Below are positions 1-64,000 of a DNA stretch of 64,000 nt, piece by piece. The stretch spans positions 1-64,000 of the forward strand of contig JAGXFP010000047.1 of the NCBI GenBank assembly GCA_024637225.1, read 5' to 3'. The DNA is from Desulfobacterales bacterium (GTDB lineage Bacteria; Desulfobacterota; Desulfobulbia; Desulfobulbales; JAGXFP01). A program made the translations under genes and the position numbers. Position 1 is the stretch's first letter. Each line of letters opens with the position of its first letter. Under the pieces are notes generated by a model. It was not told the DNA's origin, did not search any database, and saw only the letters and a program-made list of their open reading frames with translations.

Positions 1-68
1 CTAAAAAAAAAAGCCCCGCCGTCAACTTTTAGTCCACAGGGGGGCGCGAAACTTTCTTCGGGGCTTTC
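1..68 (-). terminator. probable rho-independent terminator after rplS
   Basis: Read on the minus strand, AAAGCCCCG pairs with CGGGGCTTT and is followed by a run of about ten T. The loop is long, about 36 nt. Position just after the rplS stop fits the end of the translation operon. Confidence 0.6.
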
Positions 69-84
69 CCGGTCCCCCCGGATC

Positions 85-96
85 GGGGGGGGGGGG
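85..96. repeat. 12-base G homopolymer
   Basis: A run of twelve G follows CCCCCCGGATC, so the C run and G run can also form a short hairpin. It lies in the non-coding tail after rplS. Such a tract is prone to length variation and to sequencing error. Confidence 0.7.
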
Positions 97-119
97 AAGA
101 GCGGACGGCAACCTCGGGA

Positions 120-467
120 TCAGATGATGCCACGCTCCTTGATCCTGGCCGCTTTACCGCGCAGATTGCGAAGATAGAACAGCCGGGAGCGACGCACCTT
201 GCCGCGGCTGTCTACAACGATCTTTTCAATACGGGGATTGTGCAGGGCGAAACACTTCTCGACTCCAACCCCGTGGGATACCTTGCGTACCGTAAAGCTG
301 GCGTCCATGGTGCCCTTCTTACGCATGATGACCACGCCTTTGAAGATCTGAACCCTCTCCTTGGTGCCCTCGATAATCCGGATATGAACGCTGACCGTGT
401 CGCCAGGCCGAAATTCCGGAATATCGTAACGCATTTGCTCTCTTTCTATCTGTGCCAATACATTCAT
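120..467 (-). CDS. rplS: 50S ribosomal protein L19
   Basis: L19 of the large ribosomal subunit, located at the 30S/50S interface. The 115-residue product is full length for the family and contains the typical F-x-PGD ([13 protein letters not shown]) and [14 protein letters not shown] segments, then a basic C-terminus. GGAG eight bases before the ATG supports this start. It is the last gene of the leftward rpsP-khpA-rimM-trmD-SPOUT-rplS series, but a 228-bp AT-rich gap separates it from the methyltransferase gene, so it may also have its own promoter. Confidence 0.97.
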
Positions 468-695
468 TGTTCTGTCTCCGTAAAATAATTCCCGTAAAAG
501 GAAGCCGCTAACCTAACGTATGGAATAAAAAATTTCCACTACTGATTTGTAATTAAGTGTTTTTTTTTAATGCCGACTGATTAATCCGGCAACCACCGGT
601 GAGCCTAAAACGAGATCAAACCGCTCCCTTTTTCCCGTGTCCTTAGCTTTCGCTTTTCAACTTATAACTTTCAACTTTCAAATTATATCTTCCCC

Positions 696-1283
696 CTACC
701 GCTCCCCGAGCAGCCGATCCAAAATAATGGCGGCTGCCGATCTTACCGACAGATGGTTGTAGTCACCCGGCCCCTTGAGCGGCGGCAAAAGCCCGTCAAC
801 TTCGGCCAGCAGCTCCGGCGCCATTCCCCAGCCGGTCCCGAACAGGAGGAGAATCGGCTCGCCATCAAAAATCCTGGCTCTGACCTCATCATATCCAAGC
901 ACACTTTCCGGGTCCGCGGCACTGGTCGCCAGGATGGTAGGCCGCTGCCGCCACTTGGCGGTGACTTCCTCGTAAAGAGCGGCCATATCGTCACAAAGAC
1001 GAACTATGGAGAGCGCCTCCTTACGATGAACATTGTAGCACGAGCCGTAGCCGGTTTGCCAATGATCGAGGATTTCCCGGACCAGCCGCTGCTGATCGGC
1101 AAAGGGGGTTACCAGATAGTATCTGTCGATCCCGAAGGTGCGCCCGAGCCTGGCAATATCATGAAGATCGAGATTGGTTACCGCCGAACCGATGATTTCC
1201 CGGTTGCGATTGCAGACCGGGTAATGAATCAGGGCGAGATCAACCCGCAATTTTCGTCCCGCCACGTTCTTGATGCTCACCAT
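696..1283 (-). CDS. SPOUT-type RNA methyltransferase linked to trmD
   Basis: A 195-residue protein resembling the small SAM-dependent RNA methyltransferase family that is often encoded beside trmD (Pfam Methyltrn_RNA_4 type). Visible family features are LALIHYPVCNRN near the N-terminus, SAVTNLDLHDIAR, and the glycine-rich LLFGTGWGMAPELL segment expected of the SPOUT knot. A C-terminal segment (DYNHLSVRSAAAIILDRLL) matches the usual end of SPOUT proteins. It starts three bases after the trmD stop, so it is almost certainly cotranscribed and possibly translationally coupled. A GTG one codon downstream is an alternative start. The RNA substrate cannot be read from the sequence. Confidence 0.85.
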   Translation of the reverse strand: MVSIKNVAGRKLRVDLALIHYPVCNRNREIIGSAVTNLDLHDIARLGRTFGIDRYYLVTPFADQQRLVREILDHWQTGYGSCYNVHRKEALSIVRLCDDMAALYEEVTAKWRQRPTILATSAADPESVLGYDEVRARIFDGEPILLLFGTGWGMAPELLAEVDGLLPPLKGPGDYNHLSVRSAAAIILDRLLGER

Positions 1284-1286
1284 CCT

Positions 1287-2072
1287 TTACTCTTCCGCTT
1301 CGGCGGAATGATCATAGGTGGAGTTAACGATCCTTTCGATCGCCGCCCAGATTCCGGCCTTGACCAGAACCTTTTTTTCGGACGGGGAAAAATCCACCCG
1401 GGCCAACAGCTCAGGCCGCTTGGCCAGGGTCTGCCGGACCGCGGCCGCCAACCGCCAATCATCGACAGCGCCATGGTCACCGGACAAGAGCTCCTCGGGT
1501 ACTTCGAGCCCCCGAAACTCCCTTGGCCTGGTATATTGCGGGTGCTTAAGGATCCCCCGGCTGAAAGTATCCCGGTCCGCCGAATCGGCGCAACCGAGGA
1601 CTCCCGGTTGCAGCCTGGTCACGACATCGATCAGCACCATGGCGGCAAGCTCGCCGCCGGTCAGGATATAATCGCCGATGGAGATCTCTTCGCCCCCATA
1701 GAGGGTGACCACCCGTTCGTCGATCCCCTCATAACGACCGCAAACCAAAACCAGATGGTCAACCGCGGCCAACTCCACGGCTTTGGCCTGGGTAAGGGTG
1801 CGCCCCTGGGGACTCAGGAAAACAACCCGGCCCGGCCCAGCCTCTTCCTCGATCTTGTCGAGGGCGGCCGCAATCGGCTCGGGCTTCATGACCATGCCCT
1901 CCCCGCCCCCAAAAGGACGGTCATCGGTCATGGCCTGCTTGTCGATGGCGAAATCCCTGATATTGTGGATAGCCACCTCGATCTTTTCGTCTCTGATCGC
2001 CCGGCGGATAATCCCCTCTTGCAAGGGTGAAAGCAGCAGTTCGGGGAAAATTGTGAGGATGTCGAATCGCAT
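1287..2072 (-). CDS. trmD: tRNA (guanine-N1-)-methyltransferase TrmD
   Basis: Methylates G37 of tRNAs with SAM to prevent frameshifting. The 261-residue protein is of normal length and begins MRFDILTIFPELL. It carries RPFGGGEGMVMKPEP, CGRYEGIDERV and SIGDYILTGGELA, which together build the trefoil-knot SAM site, followed by the C-terminal tRNA-binding domain. It sits between rimM and the SPOUT gene in the canonical order with a 21-bp gap after rimM. Confidence 0.97.
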   Translation of the reverse strand: MRFDILTIFPELLLSPLQEGIIRRAIRDEKIEVAIHNIRDFAIDKQAMTDDRPFGGGEGMVMKPEPIAAALDKIEEEAGPGRVVFLSPQGRTLTQAKAVELAAVDHLVLVCGRYEGIDERVVTLYGGEEISIGDYILTGGELAAMVLIDVVTRLQPGVLGCADSADRDTFSRGILKHPQYTRPREFRGLEVPEELLSGDHGAVDDWRLAAAVRQTLAKRPELLARVDFSPSEKKVLVKAGIWAAIERIVNSTYDHSAEAEE

Positions 2073-2093
2073 GGCGGGCCGGTCCGGCCTTGA

Positions 2094-2642
2094 TCAATCG
2101 TTTATTTCAAAGAGACCGGGAACATCGGCCACGGTCAGGAGACCGGCCGCTAAATCGACATTGCGCAGAAACTCATCGGCCAGCGGAATAAGATATTCCC
2201 GGCCATCGTCAAGCACCACCAGAACATCGTGCCCGCCCGTGGCCAGAAGAGTTTCCACCCGACCGAGCTTGCGCCCTTTCTCGGTTTCAACCCGCAGGCC
2301 GATCAGATCGTGCCAGTAATACTTCCCGGCCGCCAATTCCGGCAACAAGTCCCGATCGACCCAGACCTCGGTGCCGCGAAGATCATCGGCCGCGGTCCGG
2401 TCGCCGATCCCCGCCAGCTGTAAAATCACGAGATCACCCTGGAACCGGCAGCGTTCGACCTTGAAATCGCGGCGTAACTCCGATTCCGGCGAAACCAGGA
2501 GAATTTCCCTGTAGTTCAGGAAATCCTCGGCCGGACCGAAATCGGGCTGCACCTTGACCTCGCCCTTAATGCCGTGGGGCTTGGTAAGCCTGCCCACCCG
2601 GACGAGCTGCGCGGAATCGGTTTCGAAATCATGGTCAGTCAA
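2094..2642 (-). CDS. rimM: ribosome maturation factor RimM
   Basis: Assists late assembly of the 30S head, binding S19. The 182-residue product has the N-terminal beta-barrel signature GRLTKPHGIKGEVKV (residues ~17-31) and a C-terminal PRC-barrel region (YYWHDLIGLRVET onward). It lies between khpA and trmD as in most proteobacteria. Short spacing to both neighbours indicates one transcript. Confidence 0.96.
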   Translation of the reverse strand: MTDHDFETDSAQLVRVGRLTKPHGIKGEVKVQPDFGPAEDFLNYREILLVSPESELRRDFKVERCRFQGDLVILQLAGIGDRTAADDLRGTEVWVDRDLLPELAAGKYYWHDLIGLRVETEKGRKLGRVETLLATGGHDVLVVLDDGREYLIPLADEFLRNVDLAAGLLTVADVPGLFEIND

Positions 2643-2670
2643 GACGCTACCTGCAAGACGGTAAGGATGA

Positions 2671-2901
2671 TCAATCGAGAATCTCCAGCCTGGCCTTGCG
2701 GTTTTCCTTGCTGGCGGAGGCGGAGAGCAGAGATCTGATCGCCCGGGCCGTCCGGCCCTGCTTGCCGATCACCTTGCCCAGATCTTCCTTGGCAACCCGA
2801 AGCTCGAATACCGTGGCGTCATCACGCTCCACCTCGTTGACCTGGACGGCATCAGGATCATCAACCAGAGCGGCGGCAATAAAATTTACCAACTCTTTCA
2901 T
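2671..2901 (-). CDS. khpA: KH-domain RNA-binding protein KhpA
   Basis: Small single-KH-domain RNA chaperone-type protein. The 76-residue length is typical. The KH GxxG loop appears as [16 protein letters not shown]. The gene is six bases downstream of rpsP and 28 bp upstream of rimM, the conserved location in this operon. In other bacteria KhpA pairs with KhpB to bind mRNAs; no khpB is in the window. Confidence 0.93.
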
Positions 2902-2907
2902 GATAAT

Positions 2908-3159
2908 TTACTCGGCCGCCGGAGCCGGATTTCTGGCCAGAAGACTCTTGACGGTATCGGTCGGGATAGCACCCCGGTCAAGCCAGACTTTAAGTTTGTC
3001 ATGCTTGATTGCCACTTCGACCGGATCCTTCAATGGATCATAGGTGCCGACTATCTCCAGGAACTTACCATCCCGGGGAGCCTCTGAATTGGCTACGACA
3101 ATACGGTAGAAAGGCCTCTTTTTCCGGCCAAATCTGGCCAAACGTACTTTAACTGCCAT
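2908..3159 (-). CDS. rpsP: 30S ribosomal protein S16
   Basis: Primary assembly protein of the small subunit. The 83-residue product starts MAVKVRLARFGRKKRPFYRI, the family signature, followed by GKFLEIVGTYDP. A GAGGAGG sequence precedes the ATG at good spacing. It follows ffh by 18 bp. Confidence 0.97.
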   Translation of the reverse strand: MAVKVRLARFGRKKRPFYRIVVANSEAPRDGKFLEIVGTYDPLKDPVEVAIKHDKLKVWLDRGAIPTDTVKSLLARNPAPAAE

Positions 3160-3177
3160 TACATCCTCCTCACTTGA

Positions 3178-4545
3178 TTATCTGAACAACCCTTTAGGTT
3201 TTTTTCTCTTCTTCTTGCCGACGGGGGCTCCCCCGCCGCCAAAGACGCCTTTGCCCTTCATCTTCTTCATCATCTTGAGCATATCGGCATAACTCTTGAT
3301 GACCTTGTTCACATCCTGGACCGTAGTGCCGCTGCCCCGGGCAATTCGCTGCCGACGGCTTGAGTTGATTATATCATAACGGCGCCGTTCCTGGACGGTC
3401 ATTGAATTGATGATCGCCTCGATCCGGCCCAGTTCGCTCTCATCCGGTTTGGGCAGGTTATTGGTCTGCTTCAGCTTGTTCATCCCGGGCACCATGGCCA
3501 TCAACTGGTCAAGGTTGCCCATCTTCTTAATCTGCTGAATCTGTCCCTGGAAGTCTTCCAGGGTAAAGCTGTTGCTCCTGATCTTTTTGGCCAGCTTTTC
3601 GGCCTTCTTCCTGTCGACGACTTCCTCGGCCTTCTCGATCAGGGAGAGCATGTCACCCATGCCGAGAATCCGGGAGGCCAGGCGATCGGGATGAAAAACA
3701 TCCAGAGCGTCGAGCCCTTCGCCCACACCGACGAACTTGATGGGCCGACCGGTAACCTTTTTGATCGACAAGGCGCCGCCGCCGCGGGCATCGCCATCCA
3801 TCTTGGTCAGGACCACTCCCGACAGGGCAAGATCCTCGTTAAACTTGGCGGCTACGGTGACCGCATCCTGGCCGGTCATGGCGTCTGCCACGAAAAGGAT
3901 TTCGGCCGGTCTGATCTTGGCCTTGATCCGTTCGAGCTCGCCCATGAGTTCTTTGTCGACGTGGAGACGTCCGGCCGTATCGACGATCAGGGTATCGCAA
4001 TTTCTCCCCTTGGCACCTTCCACAGCCGCCCGGCAGATATCTACCGGATCCTGCCCCGGTTCGGAAGGATGCACCGGCATGGCCAGGTTGCCACCCAGGA
4101 CCTTTAACTGCTCGATCGCGGCGGGCCGGTAGACATCGGCGGGAACCAGATAGGGCCGCCGCCCCTGTTTTTGCAGAAAACGGGCGAGCTTCGCCGAGGT
4201 GGTCGTTTTACCGGACCCCTGAAGGCCGACCAGCATGATAACGGCCGGCTGGGGGCCTTTAAGATCAAGGCCCTCGGTGGTTCCCCCCAGCAGTTCGATA
4301 AGCTGCTGATGGACGATTTTCACAACCTGTTGGCCGGGGGCCAGACTGGACAAGACCTCGCTGCCAACCGCCTTCTCGGAGACCGTGGCGATAAAATCCT
4401 TGACGACCTGATAGTTGACGTCCGCCTCCAGCAGAGCGAGACGAACCTCATCCATCGCCTCCTTAATATTGCTGTCGGTCAGTTTGCCGTGGCCGCGAAG
4501 CTTTTTTAAGGTGGAATTGAGCCGGTCGGATAAGTTTTCGAACAT
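3178..4545 (-). CDS. ffh: signal recognition particle GTPase Ffh
   Basis: Cytosolic SRP54 homologue that binds signal sequences and 4.5S RNA and docks with FtsY. The 455-residue protein shows an N-domain (MFENLSDRLNSTLKKL), G-domain motifs GLQGSGKTTTSAKL (P-loop, ~107-120), DTAGR and TKMDGDARGG, and a methionine-rich M-domain with SRRQRIARGSGTTVQDVN for RNA binding. The C-terminus is short, glycine- and lysine-rich. It heads the leftward translation operon. The 4.5S RNA gene was not found in the window. Confidence 0.97.
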   Translation of the reverse strand: MFENLSDRLNSTLKKLRGHGKLTDSNIKEAMDEVRLALLEADVNYQVVKDFIATVSEKAVGSEVLSSLAPGQQVVKIVHQQLIELLGGTTEGLDLKGPQPAVIMLVGLQGSGKTTTSAKLARFLQKQGRRPYLVPADVYRPAAIEQLKVLGGNLAMPVHPSEPGQDPVDICRAAVEGAKGRNCDTLIVDTAGRLHVDKELMGELERIKAKIRPAEILFVADAMTGQDAVTVAAKFNEDLALSGVVLTKMDGDARGGGALSIKKVTGRPIKFVGVGEGLDALDVFHPDRLASRILGMGDMLSLIEKAEEVVDRKKAEKLAKKIRSNSFTLEDFQGQIQQIKKMGNLDQLMAMVPGMNKLKQTNNLPKPDESELGRIEAIINSMTVQERRRYDIINSSRRQRIARGSGTTVQDVNKVIKSYADMLKMMKKMKGKGVFGGGGAPVGKKKRKKPKGLFR

Positions 4546-4797
4546 TTTTAGTACTCAGCCAATAGAAACGAAAGGCGCGCCCGGGCGGGGCGCAAATCCT
4601 TCAGGTATTAAAGTTTTAATTTTATCGGCCTCGCAAAAAGCCGCGAGCCGGGAGGAAAGAAACACTTAACTAACTGATTTACCGTTTGTCAAGCTGGTCT
4701 GTCCTCGGTTTTCACAACGCTATTACTTTTCACAGGAAAATCGCGCAAAGATACCTGGATAAGGGATACATGTCAAGGGAGATTAACGCTGCCGCCG

Positions 4798-5754
4798 TCA
4801 CCGATCTGACGAGGTCAACTCCCTTAAGCACAACTGGACGGCTTCGGGGGTGTCAACCTGTAATATTCTGCACTCGCAGTCGACCGGAATAATCTTTTTG
4901 GCAAGACCGGAGAGGACCTTTTTCGGTCCGACCTCGATAAAGGTCCGCACTCCGAGGGCCAGCAGGTTGTTCATGATCTCATACCACCTGACCGTAGAGG
5001 CGATCTGCCGCGCCATTATCGAACGAATCACCACGGGGTCCCGCTCCTCGGCCGCCGTCACATTAAACAGAATCCCGACTTGCGGACTCCCGAAATCAAC
5101 CTTGGCCATATATGCCGAAAAATCCTCGACGGCGCCGGCAACCAGATCGCTGTGCCAGGCGCCGCTGACCGGCAAGGGTATCGCCTTGCCGCCCCGCTCG
5201 GCGACCAGGACCGCCGCCTCTTCCAGCGGGGCCGCTTCCCCGGAGATGACAATCTGTTTTTCGGAATTATGGTTTGCCGCGGTGATCACTCCCTTATCAT
5301 TTATCCGAGCGATGATATCCATAACCTCGGCAATGGCCAACCCGAGGATAGCCTGCATCACCCCGGGATTGCGATCGGCTTCCCTTTCCATCAGCCTGCC
5401 CCGCTCGGTAACCAAACGCAGGGTGTCTTCCGGACTTAATACCCCGGCCCCGCAGAGGGCCGCGTACTCGCCGAGGCTATGGCCGACGACAAAATCCGGA
5501 GTTATTCCCGCATTTTTCAGGGCAGTCAGACAGATCAGATTCAAGACGGTAATGGCCGGCTGCAAGTGGGCGGTACGAGTCAACTCCTCCATCGGCCCTT
5601 CCAGGCATAATCTCTCAATGGGATAGCCGCTGATCTCCCCGGCCATATTCATCAGGGTGCGGGCCTGCTGATCGTTGTCGATAAACTCCCTGCCCATGCC
5701 GATAAATTGCGAACCCTGCCCGGGAAAAAGAAACGCTGTCTTGTTGTTCGACAT
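4798..5754 (-). CDS. fabD: malonyl-CoA:ACP transacylase FabD
   Basis: Transfers malonyl from CoA to acyl carrier protein for fatty acid synthesis. FPGQGSQFIGMG near the N-terminus and the nucleophile elbow GHSLGEYAAL identify the family, and a histidine in SGAWHSDL fits the catalytic partner. I place the start at the ATG at 5754 (318 aa) because AGGAG lies eight bases upstream. The ORF track extends six codons further without a ribosome site. Other fab genes are not adjacent; it follows lspA by about 50 bp. Confidence 0.95.
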   Translation of the reverse strand: MSNNKTAFLFPGQGSQFIGMGREFIDNDQQARTLMNMAGEISGYPIERLCLEGPMEELTRTAHLQPAITVLNLICLTALKNAGITPDFVVGHSLGEYAALCGAGVLSPEDTLRLVTERGRLMEREADRNPGVMQAILGLAIAEVMDIIARINDKGVITAANHNSEKQIVISGEAAPLEEAAVLVAERGGKAIPLPVSGAWHSDLVAGAVEDFSAYMAKVDFGSPQVGILFNVTAAEERDPVVIRSIMARQIASTVRWYEIMNNLLALGVRTFIEVGPKKVLSGLAKKIIPVDCECRILQVDTPEAVQLCLRELTSSDR

Positions 5755-5806
5755 TAAAATTACTCCTTGCACGAATACCCGAAACGGGCGCCATGCCCAA
5801 TCGATT

Positions 5807-6313
5807 TCAATCGGCTGACGGCGGCTGATCCCTTTTGCCGGTCTCCATTAAACCGGCAAGAAGAAACAATACGACTCCCACGCTAATGGCTGAATCAGCC
5901 ACATTGAAGGCCGGCCAGTGATAATCCTTTATATAGAAATCGAGAAAATCGACGACATGACCGAAGCGAAGCCGGTCGATAAGATTACCAAGCGCCCCGC
6001 CGCCGATCAAGCCGATCGCCGCAATATAAACTCCCCCCTCCCGCCGGTACTGCCGGAAAGCCATGGCGAGGACCACCAGGGCGACCAGGGTTACAACCAC
6101 GAAAAAGAGCTGGCGCCACGGGTTCTGATCCCCAGCCAGCAGTCCGAAAGCCGCCCCGGTATTGACCACGAAGGTCAGATCAAAAAAACCGGGAATAACC
6201 TCCACCGACTCATAAAGTTCGAAGGTGGCGAGAACCCACCACTTGGTGAGCTGATCGAGCATTACCACCGCCACCGCGATCAGGACAGGGTTCCAGGGCG
6301 AAGTAGATTTCAT
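5807..6313 (-). CDS. lspA: lipoprotein signal peptidase II
   Basis: Inner-membrane aspartyl protease that cleaves prolipoprotein signal peptides. The 168-residue protein has four hydrophobic segments. The catalytic aspartates are visible in the conserved GNLIDRLRFGHVVDF block and in FNVADSAI. The ATG overlaps the ileS stop as ATGA, which indicates translational coupling and decides the start over the longer ORF-track version. Its substrates in this window would include the two cytochrome lipoproteins. Confidence 0.95.
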   Translation of the reverse strand: MKSTSPWNPVLIAVAVVMLDQLTKWWVLATFELYESVEVIPGFFDLTFVVNTGAAFGLLAGDQNPWRQLFFVVVTLVALVVLAMAFRQYRREGGVYIAAIGLIGGGALGNLIDRLRFGHVVDFLDFYIKDYHWPAFNVADSAISVGVVLFLLAGLMETGKRDQPPSAD

Positions 6314-9099
6314 AGGCTGTTCACTACCTGAACGCAACGACCGCAGAGGGTCGGATGCTCCGTGGCGGAACCAACCGAGTCAGCCCTGGTCCAGCATCGC
6401 TCACACTTGCCTCCCGGGGCCGCTCTGACCAGAACGGCAAGCTCGGGAATCTCTTCCGAGACCACGGCTTCAGGTCCTGTTTCAGCAACCCGGTGAAGTT
6501 CGGAAACGATACAGATCGTCTTCAGTATTTCCCAGTTTTCCGCCATAAAATCGCCAAGTTGTTCGCCAACCCGGATATCCACCTCGGCCTCAAGGGGATG
6601 GCCGATCACCTTGTTCTGCCGGGCCAGTTCAAGCACCTTGGTCAACTCTCCCCGGACCCCGATCAACTTCTCCCACTTTTCATCCAATTCGGGCCGGACC
6701 CGCATTTCGTGCCGGGCCGGAAAAGCGGCCAGGGCTGCGTCTTCCTCCCGATTGGCGGCGGCGGGCAGATGGTCCCAGGCCTCGGTTGCCGTAAAGGTCA
6801 TAACCGGCGCCATCAGACGCACCAGGGTGTCCGCTAATTCGTAGAGTACGGTCTGAGCGCCCCGCCTGGCCGGAGAATCCGGGGCCGAGGCGTAGAGCCG
6901 GTCTTTGATGACATCGAGATAGAAGGCGCTCATGGTCACCGTGCAGAAATTGAGCAGGCTGTGAAAAATGGCATGGAATTCGAAAGTATCGTAGGAGTCC
7001 CGCACCTTTTTCTTGAGGTTTTCCAAACGGGAGAGGGCCCACTGATCGATCTCGCCTAGATCCTCGTAGGCAACCCCATCCCGGTCCGGCGCGAAATCAT
7101 CGAGATTGCCGAGCAGGTAGCGCAGGGTATTTCTGATCTTGCGATAGGCGTCGGAGAGCTGCCGGACGATGTTATCGGAAATCTTGATGTCGTCCCGGTA
7201 GTCTTCCGAGGCCACCCAGAGGCGAAGGATCTCGGCGCCGTACTGCTTGATGATCTTATCCGGGGCGATGACGTTGCCGACGCTCTTCGACATCTTCCGG
7301 CCATTCTCGTCAACCACGAAACCGTGGGTCAGCACGGTCTTGTAGGGCGGGCGGTTACGGGTGCCGACCGAGGCCAGGAGCGAACTCTGAAACCAGCCCC
7401 GATGCTGGTCGCTGCCTTCGAGATAGAGATCGGCCGGCGAAGAGAGGTCATCGCGAAGCTCTAGAACCGCGGCATGGCTGGTCCCCGAATCGAACCAGAC
7501 ATCGAGAATATCCTCTTCCTTTTCGAAATTATTCGATCCGCACTCCCGGCAGGTCGCGCCATCGCCGAGGAAATCCCCAAGCTCATGGGAAAACCAGGCA
7601 TCGGCCCCCTCCTTCATGAACAACTCGTCGATCCGGGAATTGACCTCGTCGTCATTGGCGACCGCCCCGCAATCCCGGCAGAGGATCGCGGTAATCGGCA
7701 CCCCCCAGGCCCGCTGCCGGGACAGGCACCAGTCCGGTCTGGTTTCGACCATGCCGTAGATCCGCTCCATGCCCCACTTCGGCACCCAGGTCACCTCGCG
7801 GATCGCCTTAAGGGCCCGCTCGCGCAAACCGTTTTTATCCATGGAGATGAACCACTGCTCGGTGGCCCGGAAGATCACCGGCTTTTTGCAGCGCCAGCAA
7901 TGGGGATAGCTGTGAGAGAGGCTGCTGTGTTTGATCAGATGACCGCTCTGCCGCATATCCTCGCAAATCACCGGGTTGGCCTTTTTATAGAAAAGATCGG
8001 CATAGGGACCGGCCTCACTGGTAAAGACCCCGCGGTTGTCGACCGGTGAGAGGATCTCCAAACCGTAGTTCAGGCCGGTCATATAATCCTCGCGGCCGTG
8101 CCCGGGGGCGGTATGAACACAGCCGGTCCCGGTTTCCAGGGTCACGTAGTCGGCCAGAACGATCAGCGAATCCCGGTCCAGAAAGGGATGACGGCACTTG
8201 CGGCCTTCCAGCGCCTTGGCCGAAAAGGTGTTCAGGATTTCATAGTCGGAAATTTCGAATTCGGCAAAGGCCTTTTCGACCAGAGCCTCGGCCATGATCC
8301 AGATCTCCTCGCCGACCCTGACTGCCGCGTAAGTGAAATCGGGATGAAAGGCCACCGCCAGGTTGGCGGGCAGGGTCCAGGGGGTGGTGGTCCAGATCAC
8401 CGCCGAGACTTGATGATCCCCCGCGCCGGGAATCAGATCTTTTACCTCGCCGACCAGGGGGAACTTCACATAGATCGAGTCGGAGGTGTGATTGGCGTAC
8501 TCGACCTCGGCCTCGGCCAGGGCGGTCTTGCAGGAGGGGCACCAGTGCACCGGTTTTTTGCTGCGCACCACCGCCCCGGCCATTAGAAACCTGTTAAACT
8601 CCCGGGCCGTGGCCGCCTCGTAGGAGTGGTTGATGGTCAGGTAGGGATTGTCCCAGTCGCCCAGGACGCCCAGGCGCTTGAACTCTTCTTTCTGGGTCTT
8701 GATCCACTTGCCGGCATACTTGCGGCAGGCCTTCCGGAAAGCAAGTTTGCTGATCTCCTTCTTCTTGGCGCCGAGTTCCTTGTCGACATTAAGCTCGATG
8801 GGCAGACCATGGCAGTCCCAGCCCGGCACGAAGGCACAGTTATAGCCGCTCATCCGCTTGGAGCGCAGGATGATATCCTTCAAGATCTTGTTAAGGGCAT
8901 GGCCCATATGGAGATGGCCGTTGGCATAGGGCGGGCCGTCGTGAAGGACGTAGGCGGGCCGGCCGGCGGCCGCTCCCAACAACTTTTCGTAAAGTTTTTC
9001 CTTATCCCACTTCTTCAAGAATTCCGGCTCGCGCTGAGCCAGATTGGCCTTCATCTTGAATTTGGTCTGGGGCAGGTTGAGCGTTGCCCGGTAATCCAT
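6310..9099 (-). CDS. ileS: isoleucyl-tRNA synthetase
   Basis: Class I synthetase charging tRNA-Ile. The 929-residue product has the HIGH motif (ANGHLHMGHALNKI, ~60-73), editing-domain segments (VIWTTTPWTLPANLA), KMSKS as GRKMSKSVGNVI, and a C-terminal zinc motif CERCW...CGRC. The second ATG (9099) is preferred because AGGAG is six bases upstream; the first ATG overlaps that site. ileS-lspA coupling is common in bacteria. Confidence 0.97.
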   Translation of the reverse strand: MDYRATLNLPQTKFKMKANLAQREPEFLKKWDKEKLYEKLLGAAAGRPAYVLHDGPPYANGHLHMGHALNKILKDIILRSKRMSGYNCAFVPGWDCHGLPIELNVDKELGAKKKEISKLAFRKACRKYAGKWIKTQKEEFKRLGVLGDWDNPYLTINHSYEAATAREFNRFLMAGAVVRSKKPVHWCPSCKTALAEAEVEYANHTSDSIYVKFPLVGEVKDLIPGAGDHQVSAVIWTTTPWTLPANLAVAFHPDFTYAAVRVGEEIWIMAEALVEKAFAEFEISDYEILNTFSAKALEGRKCRHPFLDRDSLIVLADYVTLETGTGCVHTAPGHGREDYMTGLNYGLEILSPVDNRGVFTSEAGPYADLFYKKANPVICEDMRQSGHLIKHSSLSHSYPHCWRCKKPVIFRATEQWFISMDKNGLRERALKAIREVTWVPKWGMERIYGMVETRPDWCLSRQRAWGVPITAILCRDCGAVANDDEVNSRIDELFMKEGADAWFSHELGDFLGDGATCRECGSNNFEKEEDILDVWFDSGTSHAAVLELRDDLSSPADLYLEGSDQHRGWFQSSLLASVGTRNRPPYKTVLTHGFVVDENGRKMSKSVGNVIAPDKIIKQYGAEILRLWVASEDYRDDIKISDNIVRQLSDAYRKIRNTLRYLLGNLDDFAPDRDGVAYEDLGEIDQWALSRLENLKKKVRDSYDTFEFHAIFHSLLNFCTVTMSAFYLDVIKDRLYASAPDSPARRGAQTVLYELADTLVRLMAPVMTFTATEAWDHLPAAANREEDAALAAFPARHEMRVRPELDEKWEKLIGVRGELTKVLELARQNKVIGHPLEAEVDIRVGEQLGDFMAENWEILKTICIVSELHRVAETGPEAVVSEEIPELAVLVRAAPGGKCERCWTRADSVGSATEHPTLCGRCVQVVNSL

Positions 9100-9160
9100 C
9101 GACATCTCCTGTTTACTTTTTCAGTCGGGTGTCACCCTGACAACGGGCGTTTTTCTTAAT

Positions 9161-9414
9161 CCTGAATCCTGAGCGTTCGAGAACGATGCAGATGCAAGGC
9201 GGCAACGATGTAGTTTACTGATAGTATATCAAAAAATTGCCAACACGAAAAAATTGCCAACACGGTAGATGCATCGTTATCGAACGCCCGCGAGCGGCGG
9301 AGTGAATCGTAACGACTCAGCTAAAAAACGATTATCTCATGGAACTACAAATTGATAAAGCTGAGTCGAGCAGCTTGTCTGCTTCGTACGAAACTTATGC
9401 CCTTGTGATTCAGG
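9161..9414 (+). repeat. repeat family A, divergent full-length copy
   Basis: A 254-bp copy with ends CCTGAATCC and GATTCAGG. It shares the segments GCGTTCGAGAACG, GCAGATGCAAGGCGGCAAC and TATATCAA...TTGCCAAC with the copies at 21.0 and 24.3 kb. The TTGCCAACACG unit is duplicated inside. The part after 9353 also resembles the tandem repeat at 50.5 kb. It occupies nearly all of the gap between ileS and the antiporter region. No convincing flanking duplication is seen. Confidence 0.75.
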
Positions 9415-9415
9415 T

Positions 9416-9610
9416 TTATGTACAACATGCCTCTAAAGGCTGCTTTGGCAAGGTATGGCCGCAAATGTCCGGGTAAAATACCAGCTCATCGGCAAGATGC
9501 AATACTAAAAAGCGGTGCGCCGGGATAATCAGCCCGCCAGCTCGGCAGCACAGATTAAATTCCCGCCCGGAATTATTATCGGTCATCCCATCCCCGCTCT
9601 CGTCAATCAT
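9416..9610 (-). CDS. possible small protein coupled to the antiporter gene
   Basis: A 64-codon frame whose ATG overlaps the antiporter stop codon as CGATGA, an arrangement that suggests translational coupling. It contains five cysteines, including CC pairs at FNLCC and EACCT, and a short hydrophobic stretch (GGLIIPAHRFLVL). I recognise no family. It ends directly against the family A repeat, so the original 3' end may have been altered. It could equally be a chance frame. Confidence 0.4.
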   Translation of the reverse strand: MIDESGDGMTDNNSGREFNLCCRAGGLIIPAHRFLVLHLADELVFYPDICGHTLPKQPLEACCT

Positions 9611-11724
9611 CGCTTATTAGTTGCCGAAGAACCATAAACGATGAGCATCGGCCGCGCGCATCGATTGGCGACATCGTCGGCCAGCGAGCCGAACAGTTTT
9701 TTGGGCAGCGAGTACTCCTCCGCCCCGGCCATCAGGATCAGATCGTGCTGGGCCGCTTCCCCGAGAATGGTTTCCAGGCGCGTTTCGGTAGCCCTCGCCA
9801 GGCAGCGGACAAAGGGCAGGTCGTTGGCAGTGGCCCAGGCATGTAATCTCTTCTCCTGTTCGCCTGATTCTTCCCTGGGAATATCCGGCGGCAGCAACCT
9901 CAGCAGGGTGATCCGGTGCCGTCCCACCTGGGCCAGGGCTCGCAGAGGCGCCATAATGGTTTCAAGATGACGGGAATGAATAATCGGCACCAAAATCCGT
10001 TCCGTATGGAAAATGCCGATCAGCCGGACCAGAATCACCGGACAGGGCGCCCGATTAACTACCTCCTCAAGCACCTTCTTGAATTCCTGGGGGCCGTGTC
10101 GTTGCGGGTAACCGAGGATCAGGGCCAAGCCTTCATGGCAGCGGGCGCATTCGACCAGCCCTTCCACCACGCTGTCGGATTCAATGGTTACCGCCTGCAG
10201 ATGATAGCCCAGGTCCGCCACCTCTTTCCCGGCCATCGCGAACAACGGATTTATGGAAACCGAATTTTTATCGGGTTGCGGAATCAGGCCCGGGGGCATG
10301 ACATTTATCGCCAGGGGTGCGGCTTTATAATGGTGGGCCAACAAAGTGGCCAGACGGGCCAGACCAACCACGGTCTTATGATGCGAAGCCCCGAAGATCA
10401 CCACTCCGCGGGGCGGCACTGCAGGCTTCAGTTTTTCCCAGGTCCAGGGCACCAGCTGCCCCTCGGTAAAATCCCCACCCTGGTAATCCATTGTGCCGTC
10501 AAACTCCTCCTCGGTCGTTTCACCTGCTTTCTGCAGAGCGAATTTGGCGGCGGGAGGCCCCACCAGTTCAGCAAGAAAAACCCCGGCCAGGACAATCGGG
10601 GTAAGGATCCCGCCATAAATACTGATGATTGGGTCGCTACTGACCAGAAAGACAAGACCGATGGCGATCCCCGCCTGGGGCACCAGAGCCAGGCCCAGAT
10701 AATGGCGAATAGCGGGCGGGGCCTTAATAATAAAACCGCCCAAGGCGGCGCCGCCGATCTTACCGGATACCCGCAGGAGAAAATAGATTACCCCCAGCCA
10801 ACCTGCAACAACCAGCGATTTCAGGTCAAGATGGGCGCCGGCCAGGGTAAAAAACAGGACATATAACGGCGGCTCAACAGAGTTAAATATCCTGAACAAC
10901 CGGACATCGCGGCGATCGCGATTGACGATGGTGAATCCCACCGCCATGCCGACCAGCAACGGGGAAAGGTCAAGGATCCGGGCCGACTCCACCCCGAAAA
11001 GCAACAGGGCCAGACCGCTGATCAGCATCTCGGCGGGCTTGCGCAGCCGGTGCATAAAGGCATCGATCAGCAGACCGGTAATGACGCCGATCGCCAGCGA
11101 CAGGAAGATAACCAGCAGGCTGTTGATTGCGGCATTCGCGAAAGATTCCGGTGCGGCTCCGGTAAGGCCGCGGGCAATGGCCCGGGCAAAACCGAACATG
11201 ATAATGGCCATTCCGTTGTTTATCGCCACGACTTGGAGGATAGTCGTGGTAAGGGGACCGACCGCCCTGGCTTCCCGCAAGACATGCAGGGTAGAGGCGG
11301 GTGCGGTGGCAATGGAGATCGCACCGAGCAACATAATGAGAACCAGCACCTCGCCACCCGGAAGATTAAGGCTCTCAAGACTGAAATAATGGTCGAGCAA
11401 AAGCAGTCCGCAGATCACCACGAACATGGTGCCGATAATTTCACCCAGGCTGAAGGCGATCAGAAACCTGGCATTTTCCCGCATCCGCTTGATTTCCAGA
11501 TGCTCACCGATACCGAGGGCGATCAGCATCAGGGCGATCTGGATAAAATGGTCCAGCTGTTCGGCCATTATCTCCTTGCCGATCAGATTAAAACCGGCCG
11601 GACCGAGCAGAAAACCGGCACAGATATAGCCGGTTACCGAAGGCAGGCGTATAAGCTGGGCCAGCTTGGCTGCGAAAAAACCTGCGGCGAGGAGAATTGC
11701 CAAGATGAAAGTTATATTCTGCAT
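9607..11724 (-). CDS. CPA2-family cation:proton antiporter with C-terminal USP domain
   Basis: Inner-membrane monovalent cation/proton antiporter. The first ~390 residues hold about 12 hydrophobic segments with family features such as LPSVTGYICAGFLLGP (helix 2) and LLFGVESARILDLSPLLVGMAVG. Residues ~430-700 are cytosolic and resemble paired universal-stress-protein domains (VVIFGASHHKTVVGLA; ILVPIIHSRHLE; LILMAGAEEY; RCARPMLIVYG). Cation specificity (Na+ or K+) is not readable. The TrkA-N domain of Kef proteins is absent. No strong ribosome site precedes the ATG. Confidence 0.85.
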   Translation of the reverse strand: MQNITFILAILLAAGFFAAKLAQLIRLPSVTGYICAGFLLGPAGFNLIGKEIMAEQLDHFIQIALMLIALGIGEHLEIKRMRENARFLIAFSLGEIIGTMFVVICGLLLLDHYFSLESLNLPGGEVLVLIMLLGAISIATAPASTLHVLREARAVGPLTTTILQVVAINNGMAIIMFGFARAIARGLTGAAPESFANAAINSLLVIFLSLAIGVITGLLIDAFMHRLRKPAEMLISGLALLLFGVESARILDLSPLLVGMAVGFTIVNRDRRDVRLFRIFNSVEPPLYVLFFTLAGAHLDLKSLVVAGWLGVIYFLLRVSGKIGGAALGGFIIKAPPAIRHYLGLALVPQAGIAIGLVFLVSSDPIISIYGGILTPIVLAGVFLAELVGPPAAKFALQKAGETTEEEFDGTMDYQGGDFTEGQLVPWTWEKLKPAVPPRGVVIFGASHHKTVVGLARLATLLAHHYKAAPLAINVMPPGLIPQPDKNSVSINPLFAMAGKEVADLGYHLQAVTIESDSVVEGLVECARCHEGLALILGYPQRHGPQEFKKVLEEVVNRAPCPVILVRLIGIFHTERILVPIIHSRHLETIMAPLRALAQVGRHRITLLRLLPPDIPREESGEQEKRLHAWATANDLPFVRCLARATETRLETILGEAAQHDLILMAGAEEYSLPKKLFGSLADDVANRCARPMLIVYGSSATNKR

Positions 11725-12107
11725 CGGAAAGATAGACCCCGTGGAAATACACCGGCGGCGGATTCATCATCTCCGCCGTTTCCTGAAACGCCTTGAACCC
11801 CATCCTGAATCCGTGAACTCAGGCGCCGGGAGTGGGCGGCGTTGATTATTCTCATGCCATATTCGACGGGCAGCCGGCACCCGAAATTACTCCAGCAGCA
11901 AACGCCTTGGCGGCAGGGTCTGCCGCCACTGATTCAGGAACATGGTAATGCCGACATTACCGATGATCATTCCAGGATGATTGTACCATAACATCGAGCC
12001 GTCACTACCCCGTTAAGGGCTATGAAAATCATACATGGTCAGGAATTGAGATGGAAAGAACAAGTTCACGGTAAGAAGTTGATGGCGGCAGAGCCTGGAT
12101 CTGATCA
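11725..12107. other. intergenic gap with possible degenerate repeat
   Basis: No gene is seen. CCTGAATCCGTGA at 11804 and ACTGATTCAGG near 11929-11939 match the ends of repeat family A, so 11804-11939 may be a decayed or short derivative. GGTAATG-CCGA-CATTACC (11944-11961) is a perfect 7-bp hairpin without a T run. Confidence 0.45.
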
Positions 12108-12719
12108 TTAGAACTTATCAAGCCAGGTCCCCACTCCCTGCATGATCATCTCAATCGCCACGGTACCGACATACAAGGCGGTGATCCGGCCGGCAATCTC
12201 TATATAACGCTGGATCAGCGCCTCCCGGCGCGGGCGGACCCGGTCATGGAGAGATTTGAGCAGGACGATAGTGGCAAGACAGGTTACTACGGCCAAAATT
12301 ACCGCAAGGCAGGCCACCAGCGGCGGATGATTCTGGCCGACAACCACGCTGGCGCTGATCGTACCCGGCCCGATCAGGACCGGCATGGCAATGGCGCCGG
12401 CGACATGTTCCGACTCCCCCCGCAACATTTCGATGGCGTTCGGGCCGTTAAAGACAAACTGGATCCCGATCAGCAGGAAGATGATTCCGCCGAAGATCTT
12501 GAATGAGGCAAATTCCAACTGCATCAGTCTGACAAAAATCGCATCCCCCAGAACCGCAAAAAGGCAGAAAACCACCGTGGCAATCATTCCAGCCCGCAGC
12601 AGGACCCGGCGGAATTGGTGCTTTTCGAGCTTCTGAACAACATCGACGAGGTAGACGATGACCAGAAAAGGGTTTAACAGGGTGAAAAGTAACAGACTCG
12701 AACTAATAATATCAGTCAT
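12108..12719 (-). CDS. MarC-family integral membrane protein
   Basis: A 203-residue protein with six hydrophobic segments. Features of the MarC/YchE/YhgN family are TLLNPFLVIVYLVD at helix 1, the polar FKIFGGIIFLLIG stretch, and AIAMPVLIGPGTISASVV. The family's function is unsettled; the original antibiotic-resistance role of MarC was withdrawn. The ATG at 12719 is chosen because AAGGA precedes it. The track's extra 12 residues lack a site. It appears monocistronic. Confidence 0.85.
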   Translation of the reverse strand: MTDIISSSLLLFTLLNPFLVIVYLVDVVQKLEKHQFRRVLLRAGMIATVVFCLFAVLGDAIFVRLMQLEFASFKIFGGIIFLLIGIQFVFNGPNAIEMLRGESEHVAGAIAMPVLIGPGTISASVVVGQNHPPLVACLAVILAVVTCLATIVLLKSLHDRVRPRREALIQRYIEIAGRITALYVGTVAIEMIMQGVGTWLDKF

Positions 12720-12987
12720 GGATTCCTTATTAACCTCGGGTTCGACGGAAAACACACTCGGATGTTTTCAACTCTCTGCTCAACCAATCCAACAACTGGC
12801 CCGCGATCATCGAGTTCCGTTCTTCCCTTTCTTCATTAATTTATTCGCCTTAATTAAGTTTGTTTTCCCGATTGGTCAATGTTATTTTTGATTCTTCTCG
12901 CAAACACCGGGCAAACCGTTCCCGGTTCATCAGCTACAAGCCGGACGACAACAGAGAACTGATTTTGCAGACCAGAGACAATTCACG

Positions 12988-13434
12988 ATGACCGAGTATT
13001 ACGAAGACATCGCCCTGCACCAGCGCCGCCGGCTGGGGCCGCACCTCCTTACCGGGAAGGAGATCCGCGATTTTGCCGGGAGCTGGGATCCCCTGCCCCT
13101 CCACACCGATCCCGGATATGCCGAATCATCCGGCCAGGGCGCGGTCATCGCATCGGGTTTTCACCTGCTGGCCATCTGCCAGAAACTGATGATCGAACAG
13201 AATCCGATGGCGGTCGTTATCGGTCTGGGCCTGGACGAGGTGCGGTTCCTGGCGCCCGGCAGGCCGGGGGATCGCCTGACCGTGGAGATCGAGGCGATTT
13301 CGAAACGGCAGTCGCGATCGAGACCGGAGGCCGGCATCGTCAGCCATTCCCTGCGCCTGTTCAATCAGAACGAGGAAGTGGTGCTGAGCTACAAGGGAAC
13401 CGGGATGATCGCAAAAAGGAATCGGTGGGAATAG
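12988..13434 (+). CDS. MaoC-like hotdog-fold dehydratase
   Basis: A 148-residue single-hotdog protein. The MaoC/R-hydratase signature is visible as FAGSWDPLPLHTDPGYAESSGQG, with the Asp and His that hydrate enoyl-CoA in the family, followed by GSGF-equivalent ASGFHLLAICQKLM. The likely substrate is an enoyl-CoA or hydroxyacyl thioester but cannot be specified. It is convergent with the dinB-like gene. No obvious operon partner is present. Confidence 0.83.
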   Translation: MTEYYEDIALHQRRRLGPHLLTGKEIRDFAGSWDPLPLHTDPGYAESSGQGAVIASGFHLLAICQKLMIEQNPMAVVIGLGLDEVRFLAPGRPGDRLTVEIEAISKRQSRSRPEAGIVSHSLRLFNQNEEVVLSYKGTGMIAKRNRWE

Positions 13435-13500
13435 GGGCAAGCCGGATCCTCGCCCGGTCCGTTCAGAAGAAGGGGAGGCAGAAGACAGTCCCCGCCGGGC

Positions 13501-14007
13501 TCACCAGTTTTCCGGCGGAGCCGCCGCGAAAAAGCGGCGGAGGGCCATGAACTCGCCGAGATGGTAAGCGTTATGGTCGGCAATCACCAGGATCTCCCGC
13601 AGGATATTGTAGTCGGGAGCATGGGGGATGGCCGAGAAGAAATCGGGCTCCGGATTGTTGACCATCGCCAGGACCTCATCGAGATCGGCCCTGAACCCGG
13701 CCACCGATTCCCGCCACTTCGCTTCGGTCGCCTCTGCCGCCGGGTCCGGCCAGAATTCCGCGTAGGTCGGCGATTCATAAACGGGATCCTTGATGAAATT
13801 CAGCACGTCGAGCTGAGCCCGGCGCATATGCTCCAGCAGTTGCCAGGGCGTATAGTTGAAATGGTCCGCCCGGGTATTGGCCGCGGCCAGGGGCATCTCG
13901 GCCACCACCAGATCGAAGTTCATATGGGCGTTGCCCCCGTCCAGCAGGGCCGCCAGTTGTTCCCGCAAGGTTTTCCCCGCCCCTTTGCGAATAGTTGCTT
14001 CAGCCAT
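13501..14007 (-). CDS. DinB-family metalloprotein
   Basis: A 168-residue four-helix protein of the DinB/YfiT type. The metal-ligand histidines typical of the family appear in NYTPWQLLEHMRRAQ (~51-65) and in DHNAYHLGEFMALRRF at the C-terminus. GGGAGG six bases upstream supports the ATG. DinB proteins act as metal-dependent thiol transferases or stay uncharacterised; no substrate can be assigned here. Confidence 0.85.
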   Translation of the reverse strand: MAEATIRKGAGKTLREQLAALLDGGNAHMNFDLVVAEMPLAAANTRADHFNYTPWQLLEHMRRAQLDVLNFIKDPVYESPTYAEFWPDPAAEATEAKWRESVAGFRADLDEVLAMVNNPEPDFFSAIPHAPDYNILREILVIADHNAYHLGEFMALRRFFAAAPPENW

Positions 14008-14138
14008 GGCAAGCCTCCCGTTTGAGAAGATTTGATCCGGTTGCGATCCTTATCGAACCGCAATTACAGCTAAATCATACCAGAGGCCCGCTTGCGATCG
14101 CGAATTTCATCGAAGATTAAATTGTTCCGGACCGAAGT

Positions 14139-14316
14139 TTGATGGCGTCGCAAAAAGTCGAAAAAGGGGTTGGCTAAGCAAAAATCGTCAGATCCAAGCG
14201 CGCGTAAATTTCGAGGAATGAAGCGTACTTCAGTACGCTGCAATGACGAGACAATTTGCAGCAACGCAGGAGCTGGCGATTTATGCCCTTGAGGGTGCTT
14301 TTTGCGACGCCATCAA
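14139..14316 (+). repeat. repeat family B, copy 1
   Basis: A 178-bp element with perfect 18-bp or longer terminal inverted repeats, TTGATGGCGTCGCAAAAAG and CTTTTTGCGACGCCATCAA. The inside holds the hairpin GCGTACTTCAGTACGC. About 150 bp match copies at 18.6 and 31.8 kb. It lies between the dinB-like gene and the split permease. No transposase frame is present. Confidence 0.88.
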
Positions 14317-14419
14317 GTTTGACACGAGCGGTCCGGCCGGGTAATAGTGCGGCGAGAGCAAAACCGCTGATAATTCGCAAAGGCTGGCCAATACCGGCGG
14401 CAGCCGGAACAAACGGAAC

Positions 14420-14863
14420 ATGATGAACAACCGCGAGACATTCAGGGCAAGAACCGGACCCGCATTCCGGCGGACGGTGGGGCTTTTCAGGACGGTGCTG
14501 CCGATGCTGGCGGGCATCCTGCTGCTCATCGGCCTGCTCCACCAGTTTTTATCCGATAGTTACCCGAAATGGTTCAGCGGCAATTACCTGCTCGATCCGC
14601 TGATCGGCGCGGTGGCGGGCTCGGTCTCCTTCGGCATCCCGATAACCAGTTATGTGGCCGGCGGCGAGCTGTTGCAGGCCGGGGTCAGCCTGCTGGCGGT
14701 GACCGCTTTTGTCATGGCCTGGACCACCGTGGGACTGGTGATGATTCCCATCGAGGCCTCGGAACTGGGCCTGCGTTTCACGGTAATCCGTAATCTGGTC
14801 AATTTCGTTTTTTCCCTCCTGGTGGCGATCGCCACCGTCCTTACCCTGGGATTTCTGCCATGA
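14420..14863 (+). CDS. half-permease, C-terminal-half-like (ArsP/DUF318 type)
   Basis: A 147-residue membrane protein with about four hydrophobic segments. By eye SFGIPITSYVAGGELLQAGVSLLAVTAF aligns with the second half of the full permease at 21.3 kb (IPLYICASASTPIAAALILKGVSPGAALVF), including the downstream VIRNLVNFVFSLL helix. It overlaps the next gene as ATGA, so the two halves are probably coupled and work as one transporter. Both are shorter than the usual 300-400 residues. Cargo unknown. Confidence 0.72.
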   Translation: MMNNRETFRARTGPAFRRTVGLFRTVLPMLAGILLLIGLLHQFLSDSYPKWFSGNYLLDPLIGAVAGSVSFGIPITSYVAGGELLQAGVSLLAVTAFVMAWTTVGLVMIPIEASELGLRFTVIRNLVNFVFSLLVAIATVLTLGFLP

Positions 14864-15390
14864 CTGCCCGCCGGCACCGCTCCTCCGGAAAAATAGGCGG
14901 CAGGGTTAAATTCCTGCTTTTCGTCCTGGGACTATACGGCGTCACCGCCCTGTTCGATCCGGCCCTGGCAATGGCTGCCTTAGGCTATTTCGCGGTGATG
15001 CTGGTCAAGGTGGTGCCGGTTCTGGCCCTTGTCTTCGTGGTCCTGCTGCTGACCAACATCTTTTTGAATCCGGAAAAGATCCGCCGCCATCTCGGCCGCG
15101 AGTCGGGTCTGAAGGGGTGGCTGTATGCGGTAGCGGCGGGGCTGTTTATTTCCGGTCCGCCCTATCTGCTCTTCCCGATGCTGGGCGAATTGAAAAGGCA
15201 TGGGGCAAGAAACGGGCTGCTGGCCGCCATCCTCTATAACCGCAACGTGAAGATTCATTTCCTTCCCGCCATCGTCTATTACTTCGGCCTGCGCTACACG
15301 GTGGTCCTCTCCTTCTACATCATCCTTTTTTCCCTGATAAACGGCAAGCTCGTGGAACTGCTCGTCGGCGACGACAGCCGCCCGGCTTAA
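14860..15390 (+). CDS. half-permease, N-terminal-half-like (ArsP/DUF318 type)
   Basis: A 176-residue membrane protein. FLNPEKIRRHLGRESGLKGW and the following LKRHGARNGLLAAILYNRNVK align with the first half of the permease at 21.3 kb (FLSTEYVARHLGRGRFGPVF; LKKQGANNGATIAFLI). The CSCG motif of that protein is replaced by SGPPY, so the presumed metal-linked cysteines are absent. The order of the halves is reversed relative to the full-length permease. It ends 21 bp from the convergent mscS-like gene. Confidence 0.72.
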   Translation: MTARRHRSSGKIGGRVKFLLFVLGLYGVTALFDPALAMAALGYFAVMLVKVVPVLALVFVVLLLTNIFLNPEKIRRHLGRESGLKGWLYAVAAGLFISGPPYLLFPMLGELKRHGARNGLLAAILYNRNVKIHFLPAIVYYFGLRYTVVLSFYIILFSLINGKLVELLVGDDSRPA

Positions 15391-15411
15391 CAGCCCCTTT
15401 CCCTGTTCCCT

Positions 15412-16302
15412 TCATCCGGAATATTCACTGAGTCCCGCGCTGCTGCAACCTGTTTCGAATTTATGGGTTTTAATTCCATTGGCTTTGAATCGGGCGATTA
15501 AATTGGCGCGAATATCACTTCTCAACTCCCAGGCATCAATCGGAGAATTGGCCCAGGCAGCCACCCAACACTTATAACCCTTCTCTCCCATTTCCATAAT
15601 CCAGAAACTGGGCGGTTCATAATCGGCACAATATTTACTGGTTGAGGTAGCATTAACTGCCAGCTTTTTAACGGTTTCGAGATCGCTGTCATACGCAACG
15701 GAGAATTCCACATGGGCCCATTGATATGCATCATGGATGGTATAATTAATTATTTCCTTAGTCAACATTCGACCGTTGGGGATTATGTATCGTTGCCAGT
15801 TCCATATCTTCATGACGGTATGGGTTAAGGTTATATCCTCAACAGTGCCGTATTTATCGTCGATTAATATGGTATCGCCAATTCGGGTAAGACCTGAAAA
15901 TGAAATAACAATACCCGAGATAAGATTTTCAATAAATGGCCGGGAAGCAACCCCCAGGATTATACCGGAGGCGCCGACCAGGACCGAAACAAAGGTGGCC
16001 GGCACTGCCCTCAAAAACGGATAAACAAGAGCTGTGATCCAGATGGTAACGATTAAAAAAAAGGAAATCTTCTTGATTATCGAAAATTGATATTCAACGC
16101 TTTCCAAGGCCGCTTTTTTGGCATCAGCCACCGGAGTATCTACCGGCGTGGCGGTCCTTAAAGGTTCAAAGCGCTTAAGCTTCTTGATGCTTGCCCTTCG
16201 CTCCGTCTTTGTTTTGAATATCCAGTTTTTGGTCCACCAGATCAAGAGTACGCCTAGCGCAGCGACGGACACGAAATATACCAGGGAAAACTTGGTAATC
16301 AT
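15412..16302 (-). CDS. MscS-family mechanosensitive channel
   Basis: A 296-residue inner-membrane protein with hydrophobic segments at ~5-23, ~80-97 and ~105-130. The pore-lining helix region VLVGASGIILGVASRPFIENLISG and the beta-domain entry LTRIGDTILIDDKYGTVEDITLTHTVMK are typical of MscS. The C-terminal cytosolic cage domain follows. AAGGAG four bases before the ATG fits. It probably gates during osmotic downshift. Not in an operon. Confidence 0.9.
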   Translation of the reverse strand: MITKFSLVYFVSVAALGVLLIWWTKNWIFKTKTERRASIKKLKRFEPLRTATPVDTPVADAKKAALESVEYQFSIIKKISFFLIVTIWITALVYPFLRAVPATFVSVLVGASGIILGVASRPFIENLISGIVISFSGLTRIGDTILIDDKYGTVEDITLTHTVMKIWNWQRYIIPNGRMLTKEIINYTIHDAYQWAHVEFSVAYDSDLETVKKLAVNATSTSKYCADYEPPSFWIMEMGEKGYKCWVAAWANSPIDAWELRSDIRANLIARFKANGIKTHKFETGCSSAGLSEYSG

Positions 16303-16782
16303 AACTCTCCTTTGCTATCAAAAACTATTTAATTCAGTGCAGCTGCATATCGGCAGCGATGCTGATAACACATACGGATAAACAGTTCACCACACAGCCG
16401 TCACGGATTCAGGAAAACTTTTTTGTTTCTTCGACTCCATAGTCTAATCTTATCCCCCTCAATCTCGCAAACCATTGATCAAAAAACAATCGCGACAAGG
16501 CAGAGACTGAAGCACATAAAAATTCTGGGCGCAGTGGACAAAAATCAGGTTTAGAAAAGAATTTTGAATCGCTGGACTTTATCGGAAAGGAATGCGTGGA
16601 CTTCGACGGAAGAGAATTGAATCCGATAATCGCCATGGTGTGGCAGGTATATTTTCCATCAATAATTTCAATTGTCGGATTTAATGGCGAAATTACCCGA
16701 AACCTAGTAAGTATGTTCATGTAATGTCGAATTTTTTTCCAGGCAATTTTGCCAGGAAATTAAATGCGGGGGGAGTGTAAAT
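16303..16782. other. intergenic gap with repeat A end remnant
   Basis: AT-rich leader between the divergent mscS-like and diguanylate cyclase genes. The stretch 16374-16413 (GTTCACCACACAGCCGTCACGGATTCAGG at its end) matches the right ~40 bp of repeat family A, so it is a solo end. A 103-codon minus frame (16409-16720) has no ribosome site or family match and is not called. GGGGGGAG precedes the cyclase ATG. Confidence 0.55.
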
Positions 16783-18588
16783 ATGCGAATGAGAGAAGCG
16801 GTCTACTCCATTCGTTTTCGCTTATTGGGAAGTCTTTTTGTGCTTCTGGGGTTATCCCTCGTCATTTGGATGTATGGTCTCTGGTCCTTTGAAAGGGACC
16901 GTTATATAAAAAACTCCGGAACAGAAGCTCTGCGGGCTGGGCAGACCATTGAACAGACATTGCGCCGCGCCATGCTGGAAAATGACTGGGACAGGATCCG
17001 CCGATCCGTCGGCGACATCCAGCAAATCATGCAGCCGGAGATGATCAGTATCCTCGCCTTTGACGGCAGGGTGGCGGTTTCCACCGACGACTCCCTGATC
17101 GGCATACGGCTCGACAGGAACACGATGGCGGGCTGCACCACCTGCCATAACGGCAGACAGGAACTCCCGGCAGCCGGTTCAGCCTTCCTGGAGACCGAAG
17201 CCGGCCCGATCCTGCGCAACACCATCAAAATATCCAATGCTCCCGAGTGTTATGGCTGCCATGCAGCAGACCGAGAAACACTCGGGGTCGTCATCTATGA
17301 CACCGCCTTCGACGGAACCTTCGCGATGCTGCACGATGTTCTGTTGCGCTCCGTACTCACCGGCCTTTTCACCTTCCTCGTCGTAATCGTCGTTTTATCA
17401 TGTATCATTCAGCGTTTCGTGCATCGGCCGCTCCATCAGCTGATGAATGGTTTCATCCATGTGGGCAGGGGTAATTTCGATTACTGGGTCGAGGTCCGGA
17501 CCAAAGGAGAATTCCGGGAGATGGCCGACCAGTTCAATGTGATGAGCCGGGCGATCGGCCGGTCATTTGTCGAGATCAAGCACAAGAACTGGGAAACCGC
17601 CAGTCTCTATGCCTTCGTGCGGCAACTGAGTCAGGCCATCGAGTGGAGTAAACTGCAAGGCATGATCACCAACCTGCTTTTCGAGACCTTCAGCGTCGAG
17701 CAGGTGGTGCTGTTGCTGCGGCAGGAAGAAAGGGAGGAGAAAGTGGTCGAGGTTTCCAGGTGGCGGGAAAACGACCAGCGCCTTAGTCACCGCGAATTTG
17801 ATAGCCGCAAGGAAATCGACGGGATGCCCGCCTGGATTATGACCGAATATCAAAAATGGCGGCAGGATGCCTTAAATTCTCCCGTTTTTTCCCCGGATGG
17901 CACCAGGGCCGTTTTACCGCTGACTTCCAAAAAGATGGCCATCGGCATGTTTTGCCTGCAACGGGGCCGCGATAATCCATTCAGCGAAGCGGAAAAGAAG
18001 CTAATCATGGCGGTTGGAGAGCAGATCAGCATTGCCATTGCCAATGCCAGATTATACCGGATGGCTATTACCGACGGACTGACTGATCTCTATGCCAAAC
18101 GTTACGGCGAATCCATTATCCGTAAGTTACTCGATGCCTACGAGCCCGCCGAGAATAACGGTTTTTGCGTGCTGATGCTCGATCTTGATCACTTTAAAGA
18201 GGTAAACGACACCCATGGCCATCAGGTGGGGGACGAGGTGCTGGTCCAGATCGCCGAATTGATCCGGGGCAGCATTCGCTTCGACGATATCGCCTGTCGT
18301 TTTGGCGGCGAAGAGTTTATTGTTTTGGTACTAGGAGCGCCGGAGGTGGGACGAGAAGCCGCTTCCCGCCTGCGGCAGGCCATTGAGCAACATGACTTCA
18401 GGTGCGGCGCCGGGTTGTCCCTGCGGAATACGGTCAGTATCGGGGTTGCGGCCTTTCCGCAACACGGCAAGACGGCCGAGGCGGTGGTCGCCGCCGCGGA
18501 TCAGGCTTTATATGAAGCAAAAAACAGCGGCCGCAACCGGATCGTATGTCTTGACGGCCATGCGTACTCCAAAGGGCTTCCGGACTGA
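16783..18588 (+). CDS. membrane diguanylate cyclase with two periplasmic c-haem motifs
   Basis: Likely synthesises c-di-GMP from two GTP in response to a periplasmic redox or ligand signal. Order of parts in 601 residues: TM helix ~11-32; periplasmic sensor region with C118TTCH and C156YGCH; second TM ~189-212; HAMP linker (RPLHQLMNGF...); GAF-like domain ~290-420; GGDEF domain ~425-590 with an intact FGGEEF active loop and the LDLDHFKEVND metal site. The two CxxCH motifs should bind haem covalently on the periplasmic side. GGGGGGAG lies seven bases before the ATG. The gene stands alone. A repeat A end and a repeat B copy follow it. Confidence 0.9.
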   Translation: MRMREAVYSIRFRLLGSLFVLLGLSLVIWMYGLWSFERDRYIKNSGTEALRAGQTIEQTLRRAMLENDWDRIRRSVGDIQQIMQPEMISILAFDGRVAVSTDDSLIGIRLDRNTMAGCTTCHNGRQELPAAGSAFLETEAGPILRNTIKISNAPECYGCHAADRETLGVVIYDTAFDGTFAMLHDVLLRSVLTGLFTFLVVIVVLSCIIQRFVHRPLHQLMNGFIHVGRGNFDYWVEVRTKGEFREMADQFNVMSRAIGRSFVEIKHKNWETASLYAFVRQLSQAIEWSKLQGMITNLLFETFSVEQVVLLLRQEEREEKVVEVSRWRENDQRLSHREFDSRKEIDGMPAWIMTEYQKWRQDALNSPVFSPDGTRAVLPLTSKKMAIGMFCLQRGRDNPFSEAEKKLIMAVGEQISIAIANARLYRMAITDGLTDLYAKRYGESIIRKLLDAYEPAENNGFCVLMLDLDHFKEVNDTHGHQVGDEVLVQIAELIRGSIRFDDIACRFGGEEFIVLVLGAPEVGREAASRLRQAIEQHDFRCGAGLSLRNTVSIGVAAFPQHGKTAEAVVAAADQALYEAKNSGRNRIVCLDGHAYSKGLPD

Positions 18589-18611
18589 GTTGATCCTCGA
18601 ATCAACACACT

Positions 18612-18630
18612 AAGCCGTCACGGATTCAGG
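18612..18630 (+). repeat. repeat family A solo right end
   Basis: AAGCCGTCACGGATTCAGG matches the right terminus of family A elements. No left end or body is seen nearby, so this is a remnant. Confidence 0.55.
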
Positions 18631-18643
18631 TTGATCTTAATCC

Positions 18644-18797
18644 TTGATGCGTTCGCAAAAAGTCTGGGGATGGCTAAGCTAAAATCGTCAGATCCAAGGC
18701 GCGCAAATTTCGAGGAATGAAGCGTACTTCAGTACGCTGCAATGACGAGACAATTTGCAGCAACGCCGGAGCTGGCGACTTTTTGCGACGCCATCAA
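18644..18797 (+). repeat. repeat family B, copy 2
   Basis: About 154 bp, ends TTGATGCGTTCGCAAAAAGT and ACTTTTTGCGACGCCATCAA, with the internal GCGTACTTCAGTACGC hairpin. The right end overlaps rsmI: the TGA stop codon of rsmI (18794-18796, minus strand) lies in the element's terminal repeat. Confidence 0.88.
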
Positions 18798-19654
18798 TCC
18801 TTCCAGATCGACAGGGCTCGGCTGTACACCTCGGATCGGGATATGTTCAGATCAGCCGCGATTTTCCGGCAGACATCCCGCATGGAAAGATCGGATTGGT
18901 CCCGATACCAGGCCAGAATATCCTCAAGTTCACCTCCGGTCGGACCTTCGTTTTCAGAGGCGGCCGGGCCGACGATCACCACAAACTCGCCCTTGATCCG
19001 GGGCCGGGCGGCCAGATCGTCAAGGACCGAAGAAAGACGCGCATGGAACAGTTCTTCATGGAGCTTAGTCAGCTCCCGGCCGAGAAAAACAGGGCGGTCT
19101 CCGAAAACCTCGAGACATTCCCGCAGGGATTTGATTATCCGGCGGGGCGATTCATAGAAGAGCAGGGGCCGGCCCGCCTCCAGCAGACCCTGGAGGAGAC
19201 GGCGCCGTTCGCCTTTCTTGCCGGGCAAAAAACCGAGAAAGATGAAGCCTCCCTCTTCAAGACCCGCCACGCTGACTGCGGCGGTCAGGGCCGACGGCCC
19301 GGGGATCGGCACAACCCGGATCCCCTCGCCGATGGCCTGCCGGACCAGAACGGCCCCCGGATCGGACACCGCCGGCGTACCCGCGTCGGAGACCAGCGCC
19401 ACATCCTCCCCCCCGAGTAGTTTTTCGATAACCTGCCGGGAGCGGCTGAACTCCTGTCCCTTATAGTAGCTGACCAGAGGGGTATGAATATCGAGACTGG
19501 TCAGCAGCTTTCTGGTATGCCTGGTATCCTCGGCCGCGACCAGGGCGACCTCGCTCAGAATCCGGATTGCCCTCCGGGTGATATCCTCCAGATTGCCGAT
19601 CGGGGTGGCCACCACATAGAGCACGCCGGAACCCTCACCCTGAGCGCTTTTCAC
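18794..19654 (-). CDS. rsmI: 16S rRNA (cytidine-1402 2'-O)-methyltransferase
   Basis: Methylates the ribose of C1402 in the decoding centre. The 286-residue protein has the tetrapyrrole-methylase-fold signatures VATPIGNLEDITRRA, AEDTRHTRKLL, SDAGTPAVSDPG and PIPGPSALTAAVSVAG, and a short C-terminal helical domain ending at IWKD. The start is a GTG that overlaps the kinase-like gene's stop (GGGGTGA), so the pair is coupled. The stop codon is supplied by repeat B, so the last residues may not be ancestral. Confidence 0.94.
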   Translation of the reverse strand: MKSAQGEGSGVLYVVATPIGNLEDITRRAIRILSEVALVAAEDTRHTRKLLTSLDIHTPLVSYYKGQEFSRSRQVIEKLLGGEDVALVSDAGTPAVSDPGAVLVRQAIGEGIRVVPIPGPSALTAAVSVAGLEEGGFIFLGFLPGKKGERRRLLQGLLEAGRPLLFYESPRRIIKSLRECLEVFGDRPVFLGRELTKLHEELFHARLSSVLDDLAARPRIKGEFVVIVGPAASENEGPTGGELEDILAWYRDQSDLSMRDVCRKIAADLNISRSEVYSRALSIWKD

Positions 19655-20478
19655 CCCTTATTCCCCTTGACCGGCACCCGAAGGACAAAACAGGTCCGTC
19701 CGGGCGAACTCTCGCAGGTCAGTTCTCCGCCTGCATTCCGAGCCAGGATCCGGGACAGGTAAAGACCCATGCCTAAACGGTCTTGCCTGGTCGTGTAAAA
19801 AGGCGCAAAGACCTTTTCCAACTCACCGGCCTCGATGCCGGGACCATTGTCGCATACCCCGATGACGATTTCATCATTTTGAACCGCGGCATCAATTGAG
19901 ATCTCCGGCGTGGCGGCCTCGGCGACATTTTCAGCCAGGGCCAGGGAAGCATTCTCCAGAAGAGCGGCCAGAATCTGGTGGAGCTCGAGACGATGGCCGG
20001 TCAACTCGGGAAGATTATCGGACAACTCCAGGTTTTTCCTGATTCGATGCTTGAAGAAACCATCCGAATTCAAAAACTCCAGTTCAAGCTCGATTTCCGT
20101 CCCGAGATCATAGGATTCGGTGACGGATGATCCCCCGATCTCCCTGCTGACCAGAGAGGTGTGCTTTAAGGTTTTCTGGAGAATGTCGACCTCATCGGCC
20201 AGGAGTTTGACCAGATCACCGCGTCCAGCCAGCATTTTTCGCAAATTGGCGATCTTCTCGTGTTTTTCTTCCGGGCTTTCGGCGCGGTCGATTTCGTCAA
20301 GGGCCGCATCCGCCTGGTTAAACATCATGTTCAGCAATTCGGTCTGCATCATAAAGGCCTGCCCCACCCCGTTAAGGTTGTGGATTATGCCCCTGAACTG
20401 CCGGCCGACCGCGGCATCAAATCCGTATCGGATGAAAGCCGCTTCCCATTTCTGGTCTTCAGGGAAAGTTGTGGCCAT
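19651..20478 (-). CDS. histidine-kinase-like ATPase, no transmembrane segment
   Basis: A 275-residue soluble protein. The N-terminal half is helical and holds a possible phosphoacceptor motif in QFRGIIHNLNGVGQ (His ~33). The C-terminal half is a HATPase_c domain with N box (LLENASLALAENV), G1 box (VCDNGPGIEAG) and G2-like GMGLYLSRIL. No sensor, receiver or membrane helix is present, so partners must be separate. It is cotranscribed with rsmI through a GTG/TGA overlap; why a kinase-like protein precedes rsmI is unclear. Confidence 0.8.
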   Translation of the reverse strand: MATTFPEDQKWEAAFIRYGFDAAVGRQFRGIIHNLNGVGQAFMMQTELLNMMFNQADAALDEIDRAESPEEKHEKIANLRKMLAGRGDLVKLLADEVDILQKTLKHTSLVSREIGGSSVTESYDLGTEIELELEFLNSDGFFKHRIRKNLELSDNLPELTGHRLELHQILAALLENASLALAENVAEAATPEISIDAAVQNDEIVIGVCDNGPGIEAGELEKVFAPFYTTRQDRLGMGLYLSRILARNAGGELTCESSPGRTCFVLRVPVKGNKG

Positions 20479-20610
20479 TTTTAATACCCTCTGTGGTTAA
20501 CTGTTATCTCAGCAGGTTTCCGTTCAAATTCAGGTAAATAATATCCCCGACATGTTCAACCAATATTCGCTTAAATGCAAGATTTTAATCCAGCAGGGAT
20601 CCTACTTTAT

Positions 20611-20639
20611 TTGACACCGGCGCCGCTGGCTGTTAGTAT
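20611..20639 (+). promoter_or_regulatory. sigma-70-type promoter of arsR
   Basis: TTGACA (20611-20616) is a perfect -35 box. It is followed after exactly 17 bp by TAGTAT (20634-20639) as the -10 box. The predicted transcript start then falls around 20646, inside the ArsR operator. Confidence 0.72.
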
Positions 20640-20657
20640 ATGAGCATATACTCACAT
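20638..20657. promoter_or_regulatory. ArsR/SmtB-type operator
   Basis: TGAGCA-TA-TACTCA flanked by AT-rich bases forms an inverted repeat of the 12-2-12 type used by ArsR/SmtB repressors. It overlaps the promoter -10 box and the predicted transcript start, which suits autorepression released by bound metal or metalloid. Confidence 0.65.
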
Positions 20658-20669
20658 GCAAGGTGCCGA

Positions 20670-21038
20670 ATGAACAAACTCCAGGAAGACGCCTGTCTAT
20701 GCCGGATAATCCATACCGATCGGGTTGAAAAAGCCCGCCGCGCCGCGCTTGAGACGAGGGAGCACCAAAGATTGACCAATATATTCAAGGCCATGGGCGA
20801 TCCGACCCGTTTACGGATCCTGTTCGCCCTCTCCCAGGAGGAGATGTGCGTCTGCGACCTGGCCGCCTTCCTGGATATCACCGAGTCGGCCGTCAGCCAT
20901 CAGCTGCGGATGCTCCGCCAGCTTTATCTGGTCGCCAACCGCCGCCAGGGTCCGGTCCTTTATTACCGCTTAACCGACGAACATATCAGCCGCTTGATTG
21001 CTATCGGCCTTGAACATCTCAGGGACCTGAATCCATGA
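20670..21038 (+). CDS. ArsR/SmtB-family metal-sensing repressor
   Basis: A 122-residue winged-helix repressor. The core begins LTNIFKAMGDPTRLRILFAL. EEMCVCDLA contains the CxC of the ArsR/CadC alpha-3 metal site, and ESAVSHQLRMLRQL is the recognition helix. An N-terminal DACLC could add thiolate ligands as in CadC, which would suit soft metals. The ATG at 20670 is chosen because the longer track start (20640) lies in the promoter, and AAGGTG is four bases upstream. The last residues DLNP and the stop come from repeat A. The downstream permease is the likely target. Confidence 0.88.
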   Translation: MNKLQEDACLCRIIHTDRVEKARRAALETREHQRLTNIFKAMGDPTRLRILFALSQEEMCVCDLAAFLDITESAVSHQLRMLRQLYLVANRRQGPVLYYRLTDEHISRLIAIGLEHLRDLNP

Positions 21039-21266
21039 CGGCTTTGTGGGGAATTTCACTTTATCCGTTTGTAATTGCATTAGATAATGCTTTTTCTCTG
21101 GATTGCCATGGTTCACCCCGCCGCTCTGCAGAGCGCCCGATAACGGCGCATCTGCGTCCCGCAGCCCTTGGGGTGCCGCGTTGGCAACTTGTTGATATAC
21201 CATTAGTATTATCAACATTGTTGCCGCCTTGCATCTGCACCGTTCTCGAAAGCTCACGGTTTCAGG
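21026..21266 (-). repeat. repeat family A, inverted copy between arsR and permease
   Basis: About 241 bp, inverse orientation to the copy at 24.3 kb. The reverse complement starts CCTGAAACCGTGAGC and ends GTCATGGATTCAGG. Arms CGAGAACGGTGCAGATGC and GCGCCGTTATCG-type sequence flank a GTTGATA...TATATCAAC core, giving a long imperfect hairpin. It carries an extra ~22 bp (CCCCAAGGGCTGCGGGACG region) relative to the 24.3-kb copy. It supplies the arsR stop codon and the CAGGAG just before the permease. Confidence 0.88.
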
Positions 21267-21282
21267 AGAAAATAAAGATCCA

Positions 21283-22395
21283 ATGACTTTTATCATTAAC
21301 GTTTTAATGGCATCCTGGGACCTTCTCCTGGACGCCTCCGTATATATCCTCTTCGGCATCGTAATCGCAGGGCTGCTGAAGAGCTTCCTGTCCACGGAGT
21401 ACGTGGCCAGACATCTCGGCCGGGGCCGCTTCGGCCCTGTCTTTAAGGCGGCGCTGTTCGGTATCCCTATACCTCTCTGTTCCTGCGGAGTAATGCCCGC
21501 CGCCGCCTCCCTCAAAAAACAGGGTGCCAATAACGGCGCGACCATCGCTTTCCTGATCTCCACCCCGGAATCGGGGGTCGACTCGATCAGCGTCACTTAT
21601 GCCCTGCTCGACCCGATCATGACAGTGGCCCGGCCGGTCGCCGCCTTCGTAAGCGCCGTGACGGCCGGTATCATCGAAAGCTTGTTCGGGCGGGAAGCAA
21701 GGCCGATCCCGCCGCCACTCGTCACCTTGCAGGGCGGCAGTCCCGGCCCGAGCGGTAATGGCGCCAACGATCAGGGAATTTTTGTCAGGGTCGGGGCAAG
21801 TCTCAGATACGCATTTGTCGAATTGTGGGGCGATCTGGCAATCTGGTTTGCTTTCGGCCTGGTACTGAGCGGGATCATCACCGTCTGGATCCCCCAGGAA
21901 ATATTTATCAACTATCTTGGCGGCGGCATCACCTCGATGCTGGTAATGCTGGCAGCGGGCATTCCGCTCTACATCTGCGCCTCCGCCTCGACCCCGATCG
22001 CCGCCGCCCTGATCCTCAAGGGGGTCAGCCCCGGCGCCGCTCTGGTCTTTCTGCTGGTCGGCCCCGCCACCAATATGGCCTCCCTCTCCATCCTCACCGG
22101 CCTGATGGGCAAAAGGACCACCCTTCGCTATCTTCTGGTGCTTTCGGTAACCAGCGTCACTTTCGGGCTGCTCCTGGACAAGGTCTACCAGTGGAGCGAT
22201 ATTTCCGCCCAGGCCGTAGTCGGCCAGGCCGGGGCGATCATGCCATACCCCATCCAACTGGCAGGCGCCATTCTTCTGCTCATTCTCTCGGCAAAGCCTT
22301 TTTATCTGGCAAGCCGCAGGCTGTTCTCCCGATTCGGCGCCCCGGGCGAGGGGGATAACGGCTGCGACTGCTCCAACGGAAGTTGTCGGGAATAG
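21283..22395 (+). CDS. ArsP/DUF318-family metal or organoarsenical permease
   Basis: A 370-residue inner-membrane permease with two related halves of about four to five helices. LCSCGVMPAAASLKKQGANNG (C66, C68) and the second-half ICASASTPIAAALILKG are the family signatures. The C-terminus ends in a cysteine-rich tail (GCDCSNGSC) that could bind soft metal ions. Being next to an ArsR repressor with CxC suggests efflux of arsenite, methylated arsenicals or another thiophilic metal; the exact cargo is not readable. The ATG at 21283 follows CAGGAG at a long 14-base spacing. Confidence 0.85.
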   Translation: MTFIINVLMASWDLLLDASVYILFGIVIAGLLKSFLSTEYVARHLGRGRFGPVFKAALFGIPIPLCSCGVMPAAASLKKQGANNGATIAFLISTPESGVDSISVTYALLDPIMTVARPVAAFVSAVTAGIIESLFGREARPIPPPLVTLQGGSPGPSGNGANDQGIFVRVGASLRYAFVELWGDLAIWFAFGLVLSGIITVWIPQEIFINYLGGGITSMLVMLAAGIPLYICASASTPIAAALILKGVSPGAALVFLLVGPATNMASLSILTGLMGKRTTLRYLLVLSVTSVTFGLLLDKVYQWSDISAQAVVGQAGAIMPYPIQLAGAILLLILSAKPFYLASRRLFSRFGAPGEGDNGCDCSNGSCRE

Positions 22396-22698
22396 CCAGA
22401 CCGTTAGTGTCTATCCGGATGAGGATTTTTGTCCGAGTGCAAGGATGTATGAACAGGCACCAGTTAGACAACCAAGGCCTTCCCGGCCGAACGGGCAATC
22501 TTTGCCTCCACTGAATTTTCCAGGATAAAAAAACACAACCACCTGTTCTTTTCCAGCAAATTCACGATATGATATTCAATATACCGCCTCGCCGGGATTG
22601 CGCTATCATGGATCCGCGATATCGGCCCGGCGAAGCGCCTGTAAGGAAGGTGGTTGATTTGTCGCCCTTTACAAATCGAGAATTACGGTGGACGCAAA

Positions 22699-24309
22699 AT
22701 GGTCTGCGAACAACCTGCATTCAATATAAGCAAAGATAAATTCGAAGGCATCCTCTTCGACCTGGACGGAGTGGTCACCAAAACCGCGAATGTGCATGCG
22801 GCCTCCTGGAAGAAACTCTTCGACGAATATCTGGAGGGGCGGGCCGGGCCAGACGGGAAGTGGCAGCCCTTCGACCTCGATTCCGATTACAGCACCTATG
22901 TCGACGGCAAGCCGCGCTATGACGGAGTTGCGAGCTTCCTTAAATCTCGAGGCATCGTTTTGCCTTACGGCAACCCGGGTGACCCCGTGGATGCCGGGAC
23001 GGTCTGCGGCCTGGGCAACAAAAAGAATCAAATATTTAACGAGCATCTGCAAAGCCATGGCGTCGAACGTTATGAAATTGCCGTTGAACTGATCCGCCTA
23101 CTCAAGAAAAACGGCTTCAAGACCGGGGTTGTCTCTTCCAGCAAAAATTGCCGGACCGTGCTTAACGCCGCCGGCATCGAAGAGTTATTCGATGTGCGGG
23201 TCGATGGCGTCGTTTCCGAACAACTAGGTCTGAACGGCAAACCGGCGCCGGATATTTTCCTTGAAGCAGCCCGACGCCTTGAGGTATCCCCCGCCCGGGC
23301 AATCGTCCTGGAAGACGCGATATCCGGAGTTCAGGCCGGCAGCCGCGGCCATTTCGGCTGCGTTATCGGAGTGGACAGAAGCGGCCGCGCCGAAGCCTTG
23401 CAGGAACAGGGCGCCGATGTCGTGGTAAAGGTGCTTTCCGAACTTACGGTGGAAGGGCAAATTCCCCTTTGGGAACATGACATGGAAGAGCTGCCGTCGG
23501 CGCTGGCCTCCCTTCCCGAGATCCGGAAGCTGCTCGCAGCCAGGCAACCTTTCATTGCCCTTGACTATGACGGCACCTTGACTCCGATCGTCGAAAGTCC
23601 CGAACTGGCGAATCTGTCTGATGAAATGCGCGACGCCGTCGTGACCCTGGCCGATAAATCCGTGGTAGCGATAATCAGCGGCCGCGACCTGAGCAATATC
23701 AAAAAACTTGTCTCAATCGACAGCCTGTTCTACGCGGGAAGCCACGGCTTTGACATCTCCGGTCCCGCCGGCCGGCGACTCGGTTCGCAGCAGGGGGTTA
23801 AATTTCTGCCGGTTCTTGATCGCGCCGAACAAAAACTCCGGACCCTGTTGGACAATATCCCGGGCACCCTGGTCGAACGCAAAAAATTTTCCATCGCGGT
23901 CCATTTCCGAAAGGTGGCTGAAGAGAAGTTACCGGAGGTGGAAGCGGCGGTCGCTCAAGTCCTGGAATCCCATGCCGGACTTCGCAGAAGTTCAGGTAAA
24001 AAAATCTTCGAGCTGCAACCGGAAATCGACTGGCACAAGGGTAAGGCCCTATGCTGGTTGATGGAGGCCCTTGACCTGAACCGGCCCGAGGTTCTGCCCT
24101 TCTACCTCGGCGACGACCTTACCGACGAAGACGCATTCGGGGTTCTCCAGTCCGAAGGGATCGGCGTGGTCGTAAAGGGTGATGAAGCGGATGCGGCCCC
24201 ACGCACTTCGAGAGCTCGATATGTGCTGGAAGACTGTCGACAGGTCAGGGATTTCCTAGAAGCGCTTAGCGGAATGCTTCAGGAGAAAACCGATGACCTG
24301 AATCCGTGA
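22699..24309 (+). CDS. HAD beta-phosphoglucomutase-like / trehalose-6-phosphate phosphatase fusion
   Basis: Two HAD domains in one protein (536 aa from this ATG). Domain 1 (~5-250) resembles beta-phosphoglucomutase: FDLDGVVTKTANVHAASW, VVSSSKNC, GKPAPDIF, LEDAISGVQAGS. Domain 2 (~285-530) is a trehalose-phosphatase: LDYDGTLTPI, IISGRD, GSHGFDI, YLGDDLTDEDAF. With the GH65 gene downstream it matches, as I recall, the domain order of mycobacterial OtsB1 (Rv2006). A TTG at 22654 after AAGGAAGG is an alternative start. The final LNP and stop come from repeat A; without it the gene would end KTDE-stop, overlapping the next ATG. Confidence 0.9.
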   Translation: MVCEQPAFNISKDKFEGILFDLDGVVTKTANVHAASWKKLFDEYLEGRAGPDGKWQPFDLDSDYSTYVDGKPRYDGVASFLKSRGIVLPYGNPGDPVDAGTVCGLGNKKNQIFNEHLQSHGVERYEIAVELIRLLKKNGFKTGVVSSSKNCRTVLNAAGIEELFDVRVDGVVSEQLGLNGKPAPDIFLEAARRLEVSPARAIVLEDAISGVQAGSRGHFGCVIGVDRSGRAEALQEQGADVVVKVLSELTVEGQIPLWEHDMEELPSALASLPEIRKLLAARQPFIALDYDGTLTPIVESPELANLSDEMRDAVVTLADKSVVAIISGRDLSNIKKLVSIDSLFYAGSHGFDISGPAGRRLGSQQGVKFLPVLDRAEQKLRTLLDNIPGTLVERKKFSIAVHFRKVAEEKLPEVEAAVAQVLESHAGLRRSSGKKIFELQPEIDWHKGKALCWLMEALDLNRPEVLPFYLGDDLTDEDAFGVLQSEGIGVVVKGDEADAAPRTSRARYVLEDCRQVRDFLEALSGMLQEKTDDLNP

Positions 24310-24521
24310 GCGTTCGAGAACGGTGCAGATGCAAGGCGGCAACGACGTTGATAATACTAATGGTATATCAACAAGTTGCCAACGCGGCAGATGCGCCGTT
24401 ATCGGGCGCCCCGCAGGGCGGCGGGGTGTACCATGGCAATCCAGGGAAAAACGATTTTCTAATGCAATTACAAACTGATATGGTGAAATTCACCACGAAG
24501 CCGTCACGGATCCAGCGATGA
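24291..24521. repeat. 6-bp direct repeats flanking repeat A (target-site duplication)
   Basis: CGATGA occurs at 24291-24296 and again at 24516-24521, directly outside the two element termini. This is what a 6-bp target duplication by a mobile element would leave. Confidence 0.7.
24297..24515 (+). repeat. repeat family A, copy between HAD-TPP and GH65 genes
   Basis: A 219-bp element with ends CCTGAATCCGTGA and TCACGGATCCAG. A long imperfect hairpin is built from CGAGAACGGTGCAGATGC...GGCAAC, a GTTGATA-TATATCAAC core, and GTTGCC...GCGCCGTTATCG. It carries no transposase. It breaks what would otherwise be an 8-base gene overlap (see findings). Confidence 0.9.
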
Positions 24522-26929
24522 GTAAATGGTCATTGATATATGAAGGTTTCGAGCCGGGAAAGGAGGATCTGCGCGAAGCATTGTGTACCCTCGGCAATGG
24601 CTATTTTGCCACTAGAGGCGCAGCGGCGGAAGCGGAGGCCGACAACACCCATTATCCGGGAACCTATCTCGCCGGCGGCTACAATCGTCTGAAAACGGAG
24701 ATCGCCGGCCGGGTAATCGAAAACGAAGACCTGGTGAATCTGCCGAACTGGCTGCCCCTCACCTTTCGTATTGATGACGGGGAGTGGTTCGATCTGAAAT
24801 CGGTTGAAATCCTTTCCTATCGACAGGAGCTGGATATTAAAAATGGCCTGCTCCTGCGGAATGTGCGTTTCCGGGATGAGAAAAAGCGGCTGGTCACCAT
24901 GCAAAACCGGCGCCTGGTCCATATGGGAAATTATCACTACGCGGCCCAGGAGACCACTCTGATCGCGGAAAACTGGTCGGGCCGGATCGAGGTGCGCTCC
25001 GCACTGGACGGCCGCGTGATAAACGCGGGGGTGGAACGCTATAAAGAACTCAACGCCAAGCACCTTGAACCGCTTGATACCGAAAAGCTGGACGAAGAGA
25101 CGATTTACCTCGAAGTCCGAACCAGTCAGTCAAGGACCAAAATTGCCCAGTCGGCGGCAACTCGAATATTAAAAAAGGGCCGGAGTTTACCCCTGAAACG
25201 GACCACGGTTCGGGAAAGCGGCTATATCGCTCAGCATTTCACGCTGGAGATCGCGGAGGGGGAATCGGTCACCATTGAAAAAATTGTTGCCCTGTTCACC
25301 TCCAGCGATCGCGGCATCTCGGAATGCGGCCTCTCCGCGCGCGAGGCCCTCAAGCAAGTGGGATCTTTCGCGAATCTGCTCGAAAGTCACGTTCTGGCCT
25401 GGAAGGATTTATGGCGCCATTTCGAGTTAAAATTTGAGTCGAACAAAAACAGCAAGGGAGATCGCACCCCCCGTATTCTCCACCTCCATATATTTCACCT
25501 GCTCCAGACCACCTCCCTGCACACCAAGGATCTGGATGTTGGGGTCCCGTCCCGAGGATGGCATGGAGAGGCTTACCGGGGCCATATCTTCTGGGATGAA
25601 CTCTATATTTTCCCCCTCCTTAACTATCGGATCCCCGCGATCACCAAGTCCCTTCTCATGTACCGTTACCGCCGTCTGGATGCGGCTCGCAAATTGGCAA
25701 GGGATACGGGACACCAGGGTGCCATGTATCCCTGGCAAAGCGGCAGCAGCGGCCGCGAGGAAAGCCAGCAGCTTCATCTCAATCCCAGGTCCGGACGATG
25801 GCTTCCCGACAACTCTCATCTCCAGCGCCATATAAACGCGGCAATTGCCTATAATCTCTGGCAATACTACCAGGTAACCGGGGACAAGGAGTTCCTCTCC
25901 TTTTACGGGGCGGAAATGCTCTTTGAACTCGCGCGTTTCTGGGCAAGCGCCTCCACCTATAATGCCGAGGCCGGCCGCTACGAAATCCTCGGGGTCATGG
26001 GTCCGGACGAATACCACGACGCTTACCCCGATTCGACAAAACCGGGCTTGAACAACAACGCCTATACGAACATTATGGCGGTCTGGGTATTGAGCCGCGC
26101 CCTGGAACTGTTTGAGATCCTAGACGAGGTTATCTGTCGGGGACTGTGCGAAAAGATCAAGATCGGTGAGGATGAAAAGCGGCTGTGGCGGGAAATCACC
26201 CGCAAGATGAAAGTGCCTTTTCACGACGACGGAATCATCAGCCAGTTCGAAGGCTACGAGCACCTGCACGAATTCGACTGGCAGGCACACCGGGAAAGGT
26301 ACGGTGACATCCAGCGCCTGGATCGGATCCTGGAAGCCGAAGACGATACGCCGAACCGCTACAAGGCGTCAAAACAGGCCGATGTGCTGATGCTTTTTTA
26401 CCTTTTCTCCTCAGAGGAGTTGCAGGAGATTTTCGAGGGACTGGGCTACCCCTTCGAATATGAAACGATTCCCAAAAACATCGAATATTACAACAGCCGG
26501 ACTTCCCACGGCTCCACCTTGAGCCGGGTCGTCCACGCCTGGGTGCTGACCCGGTCGGACCGGGCGCGTTCCTGGAAGTTTTTCCTGGAGGCCCTGGAAA
26601 GCGACGTGAACGACATCCAGGGGGGGACCACGCCCGAAGGCATCCATCTCGGCGCGATGGCCGGCGCGGTGGACATCCTTGACCGCGCCTATACGGGCCT
26701 GACGGTCCGAAACGATGTGCTGTGGTTTAACCCCGTTCTGCCGGAGGAAGTCGGCAGGCTGCATCTACACATCCGCTTTCGCGGTCACTCGCTGGAAGTT
26801 GATATAACCGGGAAAAAACTCCAGATCCGAGCCCTGGCTTGTGCCGGCAGACCAGTAAAGATCGGCTTTATCGACCGGGTTTTTGAGCTCAAAATGGGCA
26901 AGGATCTTGACTTCGAGTTGAGCAGCTAA
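24518..26929 (+). CDS. glycoside hydrolase family 65 protein (trehalose phosphorylase-like)
   Basis: GH65 enzymes phosphorolyse or hydrolyse alpha-glucobioses such as trehalose, kojibiose or maltose. The 803-residue product has the N-terminal beta-sandwich (ALCTLGNGYFATRGA), the (alpha/alpha)6 barrel with WHGEAYRGHIFWDELY and AMYPWQSGSSG, the catalytic acid in MGPDEYHD (Glu ~498), and TSHGSTLSRVVHAWV near the phosphate site. A beta-phosphoglucomutase-like domain next door suggests a phosphorylase yielding beta-glucose-1-phosphate. Its ATG lies 3 bases after repeat A; the AGGAG that would have served it is now 219 bp upstream. Confidence 0.92.
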   Translation: MSKWSLIYEGFEPGKEDLREALCTLGNGYFATRGAAAEAEADNTHYPGTYLAGGYNRLKTEIAGRVIENEDLVNLPNWLPLTFRIDDGEWFDLKSVEILSYRQELDIKNGLLLRNVRFRDEKKRLVTMQNRRLVHMGNYHYAAQETTLIAENWSGRIEVRSALDGRVINAGVERYKELNAKHLEPLDTEKLDEETIYLEVRTSQSRTKIAQSAATRILKKGRSLPLKRTTVRESGYIAQHFTLEIAEGESVTIEKIVALFTSSDRGISECGLSAREALKQVGSFANLLESHVLAWKDLWRHFELKFESNKNSKGDRTPRILHLHIFHLLQTTSLHTKDLDVGVPSRGWHGEAYRGHIFWDELYIFPLLNYRIPAITKSLLMYRYRRLDAARKLARDTGHQGAMYPWQSGSSGREESQQLHLNPRSGRWLPDNSHLQRHINAAIAYNLWQYYQVTGDKEFLSFYGAEMLFELARFWASASTYNAEAGRYEILGVMGPDEYHDAYPDSTKPGLNNNAYTNIMAVWVLSRALELFEILDEVICRGLCEKIKIGEDEKRLWREITRKMKVPFHDDGIISQFEGYEHLHEFDWQAHRERYGDIQRLDRILEAEDDTPNRYKASKQADVLMLFYLFSSEELQEIFEGLGYPFEYETIPKNIEYYNSRTSHGSTLSRVVHAWVLTRSDRARSWKFFLEALESDVNDIQGGTTPEGIHLGAMAGAVDILDRAYTGLTVRNDVLWFNPVLPEEVGRLHLHIRFRGHSLEVDITGKKLQIRALACAGRPVKIGFIDRVFELKMGKDLDFELSS

Positions 26930-26932
26930 GAT

Positions 26933-27002
26933 GTAAGCGATCACAGGGTATCGTCTGGGAGATTAGCCAATCCTGGGCAGCTTATCCCGTGATTGGTATA
27001 CG
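26933..27002 (+). repeat. repeat family C, short form
   Basis: GTAAGCGATCACAGGGTA ... GGGAGATTAGCCAATCCTGGGCAGCTTATCCCGTGATTGGTATAC. It has the outer arms and linker of the longer copies at 51.3 and 61.7 kb but lacks the central hairpin. It lies between the convergent GH65 and flavoprotein genes. Confidence 0.8.
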
Positions 27003-27020
27003 CTGAGGTCGGGAAAAGGA

Positions 27021-27596
27021 CTAAACAGAAACCTTGCCGATCAGCCAGGCCAGGTTCTCCCCCAGATCCCGCATGGTTTTGACCCCTTCCGCGTCATCCA
27101 GCACCTCGCCGGGATTCTTGCCGATCCCGATATTCCAGTAGGAAGAGCCGGCCACGATCATCTGTCCGATCAGAAAGAAGTTGTTCAGGGAGCTGAAGAC
27201 GTGGGAGGCGCCGGCCCGCCGCACCGCCACCACCGAAGCCCCGACCTTGCGCCGGAAGATATCGTTATTGGCCCGGCTGACCATGCCGGTTCGTTCGATA
27301 AAGGCCTTCATATTGGCCGAGACATCGGCGAAATAGGTGGGTGAGCCGAGAATAATGCCGTCGGCTCCCCGCATCTTGCCGATCGCCTCATTGATGAGAT
27401 CGTCATCCACCGCGCAGCGGCAGTCCTTGGTCTCGAAGCACTGATAGCATGCCTTGCAGCCGCTCAGGTTAATCCCGGCCAGCTCGATCAGTTCAGTCTC
27501 GCCGCCCCGGCTCCTGATCTCTTCCAGGACGATGTTCAATAAAGCCGTGGTGTTGCCGTTCTTGCGGGCGCTGCCGTTAAAAGCGATGACCTTCAT
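27021..27596 (-). CDS. flavodoxin-fold NAD(P)H-dependent oxidoreductase (iron-sulfur flavoprotein-like)
   Basis: A 191-residue cytosolic flavoprotein of the FMN reductase/ISF type. MKVIAFNGSARKNGNTTALL is the FMN phosphate loop, and GIILGSPTYFADVSANMKAF the second FMN segment. The cysteine cluster CKACYQCFETKDCRC (~47-61) resembles the Fe-S ligand region of archaeal/anaerobe ISF proteins, though spacing differs and cluster binding is inference. GAGG precedes the ATG. No operon partner. Confidence 0.85.
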   Translation of the reverse strand: MKVIAFNGSARKNGNTTALLNIVLEEIRSRGGETELIELAGINLSGCKACYQCFETKDCRCAVDDDLINEAIGKMRGADGIILGSPTYFADVSANMKAFIERTGMVSRANNDIFRRKVGASVVAVRRAGASHVFSSLNNFFLIGQMIVAGSSYWNIGIGKNPGEVLDDAEGVKTMRDLGENLAWLIGKVSV

Positions 27597-27655
27597 TATT
27601 TAACCTCGTTAATTGTTTTGGTTTACAGTTCACAAAAAGTCAAAAATGAGAAAAC

Positions 27656-30142
27656 TTAATCGATTTTGACCCCCCAGATATCCCGGGCATATTCGCGCAC
27701 GGCCCGGTCGCTTGAGAACTTACCCATCCGGGCCACATTGAGAATCGCCCGCCGGGCCCATTCCCGCCGATCACGATATACCTCTTCCACCGCGTTCTGA
27801 CAGACCAGATAAGAGCCGAGATCCTTCAAAACCAGATAGGGATCGTTGGGATCAAGCAGACTGTCGACGATCGGCTTGAACAGTTCACGGTCCCCACCAC
27901 TGAACTCGCCTTTAGCGATACCGTCGATCACCCCGGCTATGGCGGGATCGGAGAGATAGATATCCCCGGGAGATCGCTTCGGCGCCTGTTTTTCTTCGGC
28001 CACCTCCCCGGCGGTCATCCCGAAGATGAAGATGTTATCCGGGCCGACCTCATCCCTGATCTCGATATTGGCGCCGTCCAGGGTGCCGATGGTCAGGGCT
28101 CCGTTCAGGGCGAATTTCATATTACCGGTTCCGGAGGCCTCGGTGCCGGCCGTGGAGATCTGTTCGGAGAGATCGGCGGCCGGGAAGATCTTCTCGGCCA
28201 GGGAAACCCCGTAGTTGGGGATAAAGACCAGTTTGAGCCGGCCGGCCGTTCGGGGGTCGCGGTTAACCACCTCCCCTACCGAGGTGATCAGCTTGATGAT
28301 CAGTTTGGCCATGGCATAGGATGGCGGCGCCTTGCCGGCAAAAATCACGGTCCGGGGCACGGTCTCCAGTTCCGGGTCGGAACGGAGCCGGTGATAGAGG
28401 TGGATGACATGCAGGATGTTGAGCAGCTGCCGTTTGTATTCGTGAATACGCTTGATCTGGACATCGAACATGGTGTCCGGTGATACCTCGACACCGCAGA
28501 CCTGGCCGATATACTCGGCCAGCCGTGTCTTGTTGTCCTGCTTGGCTGCGCGCCACTCATCGACAAAGGCGGAATCTTCGGCCAGCGGCTCCAGCTGGCG
28601 GAGCTGATCGAGATCCACCACCCAGCCCTCGCCGATCCGGCCGCAGATCAGTCCGGCCAGGCCGGGATTGCATTTGAGAAGCCAGCGGCGCTGGGTGACG
28701 CCGTTAGTCTTGCAGTTGAAGCGGGTGGGAAAGAACTCGTCAAAAAGCCGGAATATCCTTGATCTCATCAATTCGGTATGAATCTCGGCAACCCCGTTGA
28801 CCGAATGGCTGCCGACGATGGCCAGGTGGGCCATCCGCACCCGCTTCTCCGGCTCCTCGGCGATGATCGACATATCGCGCTGCCGGTCAAGATCCCCCGG
28901 ATAACAGGCTGCAACCTCCTCAAGAAAAAGATGGTTGATCATGTAGATGATTTCCAGGTGCCGGGGCAGCATTTTCCCGAGCAGCTTAACCGACCAGGTT
29001 TCCAGCGCCTCCGGCATCAGGGTGTGATTGGTGTAGGCGAAGGTGGCCACGCAAATCGACCAGGCCCTATCCCAGTCGAGCCCCTCGATATCAACCAGCA
29101 AGCGCATCAGCTCCGGAATGGCAATGGCCGGATGGGTGTCGTTAAGCTGGACCGCGATCCGCTCGCTGAACTTGTCGAAGTCGCCGTTCTTTTTGGTATA
29201 ACGCCGCATGATGTCCTGGAAGGTCGCGGCCACGAAAAAATATTCCTGCTTGAGGCGCAGCTCCTTGCCCTCCACAACCTGATCGGCCGGGTAAAGGACC
29301 TTGGAAACCGTCTCCGAGCTAACCTTTTCCTTGACCGCCTCAATGTAATTACCCTTAACGAAATAGCTCAAATTGAACTCCCGGGAGGCCTTGGCGGTCC
29401 AGAGCCGCATATTTACCACCTGGTCGTTCATAAAGCCGGGAACCAGCATATCGCAGGCCATCGCCATGACAATATCGGTATCCACCCATTCGTTGCGGGT
29501 CCGACCATGCTCATCAACAGAGGTTTGCACCCGGCCATAGAAACCGATCGGATGCAGGTGCTGGGGCCGTTCGAACTCCCAGGGATTTCCGTAACGCATC
29601 CAGTTGTCCGGGGTTTCGACCTGGTAGCCGTCGAGTAGATGCTGATAGAAAAGGCCGTACTCATAACGGATCCCATAGCCATAGCCGGGCACGCCGAGAG
29701 TGGCCATCGAATCGAGAAAGCAGGACGCCAGCCGGCCCAGGCCGCCGTTGCCGAGGGCGGCGTCCTCCTCCTGCTCGCGAACCTCTTCCAGATCGTAACC
29801 GAGCCGCTCCACCGCTTCGGTCAGCGGCCCCTGCATCCCGAGGTTGATCATGCTGTTGCCGAGAGAACGGCCGACCAGAAATTCGAGGGAGAGGTAGTAG
29901 ACCCTTTTCTTGTGCTGTTCGTAGTAACTTTTCTGGGTATTGATCCATCTTTCGATGAGGTTATCCCGCAGAACATAGGATACGGCTTTGCAGAAATCGG
30001 TATTGCTGGCCCGGCTGGGATCGCGCCCCAGAAAACTGAGAAGGTGATGGTTCAGGACTTTCTGCAATTCCGCGACGGACATGGTCCGGCCGGCTGAACA
30101 GAAACAAACAGGCCCCGATGCTTTCAAAGGAATTTCAGACAT
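27656..30142 (-). CDS. glgP: glycogen/maltodextrin phosphorylase
   Basis: Releases glucose-1-phosphate from alpha-1,4-glucans using PLP. The 828-residue product has family blocks VYYLSLEFLVGRSLGNSMINL, NGGLGRLASCFLDSMA, NDTHPAIAIPELMRLLVD, RIHEYKRQLLN and the PLP-lysine region EASGTGNMKFALNGALTIGT. It begins MSEIPLKAS; the ATG at 30082 (MSVAELQ) is possible because no ribosome site is clear at either. Its location near the HAD-TPP and GH65 genes fits storage-carbohydrate turnover to glucose phosphates. No synthase (glgA) is in view. Confidence 0.95.
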   Translation of the reverse strand: MSEIPLKASGPVCFCSAGRTMSVAELQKVLNHHLLSFLGRDPSRASNTDFCKAVSYVLRDNLIERWINTQKSYYEQHKKRVYYLSLEFLVGRSLGNSMINLGMQGPLTEAVERLGYDLEEVREQEEDAALGNGGLGRLASCFLDSMATLGVPGYGYGIRYEYGLFYQHLLDGYQVETPDNWMRYGNPWEFERPQHLHPIGFYGRVQTSVDEHGRTRNEWVDTDIVMAMACDMLVPGFMNDQVVNMRLWTAKASREFNLSYFVKGNYIEAVKEKVSSETVSKVLYPADQVVEGKELRLKQEYFFVAATFQDIMRRYTKKNGDFDKFSERIAVQLNDTHPAIAIPELMRLLVDIEGLDWDRAWSICVATFAYTNHTLMPEALETWSVKLLGKMLPRHLEIIYMINHLFLEEVAACYPGDLDRQRDMSIIAEEPEKRVRMAHLAIVGSHSVNGVAEIHTELMRSRIFRLFDEFFPTRFNCKTNGVTQRRWLLKCNPGLAGLICGRIGEGWVVDLDQLRQLEPLAEDSAFVDEWRAAKQDNKTRLAEYIGQVCGVEVSPDTMFDVQIKRIHEYKRQLLNILHVIHLYHRLRSDPELETVPRTVIFAGKAPPSYAMAKLIIKLITSVGEVVNRDPRTAGRLKLVFIPNYGVSLAEKIFPAADLSEQISTAGTEASGTGNMKFALNGALTIGTLDGANIEIRDEVGPDNIFIFGMTAGEVAEEKQAPKRSPGDIYLSDPAIAGVIDGIAKGEFSGGDRELFKPIVDSLLDPNDPYLVLKDLGSYLVCQNAVEEVYRDRREWARRAILNVARMGKFSSDRAVREYARDIWGVKID

Positions 30143-30290
30143 AGAGATCACACTGGGTTATTTGATTTATCGCTTCAGTTTCTTAACTTTGGACGAGATC
30201 ATCGTTTTCAGGGAGAAAACTTTTATCAGGTTAATCAGTCTACCAAAAAAAAATCCCGGCAGAACAATTAAAATTATTGTCCGAGATCAT

Positions 30291-31769
30291 TCAATCCCGC
30301 TCTTCAGGCCTCGCCGCCAGAAAAGCGCGGACCCAATCTTTGGCCTGCTCTTTTCCCTCAATTTCCCCGGCAACCCGGGCCTGTTCCAGTCCCGAAAGAA
30401 TCCGCCCGAACAATGGTCCCGGCTCAAGTCCCATCTCCTTAAGATCATGGCCGGTCAGGAGGGGCGGTCCGCTGAGGACCGGCCGGATCGATTCCCGGTA
30501 GACCTTGTCAATTCTAGCATAGAGATTGGCCAGATCCTCTTCCATGTCCGCGGGGCGCAGAGGTCCCTGGGAGGCCAGGCTGTCGGCCATGGCCAGCATG
30601 AAAAGGCCCGGCAGATCCTCTCCGGCGGCCTTGACCAGCCGCAGACAGGCCTTGGGGGTGATGCCGCTCTTGCGAACGGCGTTACTGAGATGAAACGGAT
30701 ACATGTGCAGTTCGATAAGCCTGGTCACGGTCCGCAGATGGTCCCGGCTCCAGCGAAGGCGGCGGCCGATCCCCGTAAAGATCTCCGCCCCGGCCTGATC
30801 GTGATTGTAAAAGGTGGTACGACCGTCCTCCCTGGTTTCGCAGGTTTCAGGTTTGCCGAGATCATGGAACAGGGCGGCCCATTTCAGCAATCGGGGACGG
30901 GATGGGGCGGCCAGATAAGCACGGAAATGATCGGGATGCTCCGGGAAAAAGAGGGACGGCTCAGCAATTATTTTTTCAACGGCGGCCAGGGCGGCGAGGT
31001 TATGGCTCAAGACATCGAGATGATGACTGGCCGGCTGCTCAAGCCCCTTACCCGGTAACAGTTCCGGGAAAATCACCCCGAGTATGCCGGCCTCGTTCAT
31101 TTCGGCGACGGTCACTGCGGCCCGGTCGCTGGCCATGATTGCCATAAGTTCGTAGTTGATCCTTTCGGGGGCCGGGCGGCGGAGCAGCTCCCCCCTCGGG
31201 ATTATCCACTCCCGGGTCTGGGGTTCAATCGTAAAAGAAAGACAGGCAGCGAAACGATAGGCCCGAAGCAGACGAAGTGGATCATTCTCGAATACCTCGG
31301 CGGCAGGCGCCCGGATCAAACCTCCGGCGAGATCGGCCGCCCCCCCTAGGGGGTCGATCAGCGACAAAGGCTCACGCAGGGTTCCGGTGACCCGGTCCAG
31401 GGCCACCCCCATGGCGTTGATCGAAAAGTCGCGGCGGGACAGATCGTCGACAATCCCGGAGGTTCCCTCCCGAAAAGAGGAGATATCGACGGTAAGGCCG
31501 TCCGTCACCACGCGGCCGACCCTTTCCCGCTCATCAAGGGGCACGAAGGCGCCGCCGGTCTCTCCGGCCAGAAAGCGAGCCGCGGCAAGGCCGTCGCCGG
31601 CCACGGTCAAGTCCAAGTCAAAGGCCTGATTACCTCTCAACCAGTCCCGTACCGCGCCACCGGTTACATAGACCTGCCGATAACCTTCGGCCAATTTTTT
31701 AAAGGCCGTTAAAATGGCTGGCGGATACTCATTCAGCCAGTTCCTGGCAAGACTCCGTTCATCAATCAT
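30291..31769 (-). CDS. CCA-adding enzyme / poly(A) polymerase family nucleotidyltransferase with HD domain
   Basis: Class II tRNA nucleotidyltransferase-type protein of 492 residues. Order: polymerase domain with VTGGAVRDWLRG and the metal pair in FDLDLTV (~52-56), RRDFSINAMGV, the RNA-binding region NDPLRLLRAYRFAA, then an HD-type domain (LFHDLGKPETCE, YNHDQAGAEI). HD-containing members include CCA-adding and A-adding enzymes; which activity this one has cannot be told. The stop lies about 370 bp beyond the glgP start. It is followed upstream by repeat B. Confidence 0.87.
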   Translation of the reverse strand: MIDERSLARNWLNEYPPAILTAFKKLAEGYRQVYVTGGAVRDWLRGNQAFDLDLTVAGDGLAAARFLAGETGGAFVPLDERERVGRVVTDGLTVDISSFREGTSGIVDDLSRRDFSINAMGVALDRVTGTLREPLSLIDPLGGAADLAGGLIRAPAAEVFENDPLRLLRAYRFAACLSFTIEPQTREWIIPRGELLRRPAPERINYELMAIMASDRAAVTVAEMNEAGILGVIFPELLPGKGLEQPASHHLDVLSHNLAALAAVEKIIAEPSLFFPEHPDHFRAYLAAPSRPRLLKWAALFHDLGKPETCETREDGRTTFYNHDQAGAEIFTGIGRRLRWSRDHLRTVTRLIELHMYPFHLSNAVRKSGITPKACLRLVKAAGEDLPGLFMLAMADSLASQGPLRPADMEEDLANLYARIDKVYRESIRPVLSGPPLLTGHDLKEMGLEPGPLFGRILSGLEQARVAGEIEGKEQAKDWVRAFLAARPEERD

Positions 31770-31820
31770 CGCTACCCGTACAACAAAAAAGATTTTAATA
31801 AAACTCCAGGCCCGTTAATA

Positions 31821-32016
31821 TTGACATGTTTGCAAAAGTCAAAAATGGGATGGCTAAGCATGCAATACCCTTTGCGGGTGAAAATCGTCAGATCCAAGGC
31901 GCGCAGATTTCGAGGAATGAAGCGTACTTTCAGTACGCTGCAATGACGAGACAATTTGCAGCAACAAAGGAGCTGGCGATTTATGCCCTTGAGGGTGCTT
32001 TTTGCGACGCCATCAA
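31821..32016 (+). repeat. repeat family B, copy 3
   Basis: About 196 bp. The right end TGCTTTTTGCGACGCCATCAA is intact; the left end (TTGACATGTTTGCAAAAGTC) has diverged. It contains AATCGTCAGATCCAAGGCGCGC, the GCGTACTTTCAGTACGC hairpin and GGAGCTGGCGATTTATGCCC as in copy 1, plus an extra 20-bp segment near 31860. It sits between divergent genes. Confidence 0.86.
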
Positions 32017-32062
32017 ATACTAACCAGACCATATATATACTAACCCATTCCAAAGAGTCCGG

Positions 32063-33025
32063 ATGAATATAAAACCACTGTACCGGGAAATCCTCCTGGC
32101 CCGGATCGACCTGACCGATCAAACTTTTCGGCTGGCCCCGGTCGAAAACGAGGAGACTGAAGACCGCTCCTGTGACTTCATTACCAGATGGGCCGTCATT
32201 CACCCCCCGATTCTGCAAGAGAAAGAAGAGGACGGCTTCATTATAGTTACCGGACGCCAACAGATCATCGCCGCCCGGGGTCTCCCCGATAAAGAGTGCT
32301 GCGGCTGCCTGATCCTCCCGAGCGACACTCCGGCCCTTGATCTTTTAGCCTTGGCACTCCAGGAGATCCTGCTCCGCCGCCCCGCCACGCCGATCGAGAA
32401 GGCGGTCTGCTGGCAAAAGGGGGTAACCCTCGCAGGCCGTGACCGCGCCAGGCAGGAGTTTGGAGCGCTGCTTGAGTTATCCGACCGAATGTCCCCGGCC
32501 GGGCTGGAAAAACTTCTAACCCTCGACCGGGAAATACAGGAGGCCCTGCACCGGGGCAGTCTTGAGCTGAAAACCTGCTTTAAACTTCTGGATATGGCGC
32601 AAGCCGACCGCGCTGCCCTGTTCGGGATCATCGCGCAATTGCGGTTAAGTTCCTCCAATCAGCGCAAAATCATCGAACTTTGCCGCGAACTGGAGAAACG
32701 CGAGGCCCGATCTATAGCAGAGATCCTCACCGAGTCCGAATGCCTTGAGATCATCAACCATGCCGAGGCGAATCCTCCCCAGAAAACCGCGATGCTGATG
32801 AACTGGCTGACAGGCAGATGTTACCCTCGCTTGAGCGAAGCCGAGGCGGCGTTTCGCGGTTTCGTCGCCAAATTAAGATTGCCCAGAGGAGTTTCGATCG
32901 AACACGCGACCTCATTCGAGAAAGATTCCCTGAAACTGGCCATCGAATTTGCCGACCGGGAACAGCTGGCGGAAAAATGGCCGATAATCTGCAAAGCCTT
33001 TACCTCCGGCCAGCAAGGACGATAA
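32063..33025 (+). CDS. ParB-like nucleoid/partition protein, orphan
   Basis: A 320-residue soluble protein. Residues ~45-95 (AVIHPPILQEKEEDGFIIVTGRQQIIAARGL) resemble the ParB N-terminal/sulfiredoxin fold, where a HPP-I-L opening and VTGRQQ-A loop replace the usual GxRR box. A helix-turn-helix-like stretch (~SLELKTCFKLLDMAQADRAAL) follows. No parA is adjacent and the canonical GERRxRA motif is not intact, so chromosome partition is not assured. A DNA-binding role is the likely reading. Confidence 0.6.
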   Translation: MNIKPLYREILLARIDLTDQTFRLAPVENEETEDRSCDFITRWAVIHPPILQEKEEDGFIIVTGRQQIIAARGLPDKECCGCLILPSDTPALDLLALALQEILLRRPATPIEKAVCWQKGVTLAGRDRARQEFGALLELSDRMSPAGLEKLLTLDREIQEALHRGSLELKTCFKLLDMAQADRAALFGIIAQLRLSSSNQRKIIELCRELEKREARSIAEILTESECLEIINHAEANPPQKTAMLMNWLTGRCYPRLSEAEAAFRGFVAKLRLPRGVSIEHATSFEKDSLKLAIEFADREQLAEKWPIICKAFTSGQQGR

Positions 33026-33063
33026 ATCCGCGAAAAAGTCTTGAACAGCAAACAACAGCGTGG

Positions 33064-33480
33064 CTATTCTCCGATGATTTTGACCAGCACCCTCTTTTTA
33101 CGGCCACCGTCGAATTCTCCGTAGAAAATCCTCTCCCAGGTCCCGAAATCAAGCTGTCCCCTGGTGATCGCCACCACCACCTCACGGCCCATGACCTGCC
33201 GCTTCAGATGAGCATCGGCATTGTCTTCATAACCGTTATGGCGGTATTGCGAGACCGGCTCGTGGGGAGCCAGTTTTTCAAGCCATACTTCGTAGTCATG
33301 GTGGAGACCGGATTCGTCGTCATTGATGAAAACCGAGGCGGTTATATGCATGGCGTTAACCAGCACCAGCCCCTCGAGGATCCCGCTTTCCCGCAGACAG
33401 GACTCCACCTCTCCGGTAATATTGACAAAGGCCCTGCGGGTCGGAATATCAAACCACAATTCTTTCCGGTAACTCTTCAT
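33064..33480 (-). CDS. YjbQ/UPF0047 family protein
   Basis: A 138-residue member of the YjbQ family (secondary thiamine-phosphate synthase activity has been reported for E. coli YjbQ). The conserved core is present: [70 protein letters not shown]. The histidines in HITAS, HHDY and DAHLK form the family's metal-like site. AAAGGAG precedes the ATG. The in vivo role is uncertain. Confidence 0.92.
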
Positions 33481-33960
33481 TCTCTCTCTCCTTTAACCCT
33501 GATACTGTCGCAAAAGCACCCACAAGGGGCATGCAACCCGATCTACTGCGTCGTGGCGTATTTTTGTTCTTCGGCATACCACATGTATGGAATCAGGCAC
33601 CCATAAATTCCATGAACAAAAATGGGCTTTATGGCCAATTTGTCAATTTCAGGAATAATTCTGAAAAAGATCCGCGCATTACTCTTAAACCCCTAATTTG
33701 CAATAAAAAGTTGTTAAATAATTGCATTTTTGGTTAATGTTAGCGTCATGTCTACAAGATTACTAGTATAAATCCGAGTGGATTTTAATGTTGATGGCGC
33801 CGCAAAAAGAATCCGTCACTTGCGACTGGCATATTTCTGCTTAGCCATTCCGTGATTTTTTTGCGAGTTTGTCAATGTATCCGGACCCATTCCTAAACTG
33901 GGGCCGGCCAACCCATAAAAAACCAGCTGGTAAATAAAAACGGTACCGGGAGGAGTTTTG
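33481..33960. other. intergenic gap with degenerate repeat sequence
   Basis: No convincing gene. GTCGCAAAAGCACCC..AAGGGGCAT at 33507-33532 resembles the reverse complement of the repeat B right end, and GATGGCGCCGCAAAAAG at 33794 resembles its left terminus. The body between them does not match B and may be a different, palindromic repeat (GGCGTATTTTTGTTCTTCGGCATACC). A 68-codon frame here is not called. Confidence 0.4.
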
Positions 33961-34509
33961 ATGAAAAAGATTATAGGAATTGCGGCAATTTTGCTGATCT
34001 GGGTAGGATCGGCAAGCGGCGGAGTACTTAAGGTGAAAGTGCCGGTGGATGAATTGGAACAGATGAAATCCCGGCTTGAAACCCTGGAGAAGAAAAACCA
34101 GGAGCTGAAAAGCGAAATCACAACCCTGTCGCAAACCACAACCGATACCGAGATGAACGAGCGGCTGGAAAAGATGGCCCGGGAAAACGAAGGGCTCCAG
34201 CATGAGTTAAATATCCTGGCTGAGAAAACTACCGATGCCGAGATGAACGAACGGCTGGAAAAGATGGCCCGCGAAAATGAAGAGTTGCACCAGCAAGTCG
34301 CGGCTCTGGCTAAAAACCCCTCGCAAGAAGCCTCTTTAACCGAAAAAAAAGACAGCCGTATCGACGCTCTGGGCCGCGAAAATCGCCAGCTAAAAAGAAC
34401 GGTTACATCTCTTAAAGAATCGGGGACGGTACTGAGAAGCGATCGCCGAACGGCAAGACAGGTCTACTTTGAAGCGAATAAGAAATTCGCCTCCCATTCA
34501 TATAAATAA
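33961..34509 (+). CDS. exported coiled-coil protein with internal duplication
   Basis: A 182-residue protein of no recognised family. Residues 1-~21 form a signal peptide (MKKIIGIAAILLIWVGSASGG). Residues ~25-155 are heptad-rich coiled coil. A unit of about 33 residues containing EMNERLEKMARENE occurs twice in tandem (~60-92 and ~93-125) with nearly identical DNA. The C-terminus is basic. GGGAGGAG before the second start-like codon decides the ATG at 33961. A structural or scaffolding envelope role is a guess. A terminator follows at 34.5 kb. Confidence 0.75.
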   Translation: MKKIIGIAAILLIWVGSASGGVLKVKVPVDELEQMKSRLETLEKKNQELKSEITTLSQTTTDTEMNERLEKMARENEGLQHELNILAEKTTDAEMNERLEKMARENEELHQQVAALAKNPSQEASLTEKKDSRIDALGRENRQLKRTVTSLKESGTVLRSDRRTARQVYFEANKKFASHSYK

Positions 34510-34533
34510 ATCTATTCCTGATTTATCAAGGGG

Positions 34534-34566
34534 CAGCATAACCGAAGGGCTATGCTGTTTCTTTTC
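34534..34566 (+). terminator. rho-independent terminator after the coiled-coil gene
   Basis: CAGCATA and TATGCTG form a 7-bp stem with a 10-base loop, followed by TTTCTTTT. Confidence 0.65.
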
Positions 34567-34635
34567 CCCCCGTTGCACCAGAACTCCAAACAATGTCTCG
34601 TTTTTTTAGTGAAGATCGGTCTGGTCTGCCGGCAG

Positions 34636-36297
34636 TCACATAGCCTGCCTGGCAAAGACGTTGCCCTTCTCGGCCGCCCGGCTGTAATGTTTCTTAACCG
34701 AGGCCGGATTCATTTTAACTCCGGAACCGGTTTCATACATGTATCCCAGAAAAAAAGCGGCCATGGAGTTGCCTTTTTCGGAGGCGGCCTGCCACCATTT
34801 AACCGCTTCGGCGTAGCTTTTCCTGGTTCCTCTGCCGCTACTCTTTAAAAACCCCAAGCGGTACTGGGCGTCTGCATTACCTTTTTGCGCCGCGTCTGCA
34901 TACAATTTTACCGCAGCGCCATCGTCCCTTTTCACGCCTTCTCCGGTTTCATACATGTAACCAAGCCTGTACTGCGCTTCTACATGGCCCTGCCCTGCCG
35001 CTAACCCGTAAAATTTAGCGGCCTCAACCATGGATTGGGGGGTGCCGTCGCCTTGGGCGTAATTTTTACCGGTTTCAAACCGGGCCTCTACATGTCCCCG
35101 TTCGGCCGCGCTCTTGTGCCAGGCAAAGGCTTTGGCCGCGTTCTTATCGACTCCGAATCCTTTCTCGTAAAATCCTGCCAGTTTATACTGGGCTTCGGCA
35201 TCCCCCGCCTCGGCGGCCGTGAGTAGAAGTTCAAGCTCCAGGGCGGCCCCGGCTTGCGCATGACCTTGTTTAGCGGCCATTTTCCACCATTTGTTTGCCT
35301 CTGTCGTGTTCTTGTCAACCGCGTTGCCCGTGGCATACATGAGACCGAGAAGATATTGCGCCTCGGCATGGCCCTTTCCGGCCGCCTGTTCAAATCGCTT
35401 AAATGCTTCGGAATCATTCTGCTGAACTCCTTTACCTTCCTTGTACATCCGCCCCATCAGAAAAACCGCATGGGGATGCTCCTGGCTCAAGGCCCCGGCA
35501 AACGCATACTGGGCCTCGACATGGCCCTGGGCGGCCGCCTTCTGATACCAGCTGATCGCCTTGATGGCATCTTGGGGGGTATCTTTCCCGGCCTCATAAA
35601 ATTTAGCGAGCTTATACTGGGCTTCAGCATTACCCCCTTCGGCGGACCTTTTAACCGCTGCGAATTCATCACCGCCGCCTGCAACCGAGGAACCACCATC
35701 GACAGCTCCCGCCTCGACAGTCACGGCGGTATCGAATTTATCGGCGAGATCGGCTTTCGCCTTCACATGCCCCTGGGCTGCGGCCTTCTTCCACAATCTG
35801 ATCGTTTCGCCATTATCCTGCTCAACCCCCGAACCCGATGCATAAAGGGAACCGAGGGCATATTGCGCTTCGGCATGGCCCAGGTCCGCCGCCTGCTCGA
35901 TGAGCCGAACCGCCGCGTGCAGGTTTTTCTCGACGCCGGCGCCGTCACGATACATCTTGCCGATCAGAAAAGCGGCATCTGGATTACCATCAAGAGCCGT
36001 GGCAAACTCATATTGGGCCTCGACATGCCCCATGGTCGCAGCCTGATGATACCAGTTGACCGCATTGGCGATACTTTTCGTCACCCCGGCTCCTTCCTCA
36101 TAGGATTTCGCCAGATAATACTGGGCCTCGACATCTCCTGATTTGGCCGCGGCGATAACCGAAGCAAAGGGGAGCCCGGCATAGCCGGCGGCCCGGGCGA
36201 ATTCGGCCGACCCAATCAGAACCCCAAAAGCAGCCGCAAGAATCAGGATAAGACGCGGCATCAATACGAGAGTTCCCAGTTTTAAAGTTTCGGACAT
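34636..36297 (-). CDS. exported Sel1-like repeat protein
   Basis: A 553-residue protein made of about eleven Sel1-like (SLR/TPR-type) repeats of ~36 residues, with units such as AEAQYALGSLYASGSGVEQD and VEAQYRLGYMYETGEGVKRD followed by A-x-x-W-x-x-AA-x-x-GH. An N-terminal hydrophobic segment (~13-36, ending ARAAGYAG) is a signal peptide, so it acts in the periplasm or envelope, probably as a protein-interaction scaffold. AGAGG seven bases upstream supports the ATG at 36297. It is divergent from the cytochrome operon across a 250-bp AT-rich gap; a functional link is possible but unproven. Confidence 0.88.
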   Translation of the reverse strand: MSETLKLGTLVLMPRLILILAAAFGVLIGSAEFARAAGYAGLPFASVIAAAKSGDVEAQYYLAKSYEEGAGVTKSIANAVNWYHQAATMGHVEAQYEFATALDGNPDAAFLIGKMYRDGAGVEKNLHAAVRLIEQAADLGHAEAQYALGSLYASGSGVEQDNGETIRLWKKAAAQGHVKAKADLADKFDTAVTVEAGAVDGGSSVAGGGDEFAAVKRSAEGGNAEAQYKLAKFYEAGKDTPQDAIKAISWYQKAAAQGHVEAQYAFAGALSQEHPHAVFLMGRMYKEGKGVQQNDSEAFKRFEQAAGKGHAEAQYLLGLMYATGNAVDKNTTEANKWWKMAAKQGHAQAGAALELELLLTAAEAGDAEAQYKLAGFYEKGFGVDKNAAKAFAWHKSAAERGHVEARFETGKNYAQGDGTPQSMVEAAKFYGLAAGQGHVEAQYRLGYMYETGEGVKRDDGAAVKLYADAAQKGNADAQYRLGFLKSSGRGTRKSYAEAVKWWQAASEKGNSMAAFFLGYMYETGSGVKMNPASVKKHYSRAAEKGNVFARQAM

Positions 36298-36413
36298 CCG
36301 GTGACCTCTTTATTTTTATGTAACTCAGCAATTAGAAAGATAATTAAGATGCAAAAATAATTCAGCCTTCTTTTTATTTTTTACTTTCCTTCTCACATAT
36401 CCTTATTAATATC

Positions 36414-36442
36414 TTGGATTAATTATATTTTCTTGCTATATA
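36414..36442 (+). promoter_or_regulatory. possible promoter of the cytochrome operon
   Basis: TTGGAT, 17 bp, TATATA in an AT-rich gap about 105 bp before the decahaem gene. AT-richness makes chance matches likely, so this is tentative. Confidence 0.35.
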
Positions 36443-36546
36443 ACACCAAATATAGGCTAGCACAAAAAAATCTGTCATTTATTCTGACATTTAAAGCATC
36501 TCTTCTGCAAGTTTAATCTGCGAATCTCAAGGGGAAGGAGAACGGA

Positions 36547-37563
36547 ATGAACCTAAGAACAAGTCTTGTGAAGGGAGTGCTGCTCGGCGTCTTGCTGACA
36601 ATCCCTTTCACCGGCGGTTGTACGGGCAAGCTCAAGGAAGACAATCCTATAATTCCCGTTCGGGAGTATGAAAAAATGCTCCTCGGCAAACTTACTTCGG
36701 ACTATATAGGCAACGAAAACTGCCTTAAGGGATGTCATACCCATGACACATTAGCCCTCGATTTCAAATCGAGCACCATGGGCGACCAACTCCAACAATC
36801 CTCCCATGGCATGAAAATCGTCGACTGCGAGTCATGTCACGGCCCCGGCAGTGAACTGATGGATGAAATCGTCGGTCTCGATGTGGATAAAAACAGACAG
36901 GAGATCGTCGAAGCCCACCGGGATAACCTGATCAATTACAGTACCCTGCCGGCCGGCGCCCTCTCCCTGATCTGCCTGAAATGCCATACAACCAACGCGA
37001 CCTTTAATATTCATAACTGGAATTCCGGCGTCCATGTCTTTAACGGCGTATCCTGTTCCAACTGCCACCCGATCCATGCCGGAGCCGACCTGATTACCCC
37101 GCCCCGGGATGTTCCCGGTTTGTGCTTCTCCTGCCATATCGAATTAAAAGCCCAATTCTCTCTGCCGAGCCATCATCCGGTCAGGGAAGCCAAGATGTAC
37201 TGTGTCGACTGTCACGACCCTCATGGAACGGCAAATCCCGGTCAACTGAAAGAAATCAACGAAAAAGAGACCTGCGGACGCTGCCATACCGAAAAGACCG
37301 GTCCTTTTCTTTTCGAGCATGGCGACGTCACCGACAAATGCTCCAACTGCCACTCTCCGCACGGTTCGACCAACAATAATCTCCTGAAACTCCGGGAGCC
37401 TTTTCTTTGCAGGCAATGTCATCCGCAACATTCATCGGATGATACGCTTGCCGCCAAAAGCATGTTCAACACCAGATGTACGGATTGCCACTCGATGATC
37501 CATGGCAGCGACACACCGGGGGCAAGCACGGTTCCAACCAGCGGGGGGACTCTGACGCGATGA
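36547..37563 (+). CDS. decahaem c-type cytochrome lipoprotein (MtrA/DmsE-like)
   Basis: A 338-residue lipoprotein (lipobox TGGC, Cys25) that should carry electrons through or to the outer membrane. Nine CxxCH motifs are present (CESCH, CLKCH, CSNCH, CFSCH, CVDCH, CGRCH, CSNCH, CRQCH, CTDCH). A tenth, at residues 59-64, is CLKGCH, that is Cx3CH. Length and haem count match the MtrA/DmsE decahaem family, whose members usually plug an MtrB-type porin; the next gene overlaps it by ATGA and encodes such a barrel. A lipid anchor is unusual for MtrA. GGGGAAGGAG precedes the ATG. Confidence 0.9.
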   Translation: MNLRTSLVKGVLLGVLLTIPFTGGCTGKLKEDNPIIPVREYEKMLLGKLTSDYIGNENCLKGCHTHDTLALDFKSSTMGDQLQQSSHGMKIVDCESCHGPGSELMDEIVGLDVDKNRQEIVEAHRDNLINYSTLPAGALSLICLKCHTTNATFNIHNWNSGVHVFNGVSCSNCHPIHAGADLITPPRDVPGLCFSCHIELKAQFSLPSHHPVREAKMYCVDCHDPHGTANPGQLKEINEKETCGRCHTEKTGPFLFEHGDVTDKCSNCHSPHGSTNNNLLKLREPFLCRQCHPQHSSDDTLAAKSMFNTRCTDCHSMIHGSDTPGASTVPTSGGTLTR

Positions 37564-39542
37564 AAAAACCAATCTTACTTTCAGCCATTGTATTAGTGAT
37601 TCTGATGGGAGCTTCCGTCAGTTTCGCGGATTATAAGGATATCGCCGACGGAGTAGACTCCGTCTTTAAATTCTGGGCCGGCGGCTCGCTGCGGGAAACC
37701 GACACCACCGTCAATGAAAGCTTCGCCGACCAACAATCCCCCCCTCTTCCCGAAGCAGACGGCCGAGTCGGAACCGCCAAGGCCGGCGAGTACTACTATG
37801 GCGAAAGCTCGGCCAGCGGCGGTTTCTTTTTAAAGACGGCCAAACTGCCCCAGCGCATCCACCTGGAATTGGATTATTTTAACGACAAGGAATGGTACGG
37901 AGATTTCCGCTATTCATATCTGGACTATGTGCAGATCCGGGTCTTGCCCCGCCGCCTCTATCACAACCTCGACAATATCACGATTTACGACTTCACTCCC
38001 ACCGACCCGACCTTCTCCGAAATCGAAATAAATGACCAGGGCATCGACGACTACGGATTGCGCACCGACATCAACAAGTACAAGCTCCGCTTTAAAACAC
38101 CCAATTTTCCCTTCCATCTTTATGGTAACGGAGAGACCGTAAGGCGAGCAGGCACCCGGCAGGATCGTTTTCTGGGCGGCTCCGCTTTCTTCTCTGATCT
38201 GCTCAGAACCACCGAGAGCCGTGAAGTCGACCAGGAGAAACTGGAGTACACCATTGGCGCCAACGCCCACCTGGGAATGATCGAATTCGACCTTTCCCAT
38301 AAAAACCGTAATTTCGAGAGCGACGTGGACGCCCCCACCTACGATTACACAGGCGGCACTTCCGTGCACGGCGTCACCCCGGAACTTGAGGCAACCACCG
38401 ATACCCTGAAGATCCATACTTCCCATTCGGGCCGGATTTTTGCCGCCGCCACATTTTCACAGTTGAAAAGCGAAAACACAGACAGCGGCGCCGAAGCGGA
38501 AAACACATTGAGCTACGGGGAGATATTCTGGCTGCCCGCCACTTATCTGGCGATGACCGCAAAGTTCCGCCACCAGGAAAATGAATCCAGCTCCCCCGAC
38601 ACGGTTACGGGAACCGACTGGCAGGGAAACAGCACTACTTATATCGTCAATCCCGGCGTTGTGTCCGATACAGATACCGCCATTTTCAGTATTCGCTACT
38701 CTCTTATTCCTAAAACAAACCTTAATTTCAAATACACTAAAAAGATCAAAGAGGTCGATGATCAATCCGCCCAGGACTGGAGTACACCTCCCAAAAGGAC
38801 CAAGGACGAATATGAACTTGGACTGAGCAACTGGGTTATTCCGAAGGTCAGGACTACCGCCAAGTTTATTCATACCAGGGTTTCGACCGACTTAGATCCG
38901 AACTCGATAAACAATATGCCGGATCAGACCAATCAGGTCAATCTCGGGATGACCTGGACCATAACCCCTAAAATCATGACCTACGGCAACGCTTATGTGG
39001 CCAGGGAAGACACGGACAGCAACCGAATGGGAGGCGGCATCACCAACGCCAACGAGGCCGAAGCGTTGCGGCAGCGATATCTGTTAAGCATCGCCTTTAT
39101 GCCCACTGACAAGTTGACTATTTCACCCACCTATACTTATTTGTCCGACGAGGAAAGCCGGGATATAGTCTGGAACGCCGCGATCGACTCCGATTACACC
39201 AATGAACAGACCGCCCATAACTACGCACTAAACCTGCTCTACATGCCCGCCGAGATACTGGCCTTCAACTGTTCGGTAGACTACACAACAAGCGACGGCA
39301 ATTACTACCCGAGTCATCCCTTTATCGCTTCGACCGGCAGTTACAACACCGTCGAAGTCGCTCAGTTTTCCAGGGTGCGCACAGAGGAGATCAATGTGCG
39401 TTTCGATACCGATTTAGACCTCGACCATGGTTGGGGAATCGGCCTGAATCTCCGCTACACCGATTGGCGGGATGACTCATTCGACAATCCGGCCGATGGC
39501 GAATTCCTGGGCGGTCTGCTGAAGTTAACCAAGGTTATGTGA
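37560..39542 (+). CDS. MtrB/PioB-like outer-membrane beta-barrel porin
   Basis: A 660-residue outer-membrane protein. Residues 1-~23 are a signal peptide (ending VSFA-DYKD). The rest is rich in alternating aromatic/polar beta-strand sequence (FRYSYLDYVQIRVLP, LNLLYMPAEILAFNCSVDYT, IGLNLRYTDW), as expected for a large barrel of the MtrB/PioB type that sheaths a decahaem cytochrome. The ATG overlaps the cytochrome stop (CGATGA); the track's upstream extension runs inside that gene. The CxxC of Shewanella MtrB is not present. Similarity is by composition and context, so a database comparison would firm it up. Confidence 0.8.
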   Translation: MKKPILLSAIVLVILMGASVSFADYKDIADGVDSVFKFWAGGSLRETDTTVNESFADQQSPPLPEADGRVGTAKAGEYYYGESSASGGFFLKTAKLPQRIHLELDYFNDKEWYGDFRYSYLDYVQIRVLPRRLYHNLDNITIYDFTPTDPTFSEIEINDQGIDDYGLRTDINKYKLRFKTPNFPFHLYGNGETVRRAGTRQDRFLGGSAFFSDLLRTTESREVDQEKLEYTIGANAHLGMIEFDLSHKNRNFESDVDAPTYDYTGGTSVHGVTPELEATTDTLKIHTSHSGRIFAAATFSQLKSENTDSGAEAENTLSYGEIFWLPATYLAMTAKFRHQENESSSPDTVTGTDWQGNSTTYIVNPGVVSDTDTAIFSIRYSLIPKTNLNFKYTKKIKEVDDQSAQDWSTPPKRTKDEYELGLSNWVIPKVRTTAKFIHTRVSTDLDPNSINNMPDQTNQVNLGMTWTITPKIMTYGNAYVAREDTDSNRMGGGITNANEAEALRQRYLLSIAFMPTDKLTISPTYTYLSDEESRDIVWNAAIDSDYTNEQTAHNYALNLLYMPAEILAFNCSVDYTTSDGNYYPSHPFIASTGSYNTVEVAQFSRVRTEEINVRFDTDLDLDHGWGIGLNLRYTDWRDDSFDNPADGEFLGGLLKLTKVM

Positions 39543-39576
39543 GCTAAATCAAATCCACGCTAAGGATGAACAGGCC

Positions 39577-40482
39577 ATGCTAAAACTTCTTCTTGGTGCA
39601 GCCGTTCTGCTCTTCGCCAATATGCATCAGGTTGCCATGGCGGAGACAGTCGGTGCTTTAATGCCGGCAAAAGATATCCCTTATTATGTGGAGATTCACG
39701 ACACCATGACCCGGGAGTTGCAAAGCCTGAACGCGAATTCCAATGTTATACTCCAAAGACCTTCACCGAACGTGCGGGCCTGGAGCAATGCCACCCGTAA
39801 ACTGGTTATCCTGGGATCGGAAGTTATTGTCGCCTACGGTTCGGCTACGGCGATCTGCGTCGGCAGCGAAAACGAAGATGTGCCGGTGGTATACAGCGGC
39901 GCTTACAAACCGGCCGGGTGCGGGATTGCCGGCAAGGTGACCGGCATGGAATCGACTATTCCACTGGATAGCCTGATCGACAACCTTAAAAAAATCTCCA
40001 AGTTTTCTACACTGGCGATTCTCTATGCCAAGGAAGAGCAGGGTTCGATAATGCAGATGGAAGAAGCAGCCGCCCTGGCCGTTAAAGCCGGAGCCGAAGT
40101 TATCAAAATAGATGTCCACGATGAGAGTTCTTTTGCCCTTCCCGATGTCGATGCGGTCTTTTTGACCGGAGCCGCGACCATCAATCAAAAAGAAAACCTC
40201 GAAGCCATCATAACAAGCGCCCGCGCCAAGAAAATCGCCAGCGCCTCGGTCTTGAGCGGCACCTGTGAACTCGGCGTGCTTATATCGTTGTCGGCCAACC
40301 CGGAACATCAGGGTATAGGGACCGCGAAAATGGTGGCGGCAATCCTGGATGGAAAAAGTCCCGGGGACATCCCGCCCGATAAAAACCCGGAGGCCGAGAT
40401 GACCATCAACCTCAAGGAGGCCAAGGAACTTGGTTTCAGTGTCCCCTTTGAACTGCTCGGTACCGCCAGGTTGGTAAAATAG
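39577..40482 (+). CDS. periplasmic ABC substrate-binding-like protein, solitary
   Basis: A 301-residue exported protein (signal peptide ending QVAMA-ETVG). It resembles the PF04392 binding-protein family: two lobes, with LVILGSEVIVAYGSATAICV, VPVVYSGAYKP, KKISKFSTLAILYAKEEQGS and DAVFLTGAATINQKENLEAI. No ABC permease or ATPase is adjacent. Lying 34 bp downstream of the barrel gene and upstream of the 13-haem cytochrome, it is probably part of the same transcript. It might bind a small ligand or assist the conduit; the ligand is unknown. Confidence 0.75.
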   Translation: MLKLLLGAAVLLFANMHQVAMAETVGALMPAKDIPYYVEIHDTMTRELQSLNANSNVILQRPSPNVRAWSNATRKLVILGSEVIVAYGSATAICVGSENEDVPVVYSGAYKPAGCGIAGKVTGMESTIPLDSLIDNLKKISKFSTLAILYAKEEQGSIMQMEEAAALAVKAGAEVIKIDVHDESSFALPDVDAVFLTGAATINQKENLEAIITSARAKKIASASVLSGTCELGVLISLSANPEHQGIGTAKMVAAILDGKSPGDIPPDKNPEAEMTINLKEAKELGFSVPFELLGTARLVK

Positions 40483-40673
40483 TGTTTTATAAATTATCAT
40501 CTCGCTTCAACAGGCATGTTTCCGACCAGTAAATCATCAATCGGCGCATACCGAACGGTTGGGTCACTGCCAAGGCTTTAATTTTTATATCATCAATTTT
40601 ATCGCGTAAATATCTGGAAGGATGAATGGCCGCAAAGTCCCGTAAACCGGCTTGGCCGTGAAAGGAGGAAGTT

Positions 40674-43034
40674 ATGATGTCTGGTAAAAAAGTGATCCTG
40701 TTGGCCGCCTCTCTATTGGCTATGTCACTTTGGGGTTGCAGCACCGATTTCGATGCCGAAAACAATTCGGCCGCAAGCGATGCCACGATATCCGAAGCGA
40801 CCCTGGCTGGGGCGGGAAACTGCGTGGGCTGCCATGAAGATGCCGATCTGAGCACCGCCGACAGCCCCCAGGCCGTAGCCGATTATCTGGCCGGTAAGCA
40901 TGTCATCCATAGCACAAGCATCAATGCCGGTTCTGACTCCGGTTGTCTGGAATGTCATGACCCGCTGGGTGACGGTCCCAGCCTGGAGCAATACATTACT
41001 GACCCGGCTAATATCCCCCTTGATGGACTGGCCGCTGTAACCTGCGAAACCTGCCACGGCGGCGGTGGGGACCATGTAAGCGGGCAACTTCCGGTTCCCT
41101 ATGTAACTCCCGACTACAACCGCTGCGGCCAGTGCCACAACGCAGACGTTGACCACCACAAATACCACCCGGAAGCTGACAGTATTGTCGAGAAAGTCAG
41201 CGCTTCGCCCCATCTAACCGGGGTCCGGAAGACCGAAGCGCCTTGCGCAAAATGCCACTCCGATGAAGGCGCCAAACTCTACAAGAATGTAGTCGGTATT
41301 CCTGCCGTTATTGAAACAAATGCTTCCGCTGCAATAACGAAAGCTTCACCTATCCAGTGCCGGACTTGTCATCAGGCGCACAGTCTTGAACTGCTGCTTG
41401 CCGCCGATGAAAACTATCCGGGTTCAGCCGAATTCAATACCTGCACCAACTGCCACCAGACAGATTATGCCTACCACGGCGAAACCGGTCCGGTGGGACT
41501 CGATCTCGCCAGGGTGATCTACGATACCCATTTTGACGATCCATTTACCCCGGATATAGAAGGTTACAACCTGGGACCCGATCATGATCTGGATGATGAT
41601 CCGCTTACTACTATTTTTGGTTCTGCCAGCGAGCGGGTCTGCCGCGACTGCCATGACGTCCATGAGGCCGATACAACCATAAACAAGCAATGGGCCAACT
41701 CCAGCCATGGCGGAAATATCGCCCAGCTCAAAGCTGCGGCGGTTGTAGCAGCGGGCACCGCGGAAGCTGCCCTGACCGCGGGAGTTGACAGCACCACCGG
41801 CTCGGACTTCCCCGGCGACCTTACCACCGGCGATGCCTGGGAACATTACGACTGGAAAGACACCACCAATCGTGACACCTGCCAGCGCTGCCATACCGCA
41901 ACCGGGGCCAGGAACTACCTTGAGGCGATGATCTCTCTGAATGACGACGATACAACCAACGATATCACCTACGACCCAATCAATAATGACTTCAGTCACC
42001 TGGCCGGCAATGCCCAGGAGATGCTCTACTGCTGGGGCTGCCATGCCAACAACTCCGGCGATCTGCGTAATCCCGGCGGACGCACCATCGAATACGTCGA
42101 TGAGGACGGCGAGCTGCTGCCCGAGTTGCCGGTACTGCCCGATCTGGGCAAGTCCAATGTCTGCAATTCCTGCCACAGCGGCCGAGGCAATATGGATTCC
42201 TATGGTTTGAGCGGAAACCCGTCAACGCCCATGACCTCCGCACCCGGTTACACCGGCAAGAACGTCACCGCAACCCACTACCTGGCCGCTTCGGCAACCA
42301 TTTACCAGGCTCAAACCAAGGTCGGCTATCAGTACCCGGATTTGTCTTACGCCGATAAGTCTTTTTATAGTCATAAATCAATCGGAATTAACTCCGACTC
42401 TCCCGAAACAGGATCCGGGCCTTGTGCTTCCTGTCATCTTGAGGACTCCAATCATCGCCTGCAGATAATCGAAAGGGATGCCGCCGGGATTATTACCGAG
42501 TTAAAGGCCGCGATCTGCGTTTCCTGCCACAACGGGAAAAGCACCCTATTCGTGGCCGCGAGCCTGGTTGGCACAACCCAGGATATTTGGAATGATGTCA
42601 CCGAAACTGCGGTATCGACCACGGTTACTGCTCAGCTGGTCGATGATTCGGTTGCCGAACTCAACTCCAAGTCCGACGGCTTCCATGAAGCACTGGCTAT
42701 TGTCGCCGAGGAATTAGCCGCCGATGGACTTAATTTCACCCCGAATTCATACCCCTATTTTAACGGCCCCAGCTGGGTCAACGAAGGAACCTTCGGAGCG
42801 GCCCATAACCTTAACTATCTTTATAATGAACCGGGCGCTTACGCCCATAACCGCTTTTACGCCAAACGGCTGATCTTCGACTCGATCGACTGGCTGGACG
42901 ACGGAGTGCTTGACGGGACCATTAACATCGATGCCGTGACCTACCCTGACGCAGCCGCCTGGTTCGGGGCGGCCGAGACAGCCGATTCCACGGCCGTCCC
43001 GTCCATTGCCGTGGGTGATGCCAACCGACCCTGA
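40674..43034 (+). CDS. 13-haem c-type cytochrome lipoprotein, probable cell-surface reductase
   Basis: A 786-residue lipoprotein (lipobox SLWGC, Cys22; Ser at +2 suits outer-membrane sorting) with thirteen CxxCH motifs, from CVGCH near residue 48 to CVSCH near residue 625. The last ~160 residues have no haem motif and contain GPSWVNEGTFGAAHNLNYLYNEP, a segment resembling C-termini of other multihaem cytochromes. It is the expected third part of a porin-cytochrome conduit, passing electrons to extracellular acceptors. GGAGG precedes the ATG. The 190-bp gap from the previous gene may hold its own promoter. Acceptor unknown. Confidence 0.88.
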   Translation: MMSGKKVILLAASLLAMSLWGCSTDFDAENNSAASDATISEATLAGAGNCVGCHEDADLSTADSPQAVADYLAGKHVIHSTSINAGSDSGCLECHDPLGDGPSLEQYITDPANIPLDGLAAVTCETCHGGGGDHVSGQLPVPYVTPDYNRCGQCHNADVDHHKYHPEADSIVEKVSASPHLTGVRKTEAPCAKCHSDEGAKLYKNVVGIPAVIETNASAAITKASPIQCRTCHQAHSLELLLAADENYPGSAEFNTCTNCHQTDYAYHGETGPVGLDLARVIYDTHFDDPFTPDIEGYNLGPDHDLDDDPLTTIFGSASERVCRDCHDVHEADTTINKQWANSSHGGNIAQLKAAAVVAAGTAEAALTAGVDSTTGSDFPGDLTTGDAWEHYDWKDTTNRDTCQRCHTATGARNYLEAMISLNDDDTTNDITYDPINNDFSHLAGNAQEMLYCWGCHANNSGDLRNPGGRTIEYVDEDGELLPELPVLPDLGKSNVCNSCHSGRGNMDSYGLSGNPSTPMTSAPGYTGKNVTATHYLAASATIYQAQTKVGYQYPDLSYADKSFYSHKSIGINSDSPETGSGPCASCHLEDSNHRLQIIERDAAGIITELKAAICVSCHNGKSTLFVAASLVGTTQDIWNDVTETAVSTTVTAQLVDDSVAELNSKSDGFHEALAIVAEELAADGLNFTPNSYPYFNGPSWVNEGTFGAAHNLNYLYNEPGAYAHNRFYAKRLIFDSIDWLDDGVLDGTINIDAVTYPDAAAWFGAAETADSTAVPSIAVGDANRP

Positions 43035-43149
43035 TTGAATGAAACATCATATGATCCAAAGGTACCGTTATTCCGCTATGAGAGTGATTACGGGTGCCTT
43101 TATTGTTTTTTTATTTATAAACAAATAAATACTCCTGGCGGAGAAAGAG

Positions 43150-44409
43150 ATGCGCAATAAAAATAATCCACTGATCGTTAAAATACTGATCTTGACCGCA
43201 ATGCTCTGCTTCTCGGTCAGCGCAATGGCAGCCGATCCGGCCGAACTTGTCAGGCTGCGCCATTCATTCGAGTCAGAAAAATCCCGGGTTTCAAGTGAAA
43301 GCGGGCGCCGGGATCTGGTCAACAACTATATTCAGCAGTTGACTGATCTGGCCACCGATCTGAGGATTTACAAAAACGACCGGGAGGGGACTAACGCGGT
43401 CCGTCATGAAATCCGCAATGCTAAAAAAGAACTGGAAGCCGATCTTTCCCTTCCCAAGCCGGAACAGGAACCCACCAAGGCGCAAGCCCCCCCTAGGGCC
43501 GAACCGGAGCCGGTTCCAGTGGACAAACTGGGGCCGACAGTGACCGAATCTGCTACAAAGCCCGAGCCTGGATCGATACCCGAACTAACTGGCGGAAAAT
43601 TCGCTACCAAGCCCGGGCCGGAACCGGCCCCCCTGGACACCAGACCGGAAGCCAGACCCGCACCCCGACCGCAAGCAGATACTCCGGTTACCACGCCGAT
43701 AGCTAAGCCCATGTCCGAGCCTGAACCGCCAAAGGTCAATACTGCGCCTAAAACAAAATCCGCTCCCGCACCGGTGTCTAGCCCTGCAGAGACAGAAACC
43801 AGGCAAGCGCCGAAAAGAGTATCCAAACCGCAGCCGGAATCGGCAGCAAGGAAGAGGGCTCCTGAACCAGAGCCTAAGCCGGCACCAAAACCGGTGGTGA
43901 CCAACGCTGTCAAGCCCGCCGCGACCCCGGTTCCCGCAATACCAGCTCCCAAACCGGTGGTTAAGAAGGCGGCTCCGAAACCACAGCCTGTGCCAGCCGA
44001 GGAGAAAAAAGCCGCTCCCCCAGAAAAACACAGTCCCCAGACCCATGTCAGCAGCGAACAGGGTTTGGCCGGCCCGCCGGGCGTCAATGGTAAAAACGTC
44101 TATACTTTCGAGCTGCCCGGTATAGGAGAAACAACCACTCTCGCTTTCTGGGCAACCGGCAAGGAATCCCTCGATTCATACGGCAAGGTTTGGCTGATTA
44201 CCCCGGAAGGCCGCAGGAACATCCTCGGCATCTGGAAGGAAAGCTATCTTGATAAACCCTCCACCGAGGTTTATTCATATTACAACCTGAAACCGATAGC
44301 CGAGGATATAACCCGGAAGGTTACAACCCCCGGCACCTATAAAGTTGAATTCGAGTGGACCAACGGCAAGGACCCGTTAGTTATCTACCGGGTGGAAATA
44401 ACCTCCTGA
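43150..44409 (+). CDS. exported proline-rich protein with C-terminal beta domain
   Basis: A 419-residue protein of no recognised family. It has a signal peptide (~1-28, ending AMAADPAE), a helical region (~30-100), a low-complexity Pro/Lys/Ala/Glu stretch (~100-300; PEPEPKPAPKPV-type repeats, TonB-like), then a C-terminal domain (~305-419; YTFELPGIGETTTLAFWATG ... TYKVEFEWTNG) that looks all-beta. The linker could span the periplasm or bind peptidoglycan; the end domain could bind a partner. It is the last gene before a strong terminator, so probably belongs to the cytochrome transcript. GGAGAAAGAG precedes the ATG. Confidence 0.7.
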   Translation: MRNKNNPLIVKILILTAMLCFSVSAMAADPAELVRLRHSFESEKSRVSSESGRRDLVNNYIQQLTDLATDLRIYKNDREGTNAVRHEIRNAKKELEADLSLPKPEQEPTKAQAPPRAEPEPVPVDKLGPTVTESATKPEPGSIPELTGGKFATKPGPEPAPLDTRPEARPAPRPQADTPVTTPIAKPMSEPEPPKVNTAPKTKSAPAPVSSPAETETRQAPKRVSKPQPESAARKRAPEPEPKPAPKPVVTNAVKPAATPVPAIPAPKPVVKKAAPKPQPVPAEEKKAAPPEKHSPQTHVSSEQGLAGPPGVNGKNVYTFELPGIGETTTLAFWATGKESLDSYGKVWLITPEGRRNILGIWKESYLDKPSTEVYSYYNLKPIAEDITRKVTTPGTYKVEFEWTNGKDPLVIYRVEITS

Positions 44410-44437
44410 ACCTGCGCTTCACCTTGCTACAACTGAA

Positions 44438-44476
44438 AAAGGCCGGCGGATTTAATTATCCGCCGGCCTTTTTATT
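44438..44476 (+). terminator. strong rho-independent terminator ending the cytochrome operon
   Basis: AAGGCCGGCGGA pairs perfectly with TCCGCCGGCCTT around the loop TTTAATTA, followed by TTTTTA. Confidence 0.9.
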
Positions 44477-44694
44477 TGGGCAAATCCCGCCAGGACGAGA
44501 TCGCAACTTATTATTCATCAGAGTTACAAGGACAAGCTTACCGGATGTAGCGGTCCGCTGAAAAGTTCATTTACAATTTTTTACCCTCCTGGCATCCCGG
44601 TAGCGCACCCGAATTGCCAGGCCTGGTGTGGGAAAAATCGTAACCCTTCACCGGGGCGGTCGTCAAAGTACCAAAACCACCGGACTGTAACCGT

Positions 44695-46872
44695 TCAGCA
44701 GGAAGAGTAGCCGCAACTCATACACTGGTTACAGCCGCCGCTGCGCCGCATCGACATCCTGCCGCAAGTCGGGCAGGATGAATAGGTAGAGGGCTCGACG
44801 TAAGGTTCCGGTTCATTCTCCACCTCGTCTTCGCTGCACTTATCAAGTACTTTGGCCAGGGCAGCCGGGATCGAGTAACTGCGGCCAAGATTACCGTTGT
44901 GCCAGGCCCCATCCGAAGAAATATCCTCAAGAGTGCGGGCGATCTTGCCGACCAGGCGATAATCGTGTTGCAGCGCCACGGAAATCACCCGCCCCAGCGC
45001 CTCGGCCAGGCCGTGCAGGGTCGAGCCTGATTTGGTGGTGTTGAGGAATATCTCACGGACATGCCCCTGTTCCCCACGGTTGGCGGTAACATATAACGGA
45101 GCCGGGCCGCGCCATTTGAAGGTGCTGCCCCGCCGTTCGCCCATGTCACTGAATTCCTGGGTTTTGACACCTTTACCGGTTTGGTCCGACAACACTCCTT
45201 CCATCGAAGAGTCTCTGAACATTGTGATTCCTTTCAGATTGCTCTTGCGGGCATAATCGAGAAACTTGCGAATGTCGGCAACCGTAGTTGATGCGGGCAT
45301 ATTGATGGTCTTGGAGACGGCGGTATGATTAAAGGACTGACATGCCTCCAGAATTCTGATTTGCTGATATGGATCAATTTCATGGGCGGTCTGGGTTGCA
45401 ATCCAGTCAAGTTTCTCGGCGCTGTAGGAATAAAACTCGAGGGGCACCAGGGTAAAGTCTTTCCACGATTCGTCGATGTCCTTGACCTTCCGAGTCTGAA
45501 TCATCGAGTAATAAGGTTCGACCCCGGTACAGGTTACCCGCAGCAGTTGCGATATCGAACCGGTCGGAGCCTGGGAGGTGGTTACCGAGTTATAAAGTCC
45601 GCCCATCTCTCTTAAGGGAACAAAGACATTTTCAATTTTTTTCAGCCAGTCCTTGTGGTCGGCAATTGCACTTTTCACAAAGGAGATCGCCTCGGTTTCG
45701 ATCTTGTCGACATAGGTTTTGTTCCATTTCCGGGGTTTGAGCTCCTGGCCCTTCTTTTTACTGATCTCGCCGTAATCAAGACTGCCCTGCATCGAACCGA
45801 GCATCAGGGCGAGCTGGGTTGATTTGGCGAAAAGCGGTGCGTCATGCTCATCGGCATAGGATATTTCGAAATGATTCATGGCATGATGCAGCCCGGTAAA
45901 ACCGATGCCGATCGGCCGGAACTTCAAGGTGTTATCCTTAATCCTTTTCACATTCGGGAAACCGCCCATGTCAAGAATTTCGTTGCCGGCAATGGCGGCA
46001 AGCCGGGCCGCTTCAAAAACATTGACAAGATAGGCATCTTTATCGATTTCCAGACATTTCGAGAGACTTACAGTAAGAAGGTTGCAAGCCGTGTCCTTGG
46101 TGGAAAGGTATTCTCCGCATGGATTAGAAAAGACCGGGTTATACTTGGCCGGTACCGGCGTATTCGCCAAGCTCTTTTTGGTGAACAGCAGGCCGGGATC
46201 CCCCGATTTCCAGATATATTCGGCAATGGTCTGGAGAAGTTCCTCGTTCTCCCAGAACTTTTCATCGGTAACGTTCACTGAAATGTTACATCCCGTATAC
46301 TTGCCGGGATTATCGCCCTTGAAGGTGATGAAATCCATGATGTCGGGAATGTCCCAATTTGCCTGGATCATTAGAGCGCCACGCCTTTTCCCGCCTTGAC
46401 TGATCCGGGCGGAGAGATGGGAAAACCCCTTGGCAAAAGAGACCGGACCCGAGGCGGTGCCCTGGCCGTTATCGACGATGGTGCCGCGAGAACGCAGATT
46501 GCTGACATCGATCCCGCCGCCGCCGGCGTGCTGGAAGATGGAGACCAGATCACGTTCCATATCGAAAATCGCCTCGGTCGAATCCTCGACATCGCCGAGA
46601 GGGTAGCAGGAATAATAACCCTGCCTTGAGGTATGGGGGTTACCGCCGTTCATCAGAAAAGGGGTGGCGGTAATAATCCGGCCATGGGAAAGGGCCTTGG
46701 CGACATCCTCACTTGCAAACTGGCCGCTGACCCTGGTCATCACCTTGGAAAAATCCTCTTCCACCGGGGTGCCGGTCTTGGGATCGCGAATGGCGTAACG
46801 GGCCTGGACCAGATATTGTTCAAAACGCTCCCACTCTTCAAGAGCCTCATCATAAGAAATCGGCAGTTCCAT
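44695..46872 (-). CDS. nrdJ: adenosylcobalamin-dependent (class II) ribonucleotide reductase
   Basis: Reduces ribonucleotides to deoxyribonucleotides with B12, without needing oxygen. The 725-residue protein shows HTSRQGYYSCYPLGD (first redox cysteine), QHAGGGGIDVSNLRSRG, SQGGKRRGALMIQANWDIPD, the active-site NPCGEYLS segment and PTGSISQLLRVTCTGVEP. The C-terminus is cysteine-rich (CPTCG, CNQCMSCGYSSC) and probably shuttles electrons to the active site. The ATG at 46872 has AGGAG six bases upstream; the track's TTG is one codon earlier. A pair of NrdR boxes lies 240 bp upstream. No class I or III enzyme is in the window. Confidence 0.95.
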   Translation of the reverse strand: MELPISYDEALEEWERFEQYLVQARYAIRDPKTGTPVEEDFSKVMTRVSGQFASEDVAKALSHGRIITATPFLMNGGNPHTSRQGYYSCYPLGDVEDSTEAIFDMERDLVSIFQHAGGGGIDVSNLRSRGTIVDNGQGTASGPVSFAKGFSHLSARISQGGKRRGALMIQANWDIPDIMDFITFKGDNPGKYTGCNISVNVTDEKFWENEELLQTIAEYIWKSGDPGLLFTKKSLANTPVPAKYNPVFSNPCGEYLSTKDTACNLLTVSLSKCLEIDKDAYLVNVFEAARLAAIAGNEILDMGGFPNVKRIKDNTLKFRPIGIGFTGLHHAMNHFEISYADEHDAPLFAKSTQLALMLGSMQGSLDYGEISKKKGQELKPRKWNKTYVDKIETEAISFVKSAIADHKDWLKKIENVFVPLREMGGLYNSVTTSQAPTGSISQLLRVTCTGVEPYYSMIQTRKVKDIDESWKDFTLVPLEFYSYSAEKLDWIATQTAHEIDPYQQIRILEACQSFNHTAVSKTINMPASTTVADIRKFLDYARKSNLKGITMFRDSSMEGVLSDQTGKGVKTQEFSDMGERRGSTFKWRGPAPLYVTANRGEQGHVREIFLNTTKSGSTLHGLAEALGRVISVALQHDYRLVGKIARTLEDISSDGAWHNGNLGRSYSIPAALAKVLDKCSEDEVENEPEPYVEPSTYSSCPTCGRMSMRRSGGCNQCMSCGYSSC

Positions 46873-47110
46873 CAATTACTCCTTGTAAATTAAAGTTTTG
46901 GACATTGAAATTAAGATGGCGGGCAAAAAGCCAGGATCACCATTGATGCCACTTCATCCAGACGGAAGAAATCCTGGTAATACCAACGGATTTGAAAAAA
47001 GATTTCTCACCCAGTGTATGCCCAGCAGTTGTTTCGACTTTTTGCGAATTAATCAGATAAGAAAGGCCTGAAAAAAAGACCTGCGCGGATTTATGGAAAA
47101 AGCTTACATA
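46873..47110. other. long nrdJ leader, no recognised riboswitch
   Basis: About 240 bp between the NrdR boxes and the ATG. I looked for a cobalamin riboswitch because the enzyme uses B12, but found no convincing B12 box. TTCGCAAAAAGTCGAAA on the minus strand resembles the start of repeat B without the rest. A 60-codon frame here is not called. Confidence 0.4.
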
Positions 47111-47167
47111 ATACAGCATATGGTGTAACTGAAGTCATTATTGCACTATATGCGGTGTATCCGTCAA
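47111..47167 (-). promoter_or_regulatory. nrdJ promoter region with paired NrdR boxes
   Basis: Plus-strand 47143-47158 (GCACTATATGCGGTGT) and 47111-47126 (ATACAGCATATGGTGT) each match 12 of 16 positions of the NrdR consensus acaCwAtATaTwGtgt. They start 32 bp apart, the three-turn spacing typical of NrdR operators. A minus-strand TTGACG (47167-47162) with a weak CAATAA-type -10 would place the transcript start between the boxes. This predicts ATP/dATP-responsive repression of nrdJ by NrdR. Confidence 0.7.
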
Positions 47168-47316
47168 GCAGAAAAAATCCGTTCGCGAATGTTTTTTTTG
47201 GATCAGGTCAGGCCTTGGATAAACGACTGATAATAAATTGATGACAAGTTCGAGAAAAGCGAAGGACTAGTTTGCCAGGTAACCGACCAGGGACTAACAG
47301 CTTTGTTGGGCCTCAG

Positions 47317-49041
47317 TTATGTTTTCAGTGCCTCGGTTTGATGGCGGGGCAGGCGGACGATGAAGGTAGCACCGTTTGCCGAATTGGCCCGGGCGGTGAT
47401 CCCGCCGCCGTGCCGGGCGGCGATTTTTTTGCAGGTGGTCAACCCCATGCCGGTCCCCTCACGGTTATCACCGTTGCGCAGCCGCACAAACGGTTCAAAG
47501 ATTTTTTGCAGGTCTTCATCCTTGAGCCCGATACCGTCGTCGTCCACGGATATCTCGCAGAAATCACCAATAATCCGGCTGCTGATCGAGACCGAGGGGG
47601 CCGCGTTCTTCCGGTGATACTTTAAGGCATTGGAAATCAGATTCTGAAAAAGCTGACGGATCTGGACCCCATCCCCTGTGAGGTCATCAAGCGTATCGAT
47701 TTCGACCCGGGCGCCGGTTCGGTTAATGCTCTCCTCCAAATCCCCCAATACATCGAGGATCAGTTCATTCATATCCAGGAGTTCGAATCTGGCCGTCGCG
47801 GTCACCACTCTGGACATCTGGAGAAGAGCGGAGACCAGCCTCTGCAGCTTGTCGGTGCCCTTCTTGATTCTGTCCAGATAATTTCTGCCGCGTTCATCCA
47901 GAGAAGAGCTGTATCGGGCCAGGAGCCGTTCGGCAAATGAAGCGATCAGCATCAAAGGTTCCTGCAGATCATGGGAAACGACATGGGCGAAATGATCAAG
48001 TTCAGCGTTGGAACGTTTAAGGGAGGCAGTGACCTCGATCAACTCTTTTTCAATATGACGCCGTTCGGCAATTTCATTTTTCAGATTTTCGTTGGCTGCG
48101 AGCAGTTCCTCGGTACGCTCGTCAACCAGGTCTTCCAGCCAGTTTCGATATTTCTCAAGTTCCCGCTCGTTTTTTTTCCGGTCGGTGATGTCCTGAAAAA
48201 CCACAATAGCGCCCTGGTTACCTTCCCTGGGGCTGCCCAGGGCAGAACCTGCCATCAACATGGTCTTGACGTTGTCGAAAGATGAAGCCTTCGCGGCCAA
48301 CAGGGAAGTTGAGATCTCCGCATTGGAGAAAGATCCGCCGGAGACCAGAATTTGCTCCAGGGGACAGCCGTCGCAGATATCCCGGCCGAGCAGGTCACAG
48401 CAACTCAAACCGATCGCTTCAGCTTCGGGGATTCCAAAAAAATTCTCGAAAGAGGGATTGACGTCAATAAGACACAGATCATGATCGACCACAAAGGCGG
48501 GTTCGTTCATCTGATGGAAGACGGCCGCATACCGTTTTTTTTCCTGGAGAATGTGGCGTCTCGCTTCCTGCTGACGACGCCGGAAAGCGGTTTTGACGGT
48601 CCGGACCCACTCCTGAACAAAACCGGCCGCCAGCCCGCTGAAAAAATCGTCCAGACCGGCAAGACTGCGCCGGAACTGCAAGGATTCAGGCTTCAGCCGA
48701 TAAAGCCGGTCCAGCAGGTTTGACTTGACGGCGGTATAATGGCTGAAAAAATCCTGCAAGCCGACCCCCTGGCCCCGAAGCTTTTCGGCCAGGGAGAACC
48801 CGGCGATCTGACCGAGCCAGACGCACTTCCTGGTGACCCGCGAAAGTTCCTTGTCACCATTTTCAAGCTCAATCAAGGCATCCTCCAAAGCAAAACAGAG
48901 GACCGCATCGATTATCTCGCGATCTATCGCACCATCTCCCTCCCGCAATTCACCGGCCCGCCCGGAATCCTCCCTGGGAATTTGGGCCAGCAGCCCCTCG
49001 GCAACATCTTTCAACTCACGGGAGAATAGCGCCTCAGCCAT
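47317..49041 (-). CDS. PAS-domain sensor histidine kinase, soluble
   Basis: A 574-residue cytosolic kinase. An N-terminal helical domain (~45-160, RsbRD-like by appearance) is followed by a PAS domain (~172-290) with an unusual cysteine set (SCCDLLGRDICDGCPLEQIL, C214, C215, C223, C226). A coiled coil comes next, then HisKA with the phospho-His in VVSHDLQEP (H357), and HATPase_c (NLISNALKYHRK; DDDGIGLKDED; GTGMGLTTCKKI). No response regulator is adjacent. Its ATG overlaps the der stop (ATGGCTGA), so the two are coupled. The longer track start runs inside der. Signal unknown. Confidence 0.87.
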   Translation of the reverse strand: MAEALFSRELKDVAEGLLAQIPREDSGRAGELREGDGAIDREIIDAVLCFALEDALIELENGDKELSRVTRKCVWLGQIAGFSLAEKLRGQGVGLQDFFSHYTAVKSNLLDRLYRLKPESLQFRRSLAGLDDFFSGLAAGFVQEWVRTVKTAFRRRQQEARRHILQEKKRYAAVFHQMNEPAFVVDHDLCLIDVNPSFENFFGIPEAEAIGLSCCDLLGRDICDGCPLEQILVSGGSFSNAEISTSLLAAKASSFDNVKTMLMAGSALGSPREGNQGAIVVFQDITDRKKNERELEKYRNWLEDLVDERTEELLAANENLKNEIAERRHIEKELIEVTASLKRSNAELDHFAHVVSHDLQEPLMLIASFAERLLARYSSSLDERGRNYLDRIKKGTDKLQRLVSALLQMSRVVTATARFELLDMNELILDVLGDLEESINRTGARVEIDTLDDLTGDGVQIRQLFQNLISNALKYHRKNAAPSVSISSRIIGDFCEISVDDDGIGLKDEDLQKIFEPFVRLRNGDNREGTGMGLTTCKKIAARHGGGITARANSANGATFIVRLPRHQTEALKT

Positions 49042-50434
49042 ATTTTTTTCTCTGCCTTTCCTTGAGAATAAGCCGCAAGGGGGTTTGCTCAACTCCCAGT
49101 CCCTCCCGAAAGCTGTTAACCAGATAACGGTAATAGGAAAAATGAACCCCTTTGGGATAATTGACAAAGACAATGAAAGTGGGAGGCTTGGTAGCCACCT
49201 GGGTGGCGTAGTAAAATTTCAACCGGTGCCCCCTGTGCAGGGGCGGGGTATGTTTTTCAACGGCGTTCCCCAGAACGCGATTGACCTTATTGGTGGTAAA
49301 CTGCAGGGAAAACTGGCGATAGATGTCATCGATTACCGGAAAAAGTTTCTTGGTCCCCGCCCCGGTCAAGGCTGAGATCGTCATGGTCGGGGCATAACCG
49401 ATGAAATTGGTGGCCATTGCCACTCCATCCATTATCCACTGCTGTTTTTTCTTGTCACCCTTGACCAGATCCCACTTGTTGATCAAAATCAGACAGGCCC
49501 GCCCCCTCTCGATGGCGTAGCCGATGATCTTTGTATCCTGCTCGGTTATCCCTTCGCCGGCATCGACCAGGAATAAGGCTACATCACAGCGCTCCAGAGA
49601 GCTGATCGCCCGCATCACACTGAATTTTTCGAGATTCTCCTGGATTTTGCCGCGCCTTCTGAGACCGGCGGTATCGATCAGCAGATAGGAACGATCATCT
49701 TTCTCCAGCAAGGAATCGACCGAATCCCTAGTGGTGCCGGGCACGTCCGAGACAATCATTCTGGTCTCTCCCAGAAGCTTGTTAACCAGGGATGATTTGC
49801 CGACATTCGGACGTCCGATACAGGCAACCGCCACGGTCCCCTCCGGCAGGTCCACCGCATCTTCGGGAAAGACCAGGTGCTCGACCAGGCTCTCCATGAA
49901 GCTATTAAGTCCGTAACCGTGGGCGGCGGAGATCGGCCAGAGCGTCTCAAGGCCCAGTTCATAGAATTGCCCGACCAGTTGATCTTCAAGCTGGTGAGTG
50001 TCGATCTTGTTAACCAGAAAGAATACCGGCTTGCCGGATTTACGCAGAATATCTGCGACCCGGTAATCCTCCCCTGCCACCCCGGCCCGACCGTCGAGCA
50101 GACAAAGGATCACGTCAGCCTCTTTAATGGCCTGCCAGGTTTGCTCCTGGATACCGCCGACAACCTTGACCCGATCATCGGTGCCTATCTCCTTGGGGAA
50201 GGCCTGGCCGCCATCGCCCTTTCGGGTGGGCAGGGGCTCAATACCTCCGGTATCGATCAGAATGAAAGTCTGCTCCTGCCAGGTGACCTTGGCGTAATGC
50301 CGGTCCCTGGTCACCCCCGGGATCGAGTCAACTATCGCATTTCTCTTTCTGGTCAGCCGGTTGAAAAGCGACGATTTTCCGACATTCGGACGTCCGACCA
50401 GGGCCACCAAGGGTAATCTTTCTGTTTTCATCAA
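49034..50434 (-). CDS. der: ribosome-assembly GTPase Der (EngA)
   Basis: Tandem-GTPase factor for 50S assembly. The 466-residue protein has two G domains, each with GRPNVGKSSL (P-loops at ~15 and ~210), DTAGLRRRGK, NKIDT and NKWDL, and the C-terminal KH-like domain (FYATQVATKPPTFIVFVN). Between DTGGIEP and IQEQTWQAI there are about 15-20 extra residues (TRKGDGGQAFPKEIGTDD) relative to E. coli Der as I recall it, in the switch region of the first domain. The downstream kinase gene overlaps its stop. Confidence 0.95.
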   Translation of the reverse strand: MMKTERLPLVALVGRPNVGKSSLFNRLTRKRNAIVDSIPGVTRDRHYAKVTWQEQTFILIDTGGIEPLPTRKGDGGQAFPKEIGTDDRVKVVGGIQEQTWQAIKEADVILCLLDGRAGVAGEDYRVADILRKSGKPVFFLVNKIDTHQLEDQLVGQFYELGLETLWPISAAHGYGLNSFMESLVEHLVFPEDAVDLPEGTVAVACIGRPNVGKSSLVNKLLGETRMIVSDVPGTTRDSVDSLLEKDDRSYLLIDTAGLRRRGKIQENLEKFSVMRAISSLERCDVALFLVDAGEGITEQDTKIIGYAIERGRACLILINKWDLVKGDKKKQQWIMDGVAMATNFIGYAPTMTISALTGAGTKKLFPVIDDIYRQFSLQFTTNKVNRVLGNAVEKHTPPLHRGHRLKFYYATQVATKPPTFIVFVNYPKGVHFSYYRYLVNSFREGLGVEQTPLRLILKERQRKKYG

Positions 50435-50475
50435 TAGATATCCTAAACTCTCAAGGGGGAAAACTGCAACTTATA

Positions 50476-50570
50476 CATAAGTTTCGTTTGGGCAGGCCAG
50501 CTGCTACTCAGCTTTATACCGCAAGGGCATAAGTTTCGTTGAGGAGGACAGCTGCTACTCAGCTTTATCT
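50476..50570. repeat. tandem direct repeat, two ~43-bp units (family D)
   Basis: CATAAGTTTCGTTTGGGCAGGCCAGCTGCTACTCAGCTTTATA recurs at a 52-bp period as CATAAGTTTCGTTGAGGAGGACAGCTGCTACTCAGCTTTATC. A related stretch occurs in reverse at 9353-9406 inside the divergent repeat A. It fills the gap between der and the kinase gene and touches the kinase stop codon. Confidence 0.8.
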
Positions 50571-51823
50571 TATGGCGACTGAAAATCATCGATTTGTAAG
50601 CGATCATCAAGGATGCCGGGAAGCTCGCCGGCGAAAGCGCGCAGAACCGGAAAACGGCGCCCGCCCGGTTCCTGTAAAATCCTATGCAGGCTGAGCGCCG
50701 CCGGGGCCAAAAAGGCGCGAAAAAAAGGTTTGCGCCTCACCCCGGAGAGAAAGGCGAAGGCGCCAAGGATCTGGAGGTTGCGCTGGATGGAAAGCAGATA
50801 ATAACTCTCGATCGTAAAAGCGGCCCCTCCTCCGGGATATCCAGCCAGAACCTCGTTATATTTTTGCACAAGCCGCTCCTGGACCTGGGTCGACAGCGAC
50901 ACATAAGGATCGATCAACAGCGAGGCCAGATCATAACCGAGCGGCCCGAAACGCCCCCCCTGGAAATCGATGACCCGGAGGACGCCGTTATGGCGCATGA
51001 GATTGCGGGACTGAAAATCCCGGTGCAGAAAAAAACCGGCCGGGGCCGCCGAAGCCAACTCGGCCAGCTCAACAAATTCTTCGGCTAGCCCGGGTGGCGC
51101 ATCAATCCCCAGAAGCCCCCGGCAAAATGACTCCAGAAAATAACCGGACTCGCGGGAAAGCATGAGCCGGCGATCATATATTCCGGTTTGCCAACACCAT
51201 TCCGCCTGAAAACCTTTGCCGCCGACCACCTGCATCCGGGCCAGAAGGACCACCGCCTCTTCGTAGACCGCGATCAGCCTCTCATCCGGCCACTCGCCCG
51301 CTGGTAAGCGATCACAGGGTACCGAATCTGCTGTGTTATCGGCCTGCTCATGTACACCAGTACCCATCGCAGGCCGATGCCTTGCATCTCCACCACCCTG
51401 TAATCGCTTACAGTCTTGGAGATTCGCCAATTCTGGGCAGCTTGTCCCGTGATCGGTTACACCGATTGTAATCTCGTCATGCAGTAACACGGCGCCCAGG
51501 TCTTCACAGGCGATAACCCCGGTTTCGGAATCATAGGCGAATATCTCGGGAACCTGCACCCCGCTACGGCGCAGATGACCACCGATCAACCGGGTCGAAC
51601 GGGATTCAGCCAGGCCGTGTTCAGCGGAGCGGTTCGGTAAAATCAAGACCAGGGAATGTTGCTTATGCTCCGCCCGATAGAACCGGCGTTCGGAGCCGTC
51701 CCCGGCCAGCAGGCTGAGTTCAGCTTTGCGAGGATCGAATCCCGCTTCCAGGAGCAGCTTCGCGACGGCGCACCGTTCGGGCGCGGTTATGTTAACCGCA
51801 AGATCAATCGACAACGATCTCAT
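50570..51823 (-). CDS. APH-fold sugar kinase (AmgK-like) carrying an in-frame repeat C insert
   Basis: A 417-residue protein of the aminoglycoside-phosphotransferase fold. Visible blocks are LLAGDGSERRFYRAEH, CEDLGAVLLHDEI, the catalytic FFLHRDFQSRNLMRHNG (HxDxxxxN) and VIDFQGGRFGPLGYDLASLLID. Its neighbour is a MurU-like nucleotidyltransferase with a 20-base overlap. That pairing suggests AmgK, which phosphorylates MurNAc/GlcNAc C1 in cell-wall recycling; this is inferred from context. About 53 codons between HDEITIG and AGEWPDE (for example CPELANLQDC) are encoded by repeat C, lie between N and C lobes, and have no family counterpart I know. It may or may not still be active. A TTG at 51814 is an alternative start. 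Confidence 0.82.
   Translation of the reverse strand: MRSLSIDLAVNITAPERCAVAKLLLEAGFDPRKAELSLLAGDGSERRFYRAEHKQHSLVLILPNRSAEHGLAESRSTRLIGGHLRRSGVQVPEIFAYDSETGVIACEDLGAVLLHDEITIGVTDHGTSCPELANLQDCKRLQGGGDARHRPAMGTGVHEQADNTADSVPCDRLPAGEWPDERLIAVYEEAVVLLARMQVVGGKGFQAEWCWQTGIYDRRLMLSRESGYFLESFCRGLLGIDAPPGLAEEFVELAELASAAPAGFFLHRDFQSRNLMRHNGVLRVIDFQGGRFGPLGYDLASLLIDPYVSLSTQVQERLVQKYNEVLAGYPGGGAAFTIESYYLLSIQRNLQILGAFAFLSGVRRKPFFRAFLAPAALSLHRILQEPGGRRFPVLRAFAGELPGILDDRLQIDDFQSP
51304..51460 (+). repeat. repeat family C, copy inside the AmgK-like gene
   Basis: A 157-bp element. Outer arms GTAAGCGATCACAGGGT and ACCCTGTAATCGCTTAC are inverted repeats with one mismatch. An inner perfect pair ATCGGCCTGC/GCAGGCCGAT is nested within. 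A third related arm (CCCGTGATCGGTTAC) ends the element. It is open in the host gene's frame throughout. Confidence 0.9.
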
Positions 51824-52718
51824 CCTCGACCACCGCCCCTTCCGGCACCTGTGCCCCATCCCAGACAACCGACCGGATGATCCGGGCTTTATCGCCGATC
51901 CTGGCCCCTGCCCCGACAAAAGCCCAGTCCCGGAATTTAACACCCCTGCCCAATAAAGCTTCCGGAGGGCAATGCACCGGTCTTCGAAAATCATAAGCGA
52001 GGCCGCTTTTAACAGCCAGACCGGGATCGGTCAACAATCCGCCGTGCAGCTCCAGATAATCCCCGGGAGTACCGATGTCGCTCCAGAAGTGGCCGCTCAC
52101 TTCGATGGCGTTGACTTCGACGCCGGCAGCAGCCAGACGTATATATAAATCGATGATATCGAAAAAACCGGAAGCAGGAATATCTCCAAGCACCTCCGGA
52201 TCAATGACCTGAACGCCGGTAAAGGCCAGCAGCCGATTGTCGCCGTCAGGCTCCAGATCTCCTACACCGACCCGTAAAGCGCTCACCCGGCCATCAGCTG
52301 AAATCCGCAGATTATTAAACCTGGGCCGATCATGGACTACCAGTGAAACCGGAGCCCCCGAAGCAAGATGGCGACGGTAGATGTAGGCCAGGTTCAGGGA
52401 ATGGAAGACATCGCCGTTGACTGCCAGGAAGGGCGCCTTTCCCAAAAAGGGCCGGGCCTTGCGCAGCCCGCCGCCGGTTCCGAGAAGTTCCTCTTCGATC
52501 TGGAGGTGTAAGCCTCTCTCGCCATCGAGGGCCGTCACGAATTGTTCGCTGAGATAATTGGCATTGACCACAAAGTCTCGGAAACCATTACTTCGCAACT
52601 GGTCAAGGAGGTGAAAAACAAGGGGCCGGCCGAGAACGGGGAACAGGGGTTTCGGGCGGGATTCCGAGTAGGGCCTGAGCCTGGTGCCCAGACCGGCGGC
52701 CAGAATCATGGCTTTCAT
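51804..52718 (-). CDS. sugar-1-phosphate nucleotidyltransferase (MurU-like)
   Basis: A 304-residue NDP-sugar pyrophosphorylase-type protein. MKAMILAAGLGTRLRPYSESRPKPLFPV is the nucleotide-binding signature, and NGDVFHSLN and GHFWSDIGTPGDYLELH follow; a C-terminal left-handed beta-helix start (LLGRGVKF...VGAGARIGDKARI) is longer than P. putida MurU as I recall. Coupled to the AmgK-like kinase it most likely makes UDP-MurNAc or a similar UDP-sugar from recycled amino sugars. Paralogues such as RmlA or ManC-type enzymes cannot be excluded. It follows lpxI by 17 bp. Confidence 0.82.
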   Translation of the reverse strand: MKAMILAAGLGTRLRPYSESRPKPLFPVLGRPLVFHLLDQLRSNGFRDFVVNANYLSEQFVTALDGERGLHLQIEEELLGTGGGLRKARPFLGKAPFLAVNGDVFHSLNLAYIYRRHLASGAPVSLVVHDRPRFNNLRISADGRVSALRVGVGDLEPDGDNRLLAFTGVQVIDPEVLGDIPASGFFDIIDLYIRLAAAGVEVNAIEVSGHFWSDIGTPGDYLELHGGLLTDPGLAVKSGLAYDFRRPVHCPPEALLGRGVKFRDWAFVGAGARIGDKARIIRSVVWDGAQVPEGAVVEDEIVVD

Positions 52719-52735
52719 ATCTTTCCTCTAAATGG

Positions 52736-53575
52736 TTAACCGGTGCCGAGATCAAGTTGGCCGGCTCCGATCTCTTCAATCCCGACCACCACGATGCCGG
52801 CCCGGTTGGCCTGGTCGATCATCGCCTGGCCGTCAAAAAGCAGGGCCTGGCCGGCTTCCACCGCCAGAACCTCGGCCCCGACCGAAATCATGCTGTCAAT
52901 CGTCTTTACTCCGATCGCGGGTAGATCGAACCGGAAATCCTGATCCGGTTTCTTGACCTTGACAACCACACTTTTGCCCCTTCCCAACCCGCCTCCCCGG
53001 ATGATCGCGGCATCCGTGCCTTCAATGGCTTCCACCGCCAGAACGGTGCCATCTCTGACTACAACGCACTGGCCGATGTCGAGCCGTCCGATCTCCCTGG
53101 CCATCCGCCAGCCGAAATTAATATCTTCAAGTTGGCCGGGCGAATATTTTTTTTCGGTCAGCAATCCTTTGGGGAAGAGCAGTTCCTGCAGATAACAGGT
53201 AGATTCGAGAATCTTTATGCCCTCGCCTTCCAGGGCGCCGGCCACGGCGCGCAGGATTGAATCATCCTGCCTGACCTTAAGCCGGTTCCACAAAGCCAAG
53301 CCTTTTATATCCGGAAGAATATCCTTGAAAATACGGGTCTTGGTGATGGTCCCCAGCAAGACGGCCTCGCTGACCCCGCTCTGCCTGAAAAACTTGACGA
53401 CCTTGCCGAGCTGACCGAGCTTGACCCAGCAGATATCGTCGGCAACTTCTCCGATTTGAGGGTCGGATTCGCCCTTATGGGCGGCGACCATTACCTGGCG
53501 CCCCTCTGCCCTGGCGGCCTTCGCGAAAAGGATGGGAAACTGACCACCGCCGGCAACAATTCCGATCTTACTCAT
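52736..53575 (-). CDS. lpxI: UDP-2,3-diacylglucosamine hydrolase LpxI
   Basis: Makes lipid X from UDP-2,3-diacylglucosamine, replacing LpxH in many non-gamma Proteobacteria. The 279-residue product begins MSKIGIVAGGGQFPILFAKAA, the family signature, and has GQLGKVVKFFR and DQDFRFDLPAIGVKTI. Its ATG overlaps the lpxA stop as ATGAGTAA (8 bases), which sets the start at 53575 over the longer track version and implies coupling. Confidence 0.93.
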   Translation of the reverse strand: MSKIGIVAGGGQFPILFAKAARAEGRQVMVAAHKGESDPQIGEVADDICWVKLGQLGKVVKFFRQSGVSEAVLLGTITKTRIFKDILPDIKGLALWNRLKVRQDDSILRAVAGALEGEGIKILESTCYLQELLFPKGLLTEKKYSPGQLEDINFGWRMAREIGRLDIGQCVVVRDGTVLAVEAIEGTDAAIIRGGGLGRGKSVVVKVKKPDQDFRFDLPAIGVKTIDSMISVGAEVLAVEAGQALLFDGQAMIDQANRAGIVVVGIEEIGAGQLDLGTG

Positions 53576-54368
53576 CCTCGCCGACTCTCCTGACAATACC
53601 GCGCTGGGAACTCCTGATAAATTCGACAAGGTGAAGGACCAGGGCGCAGTCGGAATATTCCTCCATGGTACGATCGAGAGCTTCCTTCAACAAAAGATCC
53701 TGGTTGAGAAAAATTATCTTGAAGGCGCCGCGCAGCTTTTTGATATCTTCGGCGGAGACCCCGTTTCTCTTGAGACCGATGTGATTGATCCCGGAGACCC
53801 GCATCTGGTTTCTGGTTCCGGCGACGATCATATAAGGCGGCACGTCCTTGGCAACCCCCGATACGCCGCCGACATAGGAATAAGTTCCGATTCTGGAAAA
53901 CTGGTGGACCCCGACGTGGCCGCCTAGGCTTGCCATATCCTCGATGACGACATGGCCGCCCAGGGTGCCGCCGTTGGCGATGATAATATGATTGCCCAGT
54001 ATGCAGTCATGGGCCACGTGACTGTATCCCATCAGCATGTTGTCATCGCCGATCACGGTCTCGCCACGGCCCTGCACGGTGCCGCGGTGGATGGAGACAT
54101 ACTCTCTAATCAGGTTATTATTGCCGATCAGGACCGTGGTCGGTTCGTTTTTATAACTGAGATCCTGGGGGGGACCGCCGATAATGGTAAAAGGACCGAT
54201 CTTGTTGCCGAAACCGATCTCGGTTATACCCTGAATAACGGCATGGGCGCCGATCTCCGTATCCGCGCCGATTTTGACCCCTTTCTCGACAACCGCATAC
54301 GGACCGACAATAACCGTGGAGTCCAGTTCCGCCTCGGAGTCGATAACCGCAGTTTGATGGATATTCAT
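53568..54368 (-). CDS. lpxA: UDP-N-acetylglucosamine acyltransferase LpxA
   Basis: First step of lipid A synthesis. The 266-residue protein has the left-handed beta-helix hexapeptide repeats (IGADTEIGAHAVI, IGNNNLIREYVSIHRGT), the catalytic histidine region (MGYSHVAHDCILGNHIII), GGHVGVHQF and a C-terminal helical domain. It lies between fabZ and lpxI in the usual leftward order. The 155-bp gap after fabZ, unusual for this operon, is filled by a decayed repeat B. Confidence 0.96.
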   Translation of the reverse strand: MNIHQTAVIDSEAELDSTVIVGPYAVVEKGVKIGADTEIGAHAVIQGITEIGFGNKIGPFTIIGGPPQDLSYKNEPTTVLIGNNNLIREYVSIHRGTVQGRGETVIGDDNMLMGYSHVAHDCILGNHIIIANGGTLGGHVVIEDMASLGGHVGVHQFSRIGTYSYVGGVSGVAKDVPPYMIVAGTRNQMRVSGINHIGLKRNGVSAEDIKKLRGAFKIIFLNQDLLLKEALDRTMEEYSDCALVLHLVEFIRSSQRGIVRRVGEDE

Positions 54369-54429
54369 TAATAATTCCGATTTCGTTGATGATTATTGCG
54401 ACCCTGTCAGTAGATCAGAGTCCCTTTAG

Positions 54430-54544
54430 AGTAGCTCTAGCTCCGGCGTTACTGCCCATTATCTCGTCATTACAACGTACCGGAGCAGGCTTCATTCCTA
54501 GAAATTCGCGCACCATGGACAAGTTAACCAAAAGAGGCCATCAA
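54430..54544 (-). repeat. repeat family B, decayed copy 4
   Basis: On the minus strand TTGATGGCCTCTTTTGG, GCGCGAATTTC-AGGAATGAAGC, TGTAATGACGAGATAA and GTAACGCCGGAGCT match family B with many substitutions. Its outer end overlaps the last codons of fabZ. It looks older than copies 1-3. Confidence 0.7.
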
Positions 54545-54967
54545 GTTGGCTTCGGCGGCAAGTTGCTCATCGACGAAGGCCTTGGCACTGAATTTATATA
54601 TCTTACCCTTGCGCCGCACCACATCGGCTTTAATTATCAATTGGTCGCCGGGAATCACCTTGCGTCTGAAACGGACATTATCCAGGCCGGCAAAATAAAC
54701 CAGATCTCCCTCGAACCTGTCTTTATCAGTCAGATAAGCCAATATCCCCCCCACCTGAGCCATGCTTTCCAGAATCAAAACGCCGGGCATGATCGGGTCA
54801 GTGGGGAAATGGCCCTGAAAGAACGGCTCGTTGATGCTGACGTTTTTCAACCCCACGGCCCGATCTCCCAATTTCAGCTCGATAATTCTATCGACCAGGA
54901 CAAAGGGGTAACGATGGGGCAGAAGTTTAAGAATCTCTTTAATATCAATTTGATCATTGTAGTTCAT
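54524..54967 (-). CDS. fabZ: 3-hydroxyacyl-ACP dehydratase FabZ
   Basis: Dehydrates beta-hydroxyacyl-ACP in fatty acid synthesis and competes with LpxA/LpxD for hydroxyacyl chains. The 147-residue hotdog protein has LLPHRYPFVLVDRI (catalytic His), GHFPTDPIMPGVLILESMAQVGG (catalytic Glu/Asp region) and KFSAKAFVDEQLAAEA. The final residues LMASFG and the stop fall in the decayed repeat B, so the C-terminus may have been reset by the insertion. AGGAGA is 12 bases upstream of the ATG, a long spacing. Confidence 0.95.
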   Translation of the reverse strand: MNYNDQIDIKEILKLLPHRYPFVLVDRIIELKLGDRAVGLKNVSINEPFFQGHFPTDPIMPGVLILESMAQVGGILAYLTDKDRFEGDLVYFAGLDNVRFRRKVIPGDQLIIKADVVRRKGKIYKFSAKAFVDEQLAAEANLMASFG

Positions 54968-55152
54968 AGCTGTCTCGACTCTCCTTCGTGCAAGATGGCG
55001 CCAAATTGGTAATGGTTTAGCTTGAACCAGTTATCGACCGACTGAAGGGCAAGGGGTGAAATTCTCCACCGCGATCACGGTCAAGCAAACAAGTTATTAC
55101 AGGTTGACAAGGGCAAATTACCCGATAGACGTCACCGATTAAACCTGGAGAA

Positions 55153-56199
55153 TCATTTATCGGCCGATTTTTTCTCAGACAATTCCTGAAGTTTTTTTCG
55201 CAATTCCCGAACTTCCTTGGCCAGGTCGGGAAGCTTCTGGAACAAGGCCGCGGCCCGCAGCCATTTCCTATGGGAAAAGGCCGGAAAACCGGCGACCACG
55301 GCACCATCCTCCTGATCATTCATAACCCCGGCCTTGCCGGCCATGGTCACCCTGTTGCCGATCTTGAGATGTCCATTGACCGCCACCTTGCCGCCCATGA
55401 TCACGCCGTTGCCAAGGGTGGTGCTGCCGGCGATACCGGATTGGGAGACTATAATCGAGTCCTCACCTATTTCGACGTTATGGGCGATCTGGACAAGGTT
55501 ATCAATTTTGGTGCCGCGCTTGATCCAGGTCCGTCCGAAGGTACCGCGATCGACACAAACATTGGCGCCGATCTCAACATCGTCATCCACCTGGACATAA
55601 CCGACATGGGGTTTCTTAAGATGCCGGCCGGCACGATCATGGGCATAGCCGAAACCATCACTGCCGACCACGGCGCCGCTGTGAATTATGACCCGGTCTC
55701 CGATGACACTGCCGTCAAGAATGGTGACGTTGGGATGAAGCAGCACATCCGAACCGATCTTGACGTCAGCGCCGATAACCACGCCGGCCCTGATCTCAAC
55801 CCGGTGACCCAACTCGACCCGATCGCCGATCACTACCAGGGGGGCGACCGCGACTGCTCCGGCTATCGAACATCCCTCGCCGACAACGGCTTTGGGATCT
55901 ATCCCCGCGTCGACGAAATCCTGATGGAGAAGATGATGGTGAATAACCGTCGCGGCCCAGGCCGGATCTGAAACCTTGATAACCGGCAAGGAAAGTTGAC
56001 CCGCGTCCAAGGGCACGATCAGCGCCGAAGCGGAGCATTCCGCCGCCGCCGTCATCTTGCGAATGTCATCGATGTAGGCAAGCTGACCGGCTCCGGCGCC
56101 GGCAAGATCGGCCAGCCCATCAACCGCCACGTCTTCACCGCGCCATTCACCATCGACCATTGCGGCCAGTTCGGAAATATTTACCTTTCGTTTATTCAT
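55153..56199 (-). CDS. lpxD: UDP-3-O-acylglucosamine N-acyltransferase LpxD
   Basis: Third step of lipid A synthesis. The 348-residue product has the N-terminal uridine-binding domain (~1-100), many hexapeptide repeats (VIGDRVELGHRVEIRAGVVI), the active-site AHNVEIGEDSIIVSQSGIAGS and a C-terminal helix. The last ~30 residues are a charged helix. The ATG at 56199 follows a weak AAGTG. It opens the envelope operon; a 185-bp gap with no feature I can name precedes fabZ. Confidence 0.96.
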   Translation of the reverse strand: MNKRKVNISELAAMVDGEWRGEDVAVDGLADLAGAGAGQLAYIDDIRKMTAAAECSASALIVPLDAGQLSLPVIKVSDPAWAATVIHHHLLHQDFVDAGIDPKAVVGEGCSIAGAVAVAPLVVIGDRVELGHRVEIRAGVVIGADVKIGSDVLLHPNVTILDGSVIGDRVIIHSGAVVGSDGFGYAHDRAGRHLKKPHVGYVQVDDDVEIGANVCVDRGTFGRTWIKRGTKIDNLVQIAHNVEIGEDSIIVSQSGIAGSTTLGNGVIMGGKVAVNGHLKIGNRVTMAGKAGVMNDQEDGAVVAGFPAFSHRKWLRAAALFQKLPDLAKEVRELRKKLQELSEKKSADK

Positions 56200-56338
56200 C
56201 ACTTATTACGATTGCGATTTCCGGAGGAGAATATTTTCAAAAAAAAAAAAGCTGATCTCCCTGCCGGAAGGGAAACCAACCCGTTCGATCAAAACCGGAA
56301 GACATTGCAGCCATCGGTCCGCGTCCCCCTGCCCATTG

Positions 56339-56626
56339 CTATCTGTTATTATTAATCCTCTCTCTCAAGATGCCGGAAGGTTTAAATGTTACAACCCGGC
56401 GAGCCGTTAGAACCAGTTCTTTCCCGGTCTGGGGATTTCGCCCGCGGCGGGATTTTTTTCTTTTGATATTGAATTTGCCGAATCCGCTGATCAAGAGGTC
56501 CTCACCTTCCACCAGGCAATCCTTGGCGATCTTCAGGAAAGTCTCGACCACTTCGGTGGCCCGCGCCTTGGTCAGATCATGTTTTTGATAAACTTTTTGG
56601 ACAAGATCAGCTTTGGTAATGGTCAT
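56339..56626 (-). CDS. IHF-alpha/HU-family DNA-bending protein
   Basis: A 95-residue nucleoid protein. MTITKADLVQKVYQKHDLTKARATEVVETF and the beta-arm GFGKFNIKRKKSRRGRNPQTGKEL define the HU/IHF fold; RRGRNPQTG is the conserved DNA-contacting arm tip. The sequence looks closer to IHF-alpha than to HU, so ihfA is probable. AAGGTGGAG precedes the ATG. It is isolated between lpxD and pilC, both on the same strand. Confidence 0.9.
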   Translation of the reverse strand: MTITKADLVQKVYQKHDLTKARATEVVETFLKIAKDCLVEGEDLLISGFGKFNIKRKKSRRGRNPQTGKELVLTARRVVTFKPSGILRERINNNR

Positions 56627-56741
56627 ACTCCACCTTTGTCTTGAAAAAACCGTCTCAGATAAATCTTAAAATATGCTTTCCGCCCGGCTTTGCAGAAGCA
56701 ACCGGTTACCCAAAGGTCTCTTGCCTCGAATCATCCTGCTT

Positions 56742-57950
56742 TCAACCAACCACTTCACCCATCTTGAAGATCGGCAGATACATCGCAACCACCAGACCAC
56801 CAACCATGCCGCCGAGAAAGACCATCATGAAAGGCTCGATCATGGCCGTCATGTTTTCCACGGCCTGATCGACTTCTTCATCGTAGAAATCAGCGATTTT
56901 TTCAAGCATTGCATCGAGGGCGCCGGTGGCCTCGCCGACCCCGATCATCTGCACTACCATCGGCGGGAATATCCCCGTTTCCTCGAGTGGTTCGGCAATG
57001 GTGCGTCCCTCGCTGATGCTGTCGGAAACCCGGACAACCGCGGTTTCAATGACTCGATTGCCTGCCGTTTTCCCGACGACGCTCAACGCCTCCAGAATCG
57101 GCACTCCGCTCTGCAACATTGTTCCCAGGGTTCTGGTGAACTTAGCAACCGAGACCTTCATGATCAATTCCCCGAAAACAGGCAATTTCAAAGAAAGGGC
57201 ATCAACATTCTGTTCGCCCTTATCGGTGCTTTTATACTTTTTAAAGATGAAGGAGATAAGCACCGCTCCCATGATAATGTAGAGGATCTTGGATTTGACA
57301 AAATTGCTCATGGCCACAACGATCTGGGTCGGCACGGGCAGGGCCGCCCCGAAGTCGGCGAACATCGACTCAAAAGTCGGGACTACGAAGATCAGGATAA
57401 CCCCGAGAATCACCACCGAAATGGCGAGACAAATAACCGGATAGGTAAAAGCACCCTTGACTTTCTTTTTCAGGTTCATGGCCTTTTCCATGAACTCGGC
57501 AAGACGGCCCAGGATGATGTCGAGAATACCGCCGATCTCACCGGCCTCGACCATATTGCAGAAAAGAGTATCAAAGATCTTCGGATGCTTTTTCATCGCA
57601 TCTGCAAAAGTGGTCCCGGTTTCCACGTCCGCCTTGATATCCCGCAAGGCCTGCTTGAAGGTCGGATTATCCTGCTGGTTGGAGAGGATTTCCAAACTCT
57701 GGACCAAGGGAAGACCGGCATCGATCATTGTCGATAACTGGCGGGTGAAAATGACCACATCCCGGCCGGTTACCTTGGGCTGAAAGAAAGAAATCCCCGC
57801 CAGAATGTCTTTAGGTTGCTCCTTGACCGAAGAGGGGGATATTCTGATTTTTTTCAGGTAAGCGTATACAGCGGCTTCGTCATGGGCCTCATGCTTGCCA
57901 TTTCGTTTATCGCCGTATGAATTCTTCCCTTTCCATATGTATACAGGCAT
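56742..57950 (-). CDS. pilC: type IV pilus inner-membrane platform protein PilC
   Basis: Polytopic platform protein of type IV pilus (or type II secretion GspF) assembly. The 402-residue protein has two homologous GspF domains (DVVIFTRQLSTMIDAGLPLVQSLEIL at ~65; KFTRTLGTMLQSGVPILEALSVV at ~270) and about three transmembrane helices (~167-187, ~215-235, ~380-400). GGAGGAG eight bases upstream fixes the ATG at 57950. No other pil genes are in the window, so pilB/pilT probably lie elsewhere. Confidence 0.93.
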   Translation of the reverse strand: MPVYIWKGKNSYGDKRNGKHEAHDEAAVYAYLKKIRISPSSVKEQPKDILAGISFFQPKVTGRDVVIFTRQLSTMIDAGLPLVQSLEILSNQQDNPTFKQALRDIKADVETGTTFADAMKKHPKIFDTLFCNMVEAGEIGGILDIILGRLAEFMEKAMNLKKKVKGAFTYPVICLAISVVILGVILIFVVPTFESMFADFGAALPVPTQIVVAMSNFVKSKILYIIMGAVLISFIFKKYKSTDKGEQNVDALSLKLPVFGELIMKVSVAKFTRTLGTMLQSGVPILEALSVVGKTAGNRVIETAVVRVSDSISEGRTIAEPLEETGIFPPMVVQMIGVGEATGALDAMLEKIADFYDEEVDQAVENMTAMIEPFMMVFLGGMVGGLVVAMYLPIFKMGEVVG

Positions 57951-58473
57951 TCCGAGAACTCCTCCACCAAATGGGGCATGAGTCAACCATGAAAATCTGC
58001 CCCGCCGGGCCGGATATCAGCAGTTTTTTTCAGCAAAGATGCTTTCCGCTACAACATCAACGGACATTAAAATAAAATTACATATTTTCTATAAAGTAAT
58101 AACTAATTAAAATCAATAGAATATTTGGGCTAACCGGGCCGCGGGAAACCCAAAATGTCCCTTTCGGAACAGGCTCCGCCAGACATTACTCAAATAGCGA
58201 ATAGCGGAAATCATCTGAATAAAAACCATAATTCTCGAATCGATCAGCGTTTGAGAAAAGATCAAATGCAAGGAGGTGACGATATTGAATTCCTGTCTCG
58301 AATAAAACCTCTCTTTAATCTCATTAATTTTCTTGATCGCGAGTTAAGTACGATCATGACCCGAACGCAGCTTTTTATTGACTTTAATTAATTTTTCATT
58401 TAGAAAGTGTCGTTTCTATAAGTAAAATCATAACGTTCCTCATCGAATACAAACTAAACCAGGAGGTTTGATA
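57951..58473. other. AT-rich gap upstream of the PxxKW gene
   Basis: No firm gene. A 78-codon plus frame at 58155 has no ribosome site and no family match. AAGGAGGTGACGAT at 58270-58283 is a very good ribosome-binding sequence, but it is followed only by a seven-codon TTG-start frame. The 58080-58130 stretch is AT-rich and could hold promoters for pilC and the PxxKW gene. Confidence 0.4.
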
Positions 58474-58752
58474 ATGGCTGGAGCGAAAGCCAAAAAGGGC
58501 AATAAGATCTCGGAAGAAGCCCTTGCCAGATATAACAGCGGCCTCTTCAATCCGATCATCGATAAGTGTGAAGGATGCGAGAGAATAGTTGAAGTTAATG
58601 AAACCAGGTATTGCCGGACCTATCCGATGCCTGAAGTTAAATGGAAAAATGGGATTTGCAATTTCGCCACCCATGTGAAACCGGAAACCATCACAACCAC
58701 GATAAAGATAAATCCCCTGAAGGCCTCGAAACGAGCCGCGGGTAAAAAATAA
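58474..58752 (+). CDS. PxxKW-family cysteine-rich small protein
   Basis: A 92-residue protein. The central DKCEGCERIV, YCRTYPMPEVKW and GICNFATH hold four cysteines and the P-x-x-K-W motif that names this delta-proteobacterial family; the termini are lysine-rich. The four Cys could bind zinc or an Fe-S centre, but this is inferred. AGGAGG seven bases before the ATG and a strong terminator downstream suggest a well-expressed single-gene unit. Function unknown. Confidence 0.85.
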   Translation: MAGAKAKKGNKISEEALARYNSGLFNPIIDKCEGCERIVEVNETRYCRTYPMPEVKWKNGICNFATHVKPETITTTIKINPLKASKRAAGKK

Positions 58753-58855
58753 TCGCGGTAAAAAAAGTCAGCGCCAAGGCATGATTAATTCTTGCCTGGC
58801 TGACCCGATGAGTTGCGCGACTTTATCAAATTTAAAGATTATCGCTTTAACGTTG

Positions 58856-58889
58856 CCCCCGGAACCCAAAAGTTCCGGGGGTTTTTTTT
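58856..58889 (+). terminator. strong rho-independent terminator after the PxxKW gene
   Basis: CCCCCGGAAC and GTTCCGGGGG form a perfect 10-bp stem with a 6-base loop, followed by eight T. Confidence 0.93.
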
Positions 58890-58975
58890 ATTCCTCATTT
58901 GATAAGTTTCTGCTGCCCAATATTCACAAGCCGGTCGATATATACCGAGCCGCGAATGCCGAGGAAATATCAGGA

Positions 58976-59572
58976 CTAATTCGCCTTGGGATACAACATG
59001 CTCAGAATATGCTCGTCCATCATAATTTCGCGGAACCTTTCGTAATTGGCCACAAAATCCTTGGGTGGATTGTCGCTGTTCATAATCTCTTCCGCGGCGC
59101 TTGCCAATATCTCCGGAGATTTTTCCTTGACGGCATGAAACACCCTGTCGATCACCAACAGAGGATTCTTCTCGTAAGGGGGCGGAACCTTGGTCATGGC
59201 TAGAACCGCCTGCTCTTCGGAAATTGTCCGCAAAAGCCCGAATAGCCTGGGGATATCATATATTTCGGCGCACTCGACCATCAAGAGAAGATCACTGGCC
59301 TTGACATTGTCCAGCAGATCCCGCAGCACATCGCCGGCAACGGAAGTGGTTCCACTCTCCTTGCCGCCGGCATTGCCGTCAAGGAGCAAACTGATATAAG
59401 GCGTCAATTCCCGGCAGGTCAGCAATCCTCTTTTTTCTTTGTTTTTAGAAGATCTCAATCTGGACAGGCGATCTACCAGCCATTCCAGTTGCATCTCCGG
59501 ACTTTGGGCCACAAACGGCAGGGAATTTTCATACCATTTTCGCCCCGTCGATCCTTTCCTAACCTTATCCAT
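58976..59572 (-). CDS. hypothetical cytosolic protein
   Basis: A 198-residue soluble protein of no family I recognise. It is mostly helical by composition; a segment ~LLDNVKASDLLLMVECAEIYDIPRLFGLLRT may form a repeat-like helical hairpin. GGAGGAAAG before the ATG at 59572 decides the start; the 356-codon track version runs into the divergent neighbour. It is divergent from the next gene with 193 bp between starts, so they may share regulation. Confidence 0.72.
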   Translation of the reverse strand: MDKVRKGSTGRKWYENSLPFVAQSPEMQLEWLVDRLSRLRSSKNKEKRGLLTCRELTPYISLLLDGNAGGKESGTTSVAGDVLRDLLDNVKASDLLLMVECAEIYDIPRLFGLLRTISEEQAVLAMTKVPPPYEKNPLLVIDRVFHAVKEKSPEILASAAEEIMNSDNPPKDFVANYERFREIMMDEHILSMLYPKAN

Positions 59573-59765
59573 TCTCTTTCCTCCAGGATCCGCCCAGATT
59601 TCGCGGTTTCCGATTTCATTTGAACTGTGAAGCGGAGCATGATAAGTTATAACATCAGCTAGGCGCTCAACGGGTAGAAACTCTGTTTCAGGGGCTCCCG
59701 CTTGAAGCCCGGTGCCCGAAACCGCGTGCCGATTCTCTCGCAAACGAGTACAGATATAACAATAA

Positions 59766-60698
59766 ATGCCGAAAAAACCACAAAAACAGTCTTCCCTGAA
59801 AACGCCGTTGATAGTGTTGAGTATTCTGGCACTCATCCTTGGCCTGACCTTTTTTCTAAACAAGGATTTCCTGAGCGGCATTTTTTCGTACAAGGAGATT
59901 GAAAAGGAAAAACAGGAACTTGAGGAAAAGGTCGTTACCCTTGAAAAACAGATCGAAGAGCTGACGGAACCCCCGTCCCAAGCTGTGACCGTACCGGAGG
60001 AAAAGGAAGTTGTCACCCCCGCCGCAATGGATTTCAGCAACAGCACCTGTGAAGAGCTGGATCAAAAAATCCAGGAATTTTTCAACTATCTGGACAGCCA
60101 GCCATACATCGCTTCTTATAATCTCGAAAAAGGCTCTCGCGCCCACTTCAAAGAAATAATCGAAAAGTTACTGGATAACCCACCCATAGTCGCCCGGGAA
60201 ACCGACAGCCTTTTTACGATTCTCACCAACACCGCCCATTTTTACAGGATACTCGGCAAAAACAATGTCCTGATGATCCGCGAGATGATTATCCGGGAAG
60301 CCGACATTCTGGAAGCAACCTTCGCCCTCTTTCATCAATGGTCCCGCGTCGGCAGCCAGTGCCGGGATGTCCAAACCGAAATCAGGCTGCCCCTGCCAAA
60401 GTTATACGAATATGCCGGATTTTTCCTGAATACCCTTGGCGGTCAATCCTATCTCTTCAGGCGCACTCCCCATATCCGGCTGCTGATCAAATATTACAGT
60501 GTCATGGTGATCGATCGGGCCAACGCAGAGGTAGTCAACCGCTACGGCATCGACATCGTTCCCCACCTCGAATCCCTTTTAAATGAGATGGAAATCAGCG
60601 AAACAATGGTCTACAAGGAACAATACCTGCGGAAATTACGCGAGCTGCAAAACAAATACCAAACCTATTATGAAGAACGGGAAGCTCCCGGGGGCTGA
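59766..60698 (+). CDS. hypothetical membrane-anchored coiled-coil protein
   Basis: A 310-residue protein. One TM helix (~14-31) is followed by a coiled coil (~43-70, EKEKQELEEKVVTLEKQIEELTE) and a helical domain (~90-300). Two cysteines (TCEELDQ; SQCRD) might pair in the periplasm. No family recognised. Downstream, CCTCTC-AAAG-CGAGAGG forms a short hairpin without a T run. A periplasmic or envelope scaffold role is possible only as a guess. Confidence 0.72.
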   Translation: MPKKPQKQSSLKTPLIVLSILALILGLTFFLNKDFLSGIFSYKEIEKEKQELEEKVVTLEKQIEELTEPPSQAVTVPEEKEVVTPAAMDFSNSTCEELDQKIQEFFNYLDSQPYIASYNLEKGSRAHFKEIIEKLLDNPPIVARETDSLFTILTNTAHFYRILGKNNVLMIREMIIREADILEATFALFHQWSRVGSQCRDVQTEIRLPLPKLYEYAGFFLNTLGGQSYLFRRTPHIRLLIKYYSVMVIDRANAEVVNRYGIDIVPHLESLLNEMEISETMVYKEQYLRKLRELQNKYQTYYEEREAPGG

Positions 60699-60924
60699 CG
60701 CCGGCCTCTCAAAGCGAGAGGTCTAGTCAGGGAAGAGATGAAATCGGCCGCTAACCCTTGACTTTTACTTTCCACCTGCACTTATATTTTAGTTCTCGCC
60801 CTACCCTTCACTCGCCCTCCAAACCCCTCACCAACCTTGCGCACAATAAAAAAATGATTATTATGTGATGATTCACTCAACACCAATTCGACTATCAAAC
60901 CGTGCCTTCCGAAGGAGCATTATA

Positions 60925-61644
60925 ATGCGCAACCATTTCCAGCAACAACAGGCCTTCCCCGCCAGTCATAGCGCCTCTCAGGCTTCGACCATCTTCCTGG
61001 CCAAAGTTTTCAACTGGATGGCGATCGGCCTGGGCCTTACCGCTATCGTGGCTTTCTGGGTGACAAACTCAGCCGCCGCCCAGAATATGATTTTCAGCAA
61101 CAAGATGGTATTCTACGGCCTGATATTCGGCGAGCTCGGCATGGTTATTTACCTGTCCGCCCGGATTGAACGCATAACCGCCGCACGGGCCACCCTGCTG
61201 TTTCTCCTCTACTCCGCCTTAAACGGGGCCACCCTCTCGGCCGTCCTCCTCATTTACACCGCCGCCTCGGTCGCCAGCGCCTTTCTTGTGGCAGCCGGCA
61301 TGTTCGGGGCCATGGCTATTTACGGCACCGTCACCAAGAAAGATCTGAGCAGCATGGGCTCATTCATGTTCATGGGGTTGATCGGAATGATCATTGCCTC
61401 GGTGGTCAATATGTTCATGGGCAGCGCCATGATATCCTGGATTGTCTCGGCCATCGGAGTAGTGGTCTTTACCGGCTTGACCGCCTACGATGTTCAGAAG
61501 ATATCGAAATACGGAGCCGGGGGCATCCTGGAAAACGGCGAGGCGGCTATTAAAAAAGGGGCGATCATGGGAGCCCTGACCCTCTATCTTGACTTTATCA
61601 ACTTGTTCCTGAGTCTATTGAGGCTGATGGGGGATCGCCGCTGA
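60925..61644 (+). CDS. Bax inhibitor-1/YccA family membrane protein
   Basis: A 239-residue inner-membrane protein with seven hydrophobic segments. FLAKVFNWMAIGLGLTAIVAFWV, SALNGATLSAVLLIYT, TAYDVQKISKYGAGG and the C-terminal LTLYLDFINLFLSLLRLMGDRR are typical of the BI-1 family. Bacterial BI-1 proteins can conduct calcium in a pH-dependent manner; some (YccA) interact with FtsH. The ATG at 60925 has AAGGAG upstream; the track's first 20 codons are non-coding. Monocistronic. Confidence 0.93.
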   Translation: MRNHFQQQQAFPASHSASQASTIFLAKVFNWMAIGLGLTAIVAFWVTNSAAAQNMIFSNKMVFYGLIFGELGMVIYLSARIERITAARATLLFLLYSALNGATLSAVLLIYTAASVASAFLVAAGMFGAMAIYGTVTKKDLSSMGSFMFMGLIGMIIASVVNMFMGSAMISWIVSAIGVVVFTGLTAYDVQKISKYGAGGILENGEAAIKKGAIMGALTLYLDFINLFLSLLRLMGDRR

Positions 61645-61655
61645 ATTGATTAAGG

Positions 61656-61818
61656 GTAAGCGATCACAGGGTACCGAATCTGCTATGTTATCGACCTGCT
61701 CATCTCATGTGCATCAGTACAAATCGTGCAGGCCGATGCCTTGCATCTCTGGCACCCTGTAATCGCTTACTGCTGGGAGATTGGCCAATCCTGGGCGACT
61801 TACCCCAAGACAGCTTAC
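61656..61818 (+). repeat. repeat family C, intergenic copy
   Basis: A 163-bp element, GTAAGCGATCACAGGGT ... CACCCTGTAATCGCTTAC ... GACAGCTTAC, with the inner pair ATCGACCTGC/GCAGGCCGAT. It closely matches the copy in the AmgK-like gene. It lies 12 bp after the BI-1 stop. Confidence 0.88.
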
Positions 61819-62038
61819 GATTAACGGGTTATCCCGAAAAAGCGGGCAACTCCGGCGGACCGGATAAACGGGAACCTGAATCAGTAAAGGTATTGGGAAC
61901 CCGCACGGATTCGGGAATATTTTTCAATCTCCCTGCCTGCCCCGCTATTTCCTCGGAACTCGGCAACCGCCCTGACTTCCTTCATTACCCAAACAGCCAG
62001 GCCAGGTCATTCAAGTGGAGTATTCAGCAGAACAGCAT
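61819..62038. other. gap between repeat C and the FGE-fold gene
   Basis: Nothing beyond weak frames is seen. A 127-codon frame (61707-62090) starts inside repeat C and lacks a ribosome site, so it is not called. Confidence 0.4.
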
Positions 62039-62995
62039 ATGGGATCAGTTAAAGTACGGGCAATCAGAAAGAGCTTACTTTTTGGGCTGATCACAACGAT
62101 CCTCTCCCAACCCTGCCTCGCCTCCGAAGCAAAAGACAACAATCCCGAATATTATGAAAACGGCCTGGTTCTGTGGCGGGAACCCCTGATTGAACTTGAA
62201 TTTGTCTGGCTGGAAGGAGGCTGCTTTCCGATGGGACAATCCGTCCCGGAAAAGCGTACCCTTATCGAAGAGGCCGGGGAGTTAAAATACCGCGAGTTCT
62301 ATGCGGACGAACTCCCGCAACATCAAGCCTGCGTGGACGGCTTCTGGATGGCCCGGCAAGAGACCACGCGTCACCAGTGGCAGCAACTGATGGCCACCGT
62401 CCCATTCCTCGCCGATCTCCCCGGTAATCACCCGGCCACAAATATCTCCTGGCTGATGGCCATGGATTTTATCGTGGTACTAAACGGGATCGCCGATGAA
62501 AATTTCCGCCTGCCAACCGAGGCGGAAATGGAATATGCCATCCGGGCCGGAAGTGAGACCCCTTTTCATACCGGCAAGACCATATCGACCGGACAGGCCA
62601 ATTATAACGGGATTCACACCTACGGCAGCGGTCAGAAAGGAACCTACCTCCAGAAAACCTCCCCCGGAAGAAGCTATCCGGCCAACCGGTTCGGATTATT
62701 CGACATGCACGGCAATGTATGGGAATGGTGCTCGGACTGGTATGCCAAGGATTATTACGAGGAGAGCCCGGTCGACAATCCCCGGGGACCGGAGACTGGT
62801 AAAAACAAGATCATGCGTGGAGGGTCGTGGTTTACCGCCCCGCGCAGCGTTCGTTCCGCCAACCGGCGCGGTCTGCAACCGGACATCGCCCTGGAGGACT
62901 CGGGATTCAGATTGATAGCCAATAGATCCCCGCCGCAGCCGAAAACCCCGCCTTCCTCCAAAGATCAAAAAGTCGCTTATGACCCCGATTTTTAG
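62039..62995 (+). CDS. exported FGE/SUMF1-fold protein lacking the catalytic cysteines
   Basis: A 318-residue protein with an N-terminal signal sequence (~8-28, SLLFGLITTILSQPCLA). The formylglycine-generating-enzyme fold is clear: EFVWLEGGCFPMGQS, HQACVDGFWMARQETTRHQW, FRLPTEAEMEYAIRAG, GLFDMHGNVWEWCSDWY, MRGGSWFTAPRSVRSANRRG and DSGFRLIAN. The FGE active-site cysteine segment (RCAA...FRCA) reads SVRSANRRG here, so formylglycine formation is unlikely and a structural or binding role fits better. The start is uncertain: a GTG at 62015 is possible and no clear ribosome site exists. Confidence 0.82.
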   Translation: MGSVKVRAIRKSLLFGLITTILSQPCLASEAKDNNPEYYENGLVLWREPLIELEFVWLEGGCFPMGQSVPEKRTLIEEAGELKYREFYADELPQHQACVDGFWMARQETTRHQWQQLMATVPFLADLPGNHPATNISWLMAMDFIVVLNGIADENFRLPTEAEMEYAIRAGSETPFHTGKTISTGQANYNGIHTYGSGQKGTYLQKTSPGRSYPANRFGLFDMHGNVWEWCSDWYAKDYYEESPVDNPRGPETGKNKIMRGGSWFTAPRSVRSANRRGLQPDIALEDSGFRLIANRSPPQPKTPPSSKDQKVAYDPDF

Positions 62996-63068
62996 GACCT
63001 TGGTTATTGTAAGGAGATGAGGGGTGAGGAAACCCGGTAATCTTCGGCTTTCCACTTCTTATTAGAAA

Positions 63069-64000
63069 TCAGGAGAGGGACTTGATGATGCGGGCGGTGG
63101 CAAGTCCGATTTCGCCGAGCGCCTCAACCTCCCGAGGGCAGATCGCGACCAGCATGTAGTTCTCGTCCAGAAGCGAGAAGCGGTGCAAGACCAATTTGTC
63201 TTCCTGGTTGATGTCCATGACCAGATTATTTACCTCGGACATTTCGATAATGGTGCCGGCCTTAACCAGCGCCTCGCCGAGCAGCGAACTGCAGGTGGCC
63301 AGGGCATCGACTCCGATCGGGCTGCTGTAATCGGCCAAGGGGAACCCCATCTCATCGGCCACCACCGCCCCATAAAAGCCGCCGTTTTCACACATCTCGC
63401 TCAAAGCTTCCTTGAGTTCATCACGATTGGGGGCGAGGGCGGACTCTTCACCCCGGGCTTCCTCCGGCGGCGCAAAATCATAATCGTCGCCAAACATGAC
63501 ATCCCCGATAAACTGATGCTTTCTGGTCTCCACTTCAACCGCGAGCGCCATAAAATCCCGGGCTGTCCGATGGCCGGCCTGCAATTTTTCAAGAGGCAGC
63601 GCTTTGATGGCGGCGACTTCGAAGGCATCGTCGAATGGAATGGCGGTATCGAAAAACAACCTAGCCGGCAACCGCGATTTCAGCTGCTTAACGATCTTGC
63701 TTTCAATCACGCTTGAACTGTTCAGCATGTTGAACAGGATCCCCTCGATCTTAAGGTCTGGATTAAAGTTTTTCCTGATCCAGATATAGAGATTCAACAG
63801 CCTGGAGAGGGTAATGACGGTGCCGGCCCGACAGTTGAGGACCTGGATGAAGCTGTCGCTGATGGCAAAAAGCCCCCGGGTAACCACGCCGATACCGACC
63901 GGGGCATCATATAGGATAAAATCATAATTATCGAAGTCCCCGGAAAAGAGCGCCCCCAACCTGCCGACCGCCGCCTGTTCCTCGAAATAGACGATATCTT
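63069..64000 (-). CDS. ParA/MinD-like ATPase fused to roadblock/LC7 domain, 5' end outside window
   Basis: The reading frame remains open to the window edge (… FEEQAAVGRLGALFSG), so the N-terminus with the Walker A motif is missing. The seen part holds the ATPase C-terminal half (NYDFILYDAPVGIGVVTRGLFAISDSFI, Walker-B-like; VIRL-type helices) and a C-terminal domain (~200-296) resembling roadblock/LC7 (GFYGAVVADEMGFPLADY, LVLHRFSLLDENYMLVAICP). Such fusions point to spatial or GTPase-linked regulation, for instance in polarity or motility. No partner is visible. Confidence 0.72.
   Translation of the reverse strand, partial: DIVYFEEQAAVGRLGALFSGDFDNYDFILYDAPVGIGVVTRGLFAISDSFIQVLNCRAGTVITLSRLLNLYIWIRKNFNPDLKIEGILFNMLNSSSVIESKIVKQLKSRLPARLFFDTAIPFDDAFEVAAIKALPLEKLQAGHRTARDFMALAVEVETRKHQFIGDVMFGDDYDFAPPEEARGEESALAPNRDELKEALSEMCENGGFYGAVVADEMGFPLADYSSPIGVDALATCSSLLGEALVKAGTIIEMSEVNNLVMDINQEDKLVLHRFSLLDENYMLVAICPREVEALGEIGLATARIIKSLS

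Follow-up and report, generated by a model that had tools for sequence, protein, structure and literature searches.

We propose that the locus analysed here encodes an electron conduit from a distinct lineage of the MtrA-MtrB kind, which is tied to sensing in most of its members and would serve more for electron exchange in the clade to which the locus itself belongs. We favour this reading with moderate confidence. The locus lies in a stretch of 64,000 nucleotides from a Desulfobacterales genome, hereafter the window. That its products would form an MtrAB-type conduit is, in our judgement, highly probable.

Composition of the locus

A sequence-only reading had described a compact porin-cytochrome locus of five genes. 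All five open reading frames were found in the ORF list of the window where that reading had placed them, on the plus strand (Table 1). The run of genes in one direction ends at a strong terminator, and the decahaem and barrel genes are joined by an ATGA overlap, both as that reading had stated. Folding of the window sequence revealed no strong terminator inside the five-gene locus. The intergenic gaps measure 191 nt before the 13-haem gene and 115 nt before the proline-rich gene; a single transcript for all five genes is possible.

Table 1. Features of the conduit locus and its neighbours in the window, and a gene pair on another contig of the same genome (locus L179, with positions of its own).
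Feature	Position	Strand	Description
Exported coiled-coil protein	33958-34509	+	BLASTP and HMM matches in L041-L046
Exported Sel1-repeat protein	34636-36297	-	PF08238 (Sel1), 297 bits; divergent from the conduit genes; homologues in L041-L046
Decahaem gene	36547-37563	+	338 aa; predicted lipoprotein (Cys25); MtrA/DmsE family c cytochrome
Barrel gene	37560-39542	+	660 aa; outer-membrane beta-barrel; 4-nt overlap (ATGA) with the end of the decahaem gene
ABC_sub_bind (PF04392) binding protein	39577-40482	+	301 aa; periplasmic, TrpX-like
13-haem c cytochrome lipoprotein	40674-43034	+	786 aa; 13 CXXCH in the translation; probable cell-surface subunit
Proline-rich exported protein	43150-44409	+	419 aa; C-terminal part conserved; accessory, patchy
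Rho-independent terminator	44436-44473	+	Hairpin and T tail; 16-pair stem, -30.3 kcal/mol, z -7.1 (folding)
L179 haem-CXXCH kinase-like protein	5176-7701	-	841 aa; own genome, other contig
L179 PhnD-like binding protein	7900-8811	-	Own genome, other contig; encoded with the kinase

The decahaem protein scored 239.4 bits against TIGR03508, above the curated cut-off of 192.2, and is the sole protein of its own genome to exceed that cut-off. Its profile matched PDB 6r2q_A (MtrA), a chain of 333 residues, with an E value of 9.3e-54; 6r2q is titled as an Mtr complex entry, and the molecule label printed for chain A, which does not fit, is presumably a mislabel. The ten haem-binding sites claimed for this protein are present, but a plain count of CXXCH gives only nine, since the first haem site is a CX3CH motif (CLKGCH). 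The CX3CH motif occurs in 80/80 decahaems of the named loci that were fetched, and both the lipobox residue Cys25 and C59-C63-H64 are invariant in 18 aligned relatives. According to work cited in PMC4245776, CX3-4CH motifs bind haem. The lipid anchor, which had been taken for a peculiarity of this locus, turned out to be general in the lineage and to occur in the GSU2203 family as well.

TIGR03508 is named for DmsE, and the conduit might therefore be thought DmsEF-like and serve an extracellular oxidoreductase for DMSO, arsenate or a selenium oxyanion. However, the genes that directly surround the unit in the window encode neither a molybdopterin subunit nor any other oxidoreductase subunit, and we regard such a function as very improbable. 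Further large multihaem cytochrome genes with partial matches to the decahaem model lie elsewhere in the own genome (G000:C4:12912-16019 and G000:C9:7934-19697), and these are possibly other electron-transfer clusters.

The barrel of the window gave no match to PF11854 (MtrB_PioB) or TIGR03509 in profile searches. The TIGR03509 search of the whole own genome was likewise blank, a result that, taken alone, would wrongly suggest that no MtrB relative exists. An AlphaFold2 model built with 63 aligned sequences (pLDDT 86.8) contained 26 long strands, and the MtrB barrel has 26 strands. When the model was compared with the PDB by Foldseek, the best match was MtrB (6r2q_B; E 4.9e-19, TM 0.72), ten orders of magnitude ahead of the next barrel (E 6.6e-09, TM 0.41). 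Among the 63 aligned barrels, PF11854 matched 45 (E <= 0.01), TIGR03509 matched 31 (E <= 0.001) and NF041027 matched all 63. Because of the fold model, the Foldseek match and the matches of the relatives to PF11854 and TIGR03509, the barrel is predicted to be of the MtrB kind. Profile searches against the MtrB families failed for the window protein itself and succeeded for many of its aligned homologues. The predicted fold is nearest to MtrB, and the result that the sequence-only reading had named as refuting, a barrel unrelated to MtrB-type porins, was not obtained. Shewanella MtrB carries an N-terminal CXXC motif, which is not known to be universal in the family; the window barrel translation holds no CXXC. 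Together with the TIGR03508 score, the MtrB fold supports the earlier assignment of the locus to porin-cytochrome conduits of the MtrA/MtrB kind.

Two further genes of the window were noted. The first (16783-18588, plus strand) encodes a membrane protein of 601 aa whose predicted periplasmic part has two CXXCH motifs; HAMP, GAF and GGDEF-like domains follow, as read from the translation, and the product is a possible haem-c-sensing diguanylate cyclase. The second (44695-46875, minus strand, TTG start) encodes a cobalamin-dependent ribonucleotide reductase-like protein that scored under all curated NCBIfam cut-offs, and L042 holds a copy that is 79% identical.

A three-gene unit and the sensor genes beside it

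We surveyed 80 named loci, mostly from Desulfobulbales-like and Nitrospirota genomes, plus relatives of the same order. Genes were counted from stop-to-stop ORFs and profiles, as greedy ORF calling misses genes in GC-rich loci. The order of decahaem, barrel and binding protein recurs in Desulfobulbales, other Desulfobacterota (the same triad in L163, L166, L167 and L169) and Nitrospirota. The barrel gene follows the decahaem gene in 77/77 testable loci, most commonly through a 4-nt overlap. The arrangement of these first three genes is not due to chance, because their order and strand are kept in dozens of genomes. The conserved unit comprises three genes and not the compact five that had been described.

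The binding protein had been called solitary and foreign to known conduits; instead, it is a core partner, encoded after the barrel in 58 of the 64 testable loci. It scored 80.4 bits against PF04392 (cut-off 25.9), and its nearest PDB entry is 3lft (E 1.2e-14). PF04392 is named after ABC transporters, and one could suppose that the protein belongs to such a transporter and stands at this site by chance. However, neither permease nor ATPase genes lie beside it in the window, and synteny contradicts the supposition, since 58/64 loci, from at least two phyla, have the protein in this position; we consider a chance placement extremely improbable. A redox switch formed by cysteines of the binding protein was rejected, since none of them is conserved. 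In L069, L084, L097, L101, L118 and L119, a CX3CH decahaem and a barrel were found and the binding protein was not detected; L069, L097, L101 and L119 form one subclade of the decahaem tree.

Sensor genes were counted in the 53 loci, window included, in which the sequence runs on for 1500 nt or more past the binding protein. In 22 of these, the genes directly downstream encode a PhnD-like binding protein (PF12974) and a HAMP histidine kinase; in 21, the next downstream gene encodes a chemoreceptor (in L102, after a multihaem gene). A chemoreceptor gene lies just upstream in two loci, one locus has the PhnD-like gene only, and seven have none of them. Because a kinase or chemoreceptor directly follows the binding protein in most members, we regard the lineage as tied to sensing. 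A 4-nt overlap with the next gene of the sensor module is possible at 36/47 junctions, a count biased towards overlaps, because it took the start nearest the stop codon. The start of a histidine kinase or chemoreceptor gene fell within 9.5% of random 2.6-kb windows from the same loci, versus 43/52 observed; the loci are related by descent, and the p-value of this comparison is not to be taken literally. Haem c is likely to be held in the periplasmic sensor domain of the kinases, because in every one of the 23 that were detected a CXXCH lies after the first membrane helix and before HAMP.

In six Nitrospirota loci (L064, L078, L083, L090, L092 and L094), the unit stands inside a CheA/CheW cluster, within the limits of the contigs. 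The order in L092 is response regulator, CheA, AAA ATPase, CheW, multihaem lipoprotein, decahaem, barrel, binding protein, chemoreceptor, chemoreceptor, CheW and HEAT; homologues of this cluster surround the unit in the other five loci within the extent of their contigs.

Judged by sequence, these loci constitute a distinct conduit lineage that is recognized by a CX3CH first haem and an ABC_sub_bind protein encoded with the wire, and the window has the gene order of this lineage, with its CX3CH decahaem, barrel and binding protein. The earlier suspicion that this may be a variant system was well placed. A search of the open-access literature returned no unit in which MtrA/MtrB-like genes stand together with ABC_sub_bind proteins and sensors, and a description elsewhere is conceivable.

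The clade of the window and the proposed mechanism

The window and L041-L046 make up precisely the seven loci in which no sensor is linked to the unit. No kinase or chemoreceptor gene adjoins the unit in the window or in these six clade mates, which together form one branch of the decahaem tree (support 100/100) with a long stem of 1.17. The function of this clade may have shifted, because its members lack an adjoining sensor and form a single long-stemmed branch. Genes for an exported coiled-coil protein and a Sel1-repeat protein, which the earlier account of the locus had left out, adjoin the unit in 7/7 clade members. The coiled-coil gene directly follows the binding protein gene in L043, L045 and L046, and in L041, L042 and L044 it has the same upstream place as in the window.

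The other two genes of the locus are less constant. The 13-haem protein has a lipobox-like LWGC and scored 80.0 bits against PF22113, an MtrC/MtrF-like domain (cut-off 30). A sequence search of the PDB with this protein returned no match, and a structure model built with eight relatives was unusable (pLDDT 34.8). Three of the seven clade members have its gene near the unit (window, L041 and, on the opposite strand, L044), and relatives of it adjoin the unit in some members of the family. The proline-rich protein matched no Pfam or NCBIfam model, and its gene also occurs in three of the seven (window; L041, partial and in the same place; L042, on the opposite strand). Since both genes are patchy and partly encoded on the other strand, the five-gene locus is a local arrangement and not a conserved unit.

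Alternatively, the conduit could be sensory in the window too. The own genome (G000:C31, locus L179) encodes a pair of a PhnD-like protein and a haem kinase on a contig other than that of the conduit, and this pair could read the redox state of the wire. This pair shares homology with those that are linked in the relatives, and it also occurs in G003, G012 and G004, that is, in four clade genomes with the own genome. In G004 (contig C91, locus L180, 1736-5813, plus strand), genes for an ABC_sub_bind protein, a PhnD-like protein and a haem kinase stand together without decahaem or barrel; the sensing module exists on its own, and its parts can separate. However, the unlinked kinase shows its strongest homology only over the sensor and HAMP part, the clade genomes G005 and G019 yielded no haem-domain kinase although both have the unit, and a contact between conduit and kinase is purely hypothetical. 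We therefore consider a sensory conduit in the window unlikely. Energy taxis is doubtful for this host, because flagellin was not found in its genome (G000, 88% complete); it was not found in G001 or G004 either.

As another alternative, the conduit might be purely respiratory throughout the lineage and only carry respiratory electrons to or from minerals, electrodes or partner cells; the role of its neighbours would then be confined to regulating it or to guiding the cell by cues of another kind. The MtrAB-type conduits characterised so far are respiratory (PMC4245776, PMC8805035), the clade of the window has no linked sensor and in three members has a 13-haem partner, and two proteins of the own genome that match NapC/NirT-family models over the cut-off could feed the conduit. 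The adjoining genes may be co-regulated only. However, the frequent possible 4-nt overlaps and the occurrence of two sensor types in the same place make regulation alone a strained explanation; moreover, chemoreceptors are not transcription regulators, and most loci of the lineage have no partner of the 13-haem type within the stretch read. We judge a purely respiratory conduit possible, with a probability well short of even.

For the reading that we favour, a conduit tied to sensing in most members, gene content, protein families, the predicted barrel fold and synteny were observed, and from here we infer the assembly of the conduit, the direction of electron flow, a contact between binding protein and wire, and the signalling. 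By analogy with MtrAB, the barrel would form the sheath and the lipid-anchored decahaem would be the wire running through it and carrying electrons. The 13-haem lipoprotein, to go by its sequence, is probably the outer-surface contact in its own genome. The redox state outside the cell, or a linked ligand, would be passed to the periplasm, where the binding protein or proteins and the sensor would read the signal. In the clade of the window, where the sensor gene does not adjoin the conduit, the wire would more likely serve electron exchange as such.

We hold only tentatively, and at somewhat less than even probability, that the lineage senses through its wire. Equally tentative is a stronger proposal, in which this widespread conduit lineage is a dedicated sense organ and the window a derived case whose wire was uncoupled and gained a surface cytochrome. 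In such an organ, the ten-haem wire would hand the signal to the periplasmic binding proteins, and from these it would reach a haem kinase or Cache chemoreceptor. This would amount to a touch-like sensing of minerals and electrodes, in which the redox state of outside solids or of partner cells is read. For the window locus as it now stands, electron exchange with the surface cytochrome is the more likely use.

Relation to known conduits and sensory systems

The locus resembles MtrA-MtrB(-MtrC) of Shewanella and MtoAB/PioAB in that a decahaem of the DmsE/MtrA family adjoins a 26-strand barrel of the MtrB fold. Unlike Shewanella Mtr, the window locus has a CX3CH first haem, a lipid anchor and a barrel that has diverged beyond the MtrB models, and its lineage has the binding protein within the unit and, in relatives, linked sensor genes. 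The nearest described kin is the GSU2203/GSU2204 family (NF041028/NF041027), in which a decahaem lipoprotein is likewise encoded beside a related barrel. In contrast to the lineage of the window, however, the decahaem there has ten CXXCH motifs, the barrel carries a single CXXCH, a binding protein is absent, and the family forms a separate clade (100/100). The window proteins score below the cut-offs of this family (NF041028, 224.7 versus 325; NF041027, 57.6 versus 350).

The Pcc conduits of Geobacter (OmbB-OmaB-OmcB, ExtABCD) follow the same three-part logic, with a barrel, an inner multihaem cytochrome and an outer one. In G. sulfurreducens, the inner Pcc cytochrome carries 8 haems; Pcc and Mtr have been described as phylogenetically unrelated (PMC4245776). 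A conduit of the Pcc type was rejected, as the inner cytochrome here has ten sites and belongs to the MtrA family.

On the sensory side, Shewanella requires mtrBC/omcA and the Cache chemoreceptor SO_2240 to gather at minerals (PMC5789149). The conduit of the Nitrospirota relatives similarly neighbours a Cache-type chemoreceptor, which recalls congregation and energy taxis in Shewanella. In Shewanella, the locus tags are distant and the conduit is the respiratory one, whereas in the relatives described here conduit and receptor form one genetic unit. Geobacter needs EsnABCD for growth on electrodes, and CheW and CheA genes flank an ATPase gene there (GSU2220-2222; PMC5585712). L092 shares these kinds of gene with Esn, with CheA, ATPase and CheW in a row. 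Neither a conduit within Esn nor a periplasmic input domain in EsnA is reported (PMC5585712). By analogy, the experiments in Shewanella and Geobacter make a sensory reading plausible, although neither paper reports a conduit and a sensor encoded together.

The lineage bears on how bacteria sense insoluble electron acceptors. The electrode sensing network of Geobacter has a chemoreceptor without evident extracellular input (PMC5585712). A conduit, binding proteins and a sensor encoded as one unit would permit a direct test of a conduit as a signalling input. An MtrAB-like gene pair in a Nitrospirota or Desulfobulbales genome is to be read with caution, as not every such pair is proof of mineral respiration. 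Our findings suggest that some bacteria may use such wires to sense, besides breathe, solid surfaces outside the cell.
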